Part shown: positions 1 to 64,000 of the stretch, piece after piece
Numbering within the stretch: position 1 is the first letter of the stretch
How the letters are laid out: each line of letters opens with the position of its first letter
Assembly: GCF_900090275.1 (NCBI RefSeq)
Contig: NZ_LT607755.1
Location: 3,472,001 to 3,536,000 of the forward strand
Direction of reading: 5' to 3'
DNA length: 64,000 bases
Source of the DNA: Micromonospora zamorensis
Lineage (GTDB): Bacteria > Actinomycetota > Actinomycetes > Mycobacteriales > Micromonosporaceae
The notes under the pieces: generated by a model
What the model saw: the letters and a program-made list of their open reading frames with translations, nothing else
Database searches by the model: none
Told to the model about the DNA's origin: nothing
Program-made: the position numbers and the translations under genes

Positions 1-1540
1 CCCGGTCCCGGGTGATGATCGTGATCGGGACGTCGTGGCTGGCGTTCTCGCCGGTGACGACCGCGGCGGGCTGATGGTCGCCGAGGAAGATGAACACGAG
101 ATCGTCGTCGCCGTAGGTCTGGACGTAGGAGACGAGCGTGCTCAGGGTGTACTGGATGGACTGCCGGTAGTCGGCCCGGATCTGGGCGGTGCTGCGCCGC
201 CGCTCATCCTCCTCGCCGGCGGTGCCGCGGTAGATCGCCCCGTCGCCGACGGTGGCCCAGTCGACCAGTCGCGGGACGGGCGTCCACGGTGCGTGGCTCG
301 ACACCAGCGCGATCTCCGTCATCACCGGGTTGCCGTCCTGTTTCGCCTGCTCCAGGCGCTGCCAGCTGGACAGCGTGAACTGGTCGGGCATCGTGCCGAA
401 GCTGAACTTCGGACCGCGGTACCCGAGCGCCCTGGCGTCGTAGAACCGCTCGTAGCCGAAGAAGGAGCCCTCCGGCCACGCCCTGCTGACGGCGGGCATC
501 ACGCCGACGGTCTGCCAGTTGGCCCGTCGGAAGGCGCCGTTGAGGGTCATCCGGTCACTCGCCAGCAGGGTGCGGTGCCGCTGGTCGTTGTCGATCCACA
601 GACCGGAGAGCAGGGTGTCGTGTGCGAGCCAACTGCCGCCGCCGAACGTCGGCGAGGTGAGGAAGCCGGACTGCGCGGCGAATCCCGCCGCCTGCAACTG
701 GCTGGTGCCGCTGTCGAGGACGGCGCCGACCTGCGGGGCGAACTCCGGGTCCTCGACGGCGTCCCGGCCGTAGCTCTCCACGAAGGCGATGACCACGTTC
801 TTGCCCCGCAGCGCGGTCAGCAGTTGGTCGCCAGGGGTTTCGGCGAACCGGTCGGCCTCGATCTGGGTGGAGAACGTCTTCCGGTCGTCGAGACGCAGGC
901 GCACCTGGAACCCGTGGCCGTTGGCCAGGGTGGTCGCGGACGTGTCGGCAACCGGTACGGCCGGCACCACCCGCACGTCGAACGCCGCGCAGGCCACCCA
1001 GACGACCACGAGCGCCGCCACGATCCGGGTGGCCCCGGTGCGGTGCCCGATCACCAGCCGGCGCAGCCGCCGCACCGACAGCGTGACCAGGACGGGCAGG
1101 CCCACGGCCACCACCGCCAGGGCGATCGCTGCGCCGATGGCGGCGGGCCGACCGTACGACTCGCTGAGGAAGGCGAACGCCTCGTCCAGCAACGCCCAGT
1201 CGAGCACCAGGTCGAACGCCCGGCTGAGGGCGGCGGAGAACCCCAGGTCGAGCAACTTCAGCAGGCCGAGCAGACCGAGAGCCACGCCGGTGACCGTCGC
1301 GACCAGCCGGCTCCCGCGCGATGGCAGCGCGAGCAGGAGGGCCACGACCAGCAGCGCCTCCAGGGGGATCCGCACGAACGCCGCCGGGGTGAGGCGACCG
1401 AAATCGTACGGCGCGGTGAGCACGAGCAGCACCAGCAGCGCGGCCAGGACGGTCACCAGTCGGGCCACGATGGAGCGGCCCGGCCGACCCTCGGGTGCGG
1501 TGCCGTCGGTCTCGGTGGCGTCCGACAGTTCGCCTCTCAT
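1..1540 (-). CDS. Membrane-anchored sulfatase/LtaS-like phosphoethanolamine or glycerol-phosphate transferase-type protein (3' end outside window)
   Basis: Read on the minus strand from the ATG at 1540; 513 codons are visible and the C-terminus lies beyond base 1. The first ~200 residues hold several hydrophobic segments, followed by an alkaline-phosphatase-superfamily domain. Visible motifs match the LtaS-type metal site: Glu in NVVIAFVESYG, a candidate nucleophile Thr in LAHDTLLSG, and the Asp-His pair in FIFLGDHQPA. By family knowledge such enzymes act outside the membrane on phospholipid head groups or sulfate esters; the substrate here cannot be told. The CDP-alcohol phosphatidyltransferase lies 98 bases upstream on the same strand, which fits a shared lipid or envelope role (inference). 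The open frames running antisense to it have no recognisable domains. Confidence 0.8.
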   Translation of the reverse strand, partial: MRGELSDATETDGTAPEGRPGRSIVARLVTVLAALLVLLVLTAPYDFGRLTPAAFVRIPLEALLVVALLLALPSRGSRLVATVTGVALGLLGLLKLLDLGFSAALSRAFDLVLDWALLDEAFAFLSESYGRPAAIGAAIALAVVAVGLPVLVTLSVRRLRRLVIGHRTGATRIVAALVVVWVACAAFDVRVVPAVPVADTSATTLANGHGFQVRLRLDDRKTFSTQIEADRFAETPGDQLLTALRGKNVVIAFVESYGRDAVEDPEFAPQVGAVLDSGTSQLQAAGFAAQSGFLTSPTFGGGSWLAHDTLLSGLWIDNDQRHRTLLASDRMTLNGAFRRANWQTVGVMPAVSRAWPEGSFFGYERFYDARALGYRGPKFSFGTMPDQFTLSSWQRLEQAKQDGNPVMTEIALVSSHAPWTPVPRLVDWATVGDGAIYRGTAGEEDERRRSTAQIRADYRQSIQYTLSTLVSYVQTYGDDDLVFIFLGDHQPAAVVTGENASHDVPITIITRDR

Positions 1541-1638
1541 CGCCCTCCGTCCCTGGCTCGACTGCTGACGTACGCGCGTCAAGATCGACAACCCGGGCAT
1601 CCTTCCATGATCTTCGTGGGGCGTGGCATCCGGGCGGC

Positions 1639-2511
1639 TCAGACGCGGGCGGTCCCGCGTCGGGCCACGGCGACCGGCCGGTGCTCCGGCCAGGGCATCG
1701 CGTCAGGCGCATCGGGAACGTGTGCGACGTGCTGGGTGATGGCGGCGTGCTGGGTGACCGGTGCGTAGTGACTGGCCGGGGCATCGTGGGTGACCGGGGC
1801 GTCGTGGACGAGGGCGCGGCGGAGGTGACGGGTCAGCCACAGCCATGTGACGTCGCGCCCGAAGGACTCGATGAGCAGCGCCAGTGACACCACCAGCATG
1901 GCGGTCGTCAGCGGCCCCGGCAGCGCGTCACCCATCGCCACCGTCAGCACCACGCCCTGGATCGCCGCGACGGCCTTGCGCCAGTAGCGCGGCGGCAGCG
2001 ACCCGCGCATCCATCCCAGCACCCAGCTCGCGGCCACGAAGACGTACCGCATCGCGCCGATCGCGAGCACCCAGCCGCCCACCGAGGGGGCGACATGGAG
2101 GCACAGCACCAGCACCAGGAACGAGTCGATCTCCATGTCGAAGCGCGCGCCGAGCTCGCTGGTCGTCCCGGTGCGTCGGGCCGTGTAGCCGTCGACCGCG
2201 TCGAGGACCAGCGCCACGGTGGTAAGGGTGACCATCAACGCGACCGGCGCCGGCCGGGTGAACGACTCCGCGGCCAGGGCCGTCACGCCGCCGACGAGGA
2301 TCGCCCGGCTCAGGGTCACGCGGTCGGCCGGGCTCAGACCAGGCGCGGCCGACCGGGACATCCCCCGGCTGAGCAGGAGACACAGGCCCACTCCGTAGGC
2401 CAGCCCCGCCAACCATCCCGCCGCGCCCAGACCGATTGTCTCCGCGAGCACCGCCAGCACGACGATCTGCACGATCAGCCCGACGAGCGGACCAGTTCGA
2501 ACCGTTGACAT
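1639..2511 (-). CDS. CDP-alcohol phosphatidyltransferase family membrane protein
   Basis: 290 residues. The start at 2511 is chosen because GGAGG lies just upstream; an ATG 22 codons further upstream is also in frame. The diagnostic CDP-alcohol phosphotransferase signature is complete: D-x2-D-G-x2-A-R-x8-G-x3-D-x3-D, beginning at LDAVDGYTARR. It sits in a multi-helix membrane protein. The family transfers a phosphoalcohol from a CDP-alcohol to an acceptor alcohol to make phospholipids such as PI- or PG-type lipids; the acceptor is not predictable here. The C-terminal ~45 residues are odd: a His-rich degenerate repeat of the type H-D/Y-A-P-V/A-T/S with no transmembrane character. It precedes the sulfatase-like gene and may be cotranscribed with it. 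Confidence 0.85.
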   Translation of the reverse strand: MSTVRTGPLVGLIVQIVVLAVLAETIGLGAAGWLAGLAYGVGLCLLLSRGMSRSAAPGLSPADRVTLSRAILVGGVTALAAESFTRPAPVALMVTLTTVALVLDAVDGYTARRTGTTSELGARFDMEIDSFLVLVLCLHVAPSVGGWVLAIGAMRYVFVAASWVLGWMRGSLPPRYWRKAVAAIQGVVLTVAMGDALPGPLTTAMLVVSLALLIESFGRDVTWLWLTRHLRRALVHDAPVTHDAPASHYAPVTQHAAITQHVAHVPDAPDAMPWPEHRPVAVARRGTARV

Positions 2512-2697
2512 CGTGCCTCCGCGAATCTGGTGTGTGACCCTGACCGTCATCACGGAAAATATGACCGATCGGTTCATTCTGAACGGGACTCACCATGTAT
2601 ACGGACGAACGTGCCCCGTCGGATGCGGATTAGTCGTAGACGGTGGGTGCAGCTCGTCGCCGCCGACGACGCCACGGACGCGACGACGGTGTCGAGG

Positions 2698-3516
2698 TCA
2701 GGCCACGCCGGCCGCAGGCGTGCCGAGGGCGTGGAGCGCGGCGGCGGTCACCGGGTCGGCCGGAAAGAAGGCCTCGACGGCCAGCCCAGAGACGGTGACG
2801 TCCAGCGGGGTGCCGAAGAGGGTGGTCGTGCTGATGAATGCCAACTCCCGGTCGCCGTGGCGGTACCGCAGTGGGATGACGACACGCGACAGCTCGTCGC
2901 CGGTCGGTGCCCCGATGTCGTCGCCACTGGGATAGCCGCGAAGCTCGTCGAGCAGATCGGACAGGACCGGGTCGCTGGCCGCCGCGGCCTGTTGGCGCAA
3001 CCGTGCGAGCAGGTGGGCCCGCCACTCGGGAAGGTTGAGGATTCGCGGGGCCATGCCGTCGGGGTGCAGGCTGAGCCGCAGCACGTTGACCGGTGGGGTG
3101 AGCAGGTGAGGTTTCGCGTCGGCGGTGAACAGGGCCACGGCGGGGTTGGCCTCGACGAGCTGCCAGTGCTGGTCGACGAGCACCGCGGGGTACGGGCTGT
3201 GCCCGTCGAGAATCTGCCGTACGGCGGCCCGGAACGGGGCGAGTTGCGGGTCGGTCAGCTCGTGGCTGGGATAGGCGGGGGCGTAGCCGCCGGCGAGCAG
3301 CATCGTGTTGCGCTCGGCCAGCGGCAGGTCGAGCCGCTCCGCCAGCCGCAGGATCAGGTCCGGGCTCGGCCGGGATCGCCCGGTCTCCACGAAACTCAAA
3401 TGCCGGGCCGACACACCCGCCTCGATCGACAGGTCGAGCTGACTCATTCCGCGGGTTCGACGCCAGTCGCGCAGCAACTCCCCCACCGGTCGGCCCGGCC
3501 TGGTCCTGGTCGTCAC
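2698..3516 (-). CDS. XRE-family regulator with MmyB-like ligand-binding domain
   Basis: 272 residues. Residues ~10-65 form an XRE helix-turn-helix (core GMSQLDLSIEAGVSARHLS followed by VETGRSRPS). The remainder matches the MmyB-like ligand-binding domain (PYPAVLVDQHWQLVEANPA, then a W/H/D-rich region), which in this family is thought to bind a fatty-acid-like ligand. These regulators usually repress the divergent neighbour, here the DUF1330 gene at 3632; an ATTAC-N7-GTAAT inverted repeat lies between the two. The function is assigned from domain architecture, and the target gene is inferred from position. Confidence 0.85.
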   Translation of the reverse strand: MTTRTRPGRPVGELLRDWRRTRGMSQLDLSIEAGVSARHLSFVETGRSRPSPDLILRLAERLDLPLAERNTMLLAGGYAPAYPSHELTDPQLAPFRAAVRQILDGHSPYPAVLVDQHWQLVEANPAVALFTADAKPHLLTPPVNVLRLSLHPDGMAPRILNLPEWRAHLLARLRQQAAAASDPVLSDLLDELRGYPSGDDIGAPTGDELSRVVIPLRYRHGDRELAFISTTTLFGTPLDVTVSGLAVEAFFPADPVTAAALHALGTPAAGVA

Positions 3517-3552
3517 CCCCCGACCCTAGTGACCACACCGGGGGTACGCCCC

Positions 3553-3569
3553 ATTACCTGCGACGTAAT
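3553..3569. promoter_or_regulatory. Inverted repeat ATTAC-N7-GTAAT, candidate operator
   Basis: A perfect 5-bp inverted repeat with a 7-base spacer in the 115-base divergent region between the MmyB-type regulator (start 3516) and the DUF1330 gene (start 3632). Its position suggests an operator for the regulator. The repeat is short and could be chance. Confidence 0.35.
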
Positions 3570-3631
3570 CGACAGCGCGCACCGACGCTCGCGATCATCT
3601 CCACGAAGGCGTCCCCAACGATCGGAGAATC

Positions 3632-3976
3632 ATGACCGCGTACGCGCTCGCTCATCTGCGTAGGGCACCTGTCCATGCCGAGGTGCTCGAATATCTGGAG
3701 CGCATCGATGCCACCCTGGCGCCCTTCGAAGGTCGGTTCATCGTCCACGGTGGGCCCGTCGAGGTGCTGGAAGGCAGTTGGCCGGGCGATCTTGTCGTCA
3801 TCGAGTTTCCCGACTCGACCAGGGCCCGCTCCTGGTACGGCTCCGATGCGTACCAGGAGATCAAGCCGTTGCGGACGAGGCACCTGGCCGGCGACGTGAT
3901 CCTCGTCGAGGGGGTCGACGCCGACCACAGCTCCGCGGAGATGGCTGCCGCGATCCGCCGGGCCGATGGTTCCTGA
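3632..3976 (+). CDS. DUF1330 family protein
   Basis: 114 residues covering the whole dimeric alpha/beta-barrel DUF1330 domain. Typical segments are visible: RFIVHGGPVEVLEGSW, the core DLVVIEFPDSTRARSWYGS, and AYQEIKPLR. The family is small, soluble and of unknown enzymatic role. GGAGAATC precedes the ATG. The gene is divergent from the MmyB-type regulator, which probably controls it. It is convergent with the methionine aminopeptidase gene, only 8 bases away. Confidence 0.85.
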   Translation: MTAYALAHLRRAPVHAEVLEYLERIDATLAPFEGRFIVHGGPVEVLEGSWPGDLVVIEFPDSTRARSWYGSDAYQEIKPLRTRHLAGDVILVEGVDADHSSAEMAAAIRRADGS

Positions 3977-3984
3977 GGTCGGGA

Positions 3985-4758
3985 TCAGGCCTTCGGCAGG
4001 GTGAGCACGTCGGCTCCGTCGTTGGTGATGGCGATCGTGTGCTCGCTGTGCGCCGTCCGGCAGCCGGTCACGCTGCGCAGCGTCCAGCCATCGGCGTCGG
4101 TGACGAGCTTGGCGGTGTCCGCCATGACCCAGGGCTCCAGCGCCAGCAGCAGGCCCGGGCGCAGTCGGTACCCGCGTCCGGGCCGCCCGGTGTTGGAGAC
4201 GTGCGGGTCCTGGTGCATGGTCGAGCCGACGCCGTGACCGCCGAACTCGGTGTTGACCGAGTATCCCGCCGCGGTGAGGACGGAGCCGATGGCATGGGAG
4301 ATGTCACCGATGCGGGCGCCCGGGCCGGCGGCGGCGATCCCCGCGCTCAGTGCGCGCTCGGTCGCGTCGATCAGCGCGACGCTCTCCGGGGGCTGCACGT
4401 CGCCCACGATGAAGCTGATGGCGGAGTCGGCGACGACTCCGCCCAGGGAGACGGCGAGGTCGAGCGACAGCAGGTCGCCGTCGGCGAGGGTGTAGTCGTG
4501 CGGCAGTCCGTGCAGCACGGCGTCGTTGACCGACGTGCAGATGTAGTGGCCGAACGGCCCACGTCCGAAGGACGGCTCATAGTCGACGTAGCAGGACTGC
4601 GCCCCGGCCTCCATGATCATGCTGCGTGCCCACGCGTCGATCTCCAGGAGGTTCGTGCCGACCGCGCTGCGGCTCTTCAAGGTCTGCAGGATGTCGGCGA
4701 CCAGGGCGCCGGAATCCTTCGCTCGCAGCAGGTCGGTGGGGGTCAGGATCTCGATCAT
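3985..4758 (-). CDS. map: Type I methionine aminopeptidase
   Basis: 257 residues starting MIEILTPTDLL. The ATG at 4758 is preceded by AGGAAGG, and the eight extra in-frame codons upstream look non-coding. All regions carrying the five pita-bread metal ligands are present: Asp in LSLDLAVSLGG, Asp in GVVADSAISF, His in GGHGVGSTMH, Glu in LLALEPWVM and Glu in AHSEHTIAI. The enzyme removes the N-terminal Met from nascent proteins in the cytosol. It is an isolated copy, away from the ribosomal/secY cluster where the housekeeping map normally sits. It is divergent from a small HTH gene, so it is probably a second, regulated paralogue (inference). Confidence 0.9.
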   Translation of the reverse strand: MIEILTPTDLLRAKDSGALVADILQTLKSRSAVGTNLLEIDAWARSMIMEAGAQSCYVDYEPSFGRGPFGHYICTSVNDAVLHGLPHDYTLADGDLLSLDLAVSLGGVVADSAISFIVGDVQPPESVALIDATERALSAGIAAAGPGARIGDISHAIGSVLTAAGYSVNTEFGGHGVGSTMHQDPHVSNTGRPGRGYRLRPGLLLALEPWVMADTAKLVTDADGWTLRSVTGCRTAHSEHTIAITNDGADVLTLPKA

Positions 4759-4786
4759 GCAGCGCCTTCCTCGCACTTCCAATAAC

Positions 4787-4817
4787 TATCCCGGCCATAT
4801 TATCCCGGTACTAGAAT
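4787..4817. promoter_or_regulatory. Direct repeat TATCCCGG x2 and TAGAAT -10 box in the map/HTH divergent region
   Basis: The 8-mer TATCCCGG occurs at 4787-4794 and 4801-4808, 14 bases apart. A TAGAAT hexamer at 4812-4817 ends 6 bases before the ATG at 4824, the arrangement of a leaderless actinobacterial promoter. The repeats overlap where RNA polymerase would bind for both divergent genes, so they are likely operators, plausibly for the HTH protein itself (inference). Confidence 0.5.
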
Positions 4818-4823
4818 CGGGCC

Positions 4824-5126
4824 ATGGTCAGGTTGCCGCTCACTCCCGAAGAGGTCGAACGCGGACAGCGGCTCGGCGCCCTGCTGCGTCGAGCCCGGGG
4901 GGACCGTTCGATGCTCCTCACCGCACTGGACGCGGGTGTCTCGCCGGAGACCCTCCGAAAGATCGAGTCCGGCCGCATCGCCACCCCCGCCTTCCCGACC
5001 ATCGCCGCCATCGCCGACGTCCTCGGCCTCTCCCTGGACGCGGTGTGGTCGGAGATCAACCACTCCGACGAGGGGGCCGGGCTGCCTGGCTCAGGCCGCG
5101 ACACGGTCGAGCGGTTGGCCTCGTAA
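4824..5126 (+). CDS. Small XRE-family HTH regulator
   Basis: 100 residues made up almost entirely of one helix-turn-helix domain (LGALLRRARGDRSMLL, SPETLRKIESGRIATP, IADVLGLSLDAVW). The start ATG is six bases after a TAGAAT -10 box, so the transcript is probably leaderless. It is divergent from the methionine aminopeptidase gene and likely regulates the shared intergenic region. There is no separate ligand domain; a short, low-complexity C-terminal tail follows the HTH. Confidence 0.8.
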   Translation: MVRLPLTPEEVERGQRLGALLRRARGDRSMLLTALDAGVSPETLRKIESGRIATPAFPTIAAIADVLGLSLDAVWSEINHSDEGAGLPGSGRDTVERLAS

Positions 5127-5305
5127 GGCCCGACACGCGCCAAGATCCGCACAGGAACAGGGAAAGTGCTGCCTCACTCGCCGCCGAGGCACGTACATCC
5201 CTGAAGTTGTGCAGATCTTGGGCGATGCGGAACGTGTTGCGCTCCGGCTCGGCACGCTAGCGAAGATGGTGGCGTTTCCGGGCCACCGGGTGGGACGCTC
5301 GGCGG

Positions 5306-5698
5306 GTGATCCGTCGACACTTCGTCTGGCTTGGCTTGGCGATCGGGCTGCTCGCCGGTTGCTCCGAGCCGCCGTACCGATTCCCGGATCGAAGCGCGGT
5401 CGACGTTCAGGCCGAGGAGGAGCGTCTCGCGACGCTCCTCCCCAGCGTATTGCTCGGAGGACCGGGCACCTGCAAGGTCCGCCTGCTCGGGCGGGACGCC
5501 TCGTCCTCGTTCGCCTGGGCGCACTGCGAAGCCCTGGGCCCAGGGCTCGTCTCCGGTGTCTCGACACCGGTACGGGTGGACGGCGACCGCGTCACACAGC
5601 CCGGCGACGGGAGTGAATACCCCCCGAGCGTGCGTCGAATGTTCCCGGAGCGGTTGGCAGAAGCTGTCCTCGACGATGACGGCAGTCTGCGCCCTTGA
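5306..5698 (+). CDS. Small putative lipoprotein
   Basis: 130 residues from a GTG start. The N-terminus is a lipoprotein signal: basic MIRRH, a hydrophobic stretch, then the lipobox LLAGC with Cys19 as the lipidation site. The mature part has no family I recognise. Two further cysteines (TCKV and AHCE) could form a disulfide outside the membrane. The gene stands alone between the HTH gene and the convergent glyoxalase-fold gene. Confidence 0.65.
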   Translation: MIRRHFVWLGLAIGLLAGCSEPPYRFPDRSAVDVQAEEERLATLLPSVLLGGPGTCKVRLLGRDASSSFAWAHCEALGPGLVSGVSTPVRVDGDRVTQPGDGSEYPPSVRRMFPERLAEAVLDDDGSLRP

Positions 5699-5727
5699 GC
5701 GATGCGGTCGCAGGGTCCGTCGGATGA

Positions 5728-6477
5728 TCAGGTCCCTGCGGCCAGCCACGGCGTGAGGACGGCCGGGTCGGCGACGAACTGCTCCACCTGCGTACGCTCC
5801 GGCTCGGTCAGGGTCAGCGCCTGGAGGCGGGCGCCCCACTCGGGGACGCGCTCCGCCTTCCCCAACGCCACCGACAGCTCGATCAGGGCGGCCAACGCCA
5901 TCGCCTGCTCGACCACCGGCGCGTCGTCGGCGCGGCGGCGCATTCCGGAGTCGAGCGCCCGGTAGGCAGCTCGATCGTCCATCTTGAACTCGCGCAGGAT
6001 CCGCGCGTTGTCGAGCACCCGCGCCAGGCCCTGCAGCTCGGCCGACCCGCCGTACTCCAGGTCCTCCGGCTCGTCGCGCTGGATGAAGGTGATGGTGTTG
6101 CCCGACGGGTCGACGATGCTGAACCGCGACGCCCCGGCGCGGTAGCGGGTCATCCGGGGTAAACCCTTGACCAGCACCTTGCCGTAGCTGCGACGCATCG
6201 TCTCGGCGAACGTCGCGTGGTACGGCGCGACCGCGTCGACCATCACCAGGCAGCCGCCGGACGTCTCCTTCGTCGGGTCCAGGTCCTTGGGCGCGGGGCC
6301 GTAGTGCAGTTGGAACCCACTCCACTGCAAGGCCAGGTACACGTACGGCTTGAGCTGCTTGTAGGTCACCTCGAACCCGAGCGCCTGCCAGAACGCCAGG
6401 GTCTCCTCCGGCGCGGGGCAGGGCAGCAGCGGCAGTGTCGTCTCGTTCGGCCGGACGCGATCCTCTGTGGTCGTCAC
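5728..6477 (-). CDS. Glyoxalase/bleomycin-resistance (VOC) fold protein
   Basis: 249 residues from the GTG at 6477, with GGGGAGCG as ribosome binding site. The minus frame stays open further upstream but runs antisense to other genes. Residues ~10-125 form a VOC module (ETLAFWQALGFEVTYKQ at the start, FSIVDPSGNTITFIQ at the end of the sheet). The C-terminal ~110 residues are helical, with no domain I recognise. Such proteins act as metal-dependent lyases/dioxygenases or bind drugs such as bleomycin; the full metal-ligand set cannot be confirmed by eye, so the specific role is open. Confidence 0.75.
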   Translation of the reverse strand: MTTTEDRVRPNETTLPLLPCPAPEETLAFWQALGFEVTYKQLKPYVYLALQWSGFQLHYGPAPKDLDPTKETSGGCLVMVDAVAPYHATFAETMRRSYGKVLVKGLPRMTRYRAGASRFSIVDPSGNTITFIQRDEPEDLEYGGSAELQGLARVLDNARILREFKMDDRAAYRALDSGMRRRADDAPVVEQAMALAALIELSVALGKAERVPEWGARLQALTLTEPERTQVEQFVADPAVLTPWLAAGT

Positions 6478-6645
6478 TGTTCGCTCCCCGTGTGGTCGGC
6501 AGACCGGCCATTGTGCCAGCGCCGGCGACGGTTTTCGGCGGGATTCGCCTCCTACCCAGGGAGGAGACCCCGCTCCGACCGCCGGCCACAACCGGGGCTC
6601 GCGGTCGGACGCGACCGGCGGGCACTGTCGCGACCATCTACAGAC

Positions 6646-7572
6646 ATGACAATCGATCTGCGCCGGGCGGCACGCTGGCACCGCCCACTGATGTTCCTCG
6701 TGTACGCGATGGCGGCGCTCGCCGTCGTCTGCGCGGTCGGCATCGTCGTCGACCCACGCGTCCTGGTCGGGGCGCCGATCTGGCTCAAGCCGTTCAAGTT
6801 CGCGGTGTCCTTCGTGCTGTACGGCGTGACCCTCGCGTGGATGCTCTCTTTGCTGCCCCGTCGGAGCCGGCTCGCGGAGCGGATGGCCACCCTCATCGTC
6901 GCCGTCGCCGCGGTCGAGAACGTGGTGATCGTCGGACAGGTGGTGCGTGGGCAGACCAGCCACTTCAACGACAGCACCCCGCTGAACACCGCCCTCTTCG
7001 CGGCGATGGGCGCGGCGATCGGCGTGCTGTTCTTCGCGCACCTCGTCCTGGGGATCGTGGTGTTGATCCGCCGGATTCCCGACCTGGTGGCCCGACGCGC
7101 GGTCGGCTGGGGTCTGGGCCTGTCGCTGCTGGGCATGGCGGCGGCGGTGCCGATGGCACTGCCCGGTCAGGATCCGGGGATCGAGGGGGTCGCCGGGGCG
7201 CACAGCGTGGGTGTGCCGGACGGTGGGGCGGGTCTGCCACTGGTTGGATGGAGCACCATGGGCGGAGACCTGCGGATCGGGCACTTCGTGGGGTTGCACG
7301 CCCTCCAGGCGCTGCCGCTCCTGGCGATCCTGCTGAACCGGTTCGCGACACGCTTGGACGAGCGCACCCGGGCACGGCTCGTGGTCGTGGCGGGCGCGGC
7401 GTACGGCGTACTCACTGTGATGTTGACCTGGCAGGCAGTGCGTGGGCAGGCGCTGCTGCGGCCGGACGCTGTCACCCTCGCCGCGGTCGCGGCCCTGGTG
7501 GTCGCGACGGCGACCGCCGCCGCTCTGGTGCTGGCCCGGCGGCGCCGCTCCGACCTGGCGTTGGCCGCATGA
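6646..7572 (+). CDS. Polytopic membrane protein of unknown function
   Basis: 308 residues from the ATG at 6646, with about seven to eight hydrophobic segments. A conserved-looking motif, IWLKPFKFAVSF, follows the first helix, and HFVGLHALQALPLLAILL appears in the C-terminal half. Both motifs recur in an uncharacterised actinobacterial membrane family. Its stop overlaps the start of the DUF4281-type gene (ATGA), so the two are translationally coupled. No catalytic motif is visible. Confidence 0.7.
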   Translation: MTIDLRRAARWHRPLMFLVYAMAALAVVCAVGIVVDPRVLVGAPIWLKPFKFAVSFVLYGVTLAWMLSLLPRRSRLAERMATLIVAVAAVENVVIVGQVVRGQTSHFNDSTPLNTALFAAMGAAIGVLFFAHLVLGIVVLIRRIPDLVARRAVGWGLGLSLLGMAAAVPMALPGQDPGIEGVAGAHSVGVPDGGAGLPLVGWSTMGGDLRIGHFVGLHALQALPLLAILLNRFATRLDERTRARLVVVAGAAYGVLTVMLTWQAVRGQALLRPDAVTLAAVAALVVATATAAALVLARRRRSDLALAA

Positions 7573-8021
7573 CCGAGATGCTGTTCGTCCTGACGTTCGC
7601 GGTGGCCGCGCCGTTCTGGGCCATGATGATCCTGCTGCCGCGATGGTCCTGGACCGCCCGCGTCATCTCCTCACCGCTGATCGTGCTGCCGGTGGTGGTG
7701 ATCTACGCGCTGCTGGTGATCCCGGCCTTCGGCGACGTGCTGCCGGCGGTCGCGTCGCCGACCCTGACGGGGGTGCGCGACCTGCTCGGCACCTCCGACG
7801 GGGCGGCGGCGGGCTGGGCGCACATGATCGCGTTCGATCTGTTCGTCGGGCGTTGGGCATGGTTGGACAGCCGCGAACGGGGGGTGCCGGCGCTGGTGAT
7901 GGCTCCGGTGCTGCTGCTGACCATCCTGCTCGGCCCGCTCGGCCTGGCCGCCTATCTCGCGGTCCGCACCCGGTGGCGGTTGCCGGAGGGCGCTGCCACC
8001 GAGCCACAGCACCTAGGCTGA
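7569..8021 (+). CDS. ABA4-like / DUF4281 membrane protein
   Basis: 150 residues with four transmembrane segments. The motif AHMIAFDLFVGRWAWLDSRE is the hallmark of the ABA4-like (DUF4281) family, whose plant member is needed for neoxanthin synthesis; bacterial members are uncharacterised. Translation is coupled to the upstream membrane gene by an ATGA overlap. The downstream kinase gene starts 4 bases later, but a TAGGCT box at the end of this gene suggests the kinase has its own start of transcription. Confidence 0.75.
   Translation: MTEMLFVLTFAVAAPFWAMMILLPRWSWTARVISSPLIVLPVVVIYALLVIPAFGDVLPAVASPTLTGVRDLLGTSDGAAAGWAHMIAFDLFVGRWAWLDSRERGVPALVMAPVLLLTILLGPLGLAAYLAVRTRWRLPEGAATEPQHLG
8013..8018 (+). 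promoter_or_regulatory. TAGGCT -10 box, leaderless promoter for the sensor kinase
   Basis: TAGGCT ends 7 bases before the GTG start at 8026, the spacing seen in leaderless actinobacterial transcripts. It lies inside the last codons of the preceding gene. Confidence 0.45.
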
Positions 8022-8025
8022 GCCC

Positions 8026-9336
8026 GTGCGCTGGCTGGGTCGGCTGTTCAACACGCGCGACACGCTCGTGCGGCTCACGCTGCTCGACCTCGCCGGGGTG
8101 GGCTACCTGGTCTTCTGCACCCAGGCGGGGCGCACGCCGACGGTGACACAGTGGATCCTCGCGGTGGGCGCGTTCGCTGCGGCGCTGCTGCTGCACCGTC
8201 GGCCGGTCGCCAACATGGTGGTGCAGGCCGTGTTGCTGGCCGCGGCGATCGCCCTGCTCGACGACATCATGATCAATCAGGTCGGTGCCAGCTGGGCGTT
8301 GATCGAGATCACCATCGGGGCGTACCGCGCCCGCACCATCGGGTTGGCCGCCGGGCTGCTGGCCGTGGTCGACCTGACCAACACGATCGGCGATCCGGCC
8401 GACCGGGTCGCCGCCGGCGTCGTCGGCCTGGCCCTGGAGGTCGGCATACCGTTGCTGCTCGGCCTGGTCATCCGCGCCAACTGGAATCTCGCCCGGCAGG
8501 CCCAGGAACGCGCCGTCGCCGAGCAACGGCAGCACGAGTCGGAGAGCCGCGCGGCACGGGCCGACGAACGCAGCGCCATCGCCCGCGAGCTGCACGACGT
8601 CGTCGCGCACCACGTCGCGTCGATGGTGCTGCGGGTCGGCGTGGCCCGGCACGTGCTCACCGACCTGGATCCCCGGGTCGGTGAGGTGTTCGACGACGTG
8701 CACGGCACGGGCACCGCGGCCCTGGGGGAGCTGCGCCGGCTGGTCGCGGTGCTGCGCGACCCCGACGGGGTACGCGGCGACGCGGCGCTGACCGCGATCG
8801 AGCCCTCCGCGTTGCCGGCGGCGATCGGCGCGGCGATCGACAGGGCCCGTCAGGCCGGCATCACCGTGGAGGCCGACCTGGACCCGGCGATCGGTTCGCT
8901 CGACGCGGTGCGCGGCATGGCGGTGCTGCGGCTGACCCAGGAGGCACTGACCAACGTGGCCAAACACGCAGGTACGTCCGCGGTGGCGCACCTCGTGGTC
9001 GCCGTCCGCGACGGCGTCGTGCACTGGGAGGTCGCCGACACCGGTCGCGGCGGGGCGCCGACGGGTGTGCCGACCGGCGGCGGCCTGTTGGCCGGTGTGC
9101 CGACCGGCGGCGGCCTGTTGGCCGGTGTGCCGAGCGGCGGCGGGCACGGCATCACCGGGATGCGCGAGCGCGTCGAGGTCCTCGGCGGCCGGTTGGAGGC
9201 GGGCCCGTCCGGCACCGGGTGGCGGGTGCGTACCGCCCTCCCGGCCGTGGTGGCCGCCTCCGACCGGGCACCGGTCCGGTCGGTGCCCGGTGAACGCGGG
9301 GCCCCGGCCGACTCCCCCGCACCGGAGCCGGTGTGA
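8026..9336 (+). CDS. NarL-type sensor histidine kinase
   Basis: 436 residues. The N-terminal ~155 residues carry about five membrane helices and no large extracellular sensor. A HisKA_3 dimerisation/phosphoacceptor domain follows, with His190 in RELHDVVAHH. The HATPase_c domain comes next: N-box near LTQEALTNVAKHA, G1 in VADTGRGG, G2 in GGHGITGMRERV. Three copies of a GVPTGGGLLA repeat sit in the ATP lid between G1 and G2. It is coupled by a GTGA overlap to the response regulator at 9333. The signal sensed cannot be inferred. Confidence 0.92.
   Translation: MRWLGRLFNTRDTLVRLTLLDLAGVGYLVFCTQAGRTPTVTQWILAVGAFAAALLLHRRPVANMVVQAVLLAAAIALLDDIMINQVGASWALIEITIGAYRARTIGLAAGLLAVVDLTNTIGDPADRVAAGVVGLALEVGIPLLLGLVIRANWNLARQAQERAVAEQRQHESESRAARADERSAIARELHDVVAHHVASMVLRVGVARHVLTDLDPRVGEVFDDVHGTGTAALGELRRLVAVLRDPDGVRGDAALTAIEPSALPAAIGAAIDRARQAGITVEADLDPAIGSLDAVRGMAVLRLTQEALTNVAKHAGTSAVAHLVVAVRDGVVHWEVADTGRGGAPTGVPTGGGLLAGVPTGGGLLAGVPSGGGHGITGMRERVEVLGGRLEAGPSGTGWRVRTALPAVVAASDRAPVRSVPGERGAPADSPAPEPV
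9064..9141 (+). repeat. 30-bp in-frame tandem repeat in the kinase ATP lid
   Basis: Two identical 30-base units (9064-9093 and 9094-9123) and a third partial copy with small changes encode G-V-P-T/S-G-G-G-L-L-A. The array lies between the G1 and G2 boxes of the kinase, where family members normally have a short flexible lid. Identical units imply a recent or frequently corrected duplication. Confidence 0.85.
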
Positions 9337-9959
9337 TCCGGGTGCTGCTGGTCGACGACCAGCACCTGATCCGGGCCGGGTTGCGGATGCTCTGTGCGGC
9401 CCAGCCCGACATCGAGGTCGTCGGGGAGGCCGACAACGGCCGCGAGGCGATCACACTCGCCGCCCGGCTCCTTCCCGACGTCGTCGTCATGGACCTGCGC
9501 ATGCCCGGCGTCGACGGGATCACCGCGACCAGCCGGATCCTCGCCGCGCGACCAGCCGCCCGCATCCTGGTGCTGACCACGTTCGGCGACGACGACCACC
9601 TCTACCCCGCGCTGACCGCCGGCGCCTGCGGGTTCCTGCTCAAGGACGCGCCCCCGGCCGAGCTGCTCGACGGCATCCGCCGGGCGGCCGTCGGTGACAG
9701 CCCGTTCAGCCCGGAGGTGCTGCGACGCCTCGTGCAGCGCGCGGTGCACGCCCGCCCCGAGACACCACGGTCGATGCAGGGCCTGACCGCCCGCGAGCAG
9801 GAGGTGCTGAACCTGGTCGCCGAGGGCCTGTCGAACACCGAGATCGGGGACCGCCTCCACATCGGCGTCACCACGGTCAAGACCCACATCACCAGCCTGA
9901 TGACCAAGACCGACAGCCCCAACCGGGTCCGCCTGGCCCTGTTCGCCCGGGGTGTCTGA
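9333..9959 (+). CDS. NarL/LuxR-family response regulator
   Basis: 208 residues from a GTG overlapping the kinase stop. The receiver domain (1-~120) has the phosphoacceptor Asp54 in VVVMDLRMPG, the acidic pocket VDDQH, the switch Thr in ILVLTTFGD and Lys in FLLKDAPP. The C-terminal LuxR-type HTH is complete (LTAREQEVLNLVAEGLSN, then TVKTHITSLMTK). It is the partner of the kinase at 8026. Its targets are unknown; the neighbouring membrane genes are candidates by position. Confidence 0.93.
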   Translation: MIRVLLVDDQHLIRAGLRMLCAAQPDIEVVGEADNGREAITLAARLLPDVVVMDLRMPGVDGITATSRILAARPAARILVLTTFGDDDHLYPALTAGACGFLLKDAPPAELLDGIRRAAVGDSPFSPEVLRRLVQRAVHARPETPRSMQGLTAREQEVLNLVAEGLSNTEIGDRLHIGVTTVKTHITSLMTKTDSPNRVRLALFARGV

Positions 9960-9961
9960 CG

Positions 9962-10678
9962 TCAGGCCCGCATCCGGGCGGACACGCCGATGACGAGCAC
10001 CAGCGGCACGATCAGCAGCGCCGGGGCGACGACCGGCAGGTGCAGGGCGACCAGTGCGCCGACGGCGGCGCCGACCATGAGGGCCAGCAACACCTGGGCC
10101 TTGGGGCGCAGGCTGTCCCACGGGCTGCGCGCGGCGACGCCGGCGATCAGGCTGGTGAGCGTGCCGGTCAGATACGTCGACGACAGGCCGGGCACGCCGA
10201 ACCGTTGGATGGCGCTGCTCTGCACGCCCAGCGCCACCGCCGACAGCATGAGCAGCGCGAGGTGGACACGCGCGTCGGCGGTGTGCAGCGTGACTTCCCA
10301 GACGACGAGGAACACGACGAACACCAGCAGTTCCAGGACGAGCGCCCAGGTGACCCGCCGGGGCCAGACCCTGTCGCCCGGTCGTGCCGAGCCGACGACG
10401 CGGGCGCCGGCGAGGACACCGACGATGAAGCTGACGATGGCGCTGCCGGACGTCAGGGCCAGCTCGGCGTCACCTCGGCCCGCCGAGAGTCCGAGCAGGA
10501 CCATGTTGCCGGTCATGACGCTGGCGAAGGCGCCGCCGAGGGAGAGGAACCCGATGGCGTCGGCGCAACCGGTCAGGAAGGTGAGCACGACGACGAGCGC
10601 GTGCCGTCGACGCACGAGGCGCGGGTCCTGCTGAGCCGCGGGGCGGGGCTGGATGACGTTGGGCACTGTGCTCGACAC
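9962..10678 (-). CDS. DUF1275 (YoaK-like) membrane protein
   Basis: 238 residues from the GTG at 10678, chosen because GGAGGGTGG lies just upstream; the frame extends 31 codons further but crosses the divergent promoter. It has six hydrophobic helices with the family motifs TGCADAIGFLSLGGAFAS and VMTGNMVLLGLS, and SSTYLTGTLTSL in the second half. The family is a widespread uncharacterised membrane group. The gene is divergent from the GntR regulator at 10749, with the TCGTATACA operator between them, so the regulator may also control it. Confidence 0.85.
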   Translation of the reverse strand: MSSTVPNVIQPRPAAQQDPRLVRRRHALVVVLTFLTGCADAIGFLSLGGAFASVMTGNMVLLGLSAGRGDAELALTSGSAIVSFIVGVLAGARVVGSARPGDRVWPRRVTWALVLELLVFVVFLVVWEVTLHTADARVHLALLMLSAVALGVQSSAIQRFGVPGLSSTYLTGTLTSLIAGVAARSPWDSLRPKAQVLLALMVGAAVGALVALHLPVVAPALLIVPLVLVIGVSARMRA

Positions 10679-10705
10679 TGTCGGCCACCCTCCAGGGATT
10701 GTTCT

Positions 10706-10714
10706 TCGTATACA
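10706..10714. promoter_or_regulatory. TCGTATACA operator candidate upstream of the GntR gene
   Basis: TCGTATACA, centred on the GTATAC palindrome typical of FadR/GntR-family operators, lies 35 bases before the regulator's GTG start and 28 bases upstream of the DUF1275 start. The same 9-mer recurs once, inverted, at 18789-18797 upstream of the peptide-binding protein gene. Confidence 0.6.
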
Positions 10715-10748
10715 CTTTGTCCGGACAGGTTCACGGAGAGGCGACCAG

Positions 10749-11429
10749 GTGGCTGAAGATCTGCGGGACAAGCTCGGCGCGCAACACCTGCCGCTACGCG
10801 ATCAGGTCCTCGCCGCCCTGCGCACCGCCATCATCGACGGCAACTACCTTCCCGGTGAACGGCTCACCGAGGACCGGCTGGCGGAAGACTTCGGCGTCTC
10901 CCGCAACCCCGTCCGGGAGGCCCTGCGCGTCGCTGAGGCGGAAGGCTTCGTCGTGATCCTCCCCCGCCGGGGAGCGGTCGTCGCCTCACCGAGCAGCGGC
11001 ACCATCGCCGACATGTTCGCCGTCCGCGTACGCCTGGAGACGCTGGCCGCCCGGCTGGCCGCCGAGCGGGCGACCGCGGCGGACGTGGTGGCCCTGCGTG
11101 CCCTGCTGGACGAGGGACGCGAGGCGACACAGCGGCAGGACCTGGCCCGGGTCGCCGAGCTGAACAGCACCCTGCACCTGCGCATCCTCCAGGTCAGCGG
11201 AAACCCCTGGCTGTCGTCGATCGCCAAGTCGCTCTACCTCCATGTCCAGTGGGTCTTCCGGCTCGGGGCGGCCGAACGCGCGCCACACTCGTGGGCCGAG
11301 CACATCCAGCTCGTCGACGCCATCGAGTCAGGCGACGGCGACCGCGCCGAGCGGGCCGCGCTCGACCACCTCGACGCGGCGTCCGCAGCGGCCCACGAGA
11401 ACGCCGAGGGTGGCTACGCCAGGCCCTAA
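10749..11429 (+). CDS. GntR/FadR-type transcriptional regulator (FCD domain)
   Basis: 226 residues from the GTG at 10749, preceded by GGAGAGG. The winged HTH occupies residues ~10-75 (LRTAIIDGNYLPGERLTEDR, FGVSRNPVREALRVAEAEGF). An FCD effector-binding domain follows (MFAVRVRLETLAARLAAER, an N-x3-H site in LNSTLHLRI, and HIQLVDAIESGD), which in this family binds a metal plus a small acid. Its end overlaps the convergent GGT gene by 4 bases. The shared TCGTATACA sites suggest it controls itself, the DUF1275 gene and the peptide ABC/GGT operon. Confidence 0.9.
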   Translation: MAEDLRDKLGAQHLPLRDQVLAALRTAIIDGNYLPGERLTEDRLAEDFGVSRNPVREALRVAEAEGFVVILPRRGAVVASPSSGTIADMFAVRVRLETLAARLAAERATAADVVALRALLDEGREATQRQDLARVAELNSTLHLRILQVSGNPWLSSIAKSLYLHVQWVFRLGAAERAPHSWAEHIQLVDAIESGDGDRAERAALDHLDAASAAAHENAEGGYARP

Positions 11430-13216
11430 CGCCCGCACGCGTAGCCCTGCATCCCCCGAGGGTTCGCCCCGGCGGAGAGCACACCCGTCGCCGGGTCGCG
11501 GCTCACCGCGCAGAGCCGACCGAGGCTCCATGAGTCGGTGACCCGCACCTCGTGCCCGTACGCCCGCAGAGCGGCCAGCACGTCGTCGTCGAACCGGTCC
11601 TCCACCACCAGGACACCGGGTTCCATGTCCCGTGGGTAGAACGACCCCGGCAGGCTGAGCGTGTGCCACGCCGGCGCGTCGATGGCCTCCTGGAGGGCCT
11701 GGCCGCCGACGAGGTGCCGCAACAGGAACGGCAACTGCCACTGGTCCTGCTGGTCGCCGCCGGGTGTCCCGCAGGCCAGCACCGGCTCCCCGTCGCGGTG
11801 CACCATCGTCGGGCTCAGCGTCGTACGCGGCCGACGGCCGGGGGCCAACGACGAGGCCAGCCCTTCCTCCAGCCAGAACATCTGCAGCCGGCTGCCCAGC
11901 GGAAAGCCGAGTTCCGGGATGGTGGGCGAGCTCTGCAACCAGCCACCACTGGGGGTAGCGGAGATCATGTTGCCCCAGCGGTCGACCACGTCCACGTGGC
12001 AGGTGTCGCCACGGGTCACGCCGTCCGACTGCACTGTCGGCTCCCCCGTCGTCGCATCCGTCGGGTCGGCACGACGAGCGGCGCCGGGTCGGACGTGGGC
12101 CGCCAGCCGTGGCTGCGCCCCGTCGGGACGCCCCGGCCGCAACTGCGCCGACGCGCGGTCACCGATCAGGGCCGCCCGCTCCCGCGCGTACTCCCGGGAG
12201 AGCAGCGCCTTGGCGGGCACCTCGACGTCGTCGCCGTACCAGGCCTCCCGGTCGGCGAAGGCGAGCTTGAGCGCCTCGACCTGGGCGTGCACACCCCGGG
12301 CGGTCGACGGGTCGTACGCGGTGGGGTCGTCGAGCGCGTCGAGGGTGGCCAGTGACTCCAGCAGCACCGGGCCCTGGCCCCAGAAACCGGTCTTCGCCAC
12401 CGAGTAGCCGTGCCAGTCGAGGGTGGCGGGCGCCTCCCAGGTCGCCGAGTACGCGGCCAGGTCGTCACCGGTGATCAGCCCGGCGTTCGGCCGACCGCTG
12501 GAGTCCTGGAACGGCTGCCGGCTGAACGCGTCGATGGCCTCGGCGACGAAACCCGTACTCCAGGCGCGACGCGCGGCCTCGATCTGCGCCTCCCGGTCCG
12601 CGCCCGCCGCCTGGCCCGCCTCGACCAGTCTGCGCAGGGTGCCCGCGTACGCCGGGTTGGTGACCATCTCCCCGGCGGCGGGTGGCCGGCCGCCGCGCAG
12701 CCAGAGCGCGGCGGAGGTGGGCCAGTGTTCCTCGAACAACGACCGCACGGCCGCCACGGTGTCACCGACCCGGCCCACCAGCGGGTGTCCGGCGCCGGCG
12801 TACCCGATCGCCGGCTCCAGCACCTCGGCGAGGGTGAGCGTGCCGTGCTCGCGCAGCAGCAGGAGCCAGGCGTCCACCGCGCCGGGTACGGCCGCCGCGA
12901 GCGGCCCGGACCCCGGGATGAGGTCCATGCCGAGCGACCGGAAGTGCGCGATGGTGGCACCGGCCGGCGCGGGCCCCTGCCCGCACAGCACCTTCGGCGT
13001 CGGGTCCGCCGCGGTGGCCACGATGGCCGGCACCTCGCCGCCCGGCCCGTTCAGGTGCGGCTCGACGACGTGCAGGACGAACCCGGCGGTGACCGCGGCG
13101 TCGAAGGCGTTGCCCCCGCGTTCGAGGATGCCCATCGCCGCCTGGCTGGCGAGCCAGTGCGTCGAGGACACCATGCCGAAGGTGCCCTGGAGCGTGGGTC
13201 GGGTGGTGAACGTCAT
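11426..13216 (-). CDS. Gamma-glutamyltransferase-family Ntn hydrolase
   Basis: 596 residues, the usual length of the GGT precursor. The autoprocessing site and nucleophile is Thr405 in RGDTCHVDVVDRWGNM, followed by the small-subunit motifs NMISATPSGG and SPTMVHRDGEP. No signal peptide is visible at [13 protein letters not shown], so it probably works in the cytosol, unlike periplasmic GGT. It removes gamma-glutamyl groups from glutathione or related peptides and amides. It is the last gene of the peptide ABC transporter operon (start overlaps the upstream stop by ATGA), which suggests the transporter brings in its substrate. Members of this superfamily also include acylases, so the exact substrate is open. 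Confidence 0.88.
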   Translation of the reverse strand: MTFTTRPTLQGTFGMVSSTHWLASQAAMGILERGGNAFDAAVTAGFVLHVVEPHLNGPGGEVPAIVATAADPTPKVLCGQGPAPAGATIAHFRSLGMDLIPGSGPLAAAVPGAVDAWLLLLREHGTLTLAEVLEPAIGYAGAGHPLVGRVGDTVAAVRSLFEEHWPTSAALWLRGGRPPAAGEMVTNPAYAGTLRRLVEAGQAAGADREAQIEAARRAWSTGFVAEAIDAFSRQPFQDSSGRPNAGLITGDDLAAYSATWEAPATLDWHGYSVAKTGFWGQGPVLLESLATLDALDDPTAYDPSTARGVHAQVEALKLAFADREAWYGDDVEVPAKALLSREYARERAALIGDRASAQLRPGRPDGAQPRLAAHVRPGAARRADPTDATTGEPTVQSDGVTRGDTCHVDVVDRWGNMISATPSGGWLQSSPTIPELGFPLGSRLQMFWLEEGLASSLAPGRRPRTTLSPTMVHRDGEPVLACGTPGGDQQDQWQLPFLLRHLVGGQALQEAIDAPAWHTLSLPGSFYPRDMEPGVLVVEDRFDDDVLAALRAYGHEVRVTDSWSLGRLCAVSRDPATGVLSAGANPRGMQGYACGR

Positions 13217-14210
13217 GACAACACCTCACTGGGATCTGCGGTGCGAACGTCGGGGCCGGTGCCGTCGGGCCGGACCAGGTGGCACGCGGCCATGCCGTCG
13301 CCGATGGCCGTCCGCGCCGGCACCTCCGTCGCGCACCTGTCGAACGCGAGCGGGCACCGGGTCCGGAACCGGCAGCCGGACGGCGGGTCGAGCGCGGACG
13401 GCAGGTCGTCGCCGAGCAGCACCGGCTGACGCTCGCGTTGGCGCACCGGGTCGGCCACCGGCGCGGCGGACAGCAGCGCCTGCGTGTACGGGTGGGCGGG
13501 CCGGGCGAAGATCCGCTCGCGGCTGCCCTGCTCGACGAGTTGGCCCAGGTACATGACGGCGATGTCGTCGGCCAGGTACTCGACAGCGGACAGGTCGTGG
13601 GTGATGAACAGGCAGGCGAACCCGATGTCGCGTTGCAGGTCGGCAAGGAGGTTGAGCACCGACGCCTGCACGGACACGTCGAGTGCGCTGGTGGGTTCGT
13701 CGGCGATGAGCAGCATGGGTTCGGAGATCAGCGCCCGGGCGATGCTGACCCGTTGGCGTTGCCCGCCGGACAGCTCGTGGGGGTAGCGGCGTGCCACCTC
13801 GGCGCGCAGGCCCACCCGTTCGAGTTGGGGGGCGACGCGGGCGTCCCGGTCGCGCCGGGAGATCCGTTTGCCGGCCAGCCGCAGCGGCTCGGCCACGATG
13901 TCGCCCACCAGCATGCGCGGGTCCAGGGACCCGGCCGGGTCCTGAAAGACGATCGACACCGCGCCGCGATGGGGGCGCAGTCGCCGTCGGGACAGGTGCG
14001 TGACGTCCGTCCCGGCGATCCGGACCGTCCCGGCGGTCGGCTCGACGAGCCGCACCACGCATCGACCCACCGTCGACTTCCCGGAGCCGCTCTCCCCCAC
14101 CAGGGCCGTGACCCGGCCCCTCGGGATCGTCAGGGACACCCCGTCCACGGCGCGGACCGGGCCGAAGTGCATCACCAGGTCCTCGATCTCCAGGGCGTTG
14201 GGCTGCGGCG

Positions 14211-14214
<4 letters not shown>
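13213..14214 (-). CDS. Oligopeptide/dipeptide ABC transporter ATP-binding protein (DppF/OppF type)
   Basis: 333 residues from the ATG at 14214 (the frame is open further upstream, but there it is antisense-like shadow of the previous gene). Walker [10 protein letters not shown], signature [19 protein letters not shown], Walker [13 protein letters not shown] and the H-loop ITHDLS are all present. The C-terminal oligo_HPY-type extension has the Cys cluster CRFRTRCP. It pairs with the DppD-type ATPase, whose stop overlaps this start (ATGA), and its own stop overlaps the GGT start. Confidence 0.93.
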
Positions 14215-15232
<1,018 letters not shown>

Positions 15233-15236
<4 letters not shown>

Positions 15237-16117
15237 CGGCGGTCTCCCTTCGGGTCGAGGGCGTCGCGCAGGGCGTCACCGAAGACGTTGAACGCCAGCG
15301 CCAGGCCCATGATCACGACACCGGGAAGCACGGCGGCCCACGGTGCCCGGGCGGCGAACTGCTGGGCGGTGGCCAGCATGGTGCCCAGGCTGGGTGCCGG
15401 GGGCTGGATGCCGAGGCCGAGGAAGGACAGCACCGCCTCGCCGAGGATCGCGGCCGGGATCGCGACGGTGGCCTGCACCAGGATCACCGACGTCGCGTTC
15501 GGCAGGATGTGCCGGGCCAGCACCCACAGGTCGCTCGCCCCGTCGACCACGGCCGCCGCGACGAAGTCCAGCGACTTGAGGCGCAGTGTGTCCGAGCGGA
15601 CGACCCGGATCACCCCGGGGATCTGGGCGATGCCGATGGCCACCGCGGCGTTGCCGAGGCTGGCGCCCCGGATGGCCGCCAGCCCCACCGCCATGATCAG
15701 GAACGGGAACGCGAGCAGCAGGTCGGTGAAGCGCGAGATCACGGCGTCCCAGGCCCGGAAGTAGCCGGCCGCCAGCCCGAGTGGCACCCCGATGACCAGG
15801 GAGGTGGCCACCGCCAGGAGCCCCACCTGCAACGACGCCCGCGCACCGAGCATGATGCGGGAGAGGACGTCCCGGCCGAGGTCGTCGGTGCCGAGCACGT
15901 GCCCGGAGGTGCCGGGCGGTGCGAACGTACGGGCGAAGTCGGTCTGGTCGACGGAGTAGGGCGCGATCCACGGCGAGAGCAGCGCGGTGGCCGCCGCCAG
16001 CGCGAGCACGACGAAACTCACCACGGCGAGTGGGTTGCGGCGCAACCGTCGCAGCACCCGTGCGCGCCGGGTGACGCTGACCGAGGTCTCCGCCATCGGT
16101 ACGGTGAGGACGGTCAT
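15233..16117 (-). CDS. Peptide ABC transporter permease (DppC/OppC type)
   Basis: 294 residues from the ATG at 16117, which overlaps the stop of the DppB-type gene. It has six predicted membrane helices, with an N-terminal OppC_N segment (RRLRRNPLAVVSFVVLAL), the motif LGTDDLGRDVLSR that opens the permease domain of this family, and an EAA-type loop near GEAVLSFLGLGIQPP. It forms the pore together with the DppB-type protein. Confidence 0.92.
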
Positions 16118-17070
16118 GCCGGATCTCCCGTCACCCTGATGCGGGGGTCGATGACCGAGTAGAGCAGGTCGACGAAAAAGTTGATCACGATGTAGGCCGT
16201 CGCGGTGAGCAGGACGACGGCCTGGATCACCGGGTAGTCCCGTTGGAACACCGCGTCGATGGTCATCTTGCCGAAGCCCGGCAGCCCGAAGATCTGCTCG
16301 GTGACGACCGCGCCCGAGATCAGGCCGCCGAGCTGGAGACCCACGACGGTGACCACCACGATGAGGCTGTTGCGCAGTGCGTGCCGGGTGATGACGGCGC
16401 GCGGCCGCAGGCCCTTCGCCTTGGCCGTGCGCACGTAGTCGGAGGAGAGCGAGTCCAGCATCGCCGACCGGGTCTGCCGCATGATGATGGCGGCGAGGCC
16501 GGTGCCGAGGATCACCGCCGGCAGGACGATGTGGTGCAGGTTGTCCACGGGATCCTCCAGGATCGGCACGAAGCCGGAGGCGGGGAACAGCCCGGTCGCC
16601 ACGGACAGGTAGAGGATCGCGAGCAGCCCGAGCCAGAAGTGCGGCACCGACAGGCCCACCAGGGCCAGTCCGTTGGCGAGCCACTCCGCGGGCCGCCCGC
16701 GACGCACGGCCGCGAGCACGCCTGCGCCGACCCCGAGCGCCGAGGCGATGAGGATCGCCAGGACGGACAGTTCGACGGTCACCGGCAGGGCGGTCGTGAG
16801 CATCGACGACACGGGCGTACCGGTGCGGATCGACACCCCGAAGTCGCCCTGCGCCATGCGCTCCACGTACTGCGCGAACTGGACCGGCAGCGGCTGATCC
16901 AACCCGTAGTGCCGACGGATGGCCTCCAGCGCCTCCGGCGAGCGGTCCTCCCCGGCCAGCGCGAGGGCCGGGTCACCGGGCAGGGCCCGCACGCCGACGA
17001 AGACCACGATCGTCGACAACAGCAGTGTCAACGCCGACTGCCAGGCGCGGGTGAGCAGGTAGCGGGCCAC
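16114..17070 (-). CDS. Peptide ABC transporter permease (DppB/OppB type)
   Basis: 318 residues with six membrane helices. The first helix and periplasmic segment (RALPGDPALALAGED) and the EAA loop region (YVRTAKAKGLRPRAVITRHA) are typical of DppB. It lies 6 bases downstream of the substrate-binding protein gene and overlaps DppC by ATGA. It is an integral part of the importer. Confidence 0.93.
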   Translation of the reverse strand: MARYLLTRAWQSALTLLLSTIVVFVGVRALPGDPALALAGEDRSPEALEAIRRHYGLDQPLPVQFAQYVERMAQGDFGVSIRTGTPVSSMLTTALPVTVELSVLAILIASALGVGAGVLAAVRRGRPAEWLANGLALVGLSVPHFWLGLLAILYLSVATGLFPASGFVPILEDPVDNLHHIVLPAVILGTGLAAIIMRQTRSAMLDSLSSDYVRTAKAKGLRPRAVITRHALRNSLIVVVTVVGLQLGGLISGAVVTEQIFGLPGFGKMTIDAVFQRDYPVIQAVVLLTATAYIVINFFVDLLYSVIDPRIRVTGDPA

Positions 17071-17076
17071 TGTGAC

Positions 17077-18750
17077 CTACTTGGCGAAGCCGGCGAAGGC
17101 CGCCCGGAGCACACCGTCCGGGAAGACCTGCAGGCCCTGGAGCTGCTTGCTCACGGCGGTCAGGTTGCGCTGCCGGTAGAGGTAGATCAGGGCGTCGTCC
17201 TGCTGGAGCAGAGTCACCGCCTGCCCGTACAGCTTCTTGCGCTCCTCGACGTCGCCGGCCTGGCGGGCCTGGGTCAGCAGGGTGTCGAGCTGCGGGTTGC
17301 TGTAGCCGGCGACGTTCTGGCTCGCCTTGGTGCCGACGAAGTTCGTGATGTTGGCGTCCGGGTCGATCCGCCCGCTCCAGCCGAGCTGCAGCAGCTCGAA
17401 GTTGCCGCGGTCCTGCTCGTCGAGGAGCGACGAGTATTCCACCGGGTTGATCTTCAGGTCGAACCCGCCGTCCTTGACCATCGACTGGAGCGCCTGCGCG
17501 AGACGCAGCGTGTCGGGCGTGTTCGAGGCCAGCATCGTCACCGTGTACGGCGTCTGCACACCCGCCTCCGCCAGCAGCTGCTTGGCCTTGGCGGGGTCGT
17601 GCGCCGGGCAGGTCTGCGCCTCCGGCGACGAGAACGCGCTCGCGGGCGAGATCGGTGAGCAGGCGACGGCGTGCAGACCGTTGAACACCGCGTCGACCAG
17701 GGCCTTGCGGTCGATGGCGTGCTCGAAGGCCTGCCGTACCTTGGCGTTCTGCGCGAGCGGACGGTTGATGGGCTTGGGTGCCGTGCCGATGCCGTCGACG
17801 TTGCCGATGTTGATGGTCAGACCCTGGTAGCCGAGGGACTGCGACTGCAGGACGGAGACCGCGGCGTCCTGGCGCAGGGCGGCGAAGTCCTGGGTGGAGA
17901 CGCTGTCGGCGACCTGCACGTCGCCGGAGCGCAGGTTGGCGGCGCGGATGCTCGCGTCGGTGAGGATTCGCCACGAGATGCTGTCGAGGTGCACCTTGCT
18001 CGCGTCGTAGTAGTTCGGGTCCTTCACCACCTCGATCGAGTTCTGTGGCACCCGCTTGGCGAACTTGAAGGGGCCGACGCAGACCGGCGCGGAGGCGAAG
18101 TCGTCACCCAGGCTCCGCAACGCCTGGGCACTCATGATCATGCCGGCGCGGTCGGCGAGGGCACCGAGCAGCGGCGCGAACGGCTGCTTCAGTCGGAGGA
18201 CGACGGTCTGCGCGTCCGGGGTGTCGACGCCGTCGATGGGCCCGAGTTCGCTCTTGCGCGCCGACCGGGCGTTGGTGAGGTGGCGTTGCAGGGTGGCCTT
18301 CACCGCGGCCGAGTCGAACGGCGTCCCGTCCGCGAAGCGCACGCCCGGGCGCAGCGGGATGGTCACCGTCCGGCCGTCGCCGCTCGTGGTGGGCAGCGCG
18401 GTGGCGAGCTGCGGTACGACCTGCGCCTTCTCGTCGACGTCGTAGAGCTTCTGGCACATCGCCTGGAAGACGTAGCGGGAGTAGAGGCTTCTCGACAGTG
18501 TCGGGTCCAGCGCGTCGGGCTCTGCGGAGAGGGCGATTTCCAACTTGCCACCCTGCTTCACGGCGGCGGGGTCTGCCGGCGTGCCGAAGGAATCCTGGCC
18601 GGCCGACTGGTTGTCGCCGGACGTGTCGCCGCCGCTGTTCGACACCGGTGAGCAGGCAACGATCGTGCAGACGGCGGCGGCCGCCGCCACTGCGGCCCGG
18701 AGCACGCGGGGGCGGGGCAGGCGCGTTTCGCTGGCGGAGAGGTTCGTCAT
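17077..18750 (-). CDS. Peptide ABC transporter substrate-binding lipoprotein (SBP family 5)
   Basis: 557 residues. The N-terminus has a lipoprotein signal with Cys33 in the lipobox TIVACSP, so it is anchored on the outer face of the membrane. The family-5 signature region PLRPGVRFADGTPFDSAAVK and the later EHAIDRKALVDAVFNG segment are clear. AGGAG precedes the ATG. It is the first gene of the leftward operon SBP-B-C-D-F-GGT, with the GntR operator TGTATACGA about 40 bases upstream. The cytosolic GGT in the operon suggests glutathione or other gamma-glutamyl peptides as cargo (inference). Confidence 0.92.
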   Translation of the reverse strand: MTNLSASETRLPRPRVLRAAVAAAAAVCTIVACSPVSNSGGDTSGDNQSAGQDSFGTPADPAAVKQGGKLEIALSAEPDALDPTLSRSLYSRYVFQAMCQKLYDVDEKAQVVPQLATALPTTSGDGRTVTIPLRPGVRFADGTPFDSAAVKATLQRHLTNARSARKSELGPIDGVDTPDAQTVVLRLKQPFAPLLGALADRAGMIMSAQALRSLGDDFASAPVCVGPFKFAKRVPQNSIEVVKDPNYYDASKVHLDSISWRILTDASIRAANLRSGDVQVADSVSTQDFAALRQDAAVSVLQSQSLGYQGLTINIGNVDGIGTAPKPINRPLAQNAKVRQAFEHAIDRKALVDAVFNGLHAVACSPISPASAFSSPEAQTCPAHDPAKAKQLLAEAGVQTPYTVTMLASNTPDTLRLAQALQSMVKDGGFDLKINPVEYSSLLDEQDRGNFELLQLGWSGRIDPDANITNFVGTKASQNVAGYSNPQLDTLLTQARQAGDVEERKKLYGQAVTLLQQDDALIYLYRQRNLTAVSKQLQGLQVFPDGVLRAAFAGFAK

Positions 18751-18788
18751 GGAGAGCTCCTCAGGTGGGCGATTTGGGGAGCGTATGT

Positions 18789-18797
18789 TGTATACGA
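18789..18797. promoter_or_regulatory. TGTATACGA operator candidate upstream of the peptide ABC/GGT operon
   Basis: This is the exact reverse complement of the TCGTATACA element at 10706-10714. It sits 39 bases upstream of the substrate-binding protein start, a suitable place for repression by the GntR-type regulator encoded at the other end of the operon. Confidence 0.6.
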
Positions 18798-18897
18798 TGA
18801 CCGCCGCAAGACCTCCGTGAATGGCTTTCGGCAGCCCAGAAGACCGCTGACATCTCCTGCCGACCGGGCGGCCAGCCGCCGGCCTTTCGGCGTCAGC

Positions 18898-20097
18898 TCA
18901 GGGCGCGGACCGGGTCGCGGGCGGGGCCGGGTCACGCCGCAGGAGGCTGAGCAGGACGACGACCGCGAGCACCGCCACCACCGCGCTGAAGACCTCGCCG
19001 GCGGGGCGCAGACCGATCGTCTGGATCAGCAGACCGACCCCGACCGCGGGCACGCCCAGCATGGCGAACAGGATGGCGAAGAACGTCGACACCGCCTCGG
19101 CCTGGTGCTGCGGCTCGGTCTTCATGGTGATCGTCGCGATGCCGTCGCCGACCGCCACCCCGGACGCGACCCCGATCAGCGCCGCACTGACGAGCAGCGT
19201 CGCCAGCAGCGCCATCCACATGCTGAACGCGAGCAGCCCCGCTCCCACGATCAGGCCGACGCAGGCGCTGGCCAGCGCGGCGCGCGAGGACAGCACGCGG
19301 GTCAGCAGCTGACCGAACGCGGCACCGGCGAAGGCCACGAAGACCACCAGCGCGGCCAGGGTGTGCGAGGTCTCGTGCAGGACCATGCCGAGGAAGAGCC
19401 CAGTTACCGACGTGAGCACCCCGAGCGCGGCGAAGCCCGCACCGGCGGTGATCGCCGAGCGGACGAAGGCGCCGCGAATGGCCGCGGGCACGTGCAACCG
19501 TTGCACCCGTAGGGTCACCGGCGAGCGCTCGCGGACCGTCTCCGGCACGCCCCGCAACGCGATGATCGCCAGCACCGCGAGGATCAGCACGATGACCCAG
19601 GGCAGCCGCAGCGGGTCGGGCGCCACGTCCGACACGATCCCGGCCAGCAGGGTGCCGGTGGCGAGACCACCCAGGTTCGCGAAGATCGACACAGTGGCGG
19701 CTCGTTTCGGATGCCGCCGGTCGATCAACTCCGCCAGCGCCGCGGTCGCCGCACCGATGATCAGCGCTGCGGACAGACCGGCGAGGATCCGACCGACGAT
19801 GATCATCGCCAGGTCCACGGCGAACAGGAAGACGGCGTCCGCGGCGACGGACAGCAGCAGTGCGGCGAGGATGACCGGACGTCGGCCGATCTGATCGGAG
19901 AGCCGCCCGAAGACCAGCAGCCCGACGACCACGCCCAGCGCGTACAACGCGTAGACCACTGTCACCGTCAACGACGAGAAGCCGAACTGCATCTCGTAGA
20001 GCGGGTAGAGCGGGGTCGGCACGGTGGTGCCCACGAGCGTGATCCAGAAGGCGAACGCGACCCGTACCGCGCCGGACGTGGAACCGGAGCGTGTCAC
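18898..20097 (-). CDS. MFS transporter
   Basis: 399 residues from a GTG start with no strong ribosome binding site. It has about twelve membrane helices, and the MFS loop 2-3 motif is recognisable as GRLSDQIGRRPVIL. The N-terminal segment TPLYPLYEMQFGFSS resembles drug/sugar efflux members. Substrate unknown. It lies downstream of the divergent region that carries the second GntR operator but is transcribed from its own upstream side. No regulatory partner is visible. Confidence 0.85.
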   Translation of the reverse strand: MTRSGSTSGAVRVAFAFWITLVGTTVPTPLYPLYEMQFGFSSLTVTVVYALYALGVVVGLLVFGRLSDQIGRRPVILAALLLSVAADAVFLFAVDLAMIIVGRILAGLSAALIIGAATAALAELIDRRHPKRAATVSIFANLGGLATGTLLAGIVSDVAPDPLRLPWVIVLILAVLAIIALRGVPETVRERSPVTLRVQRLHVPAAIRGAFVRSAITAGAGFAALGVLTSVTGLFLGMVLHETSHTLAALVVFVAFAGAAFGQLLTRVLSSRAALASACVGLIVGAGLLAFSMWMALLATLLVSAALIGVASGVAVGDGIATITMKTEPQHQAEAVSTFFAILFAMLGVPAVGVGLLIQTIGLRPAGEVFSAVVAVLAVVVLLSLLRRDPAPPATRSAP

Positions 20098-20220
20098 CCG
20101 TACAGCATGGGTCTTGACCTTGGCGGAGGTGCGGCATCGGCCCTAAACGCCCGCATCAGGTGGTGGCGGGGCAGGAGGGTTGGTGCGCTGCCGGCCGACA
20201 CTCCCCCGCCTCGACCCCCG

Positions 20221-22155
20221 TCAGCTCGCCGGCCCACCATCGGCGGGCCCGGGTTCCCGGGGGTGGTACTCGGGGCGCAGCTTCGCGCTGGCGAACGCCG
20301 CCTTCACCGCCGCCGAGAGCGCCGTGATGTCGTACGCGCCGTAGTGCCGCCGGCCGTTGATGAAGAAGGTCGGGGTGCCCGTGACGCCACTGAGGTCGGC
20401 GGAGTCGGTGTCCTCGGCGACCCGGTCGACACCCATCCGCTTGACCATGTGCTCCCGGAACTGGTCGACGTCCAGGCCGAGTTGTTCGGCATAGCCGAGC
20501 ACGTCGTCGGGGTTGAGGGCGTCCTGGTGGGCGAGCAGCAGGTCGTGCATCTCCCAGAACGCCCCCTGCTCGCCCGCCGCCTCGGCAGCTTCGGCGGCGA
20601 GTTGGGCGTGCGGGTGGACGTCGGTGAGCGGCAGGTGCCGCCAGACGTACCGGACGTTGGCGAAGTCGGCGAGCAGTTCCCGGACCACCGGCTCGGCCTG
20701 CCCGCAGTAGGGGCACTCGAAGTCGCCGTACTCCACGACAGTCACCGGCGCGTCGAGCGACCCGCGCATGTGGTCGCGCTCCGGGTCGACCGGCAGCATC
20801 AGGTCGACGATCCCCTCGGCGACACCGAGCAGCGCGCGCGCCCGCCGTGCCGGCGACAGTCGCCCGACCGAGCGGAACACCAGCCAGGTGACGAGGGACG
20901 CCCCCAGTGTCGCGACGAGGATGCCGAGCTTCGCCTCATCCAGGGCAGGGCCGCTGAGGGCATGGGTGGCGATGAGGAGCGCGACGGTGAACCCGATGCC
21001 GGAGATCGTGCCGACCCCCACGACGGCGACCCAGCCGACCGGTGGTCGGAACCGGTTGCCGCTGAGCCGGGCCACCAGCCAGGAGACACCCACGATCCCC
21101 GCTGGCTTGCCGACGACGTAGGCGACCACGACGCCGAGCGTGACCGGGGAGACCACCGCCCTGGCGAGAAGATCCCCGTTGATCACGATTCCGGCGTTGG
21201 CCAGCGCGAAGAGCGGCACGACCACATAGCTCGCCCACGGGTGGTAGATGGTCTGCAGCCGCTCGTTCGGCGACAGCGCAGAGGTGAGCCCGGCCCGCGC
21301 CATCCGGGCCAGTTGCGGGGTGGGCTGTTCCCGGAAGAGGCGGAACTGGTCGCTCGCCCGCTGCAGGTCGTCGCGGCCGGGAGCGTAGGCGTAGGTCAGC
21401 AACCCCATCACCAGACCCACCACGACCGGGTCGACACCGGACTCCGAGACCGCGACCCACGCCGCCGCCCCCAGCAGCGCGTAGACCGGCCCGAACCGCA
21501 CACCCAGGGCCCGGACGAGCAGGACGACGCCGAAGATCAGCACCGCGACGAGCAGCGCCGACAGCGAGGGATGATGCGGGTACGCGATTGCCAGCACCGC
21601 GATCGCGACCACGTCGTCGACGACGGCAACGGTCAGCAGGAACCCCCGCAGCCGATCCGAGAAGCGTGGCCCGAAGACGGCCAGCGCGCCGAGCGCGAGC
21701 GCCGTGTCCGTGGCCATCACCACTCCCCAGCCGGCGGCGGTGGTCTGCCCGACGTTGAACGCCAGATAGATCGCGATCGGCAGGAGCATGCCGCCGAAAC
21801 CGGCCAGCATCGGCAACGCCAGTCGACGCCGCTCGCGCAGCTCGCCGATGTCGAACTCCCGGCGCAGTTCCAGCCCCGCGACCAGGAAGAAGAACGTCAT
21901 GAGGCCGCTGTTGACCCAGGTACGCAGGTCGTGTGACAGGGACCAGTCGCCGAGCCGAACCGAGAGCGAGGTGCCCCACACCGACTCGTACGACGACACG
22001 TGCAGGTTGGCCCACACGAGCGCCGCCACCGCGGCGACCAGCACCACCCGGGCGCCGCCGGTCTCGGTGCGCAGGAACGAGCGCAGCGGAGCGTTGAACC
22101 GACCCTCCCAGGCGGTTCGGCTGGTCCATCCCCGGTGCGGGTTGTCGCTCGTCAC
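20221..22155 (-). CDS. nhaA: NhaA Na+/H+ antiporter fused to a DsbA-like thioredoxin domain
   Basis: 644 residues from the GTG at 22155; the upstream extension of the frame is antisense to the next cluster. Residues ~20-420 are an NhaA antiporter (FFFLVAGLELRREFDIGELR, VVMATDTALALGAL with the ion-binding Asp region, LTVAVVDDVVAI with the paired aspartates). Residues ~435-625 are a DsbA/FrnE-like domain with CPYC in EYGDFECPYCGQ and the cis-Pro loop GTPTFFING. NhaA exchanges protons for sodium at the membrane. The fused thiol-redox domain is a recurring actinobacterial arrangement; its side of the membrane and purpose are unknown. Confidence 0.9.
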   Translation of the reverse strand: MTSDNPHRGWTSRTAWEGRFNAPLRSFLRTETGGARVVLVAAVAALVWANLHVSSYESVWGTSLSVRLGDWSLSHDLRTWVNSGLMTFFFLVAGLELRREFDIGELRERRRLALPMLAGFGGMLLPIAIYLAFNVGQTTAAGWGVVMATDTALALGALAVFGPRFSDRLRGFLLTVAVVDDVVAIAVLAIAYPHHPSLSALLVAVLIFGVVLLVRALGVRFGPVYALLGAAAWVAVSESGVDPVVVGLVMGLLTYAYAPGRDDLQRASDQFRLFREQPTPQLARMARAGLTSALSPNERLQTIYHPWASYVVVPLFALANAGIVINGDLLARAVVSPVTLGVVVAYVVGKPAGIVGVSWLVARLSGNRFRPPVGWVAVVGVGTISGIGFTVALLIATHALSGPALDEAKLGILVATLGASLVTWLVFRSVGRLSPARRARALLGVAEGIVDLMLPVDPERDHMRGSLDAPVTVVEYGDFECPYCGQAEPVVRELLADFANVRYVWRHLPLTDVHPHAQLAAEAAEAAGEQGAFWEMHDLLLAHQDALNPDDVLGYAEQLGLDVDQFREHMVKRMGVDRVAEDTDSADLSGVTGTPTFFINGRRHYGAYDITALSAAVKAAFASAKLRPEYHPREPGPADGGPAS

Positions 22156-22326
22156 GGAGACAATCTTCGTTGACCTGATCGTCGCGTGGTCCGGATTGGG
22201 GCACATGGCGGCCGGCCGATACGAGCACGGGGTCGGGCGCGGGGCATACACGGAGCGCCACCAGTTGGTAACGTGCGGGTGATCACGCTGGCTGTCGTCG
22301 GCGGTGGTCCCCTGGGGAGGGTCGAC

Positions 22327-22725
22327 ATGTGGGCGGACGACGCTGCGCTCGACGCGGCCGGACACCGGCTCGACGAGTGGGAGTCGTCGCTCGCCGAACG
22401 GGCGGCACGGGCGAAGACGCTCTCGGCGAGGATGCAGGAGCTGACCGGCACCGCCCACAACAACGACCGGACGGTCGACGTCACAGTCGAATGCTCCGGC
22501 CTGCTGATCGGCCTGTGGCTCGACGAACGCATCCGGCAGCAACCCGCAGCGCGCACCGCCCAGCAGATCCTGGAGACCACCCGAGCGGCACGCACCGACC
22601 TGCTACGCCAGGTCCGCGAACTGACAGTGGAGTTCCTCGGCGACGACGCGAGCGCCAAGGCCATCATCGAGTCGTACCGCAGTCGGCTGGCTGGTGACGA
22701 GGGTTCGAGCGATGCCGACCGGTGA
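22327..22725 (+). CDS. YbaB/EbfC-like nucleoid-associated family protein
   Basis: 132 residues from the ATG at 22327 with GGGGAGGG ahead of it; in-frame codons further upstream look non-coding. The segment DRTVDVTVECSGLLIGLWLD followed by a helical ARTAQQILETTRAA region resembles the YbaB/EbfC domain in ESX-type actinobacterial clusters. It overlaps the next gene by 14 bases. Its role in such clusters is not known; chaperone or regulatory functions have been suggested for the family. Confidence 0.6.
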   Translation: MWADDAALDAAGHRLDEWESSLAERAARAKTLSARMQELTGTAHNNDRTVDVTVECSGLLIGLWLDERIRQQPAARTAQQILETTRAARTDLLRQVRELTVEFLGDDASAKAIIESYRSRLAGDEGSSDADR

Positions 22726-23056
22726 CGGCATCCACGTCGACCCGGACGACCTGACCGCCCACGCCGCCCGCCTCGACCGCTGCGCCGGCAGCCTCGACAC
22801 CTCCCAACAGGCAGGCCAGCACGTCCGGTTGGGCGCCGACGCGTACGGTCAGCTCTGCGCCCTGATGCCGACACTGCTCGACGGCCTCCAGCGAACCCTG
22901 GTCGACGGCATCGGCGCCGCCGCCGCGTCGGTGCGGGACACCGCCGGCAAGCTGCGGGTCGGAGCAGACCGCTACCGAAGTTCCGACGCCCACGCGAAGC
23001 AACTGCTCGACGGAGTACGGCAGCAGCACCTCGATGAGGTGCGGCGGCAGCCGTGA
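22712..23056 (+). CDS. EspC/WXG100-like (DUF2580-type) small secreted-type protein
   Basis: 114 residues, all-helical, opening GDGIHVDPDDLTAHAARLDR, typical of the ESX-1 EspC/DUF2580 family of small helical export partners. GAGGG lies upstream of the ATG. The end overlaps the toxin gene by 4 bases. It probably acts as the export partner or helper of the downstream toxin (inference from gene order). Confidence 0.7.
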   Translation: MPTGDGIHVDPDDLTAHAARLDRCAGSLDTSQQAGQHVRLGADAYGQLCALMPTLLDGLQRTLVDGIGAAAASVRDTAGKLRVGADRYRSSDAHAKQLLDGVRQQHLDEVRRQP

Positions 23057-24198
23057 CGTCCAACCCGCTCGTCGCCGCACCAGCGGACGCCCCACCCAGC
23101 GCATGGGCGGGCATCTGGATCTGCGAGGACATCGAACTCATCGCCCAGGGCGTACGCGACGGCAGTTGGATCGACGGCAGCCTCGGCGTGGTGAGCGCCG
23201 GCCTGGACGCCCTCGCCTTCGTCTCCGACCCGGTCGGCGCCCTGCTCCAGTACGGGATCGCCTGGCTCATCGAGCACGTCAAGCCGCTCAGTGAGGCGCT
23301 GGACTGGCTCGCCGGCGACCCGGCGCAGATCACCGCTCACGCCCAGACCTGGCGCAACGTCGCCGCATCGCTCCGCGAGGAAGCCGGCGCGCTGACCCGC
23401 GCCGTCCGCACCGACGTCGCCGGGTGGGGTGGCAGCGCCGGCCCGGCCTACCGCGCCTGGGCCGCCGAACAACAGCAGGCCATCACCGGCCTCGCCCAAG
23501 GCGCCGACGCCATGGCCGCGATCACCGAAGGCGCCGCCGGCCTGGTGGCCGCCGTCCGGCTCCTGGTCCGCGACGCCATCGCCACCTGCGTGTCCCGTCT
23601 CATCGTGTACGCGGGCGAACTCGTCGTCACCGGCGGACTGGCCGCGCCGCTGGTCGTGGAGCAGGTCACGACGCTGGTGGCGTCGTGGGCGGCGCGGATC
23701 GCGCGGCTGCTGCGAGGGTTGCTGGCCAGCCTGCGCCGGTTGATCCCGGAGGTACGCCGACTCGGCGACCTGATCGACAAACTCAAGCAGGCACTGGGTC
23801 GACTCCAGCGTGCCGGGGCAGACCCGGGCGACCTCAGTCGGGTTCGCGGTCGCGGAGCTGGTCCTCGAATGCCCATGAGGATGGAGGCGGTGACGAGCCT
23901 CGCCGCCAAGTACGGGATTGATATCACCGACATCCGGCTCACCATCAACAATCGGGTTTCTGGTGTGTGCGGACTGACGAAGCCTGACGAGTCGGTCATG
24001 CTCTGTCGAGAAGCCTTCCGCAGTGAGGAGGACCTGGCCCGTACGCTCGAACACGAGCGGTTCCACGTCGCCGAGCTCCGCCAGGGGCGCCCGTACCCGG
24101 CCACCCGTCATGAGATCGACGCATTCGAGGATCGGGCCTACGCCCATGAGGAACAGTGGTGGACCAACCATTCGGTCAGGCCGGAAGGAGCGCACTGA
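23053..24198 (+). CDS. ESX-type polymorphic toxin with C-terminal HExxH zincin-like domain
   Basis: 381 residues. The N-terminal ~200 residues are a helical WXG100-like trafficking region, with GWGGSAGPAYRAWAAE as the W-G-G turn. A hydrophobic helical segment (~185-230) follows, then a C-terminal ~110-residue domain containing LARTLEHERFHVAELR, an HExxH metalloprotease motif, with later acidic residues in HEIDAFEDRAY that could provide the third zinc ligand. The order of YbaB-like, EspC-like, long WXG protein, then a small protein overlapping its stop is the usual toxin-immunity layout. The C-terminal domain is called zincin-like from the motif only; its target is unknown. Confidence 0.65.
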   Translation: MTSNPLVAAPADAPPSAWAGIWICEDIELIAQGVRDGSWIDGSLGVVSAGLDALAFVSDPVGALLQYGIAWLIEHVKPLSEALDWLAGDPAQITAHAQTWRNVAASLREEAGALTRAVRTDVAGWGGSAGPAYRAWAAEQQQAITGLAQGADAMAAITEGAAGLVAAVRLLVRDAIATCVSRLIVYAGELVVTGGLAAPLVVEQVTTLVASWAARIARLLRGLLASLRRLIPEVRRLGDLIDKLKQALGRLQRAGADPGDLSRVRGRGAGPRMPMRMEAVTSLAAKYGIDITDIRLTINNRVSGVCGLTKPDESVMLCREAFRSEEDLARTLEHERFHVAELRQGRPYPATRHEIDAFEDRAYAHEEQWWTNHSVRPEGAH

Positions 24199-24482
24199 TG
24201 GCCACGTTCGATGAGTGGTTGACGGCATACGACGTCGTCTACCGCGCGCTGCCGGCGACGTCCGATCTTGCCTGCCCGAACTGCGGTCACCGGACCCTAC
24301 GGATCGTCTTCACGGCACGGCCCGCTGCCGAGTACGGGTATGTCTCGTTCTGGTGCGACACTTGCCTGGAGGGGATTTACGTGTCTCGGGCCCCTGTTCC
24401 GGTCGGTGTCACCGCACGATCGACAGACGAGCCGGTCGAGGAACGCAACCGTGGTATCCCCGACTACCGCCTCGTGACGTAA
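24198..24482 (+). CDS. Putative cognate immunity protein with a zinc-ribbon
   Basis: 94 residues. The ATG overlaps the toxin stop codon by one base (TGATG). Two CxxC pairs (CPNCGH and CDTC) suggest a small zinc ribbon. A lone small gene coupled to a polymorphic toxin is most often its immunity factor, but no homologous immunity family is recognised, so the role rests on position alone. Confidence 0.5.
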   Translation: MATFDEWLTAYDVVYRALPATSDLACPNCGHRTLRIVFTARPAAEYGYVSFWCDTCLEGIYVSRAPVPVGVTARSTDEPVEERNRGIPDYRLVT

Positions 24483-24491
24483 GAACCCGTT

Positions 24492-24617
24492 CACCGGCGT
24501 AGGCGGCGGGAGCAGGCGCCGTCGTGGCCGTCGTGGAACAGGCAGCGCCGGCCGCCACACAGCGGTAGGTCGCAGAAGATCGGCAGGGCGGACGACTTCG
24601 GCCAGCGGTGGAACGTG
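24492..24617 (-). pseudogene. Remnant of a small Cys-rich family (related to the gene at 33366-33617)
   Basis: Read on the minus strand, this stretch encodes FCDLPLCGGRRCLFHDGHDG and ends with SRRLRR and a stop. The intact gene at 33366-33617 has the matching segment FCDLRMPGGRRCLLRDGHDG and ends TRRLRR. The N-terminal ~50 residues of that gene are absent here, and no start codon with a binding site is visible. The opposite strand (24606-24668) reads WNVDLPLTGPDGTVTVRTA then stop, which looks like a scrap of a DUF6883-type domain. The 24483-24735 stretch is therefore debris of toxin-cluster genes. Confidence 0.5.
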
Positions 24618-24735
24618 GACCTACCCCTGACCGGCCCCGATGGCACGGTCACCGTCCGCACAGCCTAGATACTGGAGAGCGGGGCATCTGCACCTCGGAT
24701 GGTGACCATCTCATTCCCGCCAAAGGAAGGTTGCC

Positions 24736-24954
24736 ATGTTGGAGCTGTACGACGTGGTTGAACTCCGAGAAGCCATTCCGGGAGAAGAACTGCCCGCGGG
24801 GGCAACGGGAGCCGTCGTGCGTGTCTTCAACGGCCCCCCGCCTGCGTACGAAGTCGAGTTCGCCGACGCCGATGGCCGTACGGTCGCCATGGTCACGCTC
24901 CGAGCCGACCAGGTAGTTCAACGCGGGGCCGGACGAAGCCCAGTGAACGGATAG
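24736..24954 (+). CDS. DUF4926 family protein
   Basis: 72 residues that span the whole domain: LELYDVVELREAIPGEELPA, the turn GATGAVVRVFNG, and PPAYEVEFADADGRTVAM. AAAGGAAGG precedes the ATG. DUF4926 is a small beta-barrel family often found near toxin or defence genes, without known activity. It follows the toxin/immunity cluster and the gene debris, so it may be another immunity-type orphan. Confidence 0.8.
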   Translation: MLELYDVVELREAIPGEELPAGATGAVVRVFNGPPPAYEVEFADADGRTVAMVTLRADQVVQRGAGRSPVNG

Positions 24955-25042
24955 ATCCACTGCGGATGTGATGCCGATCGCCTGCACGCAATCATCGTTG
25001 ATGATGACTGAATGTGACATCACGTTGGGCGCGGGAAGTCGG

Positions 25043-25663
25043 CTAACTTGCATCACCATCCGAGACTTCGTGCCGCTTTGCCGCCACCCGCAGCGCTGCC
25101 ATCACGACGTGCCCTGGGTAGTCGATCAGCGTGGGGTAGCGCCGACGGTGGTAACAGTCCCAATAGCTGGCAACCCGTTGGCCGGTGAGCGCCACGAACG
25201 CCGGGTTCTCGGCCGCAAGTCGCCCGTAGACGGCTTCCGTCGGACTGTGTGGAACGACCAGTTCCGGCGCGAGAACCCGCCGAATGACCGACACAATCTC
25301 GTCCACGTACTCGCCCACCAACTGCACCACGAACGGCGCCACCCACGGTTGGATCAAGCCGACCACCCGCTCCAGCCGCCGCTGCCTTACCCGGCCATCG
25401 TGGTGGCGGGTGTACAGGCAATCGAGCACCGCACGCTGGGTGGCAGACAGCGTCGCCTCAGCGGCAACGGACGGCGCGTCGGAGTAGATCCGGGATGGAA
25501 TCACGACCGTCTCGCCATCGACCAGCACACGGAATGGCGACGTCGGCGCGTGCGGCGCCGGCGGTAGGACTGCCAACGCCTTTCGTACGTCATCACCTAG
25601 ACGACGTGGGAAGGCAGCATCCAAGGCTGCCGTCTCACCCAACTCCGAGCTCACGAATTGCAC
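25043..25663 (-). CDS. Protein of unknown function
   Basis: 206 residues if it starts at the GTG at 25663, five bases after a TACGAT box (leaderless); an ATG 11 codons upstream (25696) is the alternative, but those codons include rarely used CTA. No family is recognised. The protein is mixed helical with Trp/His/Arg-rich segments (YWDCYHRRRYPTLIDYPGH near the end). It lies between the DUF4926 gene and the giant helicase on the same strand as the latter, 66 bases from its stop. Confidence 0.6.
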   Translation of the reverse strand: MQFVSSELGETAALDAAFPRRLGDDVRKALAVLPPAPHAPTSPFRVLVDGETVVIPSRIYSDAPSVAAEATLSATQRAVLDCLYTRHHDGRVRQRRLERVVGLIQPWVAPFVVQLVGEYVDEIVSVIRRVLAPELVVPHSPTEAVYGRLAAENPAFVALTGQRVASYWDCYHRRRYPTLIDYPGHVVMAALRVAAKRHEVSDGDAS

Positions 25664-25764
25664 GGCCGATCGTAGCCCCGGCGGCGCCGGAGCCATTACG
25701 AGACATCGCTTAGCCGACCAGATGCTCAGCTCACGCCTGTTACCGATACGAATGGTGACTCTCG

Positions 25765-28700
25765 TCAGCTTCGGGTAAGGCGGCCCTCCTGGTCGAAGCG
25801 GAGGCGTCCGCTGGTCACGGCGACGTGCAGCCCGTACCGGAGTAGCTTGTCGATTTTCTCGGTGCGACGGCGGTAGCCGAGCCGTTCCAGGCCGGCGCGC
25901 AGCAACCGTTCCTCGTCCATGCTCGGCATGCCCTGAAGTACGTGCACGAAGGCGTTGGCCACCTCCTCGGGTGGCACTTCCTCGAACGCGCGGTCGTTGC
26001 TCGCCTGCGTGACCCGGTACGCGCGGTACGTCTGCGGGTCGGTGCCTTCGGGCCAGGCGTACCGGCTCACTGTCGGGTGCGTGTAGAGCCGGCGGGAGTC
26101 GACGAGCGACAGCACTGCGGTACGGCGGTCCTCCCGGGTTCGGAGGAAACCGAACCGGGCGAGGGCGAGGCGTGCGAGCCGGTGCTGCTCGATGGGCCCC
26201 TCAGCCTCGATGATCTCGCGGAGCGCGTTCCGCACCAGGTCACGTACGCGCCGGTCGGTGGCCAGAAGGTCGAGGTCGGCCTGGTCCCCGAGCGGGGTCG
26301 GGACGTACGGAACGAATGGGCTCACCGTGATGGTGTCTGCGGCCGAGGTCGCCGTGGCTGTGCCGGCCAGTGCGGTGACGGGTGCCGAGGATTCTCCCCG
26401 GAGCGGCTCCTCGTCCACCGCGAGGCGCGGCTGCGGCAACTCGGCGGTCGGTGTCGGGTGCGGCGGTTCCACATCCGGTTCGGAGCGCGGCTGCGGCAGT
26501 TCGACGGCTTCGGGTGCCACTGCGGCCGGTGACGACTCGGGCTCGGGCTCGGCGGTCGTGGGGGCGTCGGCCCGGGTGACCGCTTCGTCGACCCGGTCGA
26601 GCAGCGCCGACCGGTCGTGGATCCACGCCGGCAGCCAGAACCGCACGACCTCCGGCCAACCCATGATCGAGCGGAGGAGCGCGGGCGCCGAGTCCCGGTC
26701 GGCCACCGTCGGGCGTGCGCTCCAGTCCGGGCCGTCGAGCATGACGGCCACCTGCCACAGTGGTGAGCCTGGTCTACGTACGGCGATGTCCACTGTGAAG
26801 TCGGAAAGGCCGTGCGAGGTACGGACCTCGTGGCCGCGGTCGCGCAGCGCTGCGGCCACCTCGTCGCGGATCCGGCTGCGCCGCTCGGTGCGGTCGGTGG
26901 CGAGGTCGCCCAGGCGCTCCGCGCCGGCGGCGGCCATCTCGCAGTACGCCCGCAGGTGCTGGGTGCCCAGCGCGGACGTGCGGGACAGGTCGATGTCGGA
27001 CGGGTCGAAGGACGAGTAGAGGACGACCTGGCGGCGGGCGCGGGTGATGGCCACGTTGAGCCGCCGCTCGCCGCCGGCCTGGCTGAGCGGGCCGAAGTTC
27101 AGCGGGAGCTGGCCGGTCTCCAGGTTGGTGGAGAAGGCCAGCGAGAACAGGACGACGTCGCGCTCGTCGCCCTGCACGTTCTCCAGGTTCTTGACGAAGA
27201 TCGGCTCCGCGACCGCGCCGGACAGGTGCTCGCGGATGATCGGGTCGAGGCTCTCCTCCAGCAGGTTGAGGATGAGGTCCCGCTGCTGGATGTTGAAGGT
27301 GACCACGCCGACGGACTGGGTGGCGGTCGCCGGGTCGTGCAACCGCCGGGTGATGTCCGCGAGGATCGCCCGTGCCTCGACCTCGTTGGTGCGGGATCCG
27401 CCCCGGTCGTACCGGCCTTCGACGCGCCGCCAGCTGACGCCGGCCGAGCTGGCGGCGCCGGGCGACGGGAGGCTGGAGAGCTTGTTGTCGTAGTAGTAGC
27501 GGTTGGAGAAGGCGATGAGTGACTCGTCGTGGCTGCGGTAGTGCCAGGAGAGCCACCGTTGCGGCAGTCCCGACTCGACGGCCTCGCTGAGAATGCTTTC
27601 CAGGTCCTCCGGCACCGGGCCGTTGCCCTCGTCGACCTCGTCCACGCTGTGGCTGGCCTGCATGATGCTGCTCGGCGGCATCTGCCGGGAGTCGCCGACC
27701 ACCACCACGGCGCTGCCCCGACCCATCGCGCCGATCGCCTCCGCCACGCGGATCTGCGAGGCCTCGTCGAAGATGACCAGGTCGAAACGTTGGCTTCCCG
27801 GCGCGAGGAAGTTCGCCGCGGACGCGGGGCTGACCAGCACGCACGGGGTCAGTGCGAGCACCGCGTCCGCGTACTGCTCGAACAGCTCCCGGAAGGACCG
27901 CCCGCCCCGCTTACGGCGGAGCTCGGCCGCGAAGTCAGCGAAGCGCCCACGCCGGTCGGCAGGGCTGAAGGGGCGGCGGCGGACCAGCACCGACGGCAGC
28001 TGCGTCGGCAGCGCGGACCGCAGCTCACCGGCGGCCGCCTCGAACTGGCTGATTTCGTCGTCGTGCAGTTCCGGGTCGAAGTACTGCAGGCCGCCGGCCC
28101 GTACCCGCTCGGCGAGGGACGCCGTCGCGACTCCCCGCCGGTAGACCTCCTCGGCGAGATGCGCCGGCACCTCGGCGCGCAGCAGCTGGTCCCGATAGTC
28201 GGTGAGACCGGCCGAGGCGAGCACGTCGGCGTGGGCCAGGACGGTCGCCCATCGGCGCAGCGGGAACAACTCCTCGCTCTGCACCTCGTGCAGCCAGGCC
28301 GCGCCGTCGCGCTGCCAGGCGTCGGTCCAGTGCGAACCAGCGGCCCACAGTGCCAGCTCGGCCTCACCGGAACGCAGCACCCCGCGCCAGGCCCGCCACC
28401 GGGAGGCGATCCGGTCGAGGAGCACAGCGTCCACATCGGTGAAGCCGCCGTGAAACAGCTCCCAGGCCTGCGGGTGCCGGGCCAGGAGCGTCCGGCCGAC
28501 CCGGGTCGCCTCGATCGCCTCGGTCAGCCGCTCCTGCGCGTTGGGGTCGGTGGGTTGCCACTGCGACAGCCGCAGCCCGCCCACCGCGACGACATGCTGG
28601 TAGAGGGCCGCCGCCTGCGCCTGGGCGGCCACCAGCCGACCGGTGGCAACCTCCACCCGCTCGACGTCGAGCGTCGCGCCGGCAACCAGGTGCACCGCCA

Positions 28701-31700
28701 GCCGATCCACGATGGCCTGCCGACGCTTGCGCTTACCGATCAGCTTCTTCGCCGCCTCCTGGGCCTCACCGTGCCAGGCGGTCAGCTCCGGTCGAGCGAA
28801 CACGTCCGGCCGGAAGGTGGCCAGCTCACCGGCGAAGCCCTGCCGGAAGGCCGCCAGGTCCGCCTGGAGCCGGGCCACCGCCTCGTCCCACCGTCGGTCG
28901 CTGGCGTGCAGGGTGGCCTGCCGGTCCGGCAGCAGTCCGCGTACGGCGAGCCAGGCGCCCGCCTGCAGCTCGCTCACCGTCTCCGGGGCGGGCAGCGTCC
29001 GCAGCAACTCGACCAGGCGCGGGTAGGCGGCGAGGTCGGCTCGGAGGCGTTCGAGCTCACCGGCGATCTCGGTGACCGCGGCGCCGTGCAACCCGTCGAG
29101 GGTGCGGCAGCCGCTGATCGCCCACGGGTGCGCCGCCCGGAGTCGGGCCGATCGTGCGGCCGCCGGGAACTCCCGCAGTGTCGTCTCGACCTGCGCGCGT
29201 GCCGGGGCGGGTGCGTGCAGGTAGGCCATCGGGATCGGGGCGACCGGGCCGCCCCCGTACGCCAAAGTCTGCTCGTAGGCCGACCAGAGCGACATCCCGA
29301 CGGGGTTGGTGGTGTGCACCTGGGCCGGGTACTCGGTCAGTGGGGCGAGCCGCGTCCGGTAGGCCGTCTCGACGGCAGTCCACGTGCCGTCACCGCCGTG
29401 GTCGTACTGGTCGAGCGCGTCGCGCAGCTGCTGGCGGATCGCGTTGAGGGACTGCTTGCGCCCGTGCAGGTCGAGCGCGAACGGCCCGAGGCCGATCTGC
29501 TTGAGGCGGCGCTTCACCACCTCCAGCGCGGCCTGCTTCTCGGCGACGAACAGCACCGACCGGCCCGCGCTGACCGCCCGGGCGATCATGTTGGTGATGG
29601 TCTGGGACTTGCCGGTGCCCGGCGGGCCCTCCAGGACGAAGGAGTGGCCCCGCTCGGCGCGCACGATGGCCTGCATCTGCGACCCGTCGGCGGGGATGGG
29701 CAGGTGCAGGTCGGCCTCGTCGACGGCGATCTCGACGTCGTGCTCCGGGCGGGCGGGATCGTCGAACGTGGCGCCGGAGGACTCGACCAGGTGCCGGACG
29801 ACAGGGTTCTCCATGAACCGGGGCCAGTGGTCGGTGAGGTCCCGCCACATCTGGAAGGTGGAGAACTGCAACAGGCGAAGGCTGGCGCTCTCGTCGATGC
29901 GGTAGTTGAGCCGGTTGTCGAGCAACCCGGTGTTGATCGCGGCCAGGGTCTTGGCGATGTCGATGCCGTGCTCGTCGAGGACCGGTCGCTCCAGCTCCGG
30001 GATCCGCACGCTGTGCTTGACCCGCAACCACTCGATCAGGCAGTAGTTCGGGCTGGCGACCTCGGTGCCGTCGATGACCATCGCGTACGGGCGACGGCCG
30101 CTGCCGCCCTCGATGCGCACCGGCAGGAGGAAGAGCGGCGCGTACGCCTCTCCCCCGGTCGTCTTCGTGTGGACCAGGGTGCCGATGGTCAGGTACAGGT
30201 AGTTGCTGCCGGTCTCCTGCTCCATCGTGCGCGCCTCCCGCTGCAACGCGCGCATCGCGGTCTTGTAGCGGGCGTCGGTGACCGCGCCGTAGACCCGCCG
30301 GTCGGTACGCAGCTCCCGGGTCAGGATCTCGGCGTCGAGGTCCTGCGCCCGACGTGCCCCGGCCAGCTCGTGGACGTGGCTGATGTTGTCCTGCGGGATG
30401 ACCTGCACCTGACGGCCGTCGTGGATGAGGTCATCGAGCAGGGCCAGCGCACCCGCCGGCACGTGCAGGTCCAAGCCACGGCCACGCTTGGGCAGGTTGA
30501 GCAGCGGGTTGCGCAGGCTCAGGTCGAGCAGCGACTTCTTCCACTGCTGGATACGCGCCGGCGACCCGTCGGACTGCTGCGGCACCTCCTCGCCCTCGTC
30601 GGCGAACTGGCGCAGCTTCGCGGCGGCGACGCCGGGCGGAAGGTCGAGGGACGCTGTTACCTTCGGCGTCGCCTCGGCGTCGACCGCGGCGGGCGCGATC
30701 AGTTCGTCGGGCGACGGCAAGGGCTGAATGCCGGAGCGATGGGCCAGGTGCACGTCGACGACGCCCTGTATGCGTTCGCCGTCGCCGCGGAAGTGGCCGA
30801 GCCCGACGCGTACCGCCTCGGTGAAGGTCGCCGACTGCGCGCCCGGCCCGATGCGGGTCAGCTCGACCGGCACGGCCCGGCCGGAGTCCACCATTGAGAT
30901 CAGCAGGTTGGTCTCGGTCACGGCGGCCGAGCCCAGCCGCTCCTCCTCCAGCAGGAAGCCGCCGAACGCATGCCCCGCGCTGATGAAGATGAGCGGGTGC
31001 AGCCCCGCCGCCTCCAGACACGCGGCGTACGTGACGGACAGGTCGAGGCAGTTGCCGAGCCGCCCATCGAGCACGGCTGCGGTGGTGCGTACCTTCTGGC
31101 CGGTGTTCTCGAAGGACGCCGGCAGGGTCTGGTAGGTGATCTCGAGTTGGCGCAGCGCCTCGTACACGGCACCGGCGATCAGCGCCGCCCGCTCCGAACC
31201 CTCCTGATAGCCCTGCAGGGAGCCCGAGCCGGTCCGCGCGAGCAGGAGCTGGGCGGCAGCCCGCAGGACCGCCTCCACCGCCCGGGTGTTCGGCTGCACG
31301 AAGGCCGCCAGGCTGTCGTACAGGGCAGGGCTGTTGAACCACTCGTTGTGCGCCAACACCCGCGACGGGGCGACCAGCGTCAAGGCCTGGCCGGCCGCCT
31401 CGACGAAGAGTCGGTAGTCGACCGGGAACGCCTCGTCGGTGCGGTACAGGAGCACGCGGTCGGGCGTGAAGTCGCGGAAGTCGTCCCAGCTCGTGCTCGC
31501 CCCGGGCCGCAACGGCGCAGCGAGGGTACGCGTCCACGGCTCGGTCAGCGCGCCGTCCGGGCCACGCAGTTCCAGCGTCAGGGTGACGTCGGTCAGCGGC
31601 ACCGCACCTCGGTTGACGAGCGTGAGGTGGCGGACCAACGGCACCCGGTTGTGCACCAGGGCGGCGTTGATCGCCGGCTGCACGATCAGCCCAACCTCGA

Positions 31701-31746
31701 GCTGGTCGTCGTCGGCGGTGAACTGCGCGAAGACGCTGTCGGACAT
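25765..31746 (-). CDS. Giant DUF4011/COG1112 superfamily-1 helicase with transglutaminase-like, Vsr-like nuclease and DUF3320 domains
   Basis: 1993 residues. Approximate order: beta-sandwich domain (1-130); transglutaminase-like domain (~190-300) with Cys in GRLGNCLDLSVTYA and His in SAGHAFGGF; DUF4011 start at IQQWKKSLLDLSLRNPLL (~405); Upf1/Dna2-type helicase with Walker A VLEGPPGTGKSQT (~705), Walker B VIFDEASQIR (~1325), motif VGDSRQMPPSS and C-terminal motif NVQGDERDVVLFSLAFS; Vsr/MTES_1575-like domain (~1650-1705; FTVDIAVRRPG, VAVMLDGPDW, DRDSAPALL, MGWPEV); Pro/Glu linker; DUF3320 (~1860-1990). The family is widespread in defence islands. COG1112 helicases are also the core of Mokosh anti-phage systems, but no phospholipase-D partner is seen here. 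Probably a stand-alone nucleic-acid-targeting defence protein (inference). Confidence 0.88.
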   Translation of the reverse strand: MSDSVFAQFTADDDQLEVGLIVQPAINAALVHNRVPLVRHLTLVNRGAVPLTDVTLTLELRGPDGALTEPWTRTLAAPLRPGASTSWDDFRDFTPDRVLLYRTDEAFPVDYRLFVEAAGQALTLVAPSRVLAHNEWFNSPALYDSLAAFVQPNTRAVEAVLRAAAQLLLARTGSGSLQGYQEGSERAALIAGAVYEALRQLEITYQTLPASFENTGQKVRTTAAVLDGRLGNCLDLSVTYAACLEAAGLHPLIFISAGHAFGGFLLEEERLGSAAVTETNLLISMVDSGRAVPVELTRIGPGAQSATFTEAVRVGLGHFRGDGERIQGVVDVHLAHRSGIQPLPSPDELIAPAAVDAEATPKVTASLDLPPGVAAAKLRQFADEGEEVPQQSDGSPARIQQWKKSLLDLSLRNPLLNLPKRGRGLDLHVPAGALALLDDLIHDGRQVQVIPQDNISHVHELAGARRAQDLDAEILTRELRTDRRVYGAVTDARYKTAMRALQREARTMEQETGSNYLYLTIGTLVHTKTTGGEAYAPLFLLPVRIEGGSGRRPYAMVIDGTEVASPNYCLIEWLRVKHSVRIPELERPVLDEHGIDIAKTLAAINTGLLDNRLNYRIDESASLRLLQFSTFQMWRDLTDHWPRFMENPVVRHLVESSGATFDDPARPEHDVEIAVDEADLHLPIPADGSQMQAIVRAERGHSFVLEGPPGTGKSQTITNMIARAVSAGRSVLFVAEKQAALEVVKRRLKQIGLGPFALDLHGRKQSLNAIRQQLRDALDQYDHGGDGTWTAVETAYRTRLAPLTEYPAQVHTTNPVGMSLWSAYEQTLAYGGGPVAPIPMAYLHAPAPARAQVETTLREFPAAARSARLRAAHPWAISGCRTLDGLHGAAVTEIAGELERLRADLAAYPRLVELLRTLPAPETVSELQAGAWLAVRGLLPDRQATLHASDRRWDEAVARLQADLAAFRQGFAGELATFRPDVFARPELTAWHGEAQEAAKKLIGKRKRRQAIVDRLAVHLVAGATLDVERVEVATGRLVAAQAQAAALYQHVVAVGGLRLSQWQPTDPNAQERLTEAIEATRVGRTLLARHPQAWELFHGGFTDVDAVLLDRIASRWRAWRGVLRSGEAELALWAAGSHWTDAWQRDGAAWLHEVQSEELFPLRRWATVLAHADVLASAGLTDYRDQLLRAEVPAHLAEEVYRRGVATASLAERVRAGGLQYFDPELHDDEISQFEAAAGELRSALPTQLPSVLVRRRPFSPADRRGRFADFAAELRRKRGGRSFRELFEQYADAVLALTPCVLVSPASAANFLAPGSQRFDLVIFDEASQIRVAEAIGAMGRGSAVVVVGDSRQMPPSSIMQASHSVDEVDEGNGPVPEDLESILSEAVESGLPQRWLSWHYRSHDESLIAFSNRYYYDNKLSSLPSPGAASSAGVSWRRVEGRYDRGGSRTNEVEARAILADITRRLHDPATATQSVGVVTFNIQQRDLILNLLEESLDPIIREHLSGAVAEPIFVKNLENVQGDERDVVLFSLAFSTNLETGQLPLNFGPLSQAGGERRLNVAITRARRQVVLYSSFDPSDIDLSRTSALGTQHLRAYCEMAAAGAERLGDLATDRTERRSRIRDEVAAALRDRGHEVRTSHGLSDFTVDIAVRRPGSPLWQVAVMLDGPDWSARPTVADRDSAPALLRSIMGWPEVVRFWLPAWIHDRSALLDRVDEAVTRADAPTTAEPEPESSPAAVAPEAVELPQPRSEPDVEPPHPTPTAELPQPRLAVDEEPLRGESSAPVTALAGTATATSAADTITVSPFVPYVPTPLGDQADLDLLATDRRVRDLVRNALREIIEAEGPIEQHRLARLALARFGFLRTREDRRTAVLSLVDSRRLYTHPTVSRYAWPEGTDPQTYRAYRVTQASNDRAFEEVPPEEVANAFVHVLQGMPSMDEERLLRAGLERLGYRRRTEKIDKLLRYGLHVAVTSGRLRFDQEGRLTRS

Positions 31747-31865
31747 GGGCGTTTCTCCAGGTGGGGAGACCAGGGAGGGCCAGCCTAGCGGTCAACCGAC
31801 CGGTGGAGACGGCCCCGGCCGTACGACGATCTTGGAAGTCGTACGTCTGAGGCAGGATGTGCGCC

Positions 31866-32573
31866 ATGACGACGCAACACCAGCACCTGGCCTACGGCCA
31901 CGCCACGGCGCACGACTGCCTCGCCTTCGCCCACGCCGACAGCGCGACCGAGGAGGCCGCGGAGATCCGGGCGCTCGCCGCCGCGCGAACGTGGGGCGAG
32001 GCCCGGCAGGTCCGGATGACCCACCTGTGGAACCCCGCTGGTCCGGAATACCACGATCCGGAGGATGGGTACGCCGACGACAAGCCCTTCACCATCACCG
32101 AGGTGGGTGCGATCCAGGACGGAACCTGGCCGCGGATGGTCACCGAGCGGGCGTTCACGCTGCTGCCGCAGGACCTGCAGGACCGGTACGGCAAGCGTCA
32201 GGTCACCGTGCACGACGGCGACTACCTGGAGATCCCTGTTGCTGGCGAGGCCGAGCTGGTTGCGGAGCTGCGACAGCGCGGCTACGAGGTGACCCGCGAC
32301 GACGAGCTGATCAACCTACTCGACGGCTTCAGCCTGGGCTCGCTCACCGCGTCAGGCCTGACGGAGACCCCGGCATCGCCTCCGAGGGTTGACGCTGGTC
32401 GGCCGGCCCGACGCGTGCCGGAGTCTCCGTCGCTGGTGCTCATCGTCGGCGCTTGTTCAGACTCGGAAGGCCACCGGACACGGTCCGCACAGTGCCGTCC
32501 GGGTTGCTCCGGCCCGGCTTCTGTTGGGCCTCTGCCACTCGCCGCCCGGCGAGGTCGGAGGCGCTCAGGTTGA
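31866..32573 (+). CDS. Protein of unknown function
   Basis: 235 residues from the ATG at 31866, divergent from the giant helicase. Residues ~10-170 look like genuine coding sequence (acidic, with TWGEARQVRMTHLWNPAG and LPQDLQDRYGKRQVTVHDGD). The last ~55 residues become basic and low-quality and overlap the convergent gene by 134 bases, so the natural C-terminus may be near 32400 and the frame possibly altered there. No domain recognised. Confidence 0.5.
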   Translation: MTTQHQHLAYGHATAHDCLAFAHADSATEEAAEIRALAAARTWGEARQVRMTHLWNPAGPEYHDPEDGYADDKPFTITEVGAIQDGTWPRMVTERAFTLLPQDLQDRYGKRQVTVHDGDYLEIPVAGEAELVAELRQRGYEVTRDDELINLLDGFSLGSLTASGLTETPASPPRVDAGRPARRVPESPSLVLIVGACSDSEGHRTRSAQCRPGCSGPASVGPLPLAARRGRRRSG

Positions 32574-33270
32574 CGACGACCGGGTCTGTCCGCCGCCAGC
32601 TCTGTAGCTGAGCCTGAGCTTGCTGGCTGTCGGTGGCGCCCGTCAACGCGCGGATAGCCGGCATTGCCCGGGACGGGTCAGCGAGCAGGAGATAGGCGAC
32701 GTCGGCTGGGGTCAGATTGCGCGGCGAGGCGTTGCCGGCCGGAACGAGTGACCCATGGATCTCCCCATTCTCAATCCACAGCCACACCGGTCTCCGGCCA
32801 TCGCCGGCTCGCATCACCGGCGTCGTCGACGGGACGCTTAGGTTGGTGGAGGTCTGCCGGGCCGAAAGGTGGGCTCGTAAGGCGGCCGCCAGCTGCGCCT
32901 GTTGCCACGACAGGGCCGCAACGTCGGCCGCAGGGCGGGACAGGGCCACCTGACCCGGCGATGCCACCCCGCGGGCTTGCGGCGGCCTGGTCGGGGAGGC
33001 TCGCCGTTCCTCCATGAACCAGCCGGCGAACTTCCACTGCTCCCGCGTGAAACCGACCGGGATGGCCTCGGTCAGGTCCGGCGCCGACGTGTCCTGAATG
33101 GAGAGTTGAGCGTGTCGCTTCGCCTGTTCGGTCGCGGTGACTGACCAGATGCCGAGGATCGCGGCCAGCGGTATCCGCCTGACGTAGGCCTTCGGCCACG
33201 GCAGCAACCGCCAACGCCGGAGGACAAGGTGCTCCTCCTCGAACCTGGCGTCCCAACGCCGAGCGACCAT
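32440..33270 (-). CDS. Protein of unknown function with PH-like N-terminal region
   Basis: 276 residues from the ATG at 33270, which has GGGAGGTGG ahead of it; 20 extra upstream codons are not needed. The N-terminus (ARFEEEHLVLRRWRLLPWPK then AYVRRIPLAAILGIWSV) resembles the first strands of a bacterial PH-type domain, but this is weak. The middle is Ala-rich and helical. No catalytic motif. The C-terminus is rich in Gln and basic residues. Confidence 0.55.
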   Translation of the reverse strand: MVARRWDARFEEEHLVLRRWRLLPWPKAYVRRIPLAAILGIWSVTATEQAKRHAQLSIQDTSAPDLTEAIPVGFTREQWKFAGWFMEERRASPTRPPQARGVASPGQVALSRPAADVAALSWQQAQLAAALRAHLSARQTSTNLSVPSTTPVMRAGDGRRPVWLWIENGEIHGSLVPAGNASPRNLTPADVAYLLLADPSRAMPAIRALTGATDSQQAQAQLQSWRRTDPVVVNLSASDLAGRRVAEAQQKPGRSNPDGTVRTVSGGLPSLNKRRR

Positions 33271-33365
33271 CCACGCCACCTCCCGTGCTGCGCACGCTAG
33301 CGGCCTGATGATCATCACCGCACTCGGCACAACGGGCAGTTGAGATGCCGGATCGTCTGGTTGTG

Positions 33366-33617
33366 TCAGCGGCGCAGCCGACGGGTGCAGTCGCCGTCAT
33401 GGCCGTCGCGGAGGAGGCAGCGCCGGCCGCCAGGCATCCGCAGGTCGCAGAAGACCCGGTGGCGGAGGAACTGCTGGTCCTCCTCGGAGACGGTCGTCTC
33501 CCCCGGGTCGGCCATCGGCAGCACCAGCATCCAGCGACCGATGACCCGGGCCAGGCGTTGCGCGGCAGGCAGGTCGTTGGCGACGACGGGCAGGTGAATG
33601 ACGTACCGCTGGCTCAT
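33366..33617 (-). CDS. Small Cys-containing protein of unknown function
   Basis: 83 residues. The N-terminal half reads as alpha/beta (RYVIHLPVVANDLPAAQRLA), and the C-terminal half has CDLRMPGGRRCLLRDGHDGD then CTRRLRR, which looks like a Cys/His metal-binding knuckle. The start overlaps the stop of the upstream DivIVA-like gene by ATGA, so the two are coupled. A partial second copy is at 24492-24617. Confidence 0.65.
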   Translation of the reverse strand: MSQRYVIHLPVVANDLPAAQRLARVIGRWMLVLPMADPGETTVSEEDQQFLRHRVFCDLRMPGGRRCLLRDGHDGDCTRRLRR

Positions 33618-33922
33618 CGGGCCTGGCCCCCCTCGTTGCGGGCGCGGGCCTGATCAGTCTGCCAGCGACGCAGCCCGGCCTTGATCCGGGCGGTCTCGCG
33701 ACGGCTCTCGGCGAGAGCGGCGTAGACGGCGGCCATGTCGACGGCGACCCGGTCGAGGAAGGCGTACACGTCGTCGGGGTTCAGACCGCGACGCAGGAGC
33801 CCGGTCGGCGCGAAGCGGCGCTCGCGCACCTGCCACGGCAACAGACTGGTGTACGCGGCAGAACGGTAGGTCGCGCCACCGCCGACTGGGGTTGGTCGCT
33901 GGTTGCGAGCGTTCATGTCCAT
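33614..33922 (-). CDS. DivIVA-domain protein
   Basis: 102 residues from the ATG at 33922 (AGGAAGGCGG upstream; longer starts lack a binding site). The core FAPTGLLRRGLNPDDVYAFL is the DivIVA N-terminal motif, followed by a helical stretch (AVDMAAVYAALAESRRETAR) with coiled-coil character. Full-length DivIVA/Wag31 proteins in actinobacteria are longer and mark the cell pole; this short one is not the main Wag31. Coupled to the small Cys-containing protein. Confidence 0.7.
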   Translation of the reverse strand: MDMNARNQRPTPVGGGATYRSAAYTSLLPWQVRERRFAPTGLLRRGLNPDDVYAFLDRVAVDMAAVYAALAESRRETARIKAGLRRWQTDQARARNEGGQAR

Positions 33923-34224
33923 CCGCCTTCCTGATCGTGGACAGGGCGGGCATGCTCGCCCATCCGGTGCGGCAGACACACCCCGCCCGGACACCGCAGA
34001 TGCTCTCAGCGGTACGGCATCACGGCCGCTCAACGAGGGTTGTTTGGGGAAGCACGGCGGCCGTTCGGGGGGACCGGCCGGCCGCCGTGCTGGGATCAGC
34101 CTGCGATGGGCGGGAGGGGAGACGCAATGTTTCAGGCAGCGATTTCGCCGGTGTGCATCGACTTTCTTTGCTGCAATCCGTGCGAGTTGCAGGAGCGGCT
34201 GATGCAGTGTTGCGGGGTGGAACG
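33923..34224. other. Intergenic stretch without a recognised gene
   Basis: About 300 bases between the DivIVA-domain gene and the kinase gene. Short open frames exist on both strands, but none shows a domain, a binding site and coding-like codon use together. It includes an unusually T-rich patch near 34160-34190 (tttctttgctgcaatc), lower in GC than its surroundings. Confidence 0.4.
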
Positions 34225-35499
34225 TCAGCGGATCGAGAGCGGACCGGTGGCGTCGGTGGATTCGCCCATTTCAAGGTTGCAGGCCAATGCCTGCTGTCGG
34301 CACTCCTCGACAAGATCCTGCTCCTCGTCCGACTGATCGAGGTCTCGGGCCAGCGCCGCGAACGCGTGATGCGCCTGCCGGAAGTCACCTGCGAGCATCA
34401 AGAGGTTCGCGAGATCCACTCGTAGCGCCACGATCTCGGTGGCGAGCCGCTCGCCACCTTGCGGCACCATGCGGAGGGCCCGCTCCAACATCTCGGCTGC
34501 CTGTACGAAACGCTCGTTCTCGGCGAGCTCCCTCGCCTGCGCCCGCAACTCCACCAGGTTCTGTGGGGATCTCTGCGGCGGAACCGGGACGGGGGCGGTG
34601 TGCGGGGCAGTGCTGGAGAACGTGTTGTCCGTTCGGGCGGCCACCAGCCCCGGAGAGTCGCCGTCGTCGAGGAAAGGCATCAGGAGCTGACGAACCTCAC
34701 CGGCCGATGCTGGTCTTTCCGCTGGGTCCTTGGCCAGCAGGCAGTAGATGAGGTGCGCCAGGTCATCGGGGACGTCCGATCGATATTCAGTGATGATGGG
34801 AATGGCCGCATTGATATGACGGCGCATCATGTCCGGGGCGTTTGCCGCCTCATATGGAGGGTTCCCACCAAGCATCTCGAAGAGGATGCAGCCCAAGGCG
34901 TACAGATCGGCAGAAGGCCCGACAGGGCCACCCTGGGCCTGCTCGGGTGCGATGTAGGCGGGGGTCCCGAGCGTCCGCCCGGTTGCGGTGAGGCGAGATG
35001 CCTCGGCCGGGCCGAGTAGCGCCGCCACACCGAAATCGAGCACCTTGACCACCCTCGACGGGGTGATCATGAGGTTCTGGGGCTTCAGGTCACGGTGTAC
35101 GAGGGAGGCGCCGTGGGCGGCCACGAGCACCGAACAGACCTGCGCGGCAATGGAAGCCGCCTCGCCGACAGGCAGTCGTTCCTGCTCGGCGATGTGGTCG
35201 GCGAGGACGATCCCCGGCACGAGCTGCATGACGAGGAAGAGGTCTTCACCGTGCACGCCCAGGTCGTGCACGGCCGGCACGCCAGGGTGGTCGAGCCTGG
35301 CGGTTGCTCTCGCCTCCCGCCGGAAGCGCTTGCCCGCCGTCTCACGCTCGTCCTCCGGCACCTCCAACTGCCGGAGAAACTTGATCGCCACCGGCCGGTC
35401 GAGTCGCTCGTCGAAGCCCGCCCAGACCTGACCCATTCCTCCGCGACCGACCGGATACGTCAACTCGTACCGATCACCGACACGATCCCCCGCCTGCAC
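34225..35499 (-). CDS. Soluble Ser/Thr protein kinase with TPR-like tail
   Basis: 424 residues. Kinase domain ~12-275: glycine loop GRGGMGQVWAGF, ATP-binding Lys in PVAIKFL, catalytic loop LVHRDLKPQNLM, DFG in VLDFGVAALL and PAYIAPEQAQ. No transmembrane segment or PASTA repeats, unlike PknB. After a Pro-rich linker, residues ~320-410 form helical pairs (ARELAENERFVQAAEMLERA, AGDFRQAHHAFAALARDL) resembling TPRs. It is the last gene of the leftward operon helicase-RelE/UvrD-kinase, 49 bases behind the UvrD-type gene. A signalling or effector role in defence, like PglW or Stk2-type kinases, is inferred from context only. Confidence 0.88.
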   Translation of the reverse strand: MQAGDRVGDRYELTYPVGRGGMGQVWAGFDERLDRPVAIKFLRQLEVPEDERETAGKRFRREARATARLDHPGVPAVHDLGVHGEDLFLVMQLVPGIVLADHIAEQERLPVGEAASIAAQVCSVLVAAHGASLVHRDLKPQNLMITPSRVVKVLDFGVAALLGPAEASRLTATGRTLGTPAYIAPEQAQGGPVGPSADLYALGCILFEMLGGNPPYEAANAPDMMRRHINAAIPIITEYRSDVPDDLAHLIYCLLAKDPAERPASAGEVRQLLMPFLDDGDSPGLVAARTDNTFSSTAPHTAPVPVPPQRSPQNLVELRAQARELAENERFVQAAEMLERALRMVPQGGERLATEIVALRVDLANLLMLAGDFRQAHHAFAALARDLDQSDEEQDLVEECRQQALACNLEMGESTDATGPLSIR

Positions 35500-35548
35500 C
35501 TACAGCCTCCCCGCATCAAACGCCGATCCCGCTGAGCAGGAGCGGCAA

Positions 35549-37732
35549 TCAGGCTAGCTGTCGCTGCACGAGCCGCCCGGTCAGGAACGGGCTGGGCGTG
35601 CCGTGCCAGAACACCGCAAGCTCGTCACGCGCACGGGTGGCGGCGACGAACAGCAACGACCGGTCACGCTGGCGTTCGCGCTGGTAGCGCTTCGGGTCGG
35701 TGTCCCGGTACCTGCTGATCATCTGCCGAGGCACCAGGCCGTCGCTGACCCCAGCGATGATCATGCGCTGATACTCGAGGCCCTTGAACCGGTGCATGGT
35801 GCCGATGTGCACGCCGTCAGGGCGCTTCGGGCCGTCCGGGCCGATCTCCACTACGTCCAGGCCATCAGCCTCCAGTCGGCTGATGACCTCCGCCGCCAGG
35901 TCCCTGGTCGGTACGCAGATGGCAACCGAGCCGTCCGTCGGACTGCCCCAACCGCGTAACTGCTCGACGATCAGATCCCGCTCCTGCGCCCACGTCGCGG
36001 CGCCACGGAACACGGGTCGGCCACCACGCAGCAGCGACCGGTAGCCGGCCAGGTCCTCCTCACCGCCGTCGAGGTCGTCGTACACCTCCCCCGTCATGAT
36101 CTGCAGCGCATCGGCGAGGATCTGCCGGGTCGTGCGGTAGCTCAGGGTGAGCCGGGACGACCGACCGCGAATGTTGACGCCGAGGCTGCTCAACGTGACG
36201 TGGTTGTCGTAGATGCGCTGGTGGGTGTCGCCGGTGAGGAACATGTCGTCCGGGCCTGGGGCGACCATGGCACGCAGCATTTTCCAGTGGGCGGCGCTGA
36301 GGTCCTGCGCCTCGTCGACCACCACGTGGCGGTAACGCGGCCGGTAGAACCCGCCGGACGACTCGCCTGCGACGCCAGTGTTCTGGGCTGTGCGGTCCAT
36401 TTCGAGGCGGGCAGCCCGTTGTGCCACCTGGCGCCAGGTCCAGACGCCGCGATTCTCCAGCCAGGTGGTGAAGCGTTCGGTCAACTGCCAGATCTGGTCT
36501 CGCTCGATCCGCGAGAGGCTGCGACCGCGGTTGGGGCGGCGGGCCTTGAAGTAGTCCGTCCGTGAGTTGAGCACCTGACCGAGGATCACCTGGGTCCACT
36601 CAGCGGCAAGGAACTCCGCCTCCCAGGCAGTCTCGCCGGTCTCGATGAGGAACTCGTCCCACAGCTCAAGGACCCGATTGTCGTCCACCACCCGGCGGCT
36701 GCCACCTGCCTTGGCTTCGGCCACTACCCTGCTGGCCAACCGGTCGATGTTGACGATGTCGACGCGCGACACCAACTCCTGCCCACCCAACGCCATGAGC
36801 CGAGTCCGCAGGTCGGCAGCCAGATTCCGGTTGAAGGTGGTGAGCAGGATCGGCTTGTCCGATCCGTCTGGCAACTGCCGGGCGAGGTGCGCCACGCGGT
36901 GCAGAGCGACGATCGTCTTGCCGGTACCCGGGCCACCACCGACCCGTGCCGGACCGTTGTAGCGGCGCTCGACCAGCTTGCGCTGAGTGGGGTGCAGGAA
37001 GATCTGCCACCGTTCGAAGGCTTCGCCGAGCATCGCCTGCAATGCCTCGTCGTCGGTGGTCACCTGCGTGGCGGGGCGTTCCACTGCCGCCTCGAAGTCC
37101 TCGGGGTCGACCGGCTCGTCGGCGCGGACCGGGTCCGTGACCTGTTGCAGCACGTCGTCGTAAGGGGTGCCGTCGAAGAGCGCGAAGAGCACGTCGGTGG
37201 TGAGCTGCGGCGCCCGGTCCAGCAGTTCCAGCAGCTCGGCCTCGGTGGTCAGTTCCCGGATCTGTGGTAGCAGCGGCTCGGACACACCGAGATCCAACAG
37301 CTGGGAGTCGGTGTACGTGTCGAAGAGCGGTTTCTGCGCTGGCTCCGGTTCCACATCCGGCGGCACCACCCGACCGATGATGCTGTCACCAACGGGCGCC
37401 ATGTCGACGACCTCGATGCCGCCGGTGATCCGGTTGATGCGGTACGCGTACCGGGAGAGGTCGTCGTACACCTCACCACGGTGCTTGACCGCGACGAGCA
37501 GGTAGTCGCGCTCGGAGATGTGCAGCAGCAGCGCGCGGTAGTCCTTGTTGACCCGGGCGGACATCAGCCGGGAGTCGCTGTTGAGCGCCTTCAGGTTGAG
37601 CCCCGGGTTCTCCGGGTTGTGCCGGAACTTGTGCATGAACTCGTAGACCGCTCCGATGTCGGCGCGGGTGAGCTTCATGACCTCCTTGTCAGCGCGGTCC
37701 AGCATCCGCAGTGTCGTTGCCCCGGTGCTCAT
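35549..37732 (-). CDS. UvrD-like SF1 helicase with N-terminal RelE/ParE-like domain
   Basis: 727 residues. Residues ~15-105 match the RelE/ParE toxin fold (ADIGAVYEFMHKFRHNPENP, GLNLKALN, ARVNKDYRALLLHI, LLVAVKHRGEVYDD). After a ~120-residue linker comes a UvrD-type helicase: Walker A GGGPGTGKTIVALH (~264), Walker B HVVVDEAQDLSAAHW (~474), TLSYRTTRQI, and motif VI region LLFVAATRARDELAVFW. Its ATG overlaps the stop of the 2141-residue helicase by ATGA, so the two are made in fixed proportion. RelE-like domains cleave mRNA on ribosomes; whether this one is active or a binding module is not known, as catalytic residues vary in the family. Confidence 0.88.
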   Translation of the reverse strand: MSTGATTLRMLDRADKEVMKLTRADIGAVYEFMHKFRHNPENPGLNLKALNSDSRLMSARVNKDYRALLLHISERDYLLVAVKHRGEVYDDLSRYAYRINRITGGIEVVDMAPVGDSIIGRVVPPDVEPEPAQKPLFDTYTDSQLLDLGVSEPLLPQIRELTTEAELLELLDRAPQLTTDVLFALFDGTPYDDVLQQVTDPVRADEPVDPEDFEAAVERPATQVTTDDEALQAMLGEAFERWQIFLHPTQRKLVERRYNGPARVGGGPGTGKTIVALHRVAHLARQLPDGSDKPILLTTFNRNLAADLRTRLMALGGQELVSRVDIVNIDRLASRVVAEAKAGGSRRVVDDNRVLELWDEFLIETGETAWEAEFLAAEWTQVILGQVLNSRTDYFKARRPNRGRSLSRIERDQIWQLTERFTTWLENRGVWTWRQVAQRAARLEMDRTAQNTGVAGESSGGFYRPRYRHVVVDEAQDLSAAHWKMLRAMVAPGPDDMFLTGDTHQRIYDNHVTLSSLGVNIRGRSSRLTLSYRTTRQILADALQIMTGEVYDDLDGGEEDLAGYRSLLRGGRPVFRGAATWAQERDLIVEQLRGWGSPTDGSVAICVPTRDLAAEVISRLEADGLDVVEIGPDGPKRPDGVHIGTMHRFKGLEYQRMIIAGVSDGLVPRQMISRYRDTDPKRYQRERQRDRSLLFVAATRARDELAVFWHGTPSPFLTGRLVQRQLA

Positions 37733-40700
37733 CGACGTTCTCCCCCGCTCGTCGCCTTGATCTCTGCGGCCAACTCGTCAACCGACCACTCCCGAGCGGT
37801 ACGGGCATGCCAGCCCGCTTCCGCGTACGCCCGGTCGCGATCTTCCGTCTCCGGGTCGTCGGACGGACCGGTGAGCACGATCGCGATCCGCCGGTCGGGC
37901 CAGGCCAACTCAGCCTGCCAGCCCTGGTCGCCCAACTCGTAGCCGACGACCGGTGCGGGCAGATCCTGCCGCGCGAGCTGTTGGACGAGCTGGTCCAGGG
38001 TGTTCTCGGCCGGGTCCAGGTAGCGCAGGACGTCCCGCCACGGCGACTCCGTGTCGAGTGTCTCGGGCTCGGCGACCGGCTGCGCCGAGACGCCAAGCCA
38101 CGTTGCCGTCTCCTCGTCAAGCGGCAAAGCGCGTTGAGCGAGCACGAGCCCGGTGCCCTCGGTGACCGCCATAGAGGCCGACTCGAAGGCATCAAGCGTG
38201 GACACGGCGAGCTGACCCGCGTCGCCGCCACCATTGCCGAGGAACTGGATGACGTTGCCCCAGGCAAGCCACGCGGCCCAGCGGTCCTTGTGGCCCTCGT
38301 CCGCCACTGCGGCGGGCAGATCGTCGATGACGGCGAGAGCTGACATCGTCGCCATCGGTTTGCTGCGCGCGTCGAGGACGATCGTCACCGGGCAGCCTGC
38401 GTTGTCCTGAGATCGGGCGACCATGATGTGCCGCGCGGTCGACGGGGGCAGAGAGCTTCCACGCAGAGCGGCGTTCAACCTTTCCGCGACGCCTACGGAG
38501 TCGGTGGTGCTGTTGTCCCGGGCCTGCTTGAGCATGCCCCATAGAGCGGCTTCCGCCCGCCGCTGCCAACGGTCGAGATCAGGATCGGCGAGGAAGCGCA
38601 TGAGCTGTTCGATCGGATTGACCCAGATCGTCTCCTCAAGCTCTGCGGGATCCGCGCCAGGAAGCATGCCGCGGAACTTGTCCCTGGCGGTCTGCTTGCT
38701 CAGTCCGCCGTACGGCATCCACCGCCCCTGCCCCTCCGCGCTCCCCCAGGTCTTGACGTCGTCCCAGGTGGCCGCGAAGACCAGGTAGCCGTGGGCGCGC
38801 AGTCGGGCACGCTTCTCGGCGTCGTCGGCGAGCCGGTTGTACTGGGATGAGGCGTGGTACTTGAACCCGTCCAGATAGACCGCCACCTCGGGTGAGGGGG
38901 CGTCGAGGCGCTTGAAGTGGACGTCGGGGCGGGTGCCCCGAACGGTGTTCTGCAGCTTCATCTGCCAGTGGGTGACGCTCTGGCCGTTGCCGCGGACGAA
39001 CCGAAGGTCGGCGATGCGCGCGCCGTCATGATCGGTGCGCCGGTCGATCCGCAGGCCCGAGTTGGGTGTCTCGCCAAGCGCCAGCAACTTGGTGAGGAAA
39101 CGCATCTCCAACTCGCTCTCGACCTGGTGGATCAGCGAGATCTCGTCCGTGCGGGTGCCCTCCTGGACGTCCCAACTGTCGAGGAGCTTGTCCAGCATGC
39201 CCAACGCCTCGTCACGGCTCATCAGGGCGAAGTGCTCGTTGCGCGCGTGACGGAGGAGACAGCGGTGACACACCGCCCTGCCTTCGTTTCGGCAGACGCA
39301 GTCGGCAATTCGCTGCCGCGCGAGTTCCAGGACTGCGCGGAACTCCTCCGGTTTGGCGAGGCGGTGCAGATAGCCGGTGCCCTGCGGCTGAGTGTCGTAG
39401 ACGACCACGAAGTTCCGTGTTCCGTCGCTCTGCCCATCCGGCATGGTGGCCGACACGGCTTGAAGGTGCGCCGGGTCGCCCCCGTACTGCGCGGCGATGC
39501 CGAGGCGGATAGCCGCGGCGAACGACGCGATGCGCTCCTGCACGACGGCGGTCGCAGCGGGGATAAGGATGCGCAGCGCCTCGGTTTCCAGCTCGTGGGC
39601 GAGGATGAGATCGACGTGGGTGTCTGCAGCGGCAGCCGAGCGCCGGTGCGGGCACCAGGGCCGGTGGTGCTCGGCGCCCTTCACGACGGTCGACCCGGAG
39701 GCCTCTGCGGCGAGTTGTTGGCCTACTGCGGGGACGCCATCAACAGTGGTCCCGCCGCATGCGGTGCAGGTGTGGAACCGATTGATCCGCACCTCTTCGC
39801 CCGCGAAGAGTTCAGCCGCCCGGTCGTAGCGCTGCGCTCCAAGGTTGAAGTGCCGGATCATCGCGTGCCGGCTGTAGTCGACACCGAACGTGTCATGAGC
39901 GTGCCGCCAGGACGAATCAACCTTGGCCGGATCCACGTCGACGGCGACGGTGGTGGCGTAGAACCGTCGGTCCCGGTCGTCGCTGTCGTCACGGATGCGG
40001 GCGTCGTCGCGCTTGTCGCGGCTCAGCACCCGGGTCGGCTGGAGCACCTGGAACAGTCGTCCGTGATCGGCGATGCCCGGGTCCGCGCATCGCGGGCAGG
40101 CGCTGGTGTCCTCCTTGGCAAGGTGGGTGCGGACGTAGCCACATTGCGCGCAGATCCGCCACTGCTCGTACGCCGGCCGGTCCGCCGGACCGACGTCGAG
40201 CCCGGAGATCTCGTGTTTGTAGCCCCGCACGTAGTAGCTGTTGCCGGGTGCGATCTCGACCAACGCCTGGCGGGCGGGACGTGCGTACTCACGAAGTTCG
40301 CTGTGGAACCGACGGTCGCCGTCAGTCTTGTCCTCCCAGGTCAGGGTGGCTTCCAGGTCGGTCCGGCTGTCGATGAGCGCATAGTTGGGCAGCAGACCGA
40401 ACTCGACCAGGGTGCCGTGGGCGGCAGCCGCGCTGACCTCTCGCAGGCGGCGGCGGACCGCCCCCTCCTCGGCCTTCAACATCTTGATCTCGCGGGCGTG
40501 GTCCGGGTCGCTGGGCACCAACGTGCCCCGGGCGGTGGCAAGCTCCTGCATCCGGCGACGCAGGTCGGCCAACCGGAATTCCCAGATTTCGTCGGCTTCT
40601 TTGACCCGGTGGACGATGCCATCCACCGCGAACTCACGGAGTTGGTCGGCGGCGGCCCGGAGGACCTTGTCGCCGAAGAGGGCCAGGAATTCCTCCACCA

Positions 40701-43700
40701 GCCGGCCACCGTCGCGTCGACCAGCTTCGGCGAGGCCCGTCAGCCAACCCGTCGGGCCGAACAGCACGTGCGCCCGTCGTGGCATCGGCAGCACTCCGGC
40801 GAGGCGGCCGCGGGCGGCCAGGTCGATCAGGTGGGCCAGGTACTGGCGGCGCAGGATCTCCACGGCGGAGAGAAAGCAGCCGGGCGGGACGATCTGGCCG
40901 GCGATCATGTCGCGGGGATCGGTGAGGTAGTAGCGATCCCGCTCGGTTCGTCCCACGAGGGTCAGCACGAGCGCGTTGCCGCTCTTGCGGCCGGCGCGGC
41001 CCGCCCGCTGGACGTAGTTGGCCGGACCGTGCGGGAGCGAGGCGAGCACAACCGCGGAGAGGGCGCCGATGTCGATGCCCATCTCCAGCGTGGGCGTGCA
41101 GGAGAGCACGTTGGGGTCGGTGTAGCGCTCGCCTTCGCGGAACTGCTTCTCCACCGTCTCCCGCTGGGCGCGGGTGAGCATGCCGGTGTGTTCGCCGGTG
41201 ACCACCCGGAACACCGGGCTGTCCAGGTAGAGCCGCCGGTAGTAGTCGTCGGCTGCGGTGTCGTCGTGGGCGGCTTGGAGTTGGCCGCGGCAGCGGTACT
41301 GCCGGCACGGCTGGCCGATCCAGTCGGCCACCCGGTCGGGGTGCTCGGTCTGCTGCCAGTGGCAGGTGTCGCAGCCCACTCCGGCAGTCACGGCGGAAGC
41401 GTCGTCGAGTCGGGTCACCCGCAGGTGGCCGGGCATCAGCCCGTACACCTTGTTGCCGTCCTCGGTGTCGCCAACGGCGACCACGCCGTCTGCGGCGAGG
41501 GCCGGCAGCAGCTGGCTGAGGAAGCCGGCAGCGTCACCGGAGTCGAGGCCAAGGCAGCGCGACGTCCAGTCCTGATACCAGTTGCCGCGCGCGGTGATCA
41601 CGTCGAACTCCGAGCGGGACTTCGGCGTGGCGAGCAGGAACGCGGGCGCGGACAGACCCTTCGGGAAAGCGGGCATCCCGGCGGGCCGGCCGCCCCAGAT
41701 CTGCCATCGGGTGCCGCCGCGCTTCAGGTACGGCACCAGCCACTCGTGGAACACCGCACCCCGGGTCCGTAGCCGTTCCAGCAGACCGCGGAGGAAGGCG
41801 AGGTAGCGGGCGTCGTCCGGCGCCATTCCGGCCAGGTGACCGGGGCCGGTGAGGTGGACGTCCCGGCAGATCGCGGCGGCCCGCGCCGGATCATCGAGGG
41901 CAACCTCGACGGCGACACTGCGGGTCAACTCCAGGGTGCGGCCCTGCCGGGAACGCAGCCCGGTCTCCATCACGGTCGCGAAGACGAGCCGCTCACTGAT
42001 CAGCTCCCACGTTTCCCGGCTGCCGCTGTGCTCACCGGCAAGCAGGCTGTCGACACCGGGCTGATCGTGCAGGTCTGGCGGCACCACGGTGGAGAGGATC
42101 TCCGGCTGCGCCGCTGCCTCGACCATCTTGGCGAACAGGTCGTCCAACCCGACCGACTTTCCCGACTCCAGCCGGCTGGCGAGCAGGGAACGCAGCGAGA
42201 ACGAGTAGGACCGGTTCGCGACGAAACCAGCCCGATGCGCGGCATCCTGCACCGAGTCGTTGAAGAGCAGCGTCTTCTTCTCGGCCTCATCAAGTTCCCC
42301 ACCGGTGAAGAGTTGCGTGATCGCCACCGAGGCGAGGGTGGCCAGGCCGGCACCGAGGAAGCGGATGCCGTGGTCCAACTCGCAGGACGGGCACCGGTCC
42401 TTCTCGGCGCCGTCGATGTCGAGAACGTCGCCGAGCACGACGACGGCGTCGTCGGTGGGCTCCCGGTCCCGCTGTTCATCGAAGGGGCGCACCCGACGGC
42501 CGTACTCCAGGACCAGCAGGCCACGGGAGCGCTGGCGTACCTCGTCCTCGGTCGCGGAGATCAGCGCGCGGACCCGGCGCTTGTCCCGACCGACGCTGGC
42601 GCGGTAGATCTTGTCCGGGTCGGTCTCCAGCTCCTGCGGGTCCTTCTCCGGCGACAACGCCATCCAGCCCGAGCGACCGCAGTGCCGGCAGTAGATGGCC
42701 GGCAACCGTGGGTAGCGGTTGTCGGCCACAACCACGTCCGCATCTGTGGCGTACGGATCCAGCTCGCGCGGCGCTTCGCCGTACCAACCGAAGGCGGCCT
42801 GGTGGGAGGTGCCGCGCAGCAGGCGGGAGACGGCGCGTACCCACAGGTGGGTTTCAATGTTCAGCAGGGGGCGGCCGGGAGCCTCCGGGTTCTGCGCCAC
42901 GGAGAGCAGGGCGACGAACCGGGCGAGAGCCTTCGCCGTGATCTCGGGCGGGGTCTTCATCACGCTGCCCCAGCCAGTGGCGTTCTTCCGGGGCAGCACG
43001 TCGATGATCTCGTCGAGGGTGCACGGCCGCGCCTGGAGCGAGTCGAGCACCGCCTTCGTCAACGGATGCTGGCGCAGCAGTTCGCCGAGGCGGGTCGGGT
43101 TGTCGAGGCAGCGCTCGCCGAGGACCAGCTCGGCAACCTCGGCCATCATCGCCTCGGGGTCACGGTCGTCGACGGCCGCAAGCTGCTCGGGGGTGGGCAG
43201 TGGCAGGCTGAAGTCCTGGCGGGCGATGAACTCGCCGGCCTCGTAGCGGTCCTCCCCCACCAGCGAGCCAGCGTCGAAGGCGACGCCGAAGACCTGCTCG
43301 GCGACCTCACGGATCGCGGTACGACCGTCCCGCCCGCCGCCCTCACCGAGCGTCGCGGAGGTCGCCACCGGGCAGATCGGCCCGAGCGGCCGCTCCGGCT
43401 CATCGAGGTCGAGCGCGGCGGCGAGCCGCCGCAGCAGCATCGCCACGTCGGTGCCCTGCGCGCCGTCGTAGGTGTGGAACTCGTCCAGCACCACGTACGC
43501 CGGCTCGGCGCCCTCCCAGAGCGGCAGGTCGTCGGCGCGCTGGAGCAGCAGGTCCAACATCTTGTAGTTGGTGATCAGGATGTCCGGCGGGGTGCGACGC
43601 ATCTCCGACCGCTTGGTGAAGACATGCGCGTACTCGATGGCCGCAACGTCACCGATGTAGAGACCAGCAGTGACCTGGCTGAGCGCCGGGTCGGAGAGCA

Positions 43701-44154
43701 ACTCGTTGATGCGAGACGTCTGGTCCGTCGCGAGGGCGTTCATCGGGTAGAGCAGGATCGCCTTGACTCCGGCCCTGCCCTGCTGCTTCTGCCGCCGGCA
43801 GTGGTCGAGCACCGGGATCAGGAACGACTCCGTCTTACCCGAGCCGGTGCCGGTGGTGATCAGGGTCGGCTGGGCGGCCCTGCCCTTCGTCGACAATCGG
43901 GCGAATGCGTTCGCCTGATGCAGGTAAGGGGTGAAGCCGGCCGGCGCCCAGTCCAGGTTCGCCCGCCAGTCCCCCTCCGCCGGGCGGAAGGGGGTGCGGA
44001 TCCGCAGGTAAGGGCCGCGGAAGATACCCTGCTCCGGGTGGGAGAGAAAACCCTCCAAACCATGACGTACGCCGTCCTCGGTCAACCCGAAGGTGGTGGT
44101 CAGGTACTGGGTGAGGGTTCGGCGCAGGGTGTCGGCGGCGAGGGTAGGCCTCAT
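37729..44154 (-). CDS. Giant DEAD/DEAH helicase with DUF1998 zinc domain and C-terminal Vsr-like nuclease domains (MrfA/DruE-like)
   Basis: 2141 residues. Walker A TLITTGTGSGKTESFL (Lys107), DEFH box VLDEFHTYDGAQGTD (~225), SAT motif PVATSATLG, motif VI QRAGRAGRKSG (~1050). The zinc-rich part has CAQCGYVR...CPRC (~1340-1360), CTACGG...CPHR (~1455) and VCRNEGRAVCHRCLLRHA (~1620), the DUF1998 arrangement of MrfA and Druantia DruE. A Vsr/DUF559-like fold follows at ~1740-1800 (RPDVHFKR, VAVYLDGFKYH, DDAEKRARLRAHGYLVFAA). A second degenerate copy ends the protein (AELAWPDRRIAIVLTGP, EDRDRAYAEAGWHAR). Length fits DruE (~1800-2100), but no DruH/A-D partner is nearby. First gene of a leftward operon; probably translocates on invading DNA (inference). 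Confidence 0.88.
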   Translation of the reverse strand: MRPTLAADTLRRTLTQYLTTTFGLTEDGVRHGLEGFLSHPEQGIFRGPYLRIRTPFRPAEGDWRANLDWAPAGFTPYLHQANAFARLSTKGRAAQPTLITTGTGSGKTESFLIPVLDHCRRQKQQGRAGVKAILLYPMNALATDQTSRINELLSDPALSQVTAGLYIGDVAAIEYAHVFTKRSEMRRTPPDILITNYKMLDLLLQRADDLPLWEGAEPAYVVLDEFHTYDGAQGTDVAMLLRRLAAALDLDEPERPLGPICPVATSATLGEGGGRDGRTAIREVAEQVFGVAFDAGSLVGEDRYEAGEFIARQDFSLPLPTPEQLAAVDDRDPEAMMAEVAELVLGERCLDNPTRLGELLRQHPLTKAVLDSLQARPCTLDEIIDVLPRKNATGWGSVMKTPPEITAKALARFVALLSVAQNPEAPGRPLLNIETHLWVRAVSRLLRGTSHQAAFGWYGEAPRELDPYATDADVVVADNRYPRLPAIYCRHCGRSGWMALSPEKDPQELETDPDKIYRASVGRDKRRVRALISATEDEVRQRSRGLLVLEYGRRVRPFDEQRDREPTDDAVVVLGDVLDIDGAEKDRCPSCELDHGIRFLGAGLATLASVAITQLFTGGELDEAEKKTLLFNDSVQDAAHRAGFVANRSYSFSLRSLLASRLESGKSVGLDDLFAKMVEAAAQPEILSTVVPPDLHDQPGVDSLLAGEHSGSRETWELISERLVFATVMETGLRSRQGRTLELTRSVAVEVALDDPARAAAICRDVHLTGPGHLAGMAPDDARYLAFLRGLLERLRTRGAVFHEWLVPYLKRGGTRWQIWGGRPAGMPAFPKGLSAPAFLLATPKSRSEFDVITARGNWYQDWTSRCLGLDSGDAAGFLSQLLPALAADGVVAVGDTEDGNKVYGLMPGHLRVTRLDDASAVTAGVGCDTCHWQQTEHPDRVADWIGQPCRQYRCRGQLQAAHDDTAADDYYRRLYLDSPVFRVVTGEHTGMLTRAQRETVEKQFREGERYTDPNVLSCTPTLEMGIDIGALSAVVLASLPHGPANYVQRAGRAGRKSGNALVLTLVGRTERDRYYLTDPRDMIAGQIVPPGCFLSAVEILRRQYLAHLIDLAARGRLAGVLPMPRRAHVLFGPTGWLTGLAEAGRRDGGRLVEEFLALFGDKVLRAAADQLREFAVDGIVHRVKEADEIWEFRLADLRRRMQELATARGTLVPSDPDHAREIKMLKAEEGAVRRRLREVSAAAAHGTLVEFGLLPNYALIDSRTDLEATLTWEDKTDGDRRFHSELREYARPARQALVEIAPGNSYYVRGYKHEISGLDVGPADRPAYEQWRICAQCGYVRTHLAKEDTSACPRCADPGIADHGRLFQVLQPTRVLSRDKRDDARIRDDSDDRDRRFYATTVAVDVDPAKVDSSWRHAHDTFGVDYSRHAMIRHFNLGAQRYDRAAELFAGEEVRINRFHTCTACGGTTVDGVPAVGQQLAAEASGSTVVKGAEHHRPWCPHRRSAAAADTHVDLILAHELETEALRILIPAATAVVQERIASFAAAIRLGIAAQYGGDPAHLQAVSATMPDGQSDGTRNFVVVYDTQPQGTGYLHRLAKPEEFRAVLELARQRIADCVCRNEGRAVCHRCLLRHARNEHFALMSRDEALGMLDKLLDSWDVQEGTRTDEISLIHQVESELEMRFLTKLLALGETPNSGLRIDRRTDHDGARIADLRFVRGNGQSVTHWQMKLQNTVRGTRPDVHFKRLDAPSPEVAVYLDGFKYHASSQYNRLADDAEKRARLRAHGYLVFAATWDDVKTWGSAEGQGRWMPYGGLSKQTARDKFRGMLPGADPAELEETIWVNPIEQLMRFLADPDLDRWQRRAEAALWGMLKQARDNSTTDSVGVAERLNAALRGSSLPPSTARHIMVARSQDNAGCPVTIVLDARSKPMATMSALAVIDDLPAAVADEGHKDRWAAWLAWGNVIQFLGNGGGDAGQLAVSTLDAFESASMAVTEGTGLVLAQRALPLDEETATWLGVSAQPVAEPETLDTESPWRDVLRYLDPAENTLDQLVQQLARQDLPAPVVGYELGDQGWQAELAWPDRRIAIVLTGPSDDPETEDRDRAYAEAGWHARTAREWSVDELAAEIKATSGGERR

Positions 44155-44237
44155 GAACGGATCACCGCCGCATGCTACTTCACCCCTTACCGGGGTTGAC
44201 CTGCCCGACAGCCCGCCACGGCAGTGAGTCGGATTCG

Positions 44238-44269
44238 CGACACCGGTCGGTGTCGATCACCGCCTAGGC
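44238..44269. promoter_or_regulatory. Perfect 18-bp palindrome and leaderless promoter in the divergent defence promoter region
   Basis: CGACACCGGTCGGTGTCG at 44238-44255 is a perfect inverted repeat. It is followed by TAGGCT (44264-44269), which ends 9 bases before the ATG at 44279. It lies in the 124 bases between the divergent helicase operon (start 44154) and the RAMA-CBS-HEPN gene (start 44279). Position and symmetry make it a strong operator candidate; the protein that binds it is unknown. Confidence 0.6.
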
Positions 44270-44278
44270 TGCGCATCC

Positions 44279-45667
44279 ATGCCCCCCAACCCGCCCCGGA
44301 CGCGCCGCGAGGTCCTGCTCAACGGACGCCGGGTCCGCATCTCCGACCTCAAAAACGCTGGTCTGTTGGACGAGGGCGCGGTTCTGTACTACCGCCAGTA
44401 CATAGGTTCGATGCCACATCAGGCGACAGTCACGGCGCGAGGGCGGCTGCGCTTGGCCGACGGGCGGGAGTTCGACACGCCCTCGGGAGCGGCCGCCGCC
44501 GTCGCCGACGTAACCGCCGTACCAGGTTGGGAGGTTTGGCGTGTCGGACCAAACGGCCCTCTCCTGGGGGAACTCCGCCTTCGGCTCATCAAGAGTGTCG
44601 CTGCTGAGGTGACGGACCGCCAGGAACCGCAGGCGGAAGCGGTGGGACGACGCATGACAGCCTTGGAGAACGCCAGGCAGGCCGCCGAAACAGGCACACC
44701 AACAGCGATGACCGTTCGTGAGCTCATCGGACTGTGGGGCGTCGAGGACCGGGACAGCGAGGCAGCCCCCCAGATCACGACGGACCTGGCGAACTTCGGC
44801 TTGACCACGGTGCCGGACTTCAACGCTGTCGACCTTGACCAGACAGTGCGAGTCCTCCGGTTCGGCATGGCGCAGCCGCCACCCGCAGACGGCACGAGCG
44901 ATGGGCCTGAGGAGACGACGAGCGAGGTGGATGAGGAGCCGGGTAGCGCTATCGGTCTGACGCTTGGAAATCTCCTGCCAAGCCGAACCCGCCTGATATC
45001 GGTAACGCCGACCTCTACCTTCGACGAGGCCATCACCGCCATGGAGTTGGACGACTTCTCCCAACTGCCGGTCCTGGCAAACCCTCACAAGATCCATGGC
45101 GTCGTATCATGGAAAACCATCACCAAGGCCAGGGCGCAAAACCCTGAGGCCACGTTCAGCGACGCGATCGATCCCGATGTCCAGGTGTTCGACTACGACC
45201 GCCGCCTGATCGACGTACTCCACGTACTGCTGGAATACGAGTTCATCTTCGTGAAGGACCATGAGCGGAAAATCGCTGGCATCATCACCGCCGCCGATGT
45301 CGTTCAGACCTACCACCAGACCGCGACACCGTTCATCCTTATCGGCGAGATCGACCGGGAGCTGCATCAGCTGATCCTCAGCACCTTCGATGAGACCACT
45401 ATCCGGGAAGCATGCATCCGTGCAGGGCTGACCTTCCGCTCTGTCGACAAGATGACGATGTCCCACTACCAGGCGGTGCTTGGCGATGAGAGCTGCTGGA
45501 ACGGCCTCGGCTGGAGGTTGGAGCGTAGGCGCCTCGTGAATCGCCTCAGTGAGATCCGCGAGATACGTAACCGGGTCATGCACTTCAGCAAGGACGCCGT
45601 CAGGGACGGAGACGTCAACATGATCCAGAACTTCCTGAGGACGATCCGCAGGCACAACGGGTCATGA
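44279..45667 (+). CDS. RAMA-CBS-HEPN-like domain protein
   Basis: 462 residues. Residues ~1-105 match the RAMA module (restriction-methylase-associated; VRISDLKNAGLLDEGAVLYY, GRLRLADGREFDTPSGAAAA, PGWEVWRVG). Residues ~235-355 form a CBS pair (TPTSTFDEAITAMELDDFSQ, HKIHGVVSWKTITKA, KIAGIITAADVV), the usual adenine-nucleotide sensor. The C-terminal ~100 residues are helical and end in EIREIRNRVMHFSKD, an R-x4-H motif typical of HEPN ribonucleases. A nucleotide-sensing RNase effector is a fair inference, but activity is untested. It shares a promoter region with the helicase operon and is coupled by ATGA to the next gene. Confidence 0.75.
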   Translation: MPPNPPRTRREVLLNGRRVRISDLKNAGLLDEGAVLYYRQYIGSMPHQATVTARGRLRLADGREFDTPSGAAAAVADVTAVPGWEVWRVGPNGPLLGELRLRLIKSVAAEVTDRQEPQAEAVGRRMTALENARQAAETGTPTAMTVRELIGLWGVEDRDSEAAPQITTDLANFGLTTVPDFNAVDLDQTVRVLRFGMAQPPPADGTSDGPEETTSEVDEEPGSAIGLTLGNLLPSRTRLISVTPTSTFDEAITAMELDDFSQLPVLANPHKIHGVVSWKTITKARAQNPEATFSDAIDPDVQVFDYDRRLIDVLHVLLEYEFIFVKDHERKIAGIITAADVVQTYHQTATPFILIGEIDRELHQLILSTFDETTIREACIRAGLTFRSVDKMTMSHYQAVLGDESCWNGLGWRLERRRLVNRLSEIREIRNRVMHFSKDAVRDGDVNMIQNFLRTIRRHNGS

Positions 45668-46661
45668 CACACGATTTTCAGCTCAACGGACGGCAGTACC
45701 AAATCGACGCCGATACGGTCCGAGCGCGGCTGCGTGGCCGAGTCCAGGAAGACGTCCGAAATCACTGGGTCGACGTCGACGGGGTCCGGTGGCCCGTCAA
45801 GCACGCCTTCGAGGCAGCGACTGCACTTCCCCGCAACGAGTTCACCTCGCACATTGCACTACGCCACCTACGCGCGTTGGGTTTCGCGACCAGCCCGCTG
45901 CACTTCGAATGCCACCCCGGAGAGCAGCGGCCGCCTTCTCCTACCCGCGCCCCGAGTGAGCCGCCGGCAGGGCCCATCGTTGCCGGTGACGAGCACCTGC
46001 TGGCGGATGCCTTCTCAACTTTACTGACGTTCATTAGCGCCGGTGACCTCACCTCGCGGATCTCCGCACTGGAAGCCGACCTGAACGGCGTCGATCGGGA
46101 TGCTGCCGCCGCCGTGGCGGCAGCATCAGAGCTGGGATTCGACGTACTGCACGCTGCCTTGCAGGTTCGGAAGCACGCCGGCCGGCTCAGTGACGTCATC
46201 CACGCGGCCGTGATCACTCAAGTCCTCCCGCTGATCCTTGACGACGGCGAGCGGGTGCTCCGTAGACCGTCGCTGGCTGCTGGCAACGACCCGGGCCGAT
46301 TGTTCGACTTGGAGACGGACCGTCGCGTCGCCGAGTTCAAGATGGCGGTGTGGAAAGGCCGGGACACCATGCGTAAGCGCGGCGTCTTCGCCGATCTTGT
46401 GCATCTCGCCCTTGCTGGGCCACCGCGCAAGGCCCAACTCTTCGTATCCGGTCCCTTGCCCATCAGGTACCTCCAAACAAGCAATGGGTCTGCCGCCTGG
46501 GCGCTCGGACGCTCCGCGCCCAACCTGCGTCGGCGCGCTTCGACGAGAAGTTCGGCTCGGCAGAGATGACGGTCCGCGACTTCACCGCCGGGCCAGCCAA
46601 GCACGTCGAACTGATCGACCTGACAGAGCTGCTGCCCACAATCGCCCCGGCAATCACGTGA
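45664..46661 (+). pseudogene. PD-(D/E)XK nuclease-like protein with a single-base frameshift
   Basis: Read in frame from 45664, coding quality is good to about residue 280: an N-terminal domain (NHWVDVDGVRWPVKHAFEAA, ALPRNEFTSHIALRHLRALG) and a nuclease-like core FDLETDRRVAEFKMAVWKG, where E-x-K follows an Asp, as in PD-(D/E)XK enzymes. After about 46520 the frame turns to Arg/Ser-rich residues and stops at 46569. The +2 frame then continues as FDEKFGSAEMTVRDFTAGP and HVELIDLTELLPTIAP to the stop at 46661. The full span is 3n+2 bases, consistent with one lost base. The gene starts inside the stop of the RAMA-CBS-HEPN gene. Either a recent inactivating deletion or an assembly error. Confidence 0.7.
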
Positions 46662-46695
46662 CGGACCTGCGACCGCACAGCGCCCAACACCGCTG

Positions 46696-46962
46696 CGCCG
46701 GGAGGATCTAGACCAGCTCCTGGGGTACGTGCTGCTGGACTACTCCGATGCTCCCGCCCTGCACTCGGTCGCCATCTACGCGGTTCGTTACGGGCACCAC
46801 ACGGCCTGACCGCTGGTCGACCTGTGCGCTGAACTCGCCGGATGCCCTGTCAATCTCGGTCCGCTACGGCCGGAGTTCATCCAGGTAATGCGGGTCGAGT
46901 TACCGGATTACCGCAGGGCGTCGATCATCAACACGATTCGGCGGCGGGTCGCCGCCAGATAG
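46696..46962 (+). pseudogene. Degenerate remnant of an uncharacterised actinobacterial family
   Basis: One frame reads LDQLLGYVLLDYSDAPALH and SVAIYAVRYGHHTA, an in-frame TGA (46807-46809), then PLVDLCAELAGCPVNLGPLR and an Arg-rich end at 46960-46962. The combination (Q-x-L-G-Y-V-L-L-D, then I-Y-x-x-R-Y-G-H, then L-A-G) looks like the C-terminal part of a uncharacterised family; the stop sits where a Trp is expected, one base from TGG. No upstream part of the gene remains. Confidence 0.5.
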
Positions 46963-46966
46963 CTGG

Positions 46967-47434
46967 TCACCAGTCGCGGGCCCAGTCTGGCGGCGGCACG
47001 ACCGCGAGTTGCGGTTCACCGCTGATCGGTTCGAGAGCATGCACGACCCGCAGGTCCCCGTCGGCCGCAGCGTCCTCGTCGGTGATGACCCTCCCACTGC
47101 TGCCATCAATGCTGACCAGAAGCCACCGGTCGGGGTGGATGCTGCCATCGTCGACCAGCGCCCGCACTCCGAAGGTTCGGGCCAAGGTGGCGGCCAGCTC
47201 CCGCTCCCCCTGCCCGGTGGCGTCGGCGAGTTCGGCGTCACCGGTCAGAATCCAGCCGAAACCCTCGCCCTCGTCTGGAGGATTGAGCATCGCGACCGGC
47301 CGAGGGCCATCGACTGCTCGGTCCTCGGTCCTCCCCACGTAGACCGCGTCCGGCGGGATGCCGAAGTCCTCGCTCAGGCATCGGCGCAAGGCGTCTGAGG
47401 GCAACTCGCTCTCGAAGCGGATCTGATAGCGCAA
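46967..47434 (-). CDS. Small acidic protein of unknown function
   Basis: 155 residues beginning MRYQIRFESELPSDALRR, rich in Asp and Gly (DEGEGFGWILTGDAELADAT, HPDRWLLVSIDGSSGR). No known domain. The acidic, soluble, single-domain character fits an immunity or inhibitor protein in a conflict region, but that is only a guess. It stands alone on the minus strand between gene debris and the NB-ARC module. Confidence 0.6.
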   Translation of the reverse strand: MRYQIRFESELPSDALRRCLSEDFGIPPDAVYVGRTEDRAVDGPRPVAMLNPPDEGEGFGWILTGDAELADATGQGERELAATLARTFGVRALVDDGSIHPDRWLLVSIDGSSGRVITDEDAAADGDLRVVHALEPISGEPQLAVVPPPDWARDW

Positions 47435-47657
47435 CGACTACCTCCGGTCTCCGCCGAACTCTCAGTGCAGTCAACCATTCGTCATCCGAGTAGGACGAAC
47501 GGCCCCTTCCGACGCAACTCCGCCGTCAATAACATCGACCGGTCCGCAGCCGGCCGGCGCCGGTTATTCGTCCGGTTGTACGTGCTCCTCAGCCGGAAAC
47601 CTGTTTCGCGTGCGGCGTGGTGCCGTCGCTGCTGGGGACGTGCCGCTGCTCCTGAGG

Positions 47658-48056
47658 TCAGCGGCGAGCCGGGCCATCGCCGAGATGGATGCCGCCATGG
47701 ACGTCTCGCGCCTGCACTACCGACCCGTGAACGTCACCGGAGACCGAGTTCGCGACGCCGCCGGCGCCTTCGGCAAGGGTGACCTCGACCTGCGACCACC
47801 GCGCACGCAGCTCAGCACCGAAGGCCCTGTCGCGGCGCGATTCACTGTCGAGCAGCTCGGCGAGGCGACCCACGGCCTCCGGTGACGGCTGCTGCAGAGC
47901 GCCCTCAATGACGGCATGTGAGGACGGATCGTGCTGAAACCGGGTGCGTAGAAATCCGATCAGGGAGGACACCGCCGCCCGCCCACTCTGGGCCAGCTCG
48001 GTGGTCGCCCACGCGATGAGCGTCGTCGCCGCGGTGACCATGATCGGGTCTGTCAT
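47658..48056 (-). CDS. Small helical protein with a C-terminal VVQARDVHGGIH motif (putative partner of the NB-ARC ATPase)
   Basis: 132 residues from the ATG at 48056 (GGAAGGCGG upstream; a longer start is possible). The N-terminal ~90 residues are helical (TLIAWATTELAQSGRAAVSS, EGALQQPSPEAVGRLAELLD). The C-terminus carries NSVSGDVHGSVVQARDVHGG, a short Gly/Val beta-type motif also found near the N-terminus of the NB-ARC protein at 49053 (ADLVQARDVYGGVHFHGG). Such peptides commonly join effector or adaptor proteins to STAND ATPases. It is divergent from the NB-ARC operon over 116 bases, which fits a shared promoter and shared function. Confidence 0.7.
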   Translation of the reverse strand: MTDPIMVTAATTLIAWATTELAQSGRAAVSSLIGFLRTRFQHDPSSHAVIEGALQQPSPEAVGRLAELLDSESRRDRAFGAELRARWSQVEVTLAEGAGGVANSVSGDVHGSVVQARDVHGGIHLGDGPARR

Positions 48057-48172
48057 GCGTCCGCCTTCCGCCATCGCGCCCGGCTCGTGGAGACGCAACA
48101 CGGGCGACAGTCATCAAGAAGATTCGATGTTACCCTCGGTGCTCGCATGAACACCTGATCTCGGAGGTCGCC

Positions 48173-48445
48173 GTGAGCGGACAGCGTTGGGAAGCGGACC
48201 CTACCGCCGAGCTCACGCGCCGATGGGGCAAGTCCTCCCACGAGCTGGGCAACACCTCCGGCGACGGCAGCTGCCCCGACGTCTGGGAGTTGAGCAACGG
48301 CGACATCGCGGTGATCGGGCAGGACCTCACTGAGACGTATCAGGAACGACTCCCAGCCGGTGTCTCCGTGGATCCGGGCGAGCGGCTTATCATCATTCCC
48401 CGATCGACAATGATCGCGGCGAAGGTGGATATACCTGATGCATGA
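48173..48445 (+). CDS. Small protein of an actinobacterial conflict-associated family
   Basis: 90 residues from a GTG with GGAGGTCGCC ahead of it. The central part (GDGSCPDVWELSNGDIAVIG then QDLTETYQERL) is the typical C-P-D/S-V/L-x-E-L-x-D/N-G-D-x-x-V-I-G small domain that precedes DUF6879 genes in actinobacteria; no activity is known. It overlaps the DUF6879 gene by 8 bases, so the two are coupled. Confidence 0.65.
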   Translation: MSGQRWEADPTAELTRRWGKSSHELGNTSGDGSCPDVWELSNGDIAVIGQDLTETYQERLPAGVSVDPGERLIIIPRSTMIAAKVDIPDA

Positions 48446-49049
48446 CCTGTTCCGCGGGGATCCTGGCGAGCAACTTCGCCTGGCGGACTACTGGGCGGAC
48501 TTTGAGGATCGGTTCTGGCAGACCGGCGATCCGGGCTTCTGGAAGCTGGAACGCCAGCAGACCTTCAAGGAGCCCGGCGACGAGGGTTGGCAGGCGTTTG
48601 CCGACGGGCGGTGGGAGGATTCGCTGCGAATCCTCGACGCGCGCCGCCCCGAATTTCAGAGCTACTACCGGCGGATCGCCGACAGCGGGTTCGCCACCCG
48701 ACGGGTACGGGTCGTCGAAGAGCCCCTTACGCCTTACCTTCAATGGGAGCTGCACGTGCTGCGACTGCGGCACGAGTACGGCGGTCTGACCCATGTGGTC
48801 GGCGCGGACGCGGTGGCGGCAGCCGAGTCGGGTGGACCGGTTCCGGAGATCTACACCCTCGGCGCCGAGGTGATGTATGAGGCCATCTACGACGCCGACG
48901 GTGTGCTGGCGTCCGCCCGCCGCTGGCGTGACCCCGACTTGGTGGCAAGCTGCCAATCCTTCATCGAGTCGCTCTACCAGGGCGGTGAGCCGCTCGACGA
49001 GTTCTTCACCCGGGTGGTGGCGCCGTTGGGACTTCCCCGCGCGGGGTGA
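48438..49049 (+). CDS. DUF6879 family protein
   Basis: 203 residues. Typical DUF6879 features: F-W-x-L-E-x2-Q-x-F at DPGFWKLERQQTFKEP, a DARRPEFQSYYRRIADS segment, TRRVRVVEEPLTPYLQWELH, and an acidic strand near VPEIYTLGAEVMYEAIYDAD. The family is uncharacterised but recurs beside STAND ATPases and HTH/DUF397 genes. It overlaps the small upstream gene and ends 3 bases before the NB-ARC gene, so the three form one operon. It may be the effector or target-recognition part (inference). Confidence 0.8.
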   Translation: MHDLFRGDPGEQLRLADYWADFEDRFWQTGDPGFWKLERQQTFKEPGDEGWQAFADGRWEDSLRILDARRPEFQSYYRRIADSGFATRRVRVVEEPLTPYLQWELHVLRLRHEYGGLTHVVGADAVAAAESGGPVPEIYTLGAEVMYEAIYDADGVLASARRWRDPDLVASCQSFIESLYQGGEPLDEFFTRVVAPLGLPRAG

Positions 49050-49052
49050 GAG

Positions 49053-51452
49053 ATGGAAGGCGCCGGGTCGGACGGAGCCGGGCAGCGGCCCGCTCAGGTG
49101 AACCGGTCCGCGCTGTCCGGACCGGCGGATCTGGTCCAGGCCCGCGACGTCTACGGCGGTGTGCACTTCCACGGCGGGGCCGCTTCCCAGGAGCGACCGC
49201 AACAACTCCCCGGTGACGTCCGCGGTTTCGTCAACAGGGTGGAGGAGCTACAAACGCTCAACCGGCTGCTGACCGACGGGGAAGAGAGCGTCAATGTCAG
49301 CCTGTCGGTGATCACCGGGACGGCCGGCGTCGGTAAGACCTCAGTCGCCCTGCGCTGGGCGCACAGCATTCGGAGCAGGTTTCCCGACGGGCAGCTCTAC
49401 GCCAACCTGCGTGGTTACGATCCGGGCCAACCGGCGCAGCCGGATCAGATCCTCGACCGCTTCCTGCGGGCCCTTGGCGTTCCACCTTCGGCGGTGCCGG
49501 CAGATCTGGATGAACGGGCCGCGCTGTACCGCTCTCGACTGGCCGGCCGGCGCGTACTGGTGGTGTTGGACAACGCCGCAACCGCGCGTCAGGTGCGCCC
49601 ACTGCTGCCTGGCACGGATCACTGCCTGGTCGTTGTCACGAGTCGGAACATGCTCTCCGGGCTGGCCACCCGCGACGGCGGTCGACGGCTGACGCTGCGC
49701 ATGTTGACCGAGGACGACGCCGTCACCCTGCTGCGCGGCATCACCTCGCCCTACCGCAGCGGCGACGACCCCGCCGAGCTGGGCGAGCTGGCTCGACTCT
49801 GCGCTCGGCTGCCCCTCGCACTGCGCATCGCCGCCGAACGGGCGGCGAGCCGGCCATTCATGCCCCTCGGCGAGCTGATTGAGGATTTACGAGACGAGTC
49901 GGCCCTGTGGGACGCACTCACCGCCGAGGAAGACGAGGAGTCCGACGCGGTACGTGCGGTGTTTGCCTGGTCCTACCGCGCCCTGAACCCGACGGCCGCC
50001 CGACTGTTTCGACTTCTCGGGCTGCACCCTGGCCCCGACCTCAGTGCCCCGGCCGCCGCGGCGCTGACCGGCATGGCGGTGTCCCGGGTACGGCAGCCGC
50101 TCGACGCTCTGGTCAGCGCTCACCTGTTGGAGCAGAGCGCTCCGGGGCGCTACCAACTCCATGACCTGCTGCGCGCCTACGCGGTCGACCAGGTCCGGCA
50201 CCTGGAGAGCGCAGAGGATCGGCAGGCGGCACTGCGCCGTGGGCTGGACTGGTATCTGCACACCGCCGACGCCGCGCTGGCCCGTACTCTGCCCTTCTAC
50301 CGGACCGTACCGTTGGATCCGCCGACCGACGTCACGCCGCTCGCCTTCGCGACCAACGCCGAGGCGGACGCCTGGTTCGACGCCGAACGGGACAACCTGG
50401 TCTCCGCCACACGAGTTGCGGCCGATGCCGGCCTACCGCGGACCGCCTGGCATCTGGCGGTGCTGCTCCGCAGCGTCTCCATGCATCAGAACGCCTTCGA
50501 GAGTTGGTTCGCCACGGCCCGGATCGGCCTGGCAGCGGCCCGCACGCTCGGCGACCGGCGCGGCGAGGCGGAGGCACTGGAAAGCCTCGGCAAGGCCCAC
50601 TTCCAAGCCCGCCAGCTCACCGAGGCCGCCGAACACCATCAGGCCGCACTGGTCATCCGGCGGGAGATCGGCGACGAGTACGGCACAGCAGTGTCGATCA
50701 ACGCGCTCGGGTTGCTGGGTCTGCGTAGTCGTCGTCTCACCGACTCACTGACCCGCTTCGGCGAGAGTCTGGCGATCTTCGAGCGGCTCGGCAACCGGCG
50801 GTGGCAGGCCCTGCTGCTGAGCAACCTCGCCGAGACTCGCTACGAGCTGGGTGAGCTGACCGAGGCGGCGGTCCTGCTGGATCGAGCACTCGTGGTGCAG
50901 CGGGAGATCGACGACCGGGGGCAGGAGGGAAATTCGCTCTTCTTCCTGAGCATGGCCCTGCGGGAACTCGGCCGCACCGACGAGGCGCGCGCCGCGATCG
51001 AGTCGGCCATCGCCATCGCCGAGGGCGCGAGCCAGCTGTGGCTGGGGCACTGGCTGGTGGAGTACGCGCGGGTGCTGCGCGCTTCCGGGCGGCCCGCCGA
51101 GGCGCTGGAGGCCGTGCACCGGGCGGCCACAATTCAGCGCGAGCTCGGGGACCGCAGCCGCGAGGCGATGGCCCTCGATGGCGCCGGTGAGGCGTACCGG
51201 GAAGTGGGGCAGGCGGACGAGGCGATCGCCTTCCACCTCCGCGCGGCGGCGGTCCACCGGCAGCTCGGGGACGATTGGCAACTCGCCCTGACGCTGGACC
51301 ACCTGGCCGCTGCGCTGACGGCGGCGGGCCGCCCAGAGGAAGCCGGACAGCACTGGAGGGAGGCTCACTCCCTGCTGGCCGGGTTCGACGACGGACGTGC
51401 TGCCGCGCTTCAGGAAGGCATCGCGGCGGCGCTATCGAACAGCGCGGAGTGA
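49053..51452 (+). CDS. NB-ARC (STAND) ATPase with TPR repeats
   Basis: 799 residues. After a short N-terminal segment with LVQARDVYGGVHFHGG (~30-45) comes an NB-ARC domain: Walker A ITGTAGVGKTSVALRW, Walker B VLVVLDNAATARQV, CLVVVTSRNMLSG, and the GLPL-equivalent LCARLPLALRIAAERA. A winged-helix region follows (ALNPTAARLFRLLGLHPG). From ~440 to the end about eight TPR units are recognisable (EALESLGKAHFQARQLTEAA, ALLLSNLAETRYELGELTEA, ALTLDHLAAALTAAGRPEEA). It resembles AfsR without the SARP DNA-binding part. Such proteins typically sense a ligand through repeats and then assemble; here that probably works with the DUF6879 and VQARD-motif proteins (inference). Confidence 0.88.
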   Translation: MEGAGSDGAGQRPAQVNRSALSGPADLVQARDVYGGVHFHGGAASQERPQQLPGDVRGFVNRVEELQTLNRLLTDGEESVNVSLSVITGTAGVGKTSVALRWAHSIRSRFPDGQLYANLRGYDPGQPAQPDQILDRFLRALGVPPSAVPADLDERAALYRSRLAGRRVLVVLDNAATARQVRPLLPGTDHCLVVVTSRNMLSGLATRDGGRRLTLRMLTEDDAVTLLRGITSPYRSGDDPAELGELARLCARLPLALRIAAERAASRPFMPLGELIEDLRDESALWDALTAEEDEESDAVRAVFAWSYRALNPTAARLFRLLGLHPGPDLSAPAAAALTGMAVSRVRQPLDALVSAHLLEQSAPGRYQLHDLLRAYAVDQVRHLESAEDRQAALRRGLDWYLHTADAALARTLPFYRTVPLDPPTDVTPLAFATNAEADAWFDAERDNLVSATRVAADAGLPRTAWHLAVLLRSVSMHQNAFESWFATARIGLAAARTLGDRRGEAEALESLGKAHFQARQLTEAAEHHQAALVIRREIGDEYGTAVSINALGLLGLRSRRLTDSLTRFGESLAIFERLGNRRWQALLLSNLAETRYELGELTEAAVLLDRALVVQREIDDRGQEGNSLFFLSMALRELGRTDEARAAIESAIAIAEGASQLWLGHWLVEYARVLRASGRPAEALEAVHRAATIQRELGDRSREAMALDGAGEAYREVGQADEAIAFHLRAAAVHRQLGDDWQLALTLDHLAAALTAAGRPEEAGQHWREAHSLLAGFDDGRAAALQEGIAAALSNSAE

Positions 51453-51559
51453 GAGCCCTGCACTGCGGGCCCATCGGCCTACATGGCCCCCGATGAGGTG
51501 CAGGGCGCTGCCCCGTTAGGTCCATAGACACTCCTGGTCCACGCTGGCAGGGTCCGATC

Positions 51560-52183
51560 ATGACGTTCCGGCTACCTGATGCGCTTCAGAGATCCGATGA
51601 CGCTGCCGCCATCGCCTTGTTGAAGCGTTACTACGGTGCGCCGTATCTCGGACACGGTTGTGCGGACGGCGCGTACTTCGACACCTGGTCGACCGATAGC
51701 GACCCCATGCGCTTCACGGCCGAGGACCTGATCGCGATCAAGTTCCTCTCCATCGACGCACCGAAGACGGCGGTACGTGCACTGCTTCGTGATCGATCGG
51801 ACGAGTTCTCCGAGTTGCTCGAAACCCTCGGCCCGGACCGTGACCTGGCCAACGAAGGCGCACTCCTCGACCACACCTGGGCTGGTTGGCGGATCATGGA
51901 TGAGCTGCGCTCCATCCCGGGTGTCGGTACGATTACCGCGTCGAAGCTACTGGCGCGGAAGCGGCCACGCCTGCGACCCATCTGGGACTCGGTGGTCGCT
52001 GCCGTGACCGACACGGTCCCGGCCCAGTGGGAGCCACTGCGCGCGGCACTGCGCGCCAATGATCTCGCGCTGCACCACCGGCTGATGCGTCTACGCGACG
52101 TGCTGCAGCTTCCGGAGGAGATCGGCGCGTTGCGCATCCTCGACGTGATCGCGTGGCGCGAAGGCAAGGATCGCGGCCTGTAG
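51560..52183 (+). CDS. DUF6308 family protein with helix-hairpin-helix-like motif
   Basis: 207 residues. The segment SIPGVGTITASKLLARKRPR resembles a helix-hairpin-helix DNA-binding motif, followed by the conserved IWDSVVAAVTD region of the DUF6308 family. The N-terminal part (IALLKRYYGAPYLGHGC, FTAEDLIAIKFLSID) is typical of the family, whose activity is not known. It ends 11 bases before the EVE-HNH gene and probably shares its operon, which hints at a role with that restriction enzyme (inference). Confidence 0.75.
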   Translation: MTFRLPDALQRSDDAAAIALLKRYYGAPYLGHGCADGAYFDTWSTDSDPMRFTAEDLIAIKFLSIDAPKTAVRALLRDRSDEFSELLETLGPDRDLANEGALLDHTWAGWRIMDELRSIPGVGTITASKLLARKRPRLRPIWDSVVAAVTDTVPAQWEPLRAALRANDLALHHRLMRLRDVLQLPEEIGALRILDVIAWREGKDRGL

Positions 52184-52194
52184 GACGGAGAACC

Positions 52195-53036
52195 ATGCCG
52201 GTCACTCACTGGATCTATCCGACGAACGAGAAAAGCAACTACTACCTCGACACCGCGAACGGGGACACCGAGGTATCGCCGCAGCAGCTGTTCAGCGATA
52301 TCCGGCAAAGCCGCAGCGAGGTTGATCGGTGGGTGTTGGGAACGGGCTTCCGTCAGATGCGTCCTGGTGACGCCATCTGGGTCTACGCGTCGACCCCTTA
52401 CCAGTACATCTGCGCGCTTACTCAAGCCATCGACATCGATTTCGATGGCGACTTCTGGCATGCATCGCTGGTCTGGAACCTTGACGCCACGCAGCGCCTG
52501 ATGCACGACCCGATCCGACGGTCGACGTTCGGCCAGATCGCGCAGAGGGCAGCTGTCCGAGCCAACCAGCACACCGCAGAGGTGCTTGACGAATGGCTGA
52601 CGACCCAGCAGCTGACGCTTCTTGACCTGGGCTCCGAGCCAAGCCCTCGTGAAGACACCCGGCTCCGTACCCTGCGGACCATCGTTCAACGTCAAGGGCA
52701 GCACGCTTTCCGGCAAGGCCTGCTCGGTGCCTACGGCGGGCGTGCGCCGTCACCGGCGAACGAGCCGTGGAGGTCCTCGAAGCGGCGCACATCGACGGGT
52801 ACCGGGGAACGCGCAGCAATCTGCTCACCAACGGGTTACTTCTTCGCGCGGACCTGCACACGCTGTTCGATCTGCATCTCATCGGAGTCAACCAGGAAGG
52901 CAGCCTCGTCGTCTCCGAACGCCTCGCCGGCTCGTCCTACGCAAAGCTCCACGGCAAGCGCCTCAGCCGTCCTTCTCGGGCTCAAGACCACCCCTCAAAG
53001 CGCCGCCTCGCCGCCCACCTCAACCTGCTGGCATAG
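52195..53036 (+). pseudogene. EVE-HNH modification-dependent restriction endonuclease, disrupted by a one-base frameshift
   Basis: From the ATG at 52195 (GGACGGAG ahead), residues ~1-150 match the EVE/PUA-like domain that reads modified bases (THWIYPTNEKSNYYLD, RQMRPGDAIWVYASTPYQY). Then RQGQHAFRQGLLGAYGGR leads into an HNH_2 nuclease, but the frame breaks at about 52743, where one base is missing (CGT[T]GCGCC would restore it). The other frame gives VEVLEAAHIDGYRGTRSNL, LLTNGLLLRADLHTLFDLHL, containing the HNH core, and stops at 53036. The span is 3n+2 bases. EVE-HNH enzymes cut DNA carrying modified cytosines (type IV-like). Inactive if the frameshift is real. Confidence 0.75.
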
Positions 53037-53057
53037 GTTGCCGGTAGTTTTTTGGTA

Positions 53058-53077
53058 CTAAGGGACGTCTCGTAACT
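53058..53077 (+). repeat. Left terminal inverted repeat of the IS element
   Basis: CTAAGGGACGTCTCGTAACT, identical in reverse complement to 54548-54567. It lies 34 bases beyond the transposase stop codon. Confidence 0.85.
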
Positions 53078-53110
53078 GGGTGAAGGCGTTGCTCGGCGCC
53101 GGGCCGGTGG

Positions 53111-53890
53111 TCAGCCGGTCAGGATGATGTTGTGGAGGTTGGCGATGCCGGAAGCGGCGTCGGCCAATGTGTGGGCGGCGCGACGGTAGTCGCGCAGGAT
53201 CTTGAAGCATTTCATCCTGGCCAGGGCGTGTTCGACCCCTGCCCGGACAGTGCGGTGTTCGACGTTGAGGGCTTCCTTCCAGGCGGGCAGATCGGCACCG
53301 TCGGCGGGCTTACGGTAGGGCATGATCACCTCGGGGTTGCCGCGGTAGCCGCCGTCGGCCATCACCGGCCGCCCGTTCAACTTTTGGTCGATGCCCGAGC
53401 TGCGGTAAACAATGGTGTCGTTGCGGTTGCCGGGCTGTGGGTCGCCGACGGCGATGATCAGGCGGGTGCTGGCGTCGATGGCGACCTGCAGGTTCGTCGA
53501 GTACCGGTAGTTCTTGCTCCGGGTGGCCAGGCGGTGATCACGGGTGGGAATCAGCGTGCCGTCGACGATCGCGATCTGCTCGACCGGCCGCTTACGTACC
53601 GGTGTCAGGGCCAGCAGCGGCGCGAGGGTGTCGATGACGCGGTGGGCCGCGGAGTGTGACACCCCGAACAGCGGGCCGATCTGGCGCATCGTCAGGTTCG
53701 TGCGCCAGTAGACGGCGACCAACAGCACCCGGTCGGGAAGATCGAGGGCCCACTGTCGGCCCGGCCGGCCGTCAGCGATGCCGTCCCCGCCACGCTCGGC
53801 GACGAGACGGACCAGCCTGCGGAACTGGGCGGGGGTCAGCCCCGTGAACGGGAAGATCCACTCCTGGCGGGCTGCGGAGATCACCTGCAC
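53111..53890 (-). CDS. IS5-family transposase (DDE_Tnp_4 type)
   Basis: 259 residues, full length for this group. An N-terminal HTH_Tnp_4-like region (RQIGPLFGVSHSAAHRVIDT) precedes the DDE domain, with first Asp in AIVDGTLIPT, second Asp in VMADGGYRGN and Glu in RAGVEHALARMKCFKILRDY. No frameshift or truncation is visible, so the element may still be mobile. It is read away from the AAA gene, with its end near the left inverted repeat. Confidence 0.92.
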   Translation of the reverse strand: MQVISAARQEWIFPFTGLTPAQFRRLVRLVAERGGDGIADGRPGRQWALDLPDRVLLVAVYWRTNLTMRQIGPLFGVSHSAAHRVIDTLAPLLALTPVRKRPVEQIAIVDGTLIPTRDHRLATRSKNYRYSTNLQVAIDASTRLIIAVGDPQPGNRNDTIVYRSSGIDQKLNGRPVMADGGYRGNPEVIMPYRKPADGADLPAWKEALNVEHRTVRAGVEHALARMKCFKILRDYRRAAHTLADAASGIANLHNIILTG

Positions 53891-53967
53891 CCACGCATCC
53901 TCGATGACCGTCTTCAGCGGACAGACGCTGGGGGCACGAGGAGCAGACGCCTATCAGAGAGGACGAC

Positions 53968-54567
53968 GTGAGCAGCCAGTACATCGTCATCACCGGGGGA
54001 CCCGGTGCCGGCAAGACCACGCTGATCGACAGCTTGCGGCGTTCCGGTCACGCCTGCATCGACGAAGCGGGACGACAGATCATCCAGGACCAGCTGTCGA
54101 TCGGCGGCCAGGCGCTGCACACCGGCGACTCACGACTGTTCGCCGAGATCATGCTCAGCTGGGAGATCCGCTCCTACCGCCAAGCCAGCCAGCATCCCGG
54201 GCCCGTCTTCTTCGACCGGGGGATCCCGGACATGGTCGGCTACTACCTCCTACTCGGCCAGCCCGTTCCCGCCCACGTGACAGCCGCAGCGCAGCTGTTC
54301 CGCTACCACCAGCGTGTGTTCATCGCCCCGCCCTGGCCGCAGATCTACAGCACTGACAGCGAACGACACCAAGACTTCGCCGAAGCCGTCCGTACCCACG
54401 ACGCCATGGTTACTGCCTACACCCACCACGGCTACGAGCTCAGTACCCTGCCGCGCAGCGATGTCGCCTCCCGCGTCGAGTTCGTCCGGCAATACGCAGC
54501 AGCCATCGATCACGGACCTCCCGGATCACCTCGTCCAAGCTGCCCCGAGTTACGAGACGTCCCTTAG
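53968..54567 (+). CDS. AAA_28-type ATPase/kinase-like passenger of the IS element
   Basis: 199 residues with Walker A VITGGPGAGKTTLIDSL, a Walker B-like VFFDRGIPDMVGYYLL and an Arg-rich lid. This resembles the AAA_28 P-loop family (similar in outline to NadR-type and other small-molecule kinases). The stop codon TAG lies within the right terminal inverted repeat, so the last residues (CPELRDVP) are encoded by the repeat itself. Function is unknown; being within the IS boundaries, it travels with the transposase. Confidence 0.8.
   Translation: MSSQYIVITGGPGAGKTTLIDSLRRSGHACIDEAGRQIIQDQLSIGGQALHTGDSRLFAEIMLSWEIRSYRQASQHPGPVFFDRGIPDMVGYYLLLGQPVPAHVTAAAQLFRYHQRVFIAPPWPQIYSTDSERHQDFAEAVRTHDAMVTAYTHHGYELSTLPRSDVASRVEFVRQYAAAIDHGPPGSPRPSCPELRDVP
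54548..54567 (-). repeat. Right terminal inverted repeat of the IS element
   Basis: Exact reverse complement of 53058-53077. It contains the last six codons and stop of the passenger ATPase gene. Confidence 0.85.
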
Positions 54568-54760
54568 ATCGAACACCAATTGCGCTTGCAGGAATTGCAC
54601 CTCGATGACCGGGATCAGTAAATTCTGTCTCAATCGCCGACAGTTGTCCGAAAAGCGACCGGGGCAATTTGGGCCGGATAGCCGACAGGGCGCTTCTTCG
54701 ACCACCAAGCTAACCTGCTCTCGTCGGTTCAATAAGGCAGCCAGCCCGGAGGAGCATGTC

Positions 54761-55264
54761 ATGTTCATCGTGGCGACGCAGGATCCAAATACACGCGGTC
54801 AATCTGAAGGACCCGAATCGGGTGCCGATGCGTGGGGTGCGCTCCTGCCCATCGACGCCGGGCTCACGCAGGCCGAGGCGGATCGGCAGTTGGCCACCTA
54901 CCTGGCCGGGGTGCAGGCGGGCGAGCCGCTGTGCATCCGCGCGCACGGCAACGACGAGGAGATCGGTGACGCCGAGGCCGGCGCCAAGGACTGGGGCTGG
55001 ACCTACAAGAAGCTGGCCCGGATGCTGGCCACCCATCTGACCGCCACCCCGAGCGTCGTCCTGATCCGGTCGTGCGCCGAGGAGGTGACCAACTTTCCTA
55101 CTCAAATGGCGGTCCGCCTGGAGTCGAACTGGCCGGGCGCGAACCACCTCGACGGGGTCGTCATCTACGGCTACAACACATCGGTGAACATCAGCACGCC
55201 CGTCCCGTCGCCGCAGCAGCTGACCAAGAACGTCCAGGTCCAGCCGGTCATCGTTTCGTTGTGA
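54761..55264 (+). CDS. Caspase-like (clan CD) fold protein with H62/C105 dyad, hypothetical
   Basis: 167 residues from the ATG at 54761, preceded by GGAGGAGC. The frame is open for 149 codons further upstream, but that part crosses the IS end and reads as non-coding. The core shows the clan-CD pattern of a strand ending in His-Gly (EPLCIRAHGNDEEIG, His62) and a later strand ending in Cys (PSVVLIRSCAEEVT, Cys105), then DGVVIYGYNT. This is the layout of caspase, gingipain and CHAT peptidases. No prodomain is present, and no family name can be assigned. It precedes the PD-(D/E)XK gene by 162 bases on the same strand. Confidence 0.6.
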   Translation: MFIVATQDPNTRGQSEGPESGADAWGALLPIDAGLTQAEADRQLATYLAGVQAGEPLCIRAHGNDEEIGDAEAGAKDWGWTYKKLARMLATHLTATPSVVLIRSCAEEVTNFPTQMAVRLESNWPGANHLDGVVIYGYNTSVNISTPVPSPQQLTKNVQVQPVIVSL

Positions 55265-55426
55265 CCCGCTGCTGCGCCTAGCAATTCATCCCGTACGCCG
55301 ACTCCTCTCGGTTTTCGGGCTGCCCACGTAGCGAGCTGACGCACTCGCACGGCATTGACACTCTGAGATTCTTCGATCACTCTGGGTGCCTGTCTCGTGC
55401 AGTGCGTCAGCACCGGGGGTGGGCGT

Positions 55427-56851
55427 GTGGAGATTGATTCCCTCGTACGGTCTCTGAGCTATCAGTCGTTACTGGCGCTCAACTCCTCCGATCAGCTCGT
55501 CGACGACGTGCTCCGGTACGCCGAGACACACGCCAAGACGCGCGAGGCGTACTGGCACCACAAGACGTTGACCCCGGTGGACGTCGGCAAGGGCGGGATA
55601 CGGACCAGCCCGGCACAGGTATTGCACGAGCTGGGGGTCGCCACCACCCTGTTGACCGCGTCCCCGCTCTCGCAGGTGGCTCGGCACTGGGCCGCCGTCC
55701 GCTACTGCGCCACGCTGACAAGAAGCGGTGGGCTTCTTGCGCTGACGCCGGACGCCAACGAGGTCGTCTACCACCACAAGGTGACCCAGTCCGAGCAGTT
55801 GGGCATCGGCCTGGCCCTCGTCGTCGCCAAGAATCTGCTGCGCCGGCAGTATCGGGGCTGGACATTCCACGCGGTCGACGCAGAGGTGGCGTTGAAAGCC
55901 GGCTTCGTGGACGGGGTCGGTGCGGTGGAGTCAGTCTCGCGCACCAAGAAGCGACCGGACTACATCCTGCTCGGTCACCACGCCACGAAGACCCGCAGGC
56001 GGATGAAGATCGTGATCCTGGAGTGCAAGGGCACCCACCAGCCGCCGAGCTTCATTCACGGGCAGCTCGCCCGAGCCGCCGTGCAGGTGGAGGCGCTGTC
56101 GGTGGGCGGAAGCCACCCACCGTCGCTGATGGTCGCCTCGCACCTCACCCAAACGGGGATCACCGCTTACGTGCTCGATCCGCCCGGAGATGACGAGTTG
56201 TGGTCAGGCGACGACGAAGAGCTGGACAACCTGTTGAGCACCAGCCCCGAGGACCAGTTCTGGCGACCGCGCACGGCCACCCCTGACGAGGTCGAAGCGA
56301 GACAGGCACCGACCGGACCACCGTCACCGGCCGACGAGACCGTCACCGAACCGGACCTCGCCGACGAGTTGCCGCCGGGTGCACCCCAGGTCTTCGACAT
56401 ACCCGAGCAGGAGCGTGGCTGGTTCACTCAGATCCTGACCCGTGCCGTGGCGGCCACCGCCCTGCTCTTCGCCGGCAACAGCGCAGCCGCAAGCGGGTAT
56501 GCCACACCCCGCCAGCGCGGAACGGAGGATCCGGTATTCCAGCCGGGGCTGTTCAACCTGGACCCGGCATGGGCGACGAGCAGCGCCGCGACGTTTGCGC
56601 TACCCAACGGGCTCTCTGCGGAGGGCACCCGGCACCGCGCGCCCCTGGGCCGGGGCAGGGTCCTGGAGGTCTTCCGAGGCGTGGAGAGCCGCTTATACCG
56701 CGAGCTGGCCGACGGCCGGGTCGGCGCCTACCTGAGGGATGCGCCGACTTTCTTCGGCAGGCGAGCGGCGCTGCCGGCCGACGGCAGCGTGTACTCGTTC
56801 GGCCGGGATGGCACGGTCCTGGTCGTCCGGGTCCTCGACGGCGGCGGATGA
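55427..56851 (+). CDS. PD-(D/E)XK nuclease-like protein with long C-terminal extension
   Basis: 474 residues from the GTG at 55427; a GTG ten codons earlier is possible. The catalytic pattern is clear: PD177-178 in KKRPDYILLG and E199-x-K201 in KIVILECKGTH, with strands in the right places, so a restriction-type or Mrr-like DNase is likely. The N-terminal ~170 residues are helical and unassigned. After an acidic linker there is a hydrophobic stretch (AVAATALLFAGNSAAASG) that could be a membrane helix, then ~130 residues of unknown function. It follows the caspase-like gene and may act with it (inference). Confidence 0.65.
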   Translation: MEIDSLVRSLSYQSLLALNSSDQLVDDVLRYAETHAKTREAYWHHKTLTPVDVGKGGIRTSPAQVLHELGVATTLLTASPLSQVARHWAAVRYCATLTRSGGLLALTPDANEVVYHHKVTQSEQLGIGLALVVAKNLLRRQYRGWTFHAVDAEVALKAGFVDGVGAVESVSRTKKRPDYILLGHHATKTRRRMKIVILECKGTHQPPSFIHGQLARAAVQVEALSVGGSHPPSLMVASHLTQTGITAYVLDPPGDDELWSGDDEELDNLLSTSPEDQFWRPRTATPDEVEARQAPTGPPSPADETVTEPDLADELPPGAPQVFDIPEQERGWFTQILTRAVAATALLFAGNSAAASGYATPRQRGTEDPVFQPGLFNLDPAWATSSAATFALPNGLSAEGTRHRAPLGRGRVLEVFRGVESRLYRELADGRVGAYLRDAPTFFGRRAALPADGSVYSFGRDGTVLVVRVLDGGG

Positions 56852-56996
56852 GGCGGTCATCCGGCGCACCGGACACCCTGCCACAAGCATCAGAGGGTAC
56901 GAGTGGCAGCTTGGGCCGCCCAACTGGGACGCGCCGCTGCCCGCCCGTTCCTGGCTCTGACCGCAACGTCTGCCTCGACGTCGCCAGCCCGAACTG

Positions 56997-57116
56997 ATGG
57001 TGGCGCTCTCCATCGGCTTCCGGCCGAGCAGAGACGTGCCCTGGATCAGGGTCGGGCTGGTCGTTCTCGGCATCCTGCTCACCTGCAGCCTGGCCCGGAT
57101 TCGCTACGAACTCTAA
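56997..57116 (+). CDS. Possible 39-residue single-pass membrane protein or remnant
   Basis: The frame reads MVALSIGFRPSRDVPWIR then VGLVVLGILLTCSLARIRY and stops at TAA. A single hydrophobic helix is plausible, but no binding site precedes the ATG; it may be the tail of a lost membrane gene. The rest of 56852-57333 has no other clear gene and includes the promoter region of the XRE gene. Confidence 0.25.
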   Translation: MVALSIGFRPSRDVPWIRVGLVVLGILLTCSLARIRYEL

Positions 57117-57333
57117 ACCTCGCCCAACACCATTCCAGCCCCGACAGTACGCCGATTCAACGTGCGTCGGAATTGCGCGTCCATGGCTGCCGTCGGGGGT
57201 GTCTTGTATGGTCAGAGGCGTGATCGCTTTGCGTGTCAGCATCCAATGGAATTGACTCTCAGGGGCAACAACCGCGCGTTTCACCGCTGGCGTCCGGATG
57301 TAACAAAATGCAACGTGGAGAGGGCGGGAGCCG

Positions 57334-58215
57334 ATGGCCGACGACATGGGATCGACAGTGCCGCGACGGCAGCTCGGGCGGGCGCTGCGCGAGCTGCGCA
57401 CCGAGGCGCGGATGACGCTGGACGGCGCGGCCGAGGCGATGCAGTGCAGCCGACAGAAGATGTGGCGCATCGAGACCGGTCTCGGCCCCGTCCGCGCGCT
57501 CGACGTCAAGGCCATGTGCGAGCTGTACGGGGCCACGCCCGACCTGGCCGGCGCCCTCACCGCCTTGGCCGCTGAGACCAAGGCCAAGGGCTGGTGGCAC
57601 TCGTATGGCGACGCTGTCCCCGACTGGTTCGAGCTGTACGTCGGCCTGGAATCCGCCGCCTCCCGGCTCCGGGAGCATGACGACACCCTGATCCCTGGCC
57701 TGCTTCAAACTCCGGGATACACGCGCGGTGTCTACCAGAACCGTCCCAACATGCCGGCTGACGAGTTGGAAGAAGTTCTGGAGGTCCGCCGCCGCCGACA
57801 GGAGGTCCTCGTCCGCCGGCTTCCGAAGGCACCCCAGCTGGAATGGGTCCTCTCGGAGGCCGTCTTGCTTCGACGCGTTGGCGGCCCAGCAGCCATGGCC
57901 GAACAGCTGGACCGCCTTCTTGACCGAACCGAGCTACCCAACGTGTCGATCCGCGTGCTGCCACTGTCGGCTGGCGCACACTACGGCGCACTGGCGGGGG
58001 CCTTCGTCATGCTCGACTTCCCACTCGTCAACCGGGTCGTCCCTGATCAGTCTGTTGTCTACTGTGAATCGGTAACCGGTGCCCTCTACCTTGACAGGCC
58101 GGACGAGTTCGCGGTCTACGAGAAGGTCTGGGCGAGCCTCCTCGACCTCGCACTTGATGAGGAACAATCAAGAAGAATGATCGGCAAGATCAAGGAAGAG
58201 GTCCACCATGGCTGA
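57334..58215 (+). CDS. XRE-family regulator with DUF5753
   Basis: 293 residues. An N-terminal HTH (LGRALRELRTEARMTLDGAA, MQCSRQKMWRIETGLG) is followed by the DUF5753 domain with its typical LIPGLLQTPGYTRGVYQ and later FVMLDFPLVNRVV. These regulators (WhiJ/BldB-type neighbourhoods) are paired with a small DUF397 protein; the paired gene starts 8 bases before this one's stop. In such pairs the two proteins act together in developmental or stress regulation in streptomycetes; here the target is unknown. Confidence 0.88.
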   Translation: MADDMGSTVPRRQLGRALRELRTEARMTLDGAAEAMQCSRQKMWRIETGLGPVRALDVKAMCELYGATPDLAGALTALAAETKAKGWWHSYGDAVPDWFELYVGLESAASRLREHDDTLIPGLLQTPGYTRGVYQNRPNMPADELEEVLEVRRRRQEVLVRRLPKAPQLEWVLSEAVLLRRVGGPAAMAEQLDRLLDRTELPNVSIRVLPLSAGAHYGALAGAFVMLDFPLVNRVVPDQSVVYCESVTGALYLDRPDEFAVYEKVWASLLDLALDEEQSRRMIGKIKEEVHHG

Positions 58216-58405
58216 CGACCTGCTCGGTGCCCAGTGGCGGAAGAGCACCCGCAGCGGCGACAACAACGGCAACTGCCTGGAGGTCGCCGATAACCTGCCC
58301 GGCCTCGTTCTAGTACGCGACAGCAAGGACCCGGCCGGAGAGGCTCTTGCATTCTCACCCGCCGCCTGGATTAGCTTCGTCCGGTTCGCCCAGTCCAAGC
58401 ATTGA
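58208..58405 (+). CDS. DUF397 protein
   Basis: 65 residues that fit the family exactly: QWRKSTRSGDNNGNCLEVAD, LVLVRDSKDPAGEALAFSPA, AWISFVRF. It overlaps the XRE-DUF5753 gene by 8 bases, the standard partner arrangement. Confidence 0.92.
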   Translation: MADDLLGAQWRKSTRSGDNNGNCLEVADNLPGLVLVRDSKDPAGEALAFSPAAWISFVRFAQSKH

Positions 58406-58413
58406 GCCGCACC

Positions 58414-58674
58414 TCAGACGGGAGCGCTGCTCGGCGGCGTGCCGGAGGCGCCCCCGTCGCGCAACCCGTCGGGTAACCGCATCTCCAGCGACGGGCTGTG
58501 CCGCATGGCCGAACAGCGACCCGCTACCACGTGCGCCAGGTAAATCGCCGCGTGCCGGCTGTCCGGGTTGCGCGGGCGAACACCACCCGCGCTCGCCCAC
58601 GAACTCGTCGTGCCGCTCGCGAACTCCGCCACGCGGATCGTCTCCAGGTACGACATTAAAGTCCCGGCGTCCAT
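58414..58674 (-). CDS. Small protein of unknown function
   Basis: 86 residues, convergent with the DUF397 gene 8 bases away. It contains LETIRVAEFASGTTSSWASA, PRNPDSRHAAIYLAHVVAGR and PSLEMRLPDGLRDGG, which reads as real coding sequence; no known family. No strong binding site precedes the ATG, and an in-frame ATG six codons later is possible. Confidence 0.45.
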   Translation of the reverse strand: MDAGTLMSYLETIRVAEFASGTTSSWASAGGVRPRNPDSRHAAIYLAHVVAGRCSAMRHSPSLEMRLPDGLRDGGASGTPPSSAPV

Positions 58675-58677
58675 CGG

Positions 58678-58897
58678 TCACATCCACAGACACAGAAGTC
58701 GGTCGACCTTGCTGTCATCCTTCCGATGTCCGTGATCATCCAGCGCTCCCTGCGCGGCGACCTGCACTGCCGCCGTCTTGCCGTCGACCTTCACGGAGGT
58801 GTGCGGCCCTGCAGGCCGGCCGAGTAGCCGCGCAACAGGCCTCAGTGGTCGTGAGGTGCCGTCCGGCCTGGTGCTTCTGGTGGTTACTCGTAGCCAT
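58678..58897 (-). pseudogene. Possible small frameshifted gene upstream of the small unknown protein
   Basis: From the ATG at 58897 the frame gives MATSNHQKHQAGRHLTTTEA, then turns to Cys/Arg-rich residues. One base later the other frame gives LGRPAGPHTSVKVDGKTAAV, VAAQGALDDHGHRKDDSKVD and stops at 58678. The span is 3n+1 bases, consistent with one extra base. Either a broken small gene or chance; the second half has the better codon use. Confidence 0.3.
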
Positions 58898-58931
58898 CTG
58901 CTCTACTCCGAAAGTGGAAGAGAGTAGCGGG

Positions 58932-61900
58932 CTACGACGGCTGCCAGCCCGCCTCGATCGCATCCTGAAGCCGCTTACTGAACACGGCATGGGCCTGCCG
59001 ATACTCGTTCTCCCGATCCGCCTTGTAGAACGGCACCGAGTATCCCTCAGGTACCGGATTCCGCTCCGGGTCATTCCGGTATGCGGCCAGCTGCTCGTAG
59101 TGCTCCTTTTTCTGTCCGTACCCGAAAGCGTGGTGCACCGCCGCAACTCTGCGTCCAGCTCCATCGAACCACATATTGGCCTCATAGTCAGACATAATAG
59201 GATAACGGGATCGGAGAGTTGCTAGGAGGTCTTCGATTCCTATTCCTAACCAAACAGCGACGAGCGCGTCAATCTCGACAGCAGCAGCTCTACGTTCATA
59301 CTCAGTTCGTAGTGGTATCGTCCATTCCCAGTGTTCAACGACGTCGGCACCAATCGGGCGCAGTCCTGACCACTCCACAGCCCAAGTGAAATTTGGCCAA
59401 GTGTGCTCGTAAAGCTCATGCCACAAATCGCCATACGCATCAGTCAAACAATTCAAACGAAGCGTGCGAAGCAGCAGGTCAGCAGCCAGTGGGTGGTCCG
59501 CGTCCGGACTAGGCATCATTAAGGCACCCGAAACATCGAAGTTCGATGCGCCGATAATCCTAAGAATATAGTCGAGTGGAATTGACGACCAGAACCCGGC
59601 CGTGAGAGCGGTGAGGTAATTCGAGGATAGAGCCATACTCCTCAGTGAATCGATGTGAGCAGGACCAGGTGGAACGAGAGCAGCGAAAAGCGAGCGCTCC
59701 GAGTCGAATGCGATCATCTTACGCCACGTCAGACGATAGTGGTCGGTATAGTGTCGCCCGCCCCAGCGATCGCGGGGCGACGGGCTCACGACCTCGGGAT
59801 CAGTCAGCGCATAGCACGTTCGGGGAACGAACCCTTCATCCAACTTCGTTAAATCGTGCGCAACCCAATCTTGGCCGTTACGGAAAGGATTGTTTGGCTC
59901 TTTCACGAACGGCGTTGCGACACCAATGTGAGTGCCTTGCAGGACCACCTCCTTTAGCAGCTCCACTCGACCCACGCCGTGCCGAATAAGACCCTCCTTT
60001 TTTGCGTTAGCTTCATCGTAACCACGGCTGATGCGAGGACTGAAAGCAGCAAGCCGACGACTGAACCTAGAAAGAGCAGCGATCGCTCGACTCTCTTCGA
60101 GCGTGATTGGATAAGCGAGATGAGTATGCAATATGGGTTCGTCCAGCTTGCCACGCAACTGTCGCCAGACGCCTAGCATTTCTTCGTTGACCGTTGTCAT
60201 CCTTGATCGATGGGGGCGCAGATCCCATCGGCCCTTGTACTTCTGTCCGGGCGCTTCCCCCGACCCATCGTGATCAAGTGACGCGACTAAAGTAGCCGGA
60301 TCAAATAGCCAGCTAACATGCTGGAACTCAGTATCCTTCTCGCGGCCATACACGTGGATCCCAAACTCAGTATTAACATGAATGTCGGGAAATACGCCAC
60401 GCCGGTTGTGGAAATGTGCGTGAAACCTCAGATGCTTATAAGTCGCAGCTCGAAGCCCGCCTTCCTTAATTCCCCCGAAGTGCGTGTCGGGGTGCACAAG
60501 TCCGGCCGCGCCATCAACCCCAAGGTTTCTCCACACCTGACACATGACGGCTCGATAGAGGTCAGGTTGCGTCCCTGCCAACAAACTGTACGTCGCGGCG
60601 TTAACAAGGAAGGCAACCGCCCCGGAATTCACCGTCAATTCCGAACAGTAGTAGGCGTGGCTCGCCTCCTGCCCAAGGAGCAGGGACCGTCGATGCTGCA
60701 CTGTTTCTGTTAACGGCTTCTGAACGAGCCTAAACCACGGTTCACGTTCGGCGAGGACCGCATCCGCTTCCCAGCGCGGCCTAACCCACGGCGGATTGCC
60801 AACTTGGAGGTCGAAGCCGCCCTTAGCGAACGCTTGGGCGAAGGTCAACTCCCAGTGGAAGAAGCCCTGCCGTCCGGAGATCTGATCGGCAGCGAGTAGC
60901 CAGGGAAAGCGGTCGGAGAGCGTCCAAGGCGAGTCGACGCCGATGACGCCGTCGAGCTTCCGCTCGAACTCAGTAATCTCGCTCAGGCTGGTGAGCGTCC
61001 GGCCGTAGAACCTCTCGGTGTTCTCGTCCACATCACTACGGCCGATGAGCGCCTCGGCAAAGGTCAGCCAGTCATCCAGGTCGGACAGCGGCACCTGCCG
61101 CCGGAGCTGTTCCGCCACCGTCATCCGCCGGGTACCAATCGGCTTGGTAGGCAGCTTCATCTGCTGCGGCTGCACATTGCCGAAAATGTCCGGTGTCTCG
61201 TAGACGGCCGGTTCCTCGTACGCCGGCTCGTCCTTGATGTGCGACACCTGGACGGGCGCGGCCGGGTAGGCCGGATCCGAGCCGTCAAGCAGCCCAACCT
61301 TGTCGAGCGGCCAGAACCACAGCGCGCACCAGACGTCCATGAGCGTCTTGAGCCGCCAGTACGGCGTCCCCGGCGCGGTCAGGTCGGCGAGGATCTCCTC
61401 CCGGGGCACCGCCTCAATAACGGGAGGCAGGTCCTCAGCACCCCAGACCGCGATGTCGCGGCGGATCTCCCGCTCGGAGATGTCGAGCCGCTGCTGCACC
61501 AGCCCCCACAGGAACTCCACCCGCCGAGCCAGCGCCTGCAACCGCTGGACCTGCGAGTTCCTCCCCTTGGCGGATGGCGTGCGCTTCATCGCCGTACGCC
61601 AGGCTTTCAATCTCGCGGTCTCGGCCGGCGCCAGCTCGCGGGCCTCCTTCTCACCCGCGACCGCGCCCCACCCGTCGGCGGGGAGCAGGAAGTGATGGAT
61701 GGTGCCCTCGTCGATCGGCCCGTCCCGGAAGGGCTGTTCCTTCGGGGCGGTGGTGAGCCACGACTTGTCGGCGAGCTGCTTCGCGGTGTAGGTCTTCCGG
61801 CCGGCGCCGATGAGCGAGTTGCCGCGTTGCAGGTGCAGGCCGAACCAGGGGGCCTGGAGGCCGGCGTGCATGACGTTGAGCCAGAGCGACACCTCGGCCA

Positions 61901-63845
61901 GCTCGACGGCGGTGCGGTTGAGGTCGACGCCGTAGCTGTTGTGCAGGGCGATGTACGCCTTCACCCGCTGGAGTTCGAGGTGGTATTGCTCCGGGTCGAG
62001 GGTGACCTCACGTTCCTTCTGGCGGCGGCGCAGGTATTCGGCGGCGACCTGGTTGATCGCCTCGTTGAGGAACGCGCCGGAGCCGAGCGCCGGCTCACAG
62101 ATGGTCCAGTCCAGCAGTTCGCGGGCCGGGGTGATCGTGTCGTCCTGGTCGAGGCGGTACTTGAGGGCGAGTTGGACGGTGACCTCGGTCAGCGACTGCG
62201 GGGTGTAGTAGGAGGCACTGGTCTGCCGGTCCCGGCCGGCAAGCCGGTAGACGAACTGGCCGGGCTGGTAGCTGACCCGGCTGCGGACGCCGGTGTAGGC
62301 GTCTTCCTTGTAGACGAAGACACCATCGTCGTACTCGTCGACCTTGGAGGCCGGGATCATCCACGAGCCGTCCTTCGGGTCGCCGTTCTTGGCGACCTCG
62401 TAGAGCTGCTCGGTGGCGACGAAACCGGTGTACGACATCAGGCCCTCGTAGACCGCGCCGAGCTGGTTGATGCCGAGCTGGGCGTACGAGATGAAGCCGC
62501 CGCGGCGCTTCTTGCCGCCCTTGGTGAGCATCAGCCGGCGCAGCACCTCGTAGAGGACCTTGTTGCGCAGCCGCGTGTCGATCTTCGGAGCGTGCTCGTC
62601 GTCCGGGTCACTGCCCGGTTCGGCGATCAGTCGGCCGATGAGCTTGGTCTTCTCGGGCAGGAACAGGTCGGAGCGCATCGGCTCGAAGCGCAGCCCCTCC
62701 CCCTCGCTGGCCTTGTCCTCGACCTCCGCGCCGCCACGCGGCCGGTGACCCTCGTTGACCATGCGGAACAGCAGGTTGAGTGACTCGTACAGGTGGGTGC
62801 CGTCCTCGGCGGAGGGGGCGAGGCGGCGGGAGACGAGGTCACCGAGGCGGGCGAGGCTGTAGCCCTCGACGTACTGGGGGTCGTTGACCGGCAGCACCCC
62901 CAGTTCGGGACGCGCCTCGGCATAGAGCAGGAACAGGATCCGGTAGAGGTAGCGCAGCGACTCCCGGCCCAACTCCTTGGCCAGCTCGTCGAGGTCCATC
63001 ACCTGCTGCGGGTGGTAGCCGGCCCGCCGGATCTGGTCGAGGACCTCGTTGGCGATGAGTTCGACGGAGACCTTCAGGCCCTCGCGGAGTTCGCTGGAGA
63101 CACCGACGGCGTGCTGGCGGGAGCCGGCCACCAGGTCGGCGAGGGGTTCGGTGCCGCCCTCGGCGGGTGGGCGCAGCGAGTCGGCGCCGAAGAGCGCGGC
63201 GACGACGTCGAGTTCCTTGTCGTCGTTGCGGGCGTACGCGGTGTCGAGGCTGACGGCCAGGTAGCGGCCCTCACCCCAGACGGTGCGGTCGGCGAGGGTG
63301 ATCACGCCGCCGCTGAGGATCAGCACGTAGCGGGGCTTCGGACTGTCGGCGGCGAAGAGCAGGGAGGCGAGCTTGGCACCCGTCTCGATGCTCTCGGTGC
63401 TCGACAGGGTGAGCGGGTCGAGCAGGCGACCGGCGTCGTCCGGGTCCTGCGCCGCCTCGGTGTCGACCGCCCAACCGCAGTCCAGCGCGACGATGCCGTG
63501 CGCGGTGGTCAGCTCGGCGTGGGCGACGTGGACCTCGTACTCCTGGCCGTTGCGCTCGACGGTGATGGTCTGCGGCTGCGGGTCGAAGCCGAGCGCCCGC
63601 AGCACGTCCTGGTGCTGCTTGCGCAGCCGCTCCGGGTCGAAGAAGTCGGCGTCGGTCAGCTCGGTCTTGGCGTCGAAGTACTGCCGACGCATGCCGCGCA
63701 GCCCGGCGCGTGGCGTGACCCGGTTGGCCTTCTCCTGCTCGGCCCACTGCTTGAGCAGGCCGCCCTTGAGGGTGGTGGGCAGGATCTCGGCGAGGTAGTG
63801 CGCGGAGAGGTACTCGCCGCGGTTCGTCAGCGACTCGAAACTCAT
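58932..63845 (-). CDS. Large N6-adenine DNA methyltransferase (Eco57I/PglX/DrmMI-like)
   Basis: 1637 residues. The N-terminal ~550 residues include a helical domain (ESLRYLYRILFLLYAEARPE) common to Eco57I/MmeI-type proteins. The methyltransferase core has the SAM-binding motif CEPALGSGAFLNEAINQ (~585) and the catalytic NPPW in LQVGNPPWVRPRWEAD (~1017). The C-terminal ~600 residues should hold the target-recognition part. No PD-(D/E)XK motif is evident. By analogy it may be the self-marking methylase of a BREX-, DISARM- or type IIG-like system. It is not next to the DUF1998 helicase here: ~15 kb of other genes lie between. It is coupled to a 27-codon mini-ORF and then to the partial gene at the right edge. 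Confidence 0.85.
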   Translation of the reverse strand: MSFESLTNRGEYLSAHYLAEILPTTLKGGLLKQWAEQEKANRVTPRAGLRGMRRQYFDAKTELTDADFFDPERLRKQHQDVLRALGFDPQPQTITVERNGQEYEVHVAHAELTTAHGIVALDCGWAVDTEAAQDPDDAGRLLDPLTLSSTESIETGAKLASLLFAADSPKPRYVLILSGGVITLADRTVWGEGRYLAVSLDTAYARNDDKELDVVAALFGADSLRPPAEGGTEPLADLVAGSRQHAVGVSSELREGLKVSVELIANEVLDQIRRAGYHPQQVMDLDELAKELGRESLRYLYRILFLLYAEARPELGVLPVNDPQYVEGYSLARLGDLVSRRLAPSAEDGTHLYESLNLLFRMVNEGHRPRGGAEVEDKASEGEGLRFEPMRSDLFLPEKTKLIGRLIAEPGSDPDDEHAPKIDTRLRNKVLYEVLRRLMLTKGGKKRRGGFISYAQLGINQLGAVYEGLMSYTGFVATEQLYEVAKNGDPKDGSWMIPASKVDEYDDGVFVYKEDAYTGVRSRVSYQPGQFVYRLAGRDRQTSASYYTPQSLTEVTVQLALKYRLDQDDTITPARELLDWTICEPALGSGAFLNEAINQVAAEYLRRRQKEREVTLDPEQYHLELQRVKAYIALHNSYGVDLNRTAVELAEVSLWLNVMHAGLQAPWFGLHLQRGNSLIGAGRKTYTAKQLADKSWLTTAPKEQPFRDGPIDEGTIHHFLLPADGWGAVAGEKEARELAPAETARLKAWRTAMKRTPSAKGRNSQVQRLQALARRVEFLWGLVQQRLDISEREIRRDIAVWGAEDLPPVIEAVPREEILADLTAPGTPYWRLKTLMDVWCALWFWPLDKVGLLDGSDPAYPAAPVQVSHIKDEPAYEEPAVYETPDIFGNVQPQQMKLPTKPIGTRRMTVAEQLRRQVPLSDLDDWLTFAEALIGRSDVDENTERFYGRTLTSLSEITEFERKLDGVIGVDSPWTLSDRFPWLLAADQISGRQGFFHWELTFAQAFAKGGFDLQVGNPPWVRPRWEADAVLAEREPWFRLVQKPLTETVQHRRSLLLGQEASHAYYCSELTVNSGAVAFLVNAATYSLLAGTQPDLYRAVMCQVWRNLGVDGAAGLVHPDTHFGGIKEGGLRAATYKHLRFHAHFHNRRGVFPDIHVNTEFGIHVYGREKDTEFQHVSWLFDPATLVASLDHDGSGEAPGQKYKGRWDLRPHRSRMTTVNEEMLGVWRQLRGKLDEPILHTHLAYPITLEESRAIAALSRFSRRLAAFSPRISRGYDEANAKKEGLIRHGVGRVELLKEVVLQGTHIGVATPFVKEPNNPFRNGQDWVAHDLTKLDEGFVPRTCYALTDPEVVSPSPRDRWGGRHYTDHYRLTWRKMIAFDSERSLFAALVPPGPAHIDSLRSMALSSNYLTALTAGFWSSIPLDYILRIIGASNFDVSGALMMPSPDADHPLAADLLLRTLRLNCLTDAYGDLWHELYEHTWPNFTWAVEWSGLRPIGADVVEHWEWTIPLRTEYERRAAAVEIDALVAVWLGIGIEDLLATLRSRYPIMSDYEANMWFDGAGRRVAAVHHAFGYGQKKEHYEQLAAYRNDPERNPVPEGYSVPFYKADRENEYRQAHAVFSKRLQDAIEAGWQPS

Positions 63846-63925
63846 GCCGGCACTCCGCTACGCTCCGTGCCGCCCTGAGGCACCATCGCACTCAGCCTGA
63901 TGATTCGCTCGCTACGCTCGCTCAT
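63842..63925 (-). CDS. 27-codon bridging mini-ORF with ATGA overlaps at both ends
   Basis: Read on the minus strand from 63925: MSERSERIIRLSAMVPQGG then TERSGVPA and stop. The ATG overlaps the stop of the upstream partial gene (ATGA), and the stop overlaps the methyltransferase ATG (ATGA). The DNA contains the near-palindromic CGCTCGCTACGCTCGCTC stretch, which resembles a repetitive element. It is either a translated spacer that passes ribosomes to the methyltransferase or a repeat inserted between two coupled genes. No function is known. Confidence 0.45.
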   Translation of the reverse strand: MSERSERIIRLSAMVPQGGTERSGVPA

Positions 63926-64000
63926 GCGGCACTCTCCTGCGACGGTACGAGGACGGCGAGCACCCGTAGTAGCGGGTCGCCGGCGGTTTCCAGGCGGTCG
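63922..64000 (-). CDS. C-terminal end of an upstream gene (partial, runs off the right edge)
   Basis: The minus frame encodes DRLETAGDPLLRVLAVLVPS and ends QESAA, with a stop at 63922-63924. Only 25 residues lie in the window, too few to name it. As the first gene upstream of the methyltransferase and coupled to it through the mini-ORF, it is probably its partner protein, for example a helicase as in class 1 DISARM (inference only). Confidence 0.5.
   Translation of the reverse strand, partial: DRLETAGDPLLRVLAVLVPSQESAA

Follow-up and report, generated by a model that had tools for sequence, protein, structure and literature searches.

The locus described here is most probably an actinobacterial ARMADA Type II system whose two halves are separated by an internal cargo slot, in which a RAMA-CBS-HEPN protein and its partner P2 form a self-contained embedded module rather than an ARMADA subunit. 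The internal slot is new; ARMADA II and DS-11-like modules are known kinds. The original prediction, a defense locus of five genes, is borne out in that all five genes are real and the leftward ones are, to judge from their sequences, armC and armD of ARMADA Type II plus a TPR-kinase gene, with armB and armA upstream. Its statement that no named system has this composition is wrong for the left half. Since the helicase genes make up half of an ARMADA operon and the RNase pair is exchangeable cargo between the halves, a tempting five-gene "new system" is corrected into two defense modules of known kinds. The features below are numbered within the window, i.e., the whole 64,000-nucleotide stretch analyzed.

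34225..35499, minus strand: Ser/Thr protein kinase with a C-terminal TPR-like region, directly after armD (Pfam Pkinase, 158 bits)
35549..37732, minus strand: armD, UvrD/GajB-like helicase with an N-terminal RelE-like domain as described for ArmD (Pfam UvrD; PADLOC GajB, 91 bits)
37729..44154, minus strand: armC, DruE/YprA-like DEAD helicase with MZB/DUF1998 and C-terminal Vsr-like PD-(D/E)XK motifs
44155..44178, minus strand: promoter-like motif GTAGCATGC...GGTGA, just 5' of armC
44238..44255: inverted repeat, two 8-bp arms with a 2-nt center
44279..45667, plus strand: RAMA-CBS-HEPN protein, a RAMA-fused DS-11 relative, slot cargo
45664..46569, plus strand: P2, partner of the RAMA protein
46967..47434, minus strand: x23, an uncharacterized 155-aa gene, common to the slots of G178, G295, and G221
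48438..52183, plus strand: slot cargo (DUF6879, NB-ARC-TPR protein, DUF6308)
53111..53890, minus strand: DDE transposase within the slot
57334..58405, plus strand: XRE-type HTH regulator and DUF397 pair, on the armB side of the slot
58932..63845, minus strand: armB, DrmMI/PglX-like Eco57I-type DNA methyltransferase, 1637 aa (Pfam Eco57I; PADLOC IIG/DrmMI), fused to armC in relatives
63922..64000 and on to about 66723 beyond the window (L109:7922-10723), minus strand: 3' end of armA, BrxHII/DrmD-like SNF2 helicase, 933 aa
L109:10737-11798: second Ser/Thr kinase, upstream of armA

The arm genes

The gene order is kinase2-armA-armB-[slot]-armC-armD-TPR-kinase, with armB and armA 14.8 kb upstream of armC on the same strand; most of armA falls outside the window. 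These two genes, the remainder of the helicase operon, had been missed in the original prediction. The gene order of ARMADA Type II is described as strict (Bell et al. 2025 preprint, PMC12458937), and the anti-phage activity of the system in E. coli NCTC 12900 requires all four genes (PMC12458937). Homologues of all four occur here in the same order and orientation: a BrxHII-like helicase, a PglX-like methyltransferase, a YprA-like helicase with a putative Vsr-type end, and a RelE-GajB-like UvrD helicase. What differs is that 14.8 kb of cargo parts armB from armC and that kinases flank both ends, so the published strict order (PMC12458937) is bent and holds only in a looser sense. The Results and Discussion of that preprint contain no mention that we saw of an armB-armC insertion, and the word "kinase" is absent from its main text.

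ArmA matches the PADLOC models DrmD (284 bits) and BrxHII (183 bits) and is 90% identical to the ArmA of two fused operons. ArmB carries GNPPW and matches Eco57I in Pfam and DrmMI/IIG in PADLOC, with a weak match to PglX. ArmC matches DEAD, Helicase_C, and MZB in Pfam and DruE models at up to 320 bits in PADLOC; within its Vsr-like region (about residues 1680-1800), the catalytic-type residues E1683, D1744, D1762, H1767, and K1781 are invariant in a sequence alignment of 16 ArmC proteins including this one (16/16). The gene armD adjoins armC in all 20 armC loci of the family sample; the RelE part of ArmD gave no Pfam match. A near full-length armC at ≥60% identity is accompanied by armB in every such family-sample genome (16/16), a count that leaves out G113, which has a 76-residue armC remnant and no armB. 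Because the armC searches scored two candidates per genome, extra copies may be missed. Kinase homologues adjoin armD in 11 of the 20 loci, and 13 of 17 named Micromonosporaceae loci have one downstream in the same orientation; in the passages of the CapK/CapS paper covered here, nothing relevant to these kinases was found.

Druantia and DISARM share a DruE-like helicase and DrmD- and DrmMI-like partners with this locus. Druantia was rejected, as no partner such as DruH was among the PADLOC matches listed for the four genes beside armC (for the kinase and UvrD proteins, the best 25). DISARM was set aside as well: DEAD and DUF1998 reside on one protein here, not on separate DrmA and DrmB, and no DrmC was among the matches listed for the proteins scanned. 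Mokosh was discarded as the identity of the left half on the basis of the Pfam and PADLOC matches.

The slot and its cargo

The armB-armC junction is the exact site of all intervening genes, RAMA-CBS-HEPN and P2 included; in relatives, armB runs straight into armC. A survey of 160 Micromonospora genomes yielded 26 close armB genes: fusion to armC accounts for 3 and a demonstrable split for 16, with the other 7 left unassigned. ARMADA II in this genus is thus often held open by cargo, despite the strict order described for it, and searches that demand adjacent genes would miss or mis-split such loci. Inserts range from 4.7 to about 36 kb across split loci. Genes in the fetched loci were called by a simple script, and small genes are uncertain. 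As named loci and G genomes overlap (e.g., L131/G207, L132/G221, L136/G265, L141/G233, L127/G078, and L133/G092), the two sets of counts are not independent.

A GTAGCAT motif lies 24 to 25 bases before armC in all 22 split Micromonosporaceae rows and also precedes armC in L126 and L130, split loci outside that set. It is conserved despite differing cargo and is absent from all seven fused loci and from the Streptomyces split loci. What had been proposed as a shared divergent promoter is an insertion junction carrying the armC upstream motif, which is kept with other cargo too. The "perfect 18-bp palindrome" reported there does not hold up: at 44238-44255, CGACACCG-GT-CGGTGTCG consists of 8-bp arms around a non-self-complementary GT. 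Arms equally long arose in 29 of 2,000 simulated sequences of the same dinucleotide makeup, and only one arm, in part, is retained in three relatives with similar sequence (G153, G144, and G147). On both grounds, we rejected the repeat as a conserved operator.

Three ideas on the origin of the split state were discarded. A single origin conflicts with the ArmC tree (43 rows, residues 1-1000, some placements on long branches), which needs six changes, five of them forced by well-supported branches. Insertion at a tRNA was rejected, since neither the window nor L109 or L110 contains one. For target-site duplication, the longest exact repeat between the two 500-base slot ends was 10 bases.

Cargo varies among slots and includes RAMA-DS11, GmrSD, HEC-01, Eleos, and type IIG, labels taken from the top BLAST match in a set of 21 proteins; the slot is a ready source of candidate defense genes. 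Homologues of the NB-ARC/DUF6879 genes also occur in G184, G295, G260, G209, and G147 and beside armC in G092. Of 21 nonfused Micromonospora loci in which the sequence extends 2 kb or more past armB, 20 have an XRE homologue near that gene, the exception being G144. RAMA and GmrSD have so far never been seen together in one slot.

RAMA-DS11 is a recurrent but not obligate slot cargo. The co-occurrence check suggested in the original prediction came out mixed: RAMA does recur beside ARMADA, with five of the eight full-length copies in the 160 Micromonospora genomes lying in the slot (a raw count, one of the five inferred), but most ARMADA loci are without RAMA, and RAMA often lies elsewhere. 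In the family sample, it sits between armB and armC in 3 of 16 genomes with armC at ≥60% identity, one of these (G092) inferred across a contig break. It also stands beside armC in M. orduensis and G178.

The RAMA protein matches DS-11 at 248.1 bits over residues 147-454; as the NCBIfam NF053863 cutoff is 260, it is filed as a DS-11 relative and not a member. Like DS-11 (DefensePredictor, PMC13092281), it has a CBS pair fused to a HEPN domain with a conserved, catalytic-type R-N-x3-H motif. DS-11 is described as a one-gene system; the protein here differs in carrying a RAMA domain at its N terminus, in having P2 as a partner in some loci, and in scoring below the NCBI cutoff. In a fold search for the HEPN part, nearly all of the matches listed were to the CBS pair. 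The N-terminal region of P2 is weakly like the ScoMcrA N terminus and is probably followed by a PD-(D/E)XK domain; at this locus, the protein diverges from its family beyond residue 292, at the C-terminal end. A P2 profile found no match among solved structures at E ≤ 1 in a sequence search, and Foldseek returned none at E ≤ 0.001. P2 lies directly 3' of RAMA in all four Micromonospora genomes that have it. It accompanies four of the eight full-length RAMA copies in the genus sample and, among 19 full-length RAMA places in the family sample, was found at this locus only.

Coupling, decay, and the five-gene reading

A coupling of RAMA-CBS-HEPN/P2 to ARMADA seems unlikely to us. Under it, the RAMA domain would read the adenine mark set by ArmB, or the loss of that mark, and the CBS pair would sense SAM or another adenine compound, so that phage attack on methylation would trigger the RNase. 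RAMA, however, lies in the interval in only three of seven family-sample genomes with both full-length RAMA and armC at ≥60% identity. It is found elsewhere in G140, G143, and G077 (all fused) and in G048 (split), and G184 has a partial 39% match to the RAMA protein 2 Mb from its armB. Of the genomes with RAMA-DS11, G219 gave no armB match, and G169 and G003 gave only distant ones. Moreover, Yang et al. did not confirm that the MPND RAMA domain prefers 6mA, and CBS pairs bind many adenine ligands. A broader version is comparably speculative: ARMADA II of Micromonosporaceae might have evolved a dedicated plug-in bay between the writer ArmB and the executioners ArmC-ArmD, framed by the XRE/DUF397 pair and a private armC promoter, into which modification-reading back-up candidates (RAMA-CBS-HEPN or GmrSD) are swapped, the RAMA-CBS-HEPN form being wired to the ArmB methylation state and firing when a phage disables the mark.

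We consider it very improbable that the split ARMADA is a decaying remnant, broken by transposition into halves that persist without function. The insert does contain a transposase, armC is interrupted in G286, and armB has an internal stop in G209 and G199. Here, however, none of the four arm genes is truncated, and reading by eye finds their Walker, DExH, and NPPW motifs intact; armC residues 1-1000 are >95% identical in six other nonfused loci, and the armC upstream motif is kept across differing cargo.

The least credible reading, that the five genes form one obligate system driven by a shared divergent promoter, has in its favor adjacency, the divergent promoter region, and RAMA beside armC in two other genomes, but is refuted as obligate, leaving host-specific dependence as its sole remainder: helicase and UvrD travel with armB and not with RAMA, in most relatives armC-armD is fused to armB or carries other cargo, P2 was found beside only some of the RAMA copies, and the inverted repeat is not kept in the three relatives compared.

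Proposed working and embedded defense genes

For a split ARMADA with an embedded module, the following working is proposed. By analogy with the published E. coli system, ARMADA would stop phage while leaving the cell alive. ArmB, by family, would methylate host DNA, and the ArmA, ArmC, and ArmD motors, together with the Vsr-type nuclease of ArmC, would act on phage DNA. After the split, armC-armD may be transcribed from its own promoter, for which the promoter-like motif is a candidate; such a promoter would let the system carry 5 to 36 kb of foreign genes within it. In the cargo, the RAMA domain would dock on DNA, and binding of an adenine nucleotide by the CBS pair would release the HEPN RNase as a cell-level back-up of the kind proposed for DS-11, and P2 would probably add a DNA-binding nuclease. 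This module would act independently and not as an ARMADA subunit, and the recurrence of RAMA in the slot may leave room for a functional link. RAMA-DS11 offers a way to ask whether embedded back-up effectors guard the surrounding methylation system.

HEC-05 and HEC-06 genes are said, in work of Payne et al., to be embedded in Hma clusters. TgvAB is embedded in a V. cholerae type I R-M operon (PMC11411939), and auxiliary effectors are described in BREX loci (PMC12839542). All of these, as described, resemble the present arrangement in placing a self-contained, often modification-dependent gene inside a methylation-based operon. Here, the host is ARMADA II, RAMA-CBS-HEPN can be part of the insert (4.7 to about 36 kb), and a conserved upstream motif marks the downstream half. 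The HEC and GmrSD families recur in the slots described here.

Helicase side of the locus

The five genes that the original prediction placed around the divergent promoter are present as it laid them out, in a window that covers positions 3,472,001-3,536,000 of a one-contig, 7.1-Mb genome. The nearest homologues of the 2141-residue helicase gene (armC) are those of M. lupini Lupac 08 (98%) and M. orduensis (96%). Homologues of the helicase were sought in 160 family genomes, and 20-kb maps, some shortened by contig ends, were drawn around 20 of them. The UvrD gene (armD) adjoins the helicase gene in all 20 maps, and the TPR-kinase gene adjoins armD in 11. In 9 of the 20 (L090, L091, L095, L097, L100, L101, L102, L107, and L108), two more genes, encoding proteins of ∼820-940 and 1630-1830 amino acids, lie directly upstream of armC. 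The left half belongs to a larger operon, and homologues of both extra genes exist at the M. zamorensis locus as well:

58932-63845, minus strand: armB, DrmMI/IIG-like Eco57I methyltransferase, 1637 aa
just beyond the window edge: armA, DrmD/BrxHII-like SNF2 helicase, 933 aa
L109 (fetched locus) 10737-11798, minus strand, just outside the window: second Ser/Thr kinase, encoded immediately upstream of armA

A homologue of this second kinase is found upstream of armA in 10 of 10 named loci that are fused, i.e., in which armB runs straight into armC.

The four-gene set (armA, armB, armC, and armD) is ARMADA Type II. The published account of this system (PMC12458937) describes ArmA as BrxHII-like, ArmB as PglX-like, ArmC as YprA-like with a Vsr nuclease at its C terminus, and ArmD as GajB-like with a RelE-like N terminus; defence in E. 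coli required all four genes, and infected cells retained viability. The Vsr-type residues E1683, D1744, D1762, H1767, and K1781 of ArmC show no variation across the 16 ArmC sequences aligned, that of M. zamorensis included, and we read them as probable catalytic residues. Compared with its relative in G153, ArmB is 94-98% identical over residues 1-900 but only 48-63% identical over residues 1051-1637; this divergence of the C-terminal third suggests exchange of the target-recognition part.

At three loci (L100 in G140, L101 in G143, and L134), a second armD-like gene lies past the kinase in the same orientation, so that armD is present twice. Beside the ARMADA half lies a giant DUF4011/AAA_11/AAA_12/MTES_1575 protein (25765-31746, minus strand; PADLOC PDC-S37, 875 bits). 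L125 (G147) and M. orduensis L132 also carry a homologue of it, positioned downstream of both armD and the TPR-kinase.

Separation of armB from armC

Within the family sample, the armB methyltransferase was detected in 36 of 160 genomes (E ≤ 1e-30), including all 16 with a near full-length helicase at least 60% identical. Seven of these 16 are fused, 5 are split on a single contig, and 4 are interrupted by contig ends. G113 was excluded from this set, its helicase being a 76-residue remnant with a stop near RAMA; the family-sample search found no methyltransferase of this type in that genome.

Base-by-base comparison with six relatives placed the M. zamorensis armB stop codon at the same position, and the sequence departs exactly where the relatives enter armC through an ATGA overlap. 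The resulting interval of 14,780 bases holds, among further genes, RAMA, its partner P2, x23 (a 155-aa gene), DUF6879, NB-ARC-TPR, DUF6308, a DDE transposase, AAA_28, an unknown gene, and an XRE/DUF397 pair.

Among 33 named armC loci, armB lies directly upstream in 10 (gaps of -1 to 199 bases) and not in the other 23, of which 10 are from Streptomyces and two (L121 and L145) have ≤1.1 kb of upstream sequence. In a genus sample of 160 genomes, armB was retrieved from 33 (E ≤ 1e-200) and was at least 68% identical to that of M. zamorensis in 26. These 26 comprise 3 fused loci (G236, G150, and G127); 15 split loci in which armB and armC share a contig and fall within 20 kb (spacing, 4.7 to 15.9 kb); G238, split by ∼36 kb, with the armC position taken via L130, whose contig is equally long; 5 that reach a contig edge; and 2 in which armC was not seen within ∼19 kb of armB. 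On the ArmC tree, the fused and split states require 6 changes, 5 of them forced by well-supported branches.

Cargo and upstream motif

Cargo found in the slot between armB and armC, or beside one of the two genes where the other is out of view
RAMA-DS11, whole interval in view: M. zamorensis, G178, G265, G233, G078
RAMA-DS11 beside armC, armB on another contig: G221, G092
GmrSD-type, whole interval in view: G207 (weak, 24% identity), G260, G259, G272, G209, G284, G147, G048
GmrSD-type, other: G274 (armC not seen), G153 (fragment beside armC)
HEC-01AB, armB in view: G078, Streptomyces L148 and L152
HEC-01AB upstream of armC, armB not in view: G092, L142, L147
Other: Eleos LeoA/LeoBC (G184), type IIG enzyme after armB (G221), OLD/GajA-like protein (G209)

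Across 19 complete Micromonosporaceae slots, RAMA occurs in 5, GmrSD in 8, and both together in none. A defence-like appearance is not general to the cargo (e.g., G238, G271, and G144). Of 21 nonfused Micromonospora loci showing at least 2 kb past armB, all but G144 have an XRE homologue close to the armB 3' end; outside Micromonospora, G020 has one too, and G078 and G048 gave no match.

Regardless of cargo, GTAGCAT stands 24-25 bases ahead of the armC start in all 22 split Micromonosporaceae rows, as well as at the split loci L126 and L130. It occurs in 0 of 7 fused rows and is absent from fused L134; in Streptomyces rows, the sequence upstream of armC differs. We infer that this motif is a promoter.

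In the ARMADA Type II account (PMC12458937), the one in-depth treatment of ARMADA that the literature searches returned, we saw no mention of an armB/armC cargo slot in the Results and Discussion, and the word "kinase" occurs 0 times in the main text. Since the slot does not appear there and published precedents exist for defence genes embedded within methylation-based systems, we consider the embedding principle known; as a variant of it, the division of ARMADA II, together with the motif conserved ahead of armC and RAMA-DS11 as cargo, is new within the literature searched.

Variants of RAMA-DS11 and its partner

Seven RAMA-DS11 variants (P0018, P0023, P0029, P0032, P0033, P0039, and P0046) are 640-765 aa long, with ∼180-300 additional N-terminal residues that, in P0023, look RNase H-like by eye. 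P2 (45664-46569, plus strand) diverges from its own family past residue 292; P0104 (331 aa) is its otherwise identical counterpart. A DS-11-like gene also borders ARMADA in L102 (G062), where a DS-11 relative divergent to a kinase upstream of armA shares 29% identity over residues 117-457, with the RAMA part unmatched. The distant ARMADA loci L105 (G145) and L106 (G151) encode DS-11-like proteins (20-23% identity) ∼4-5 kb downstream of armD; the adjoining gene is HerA-like in L106.
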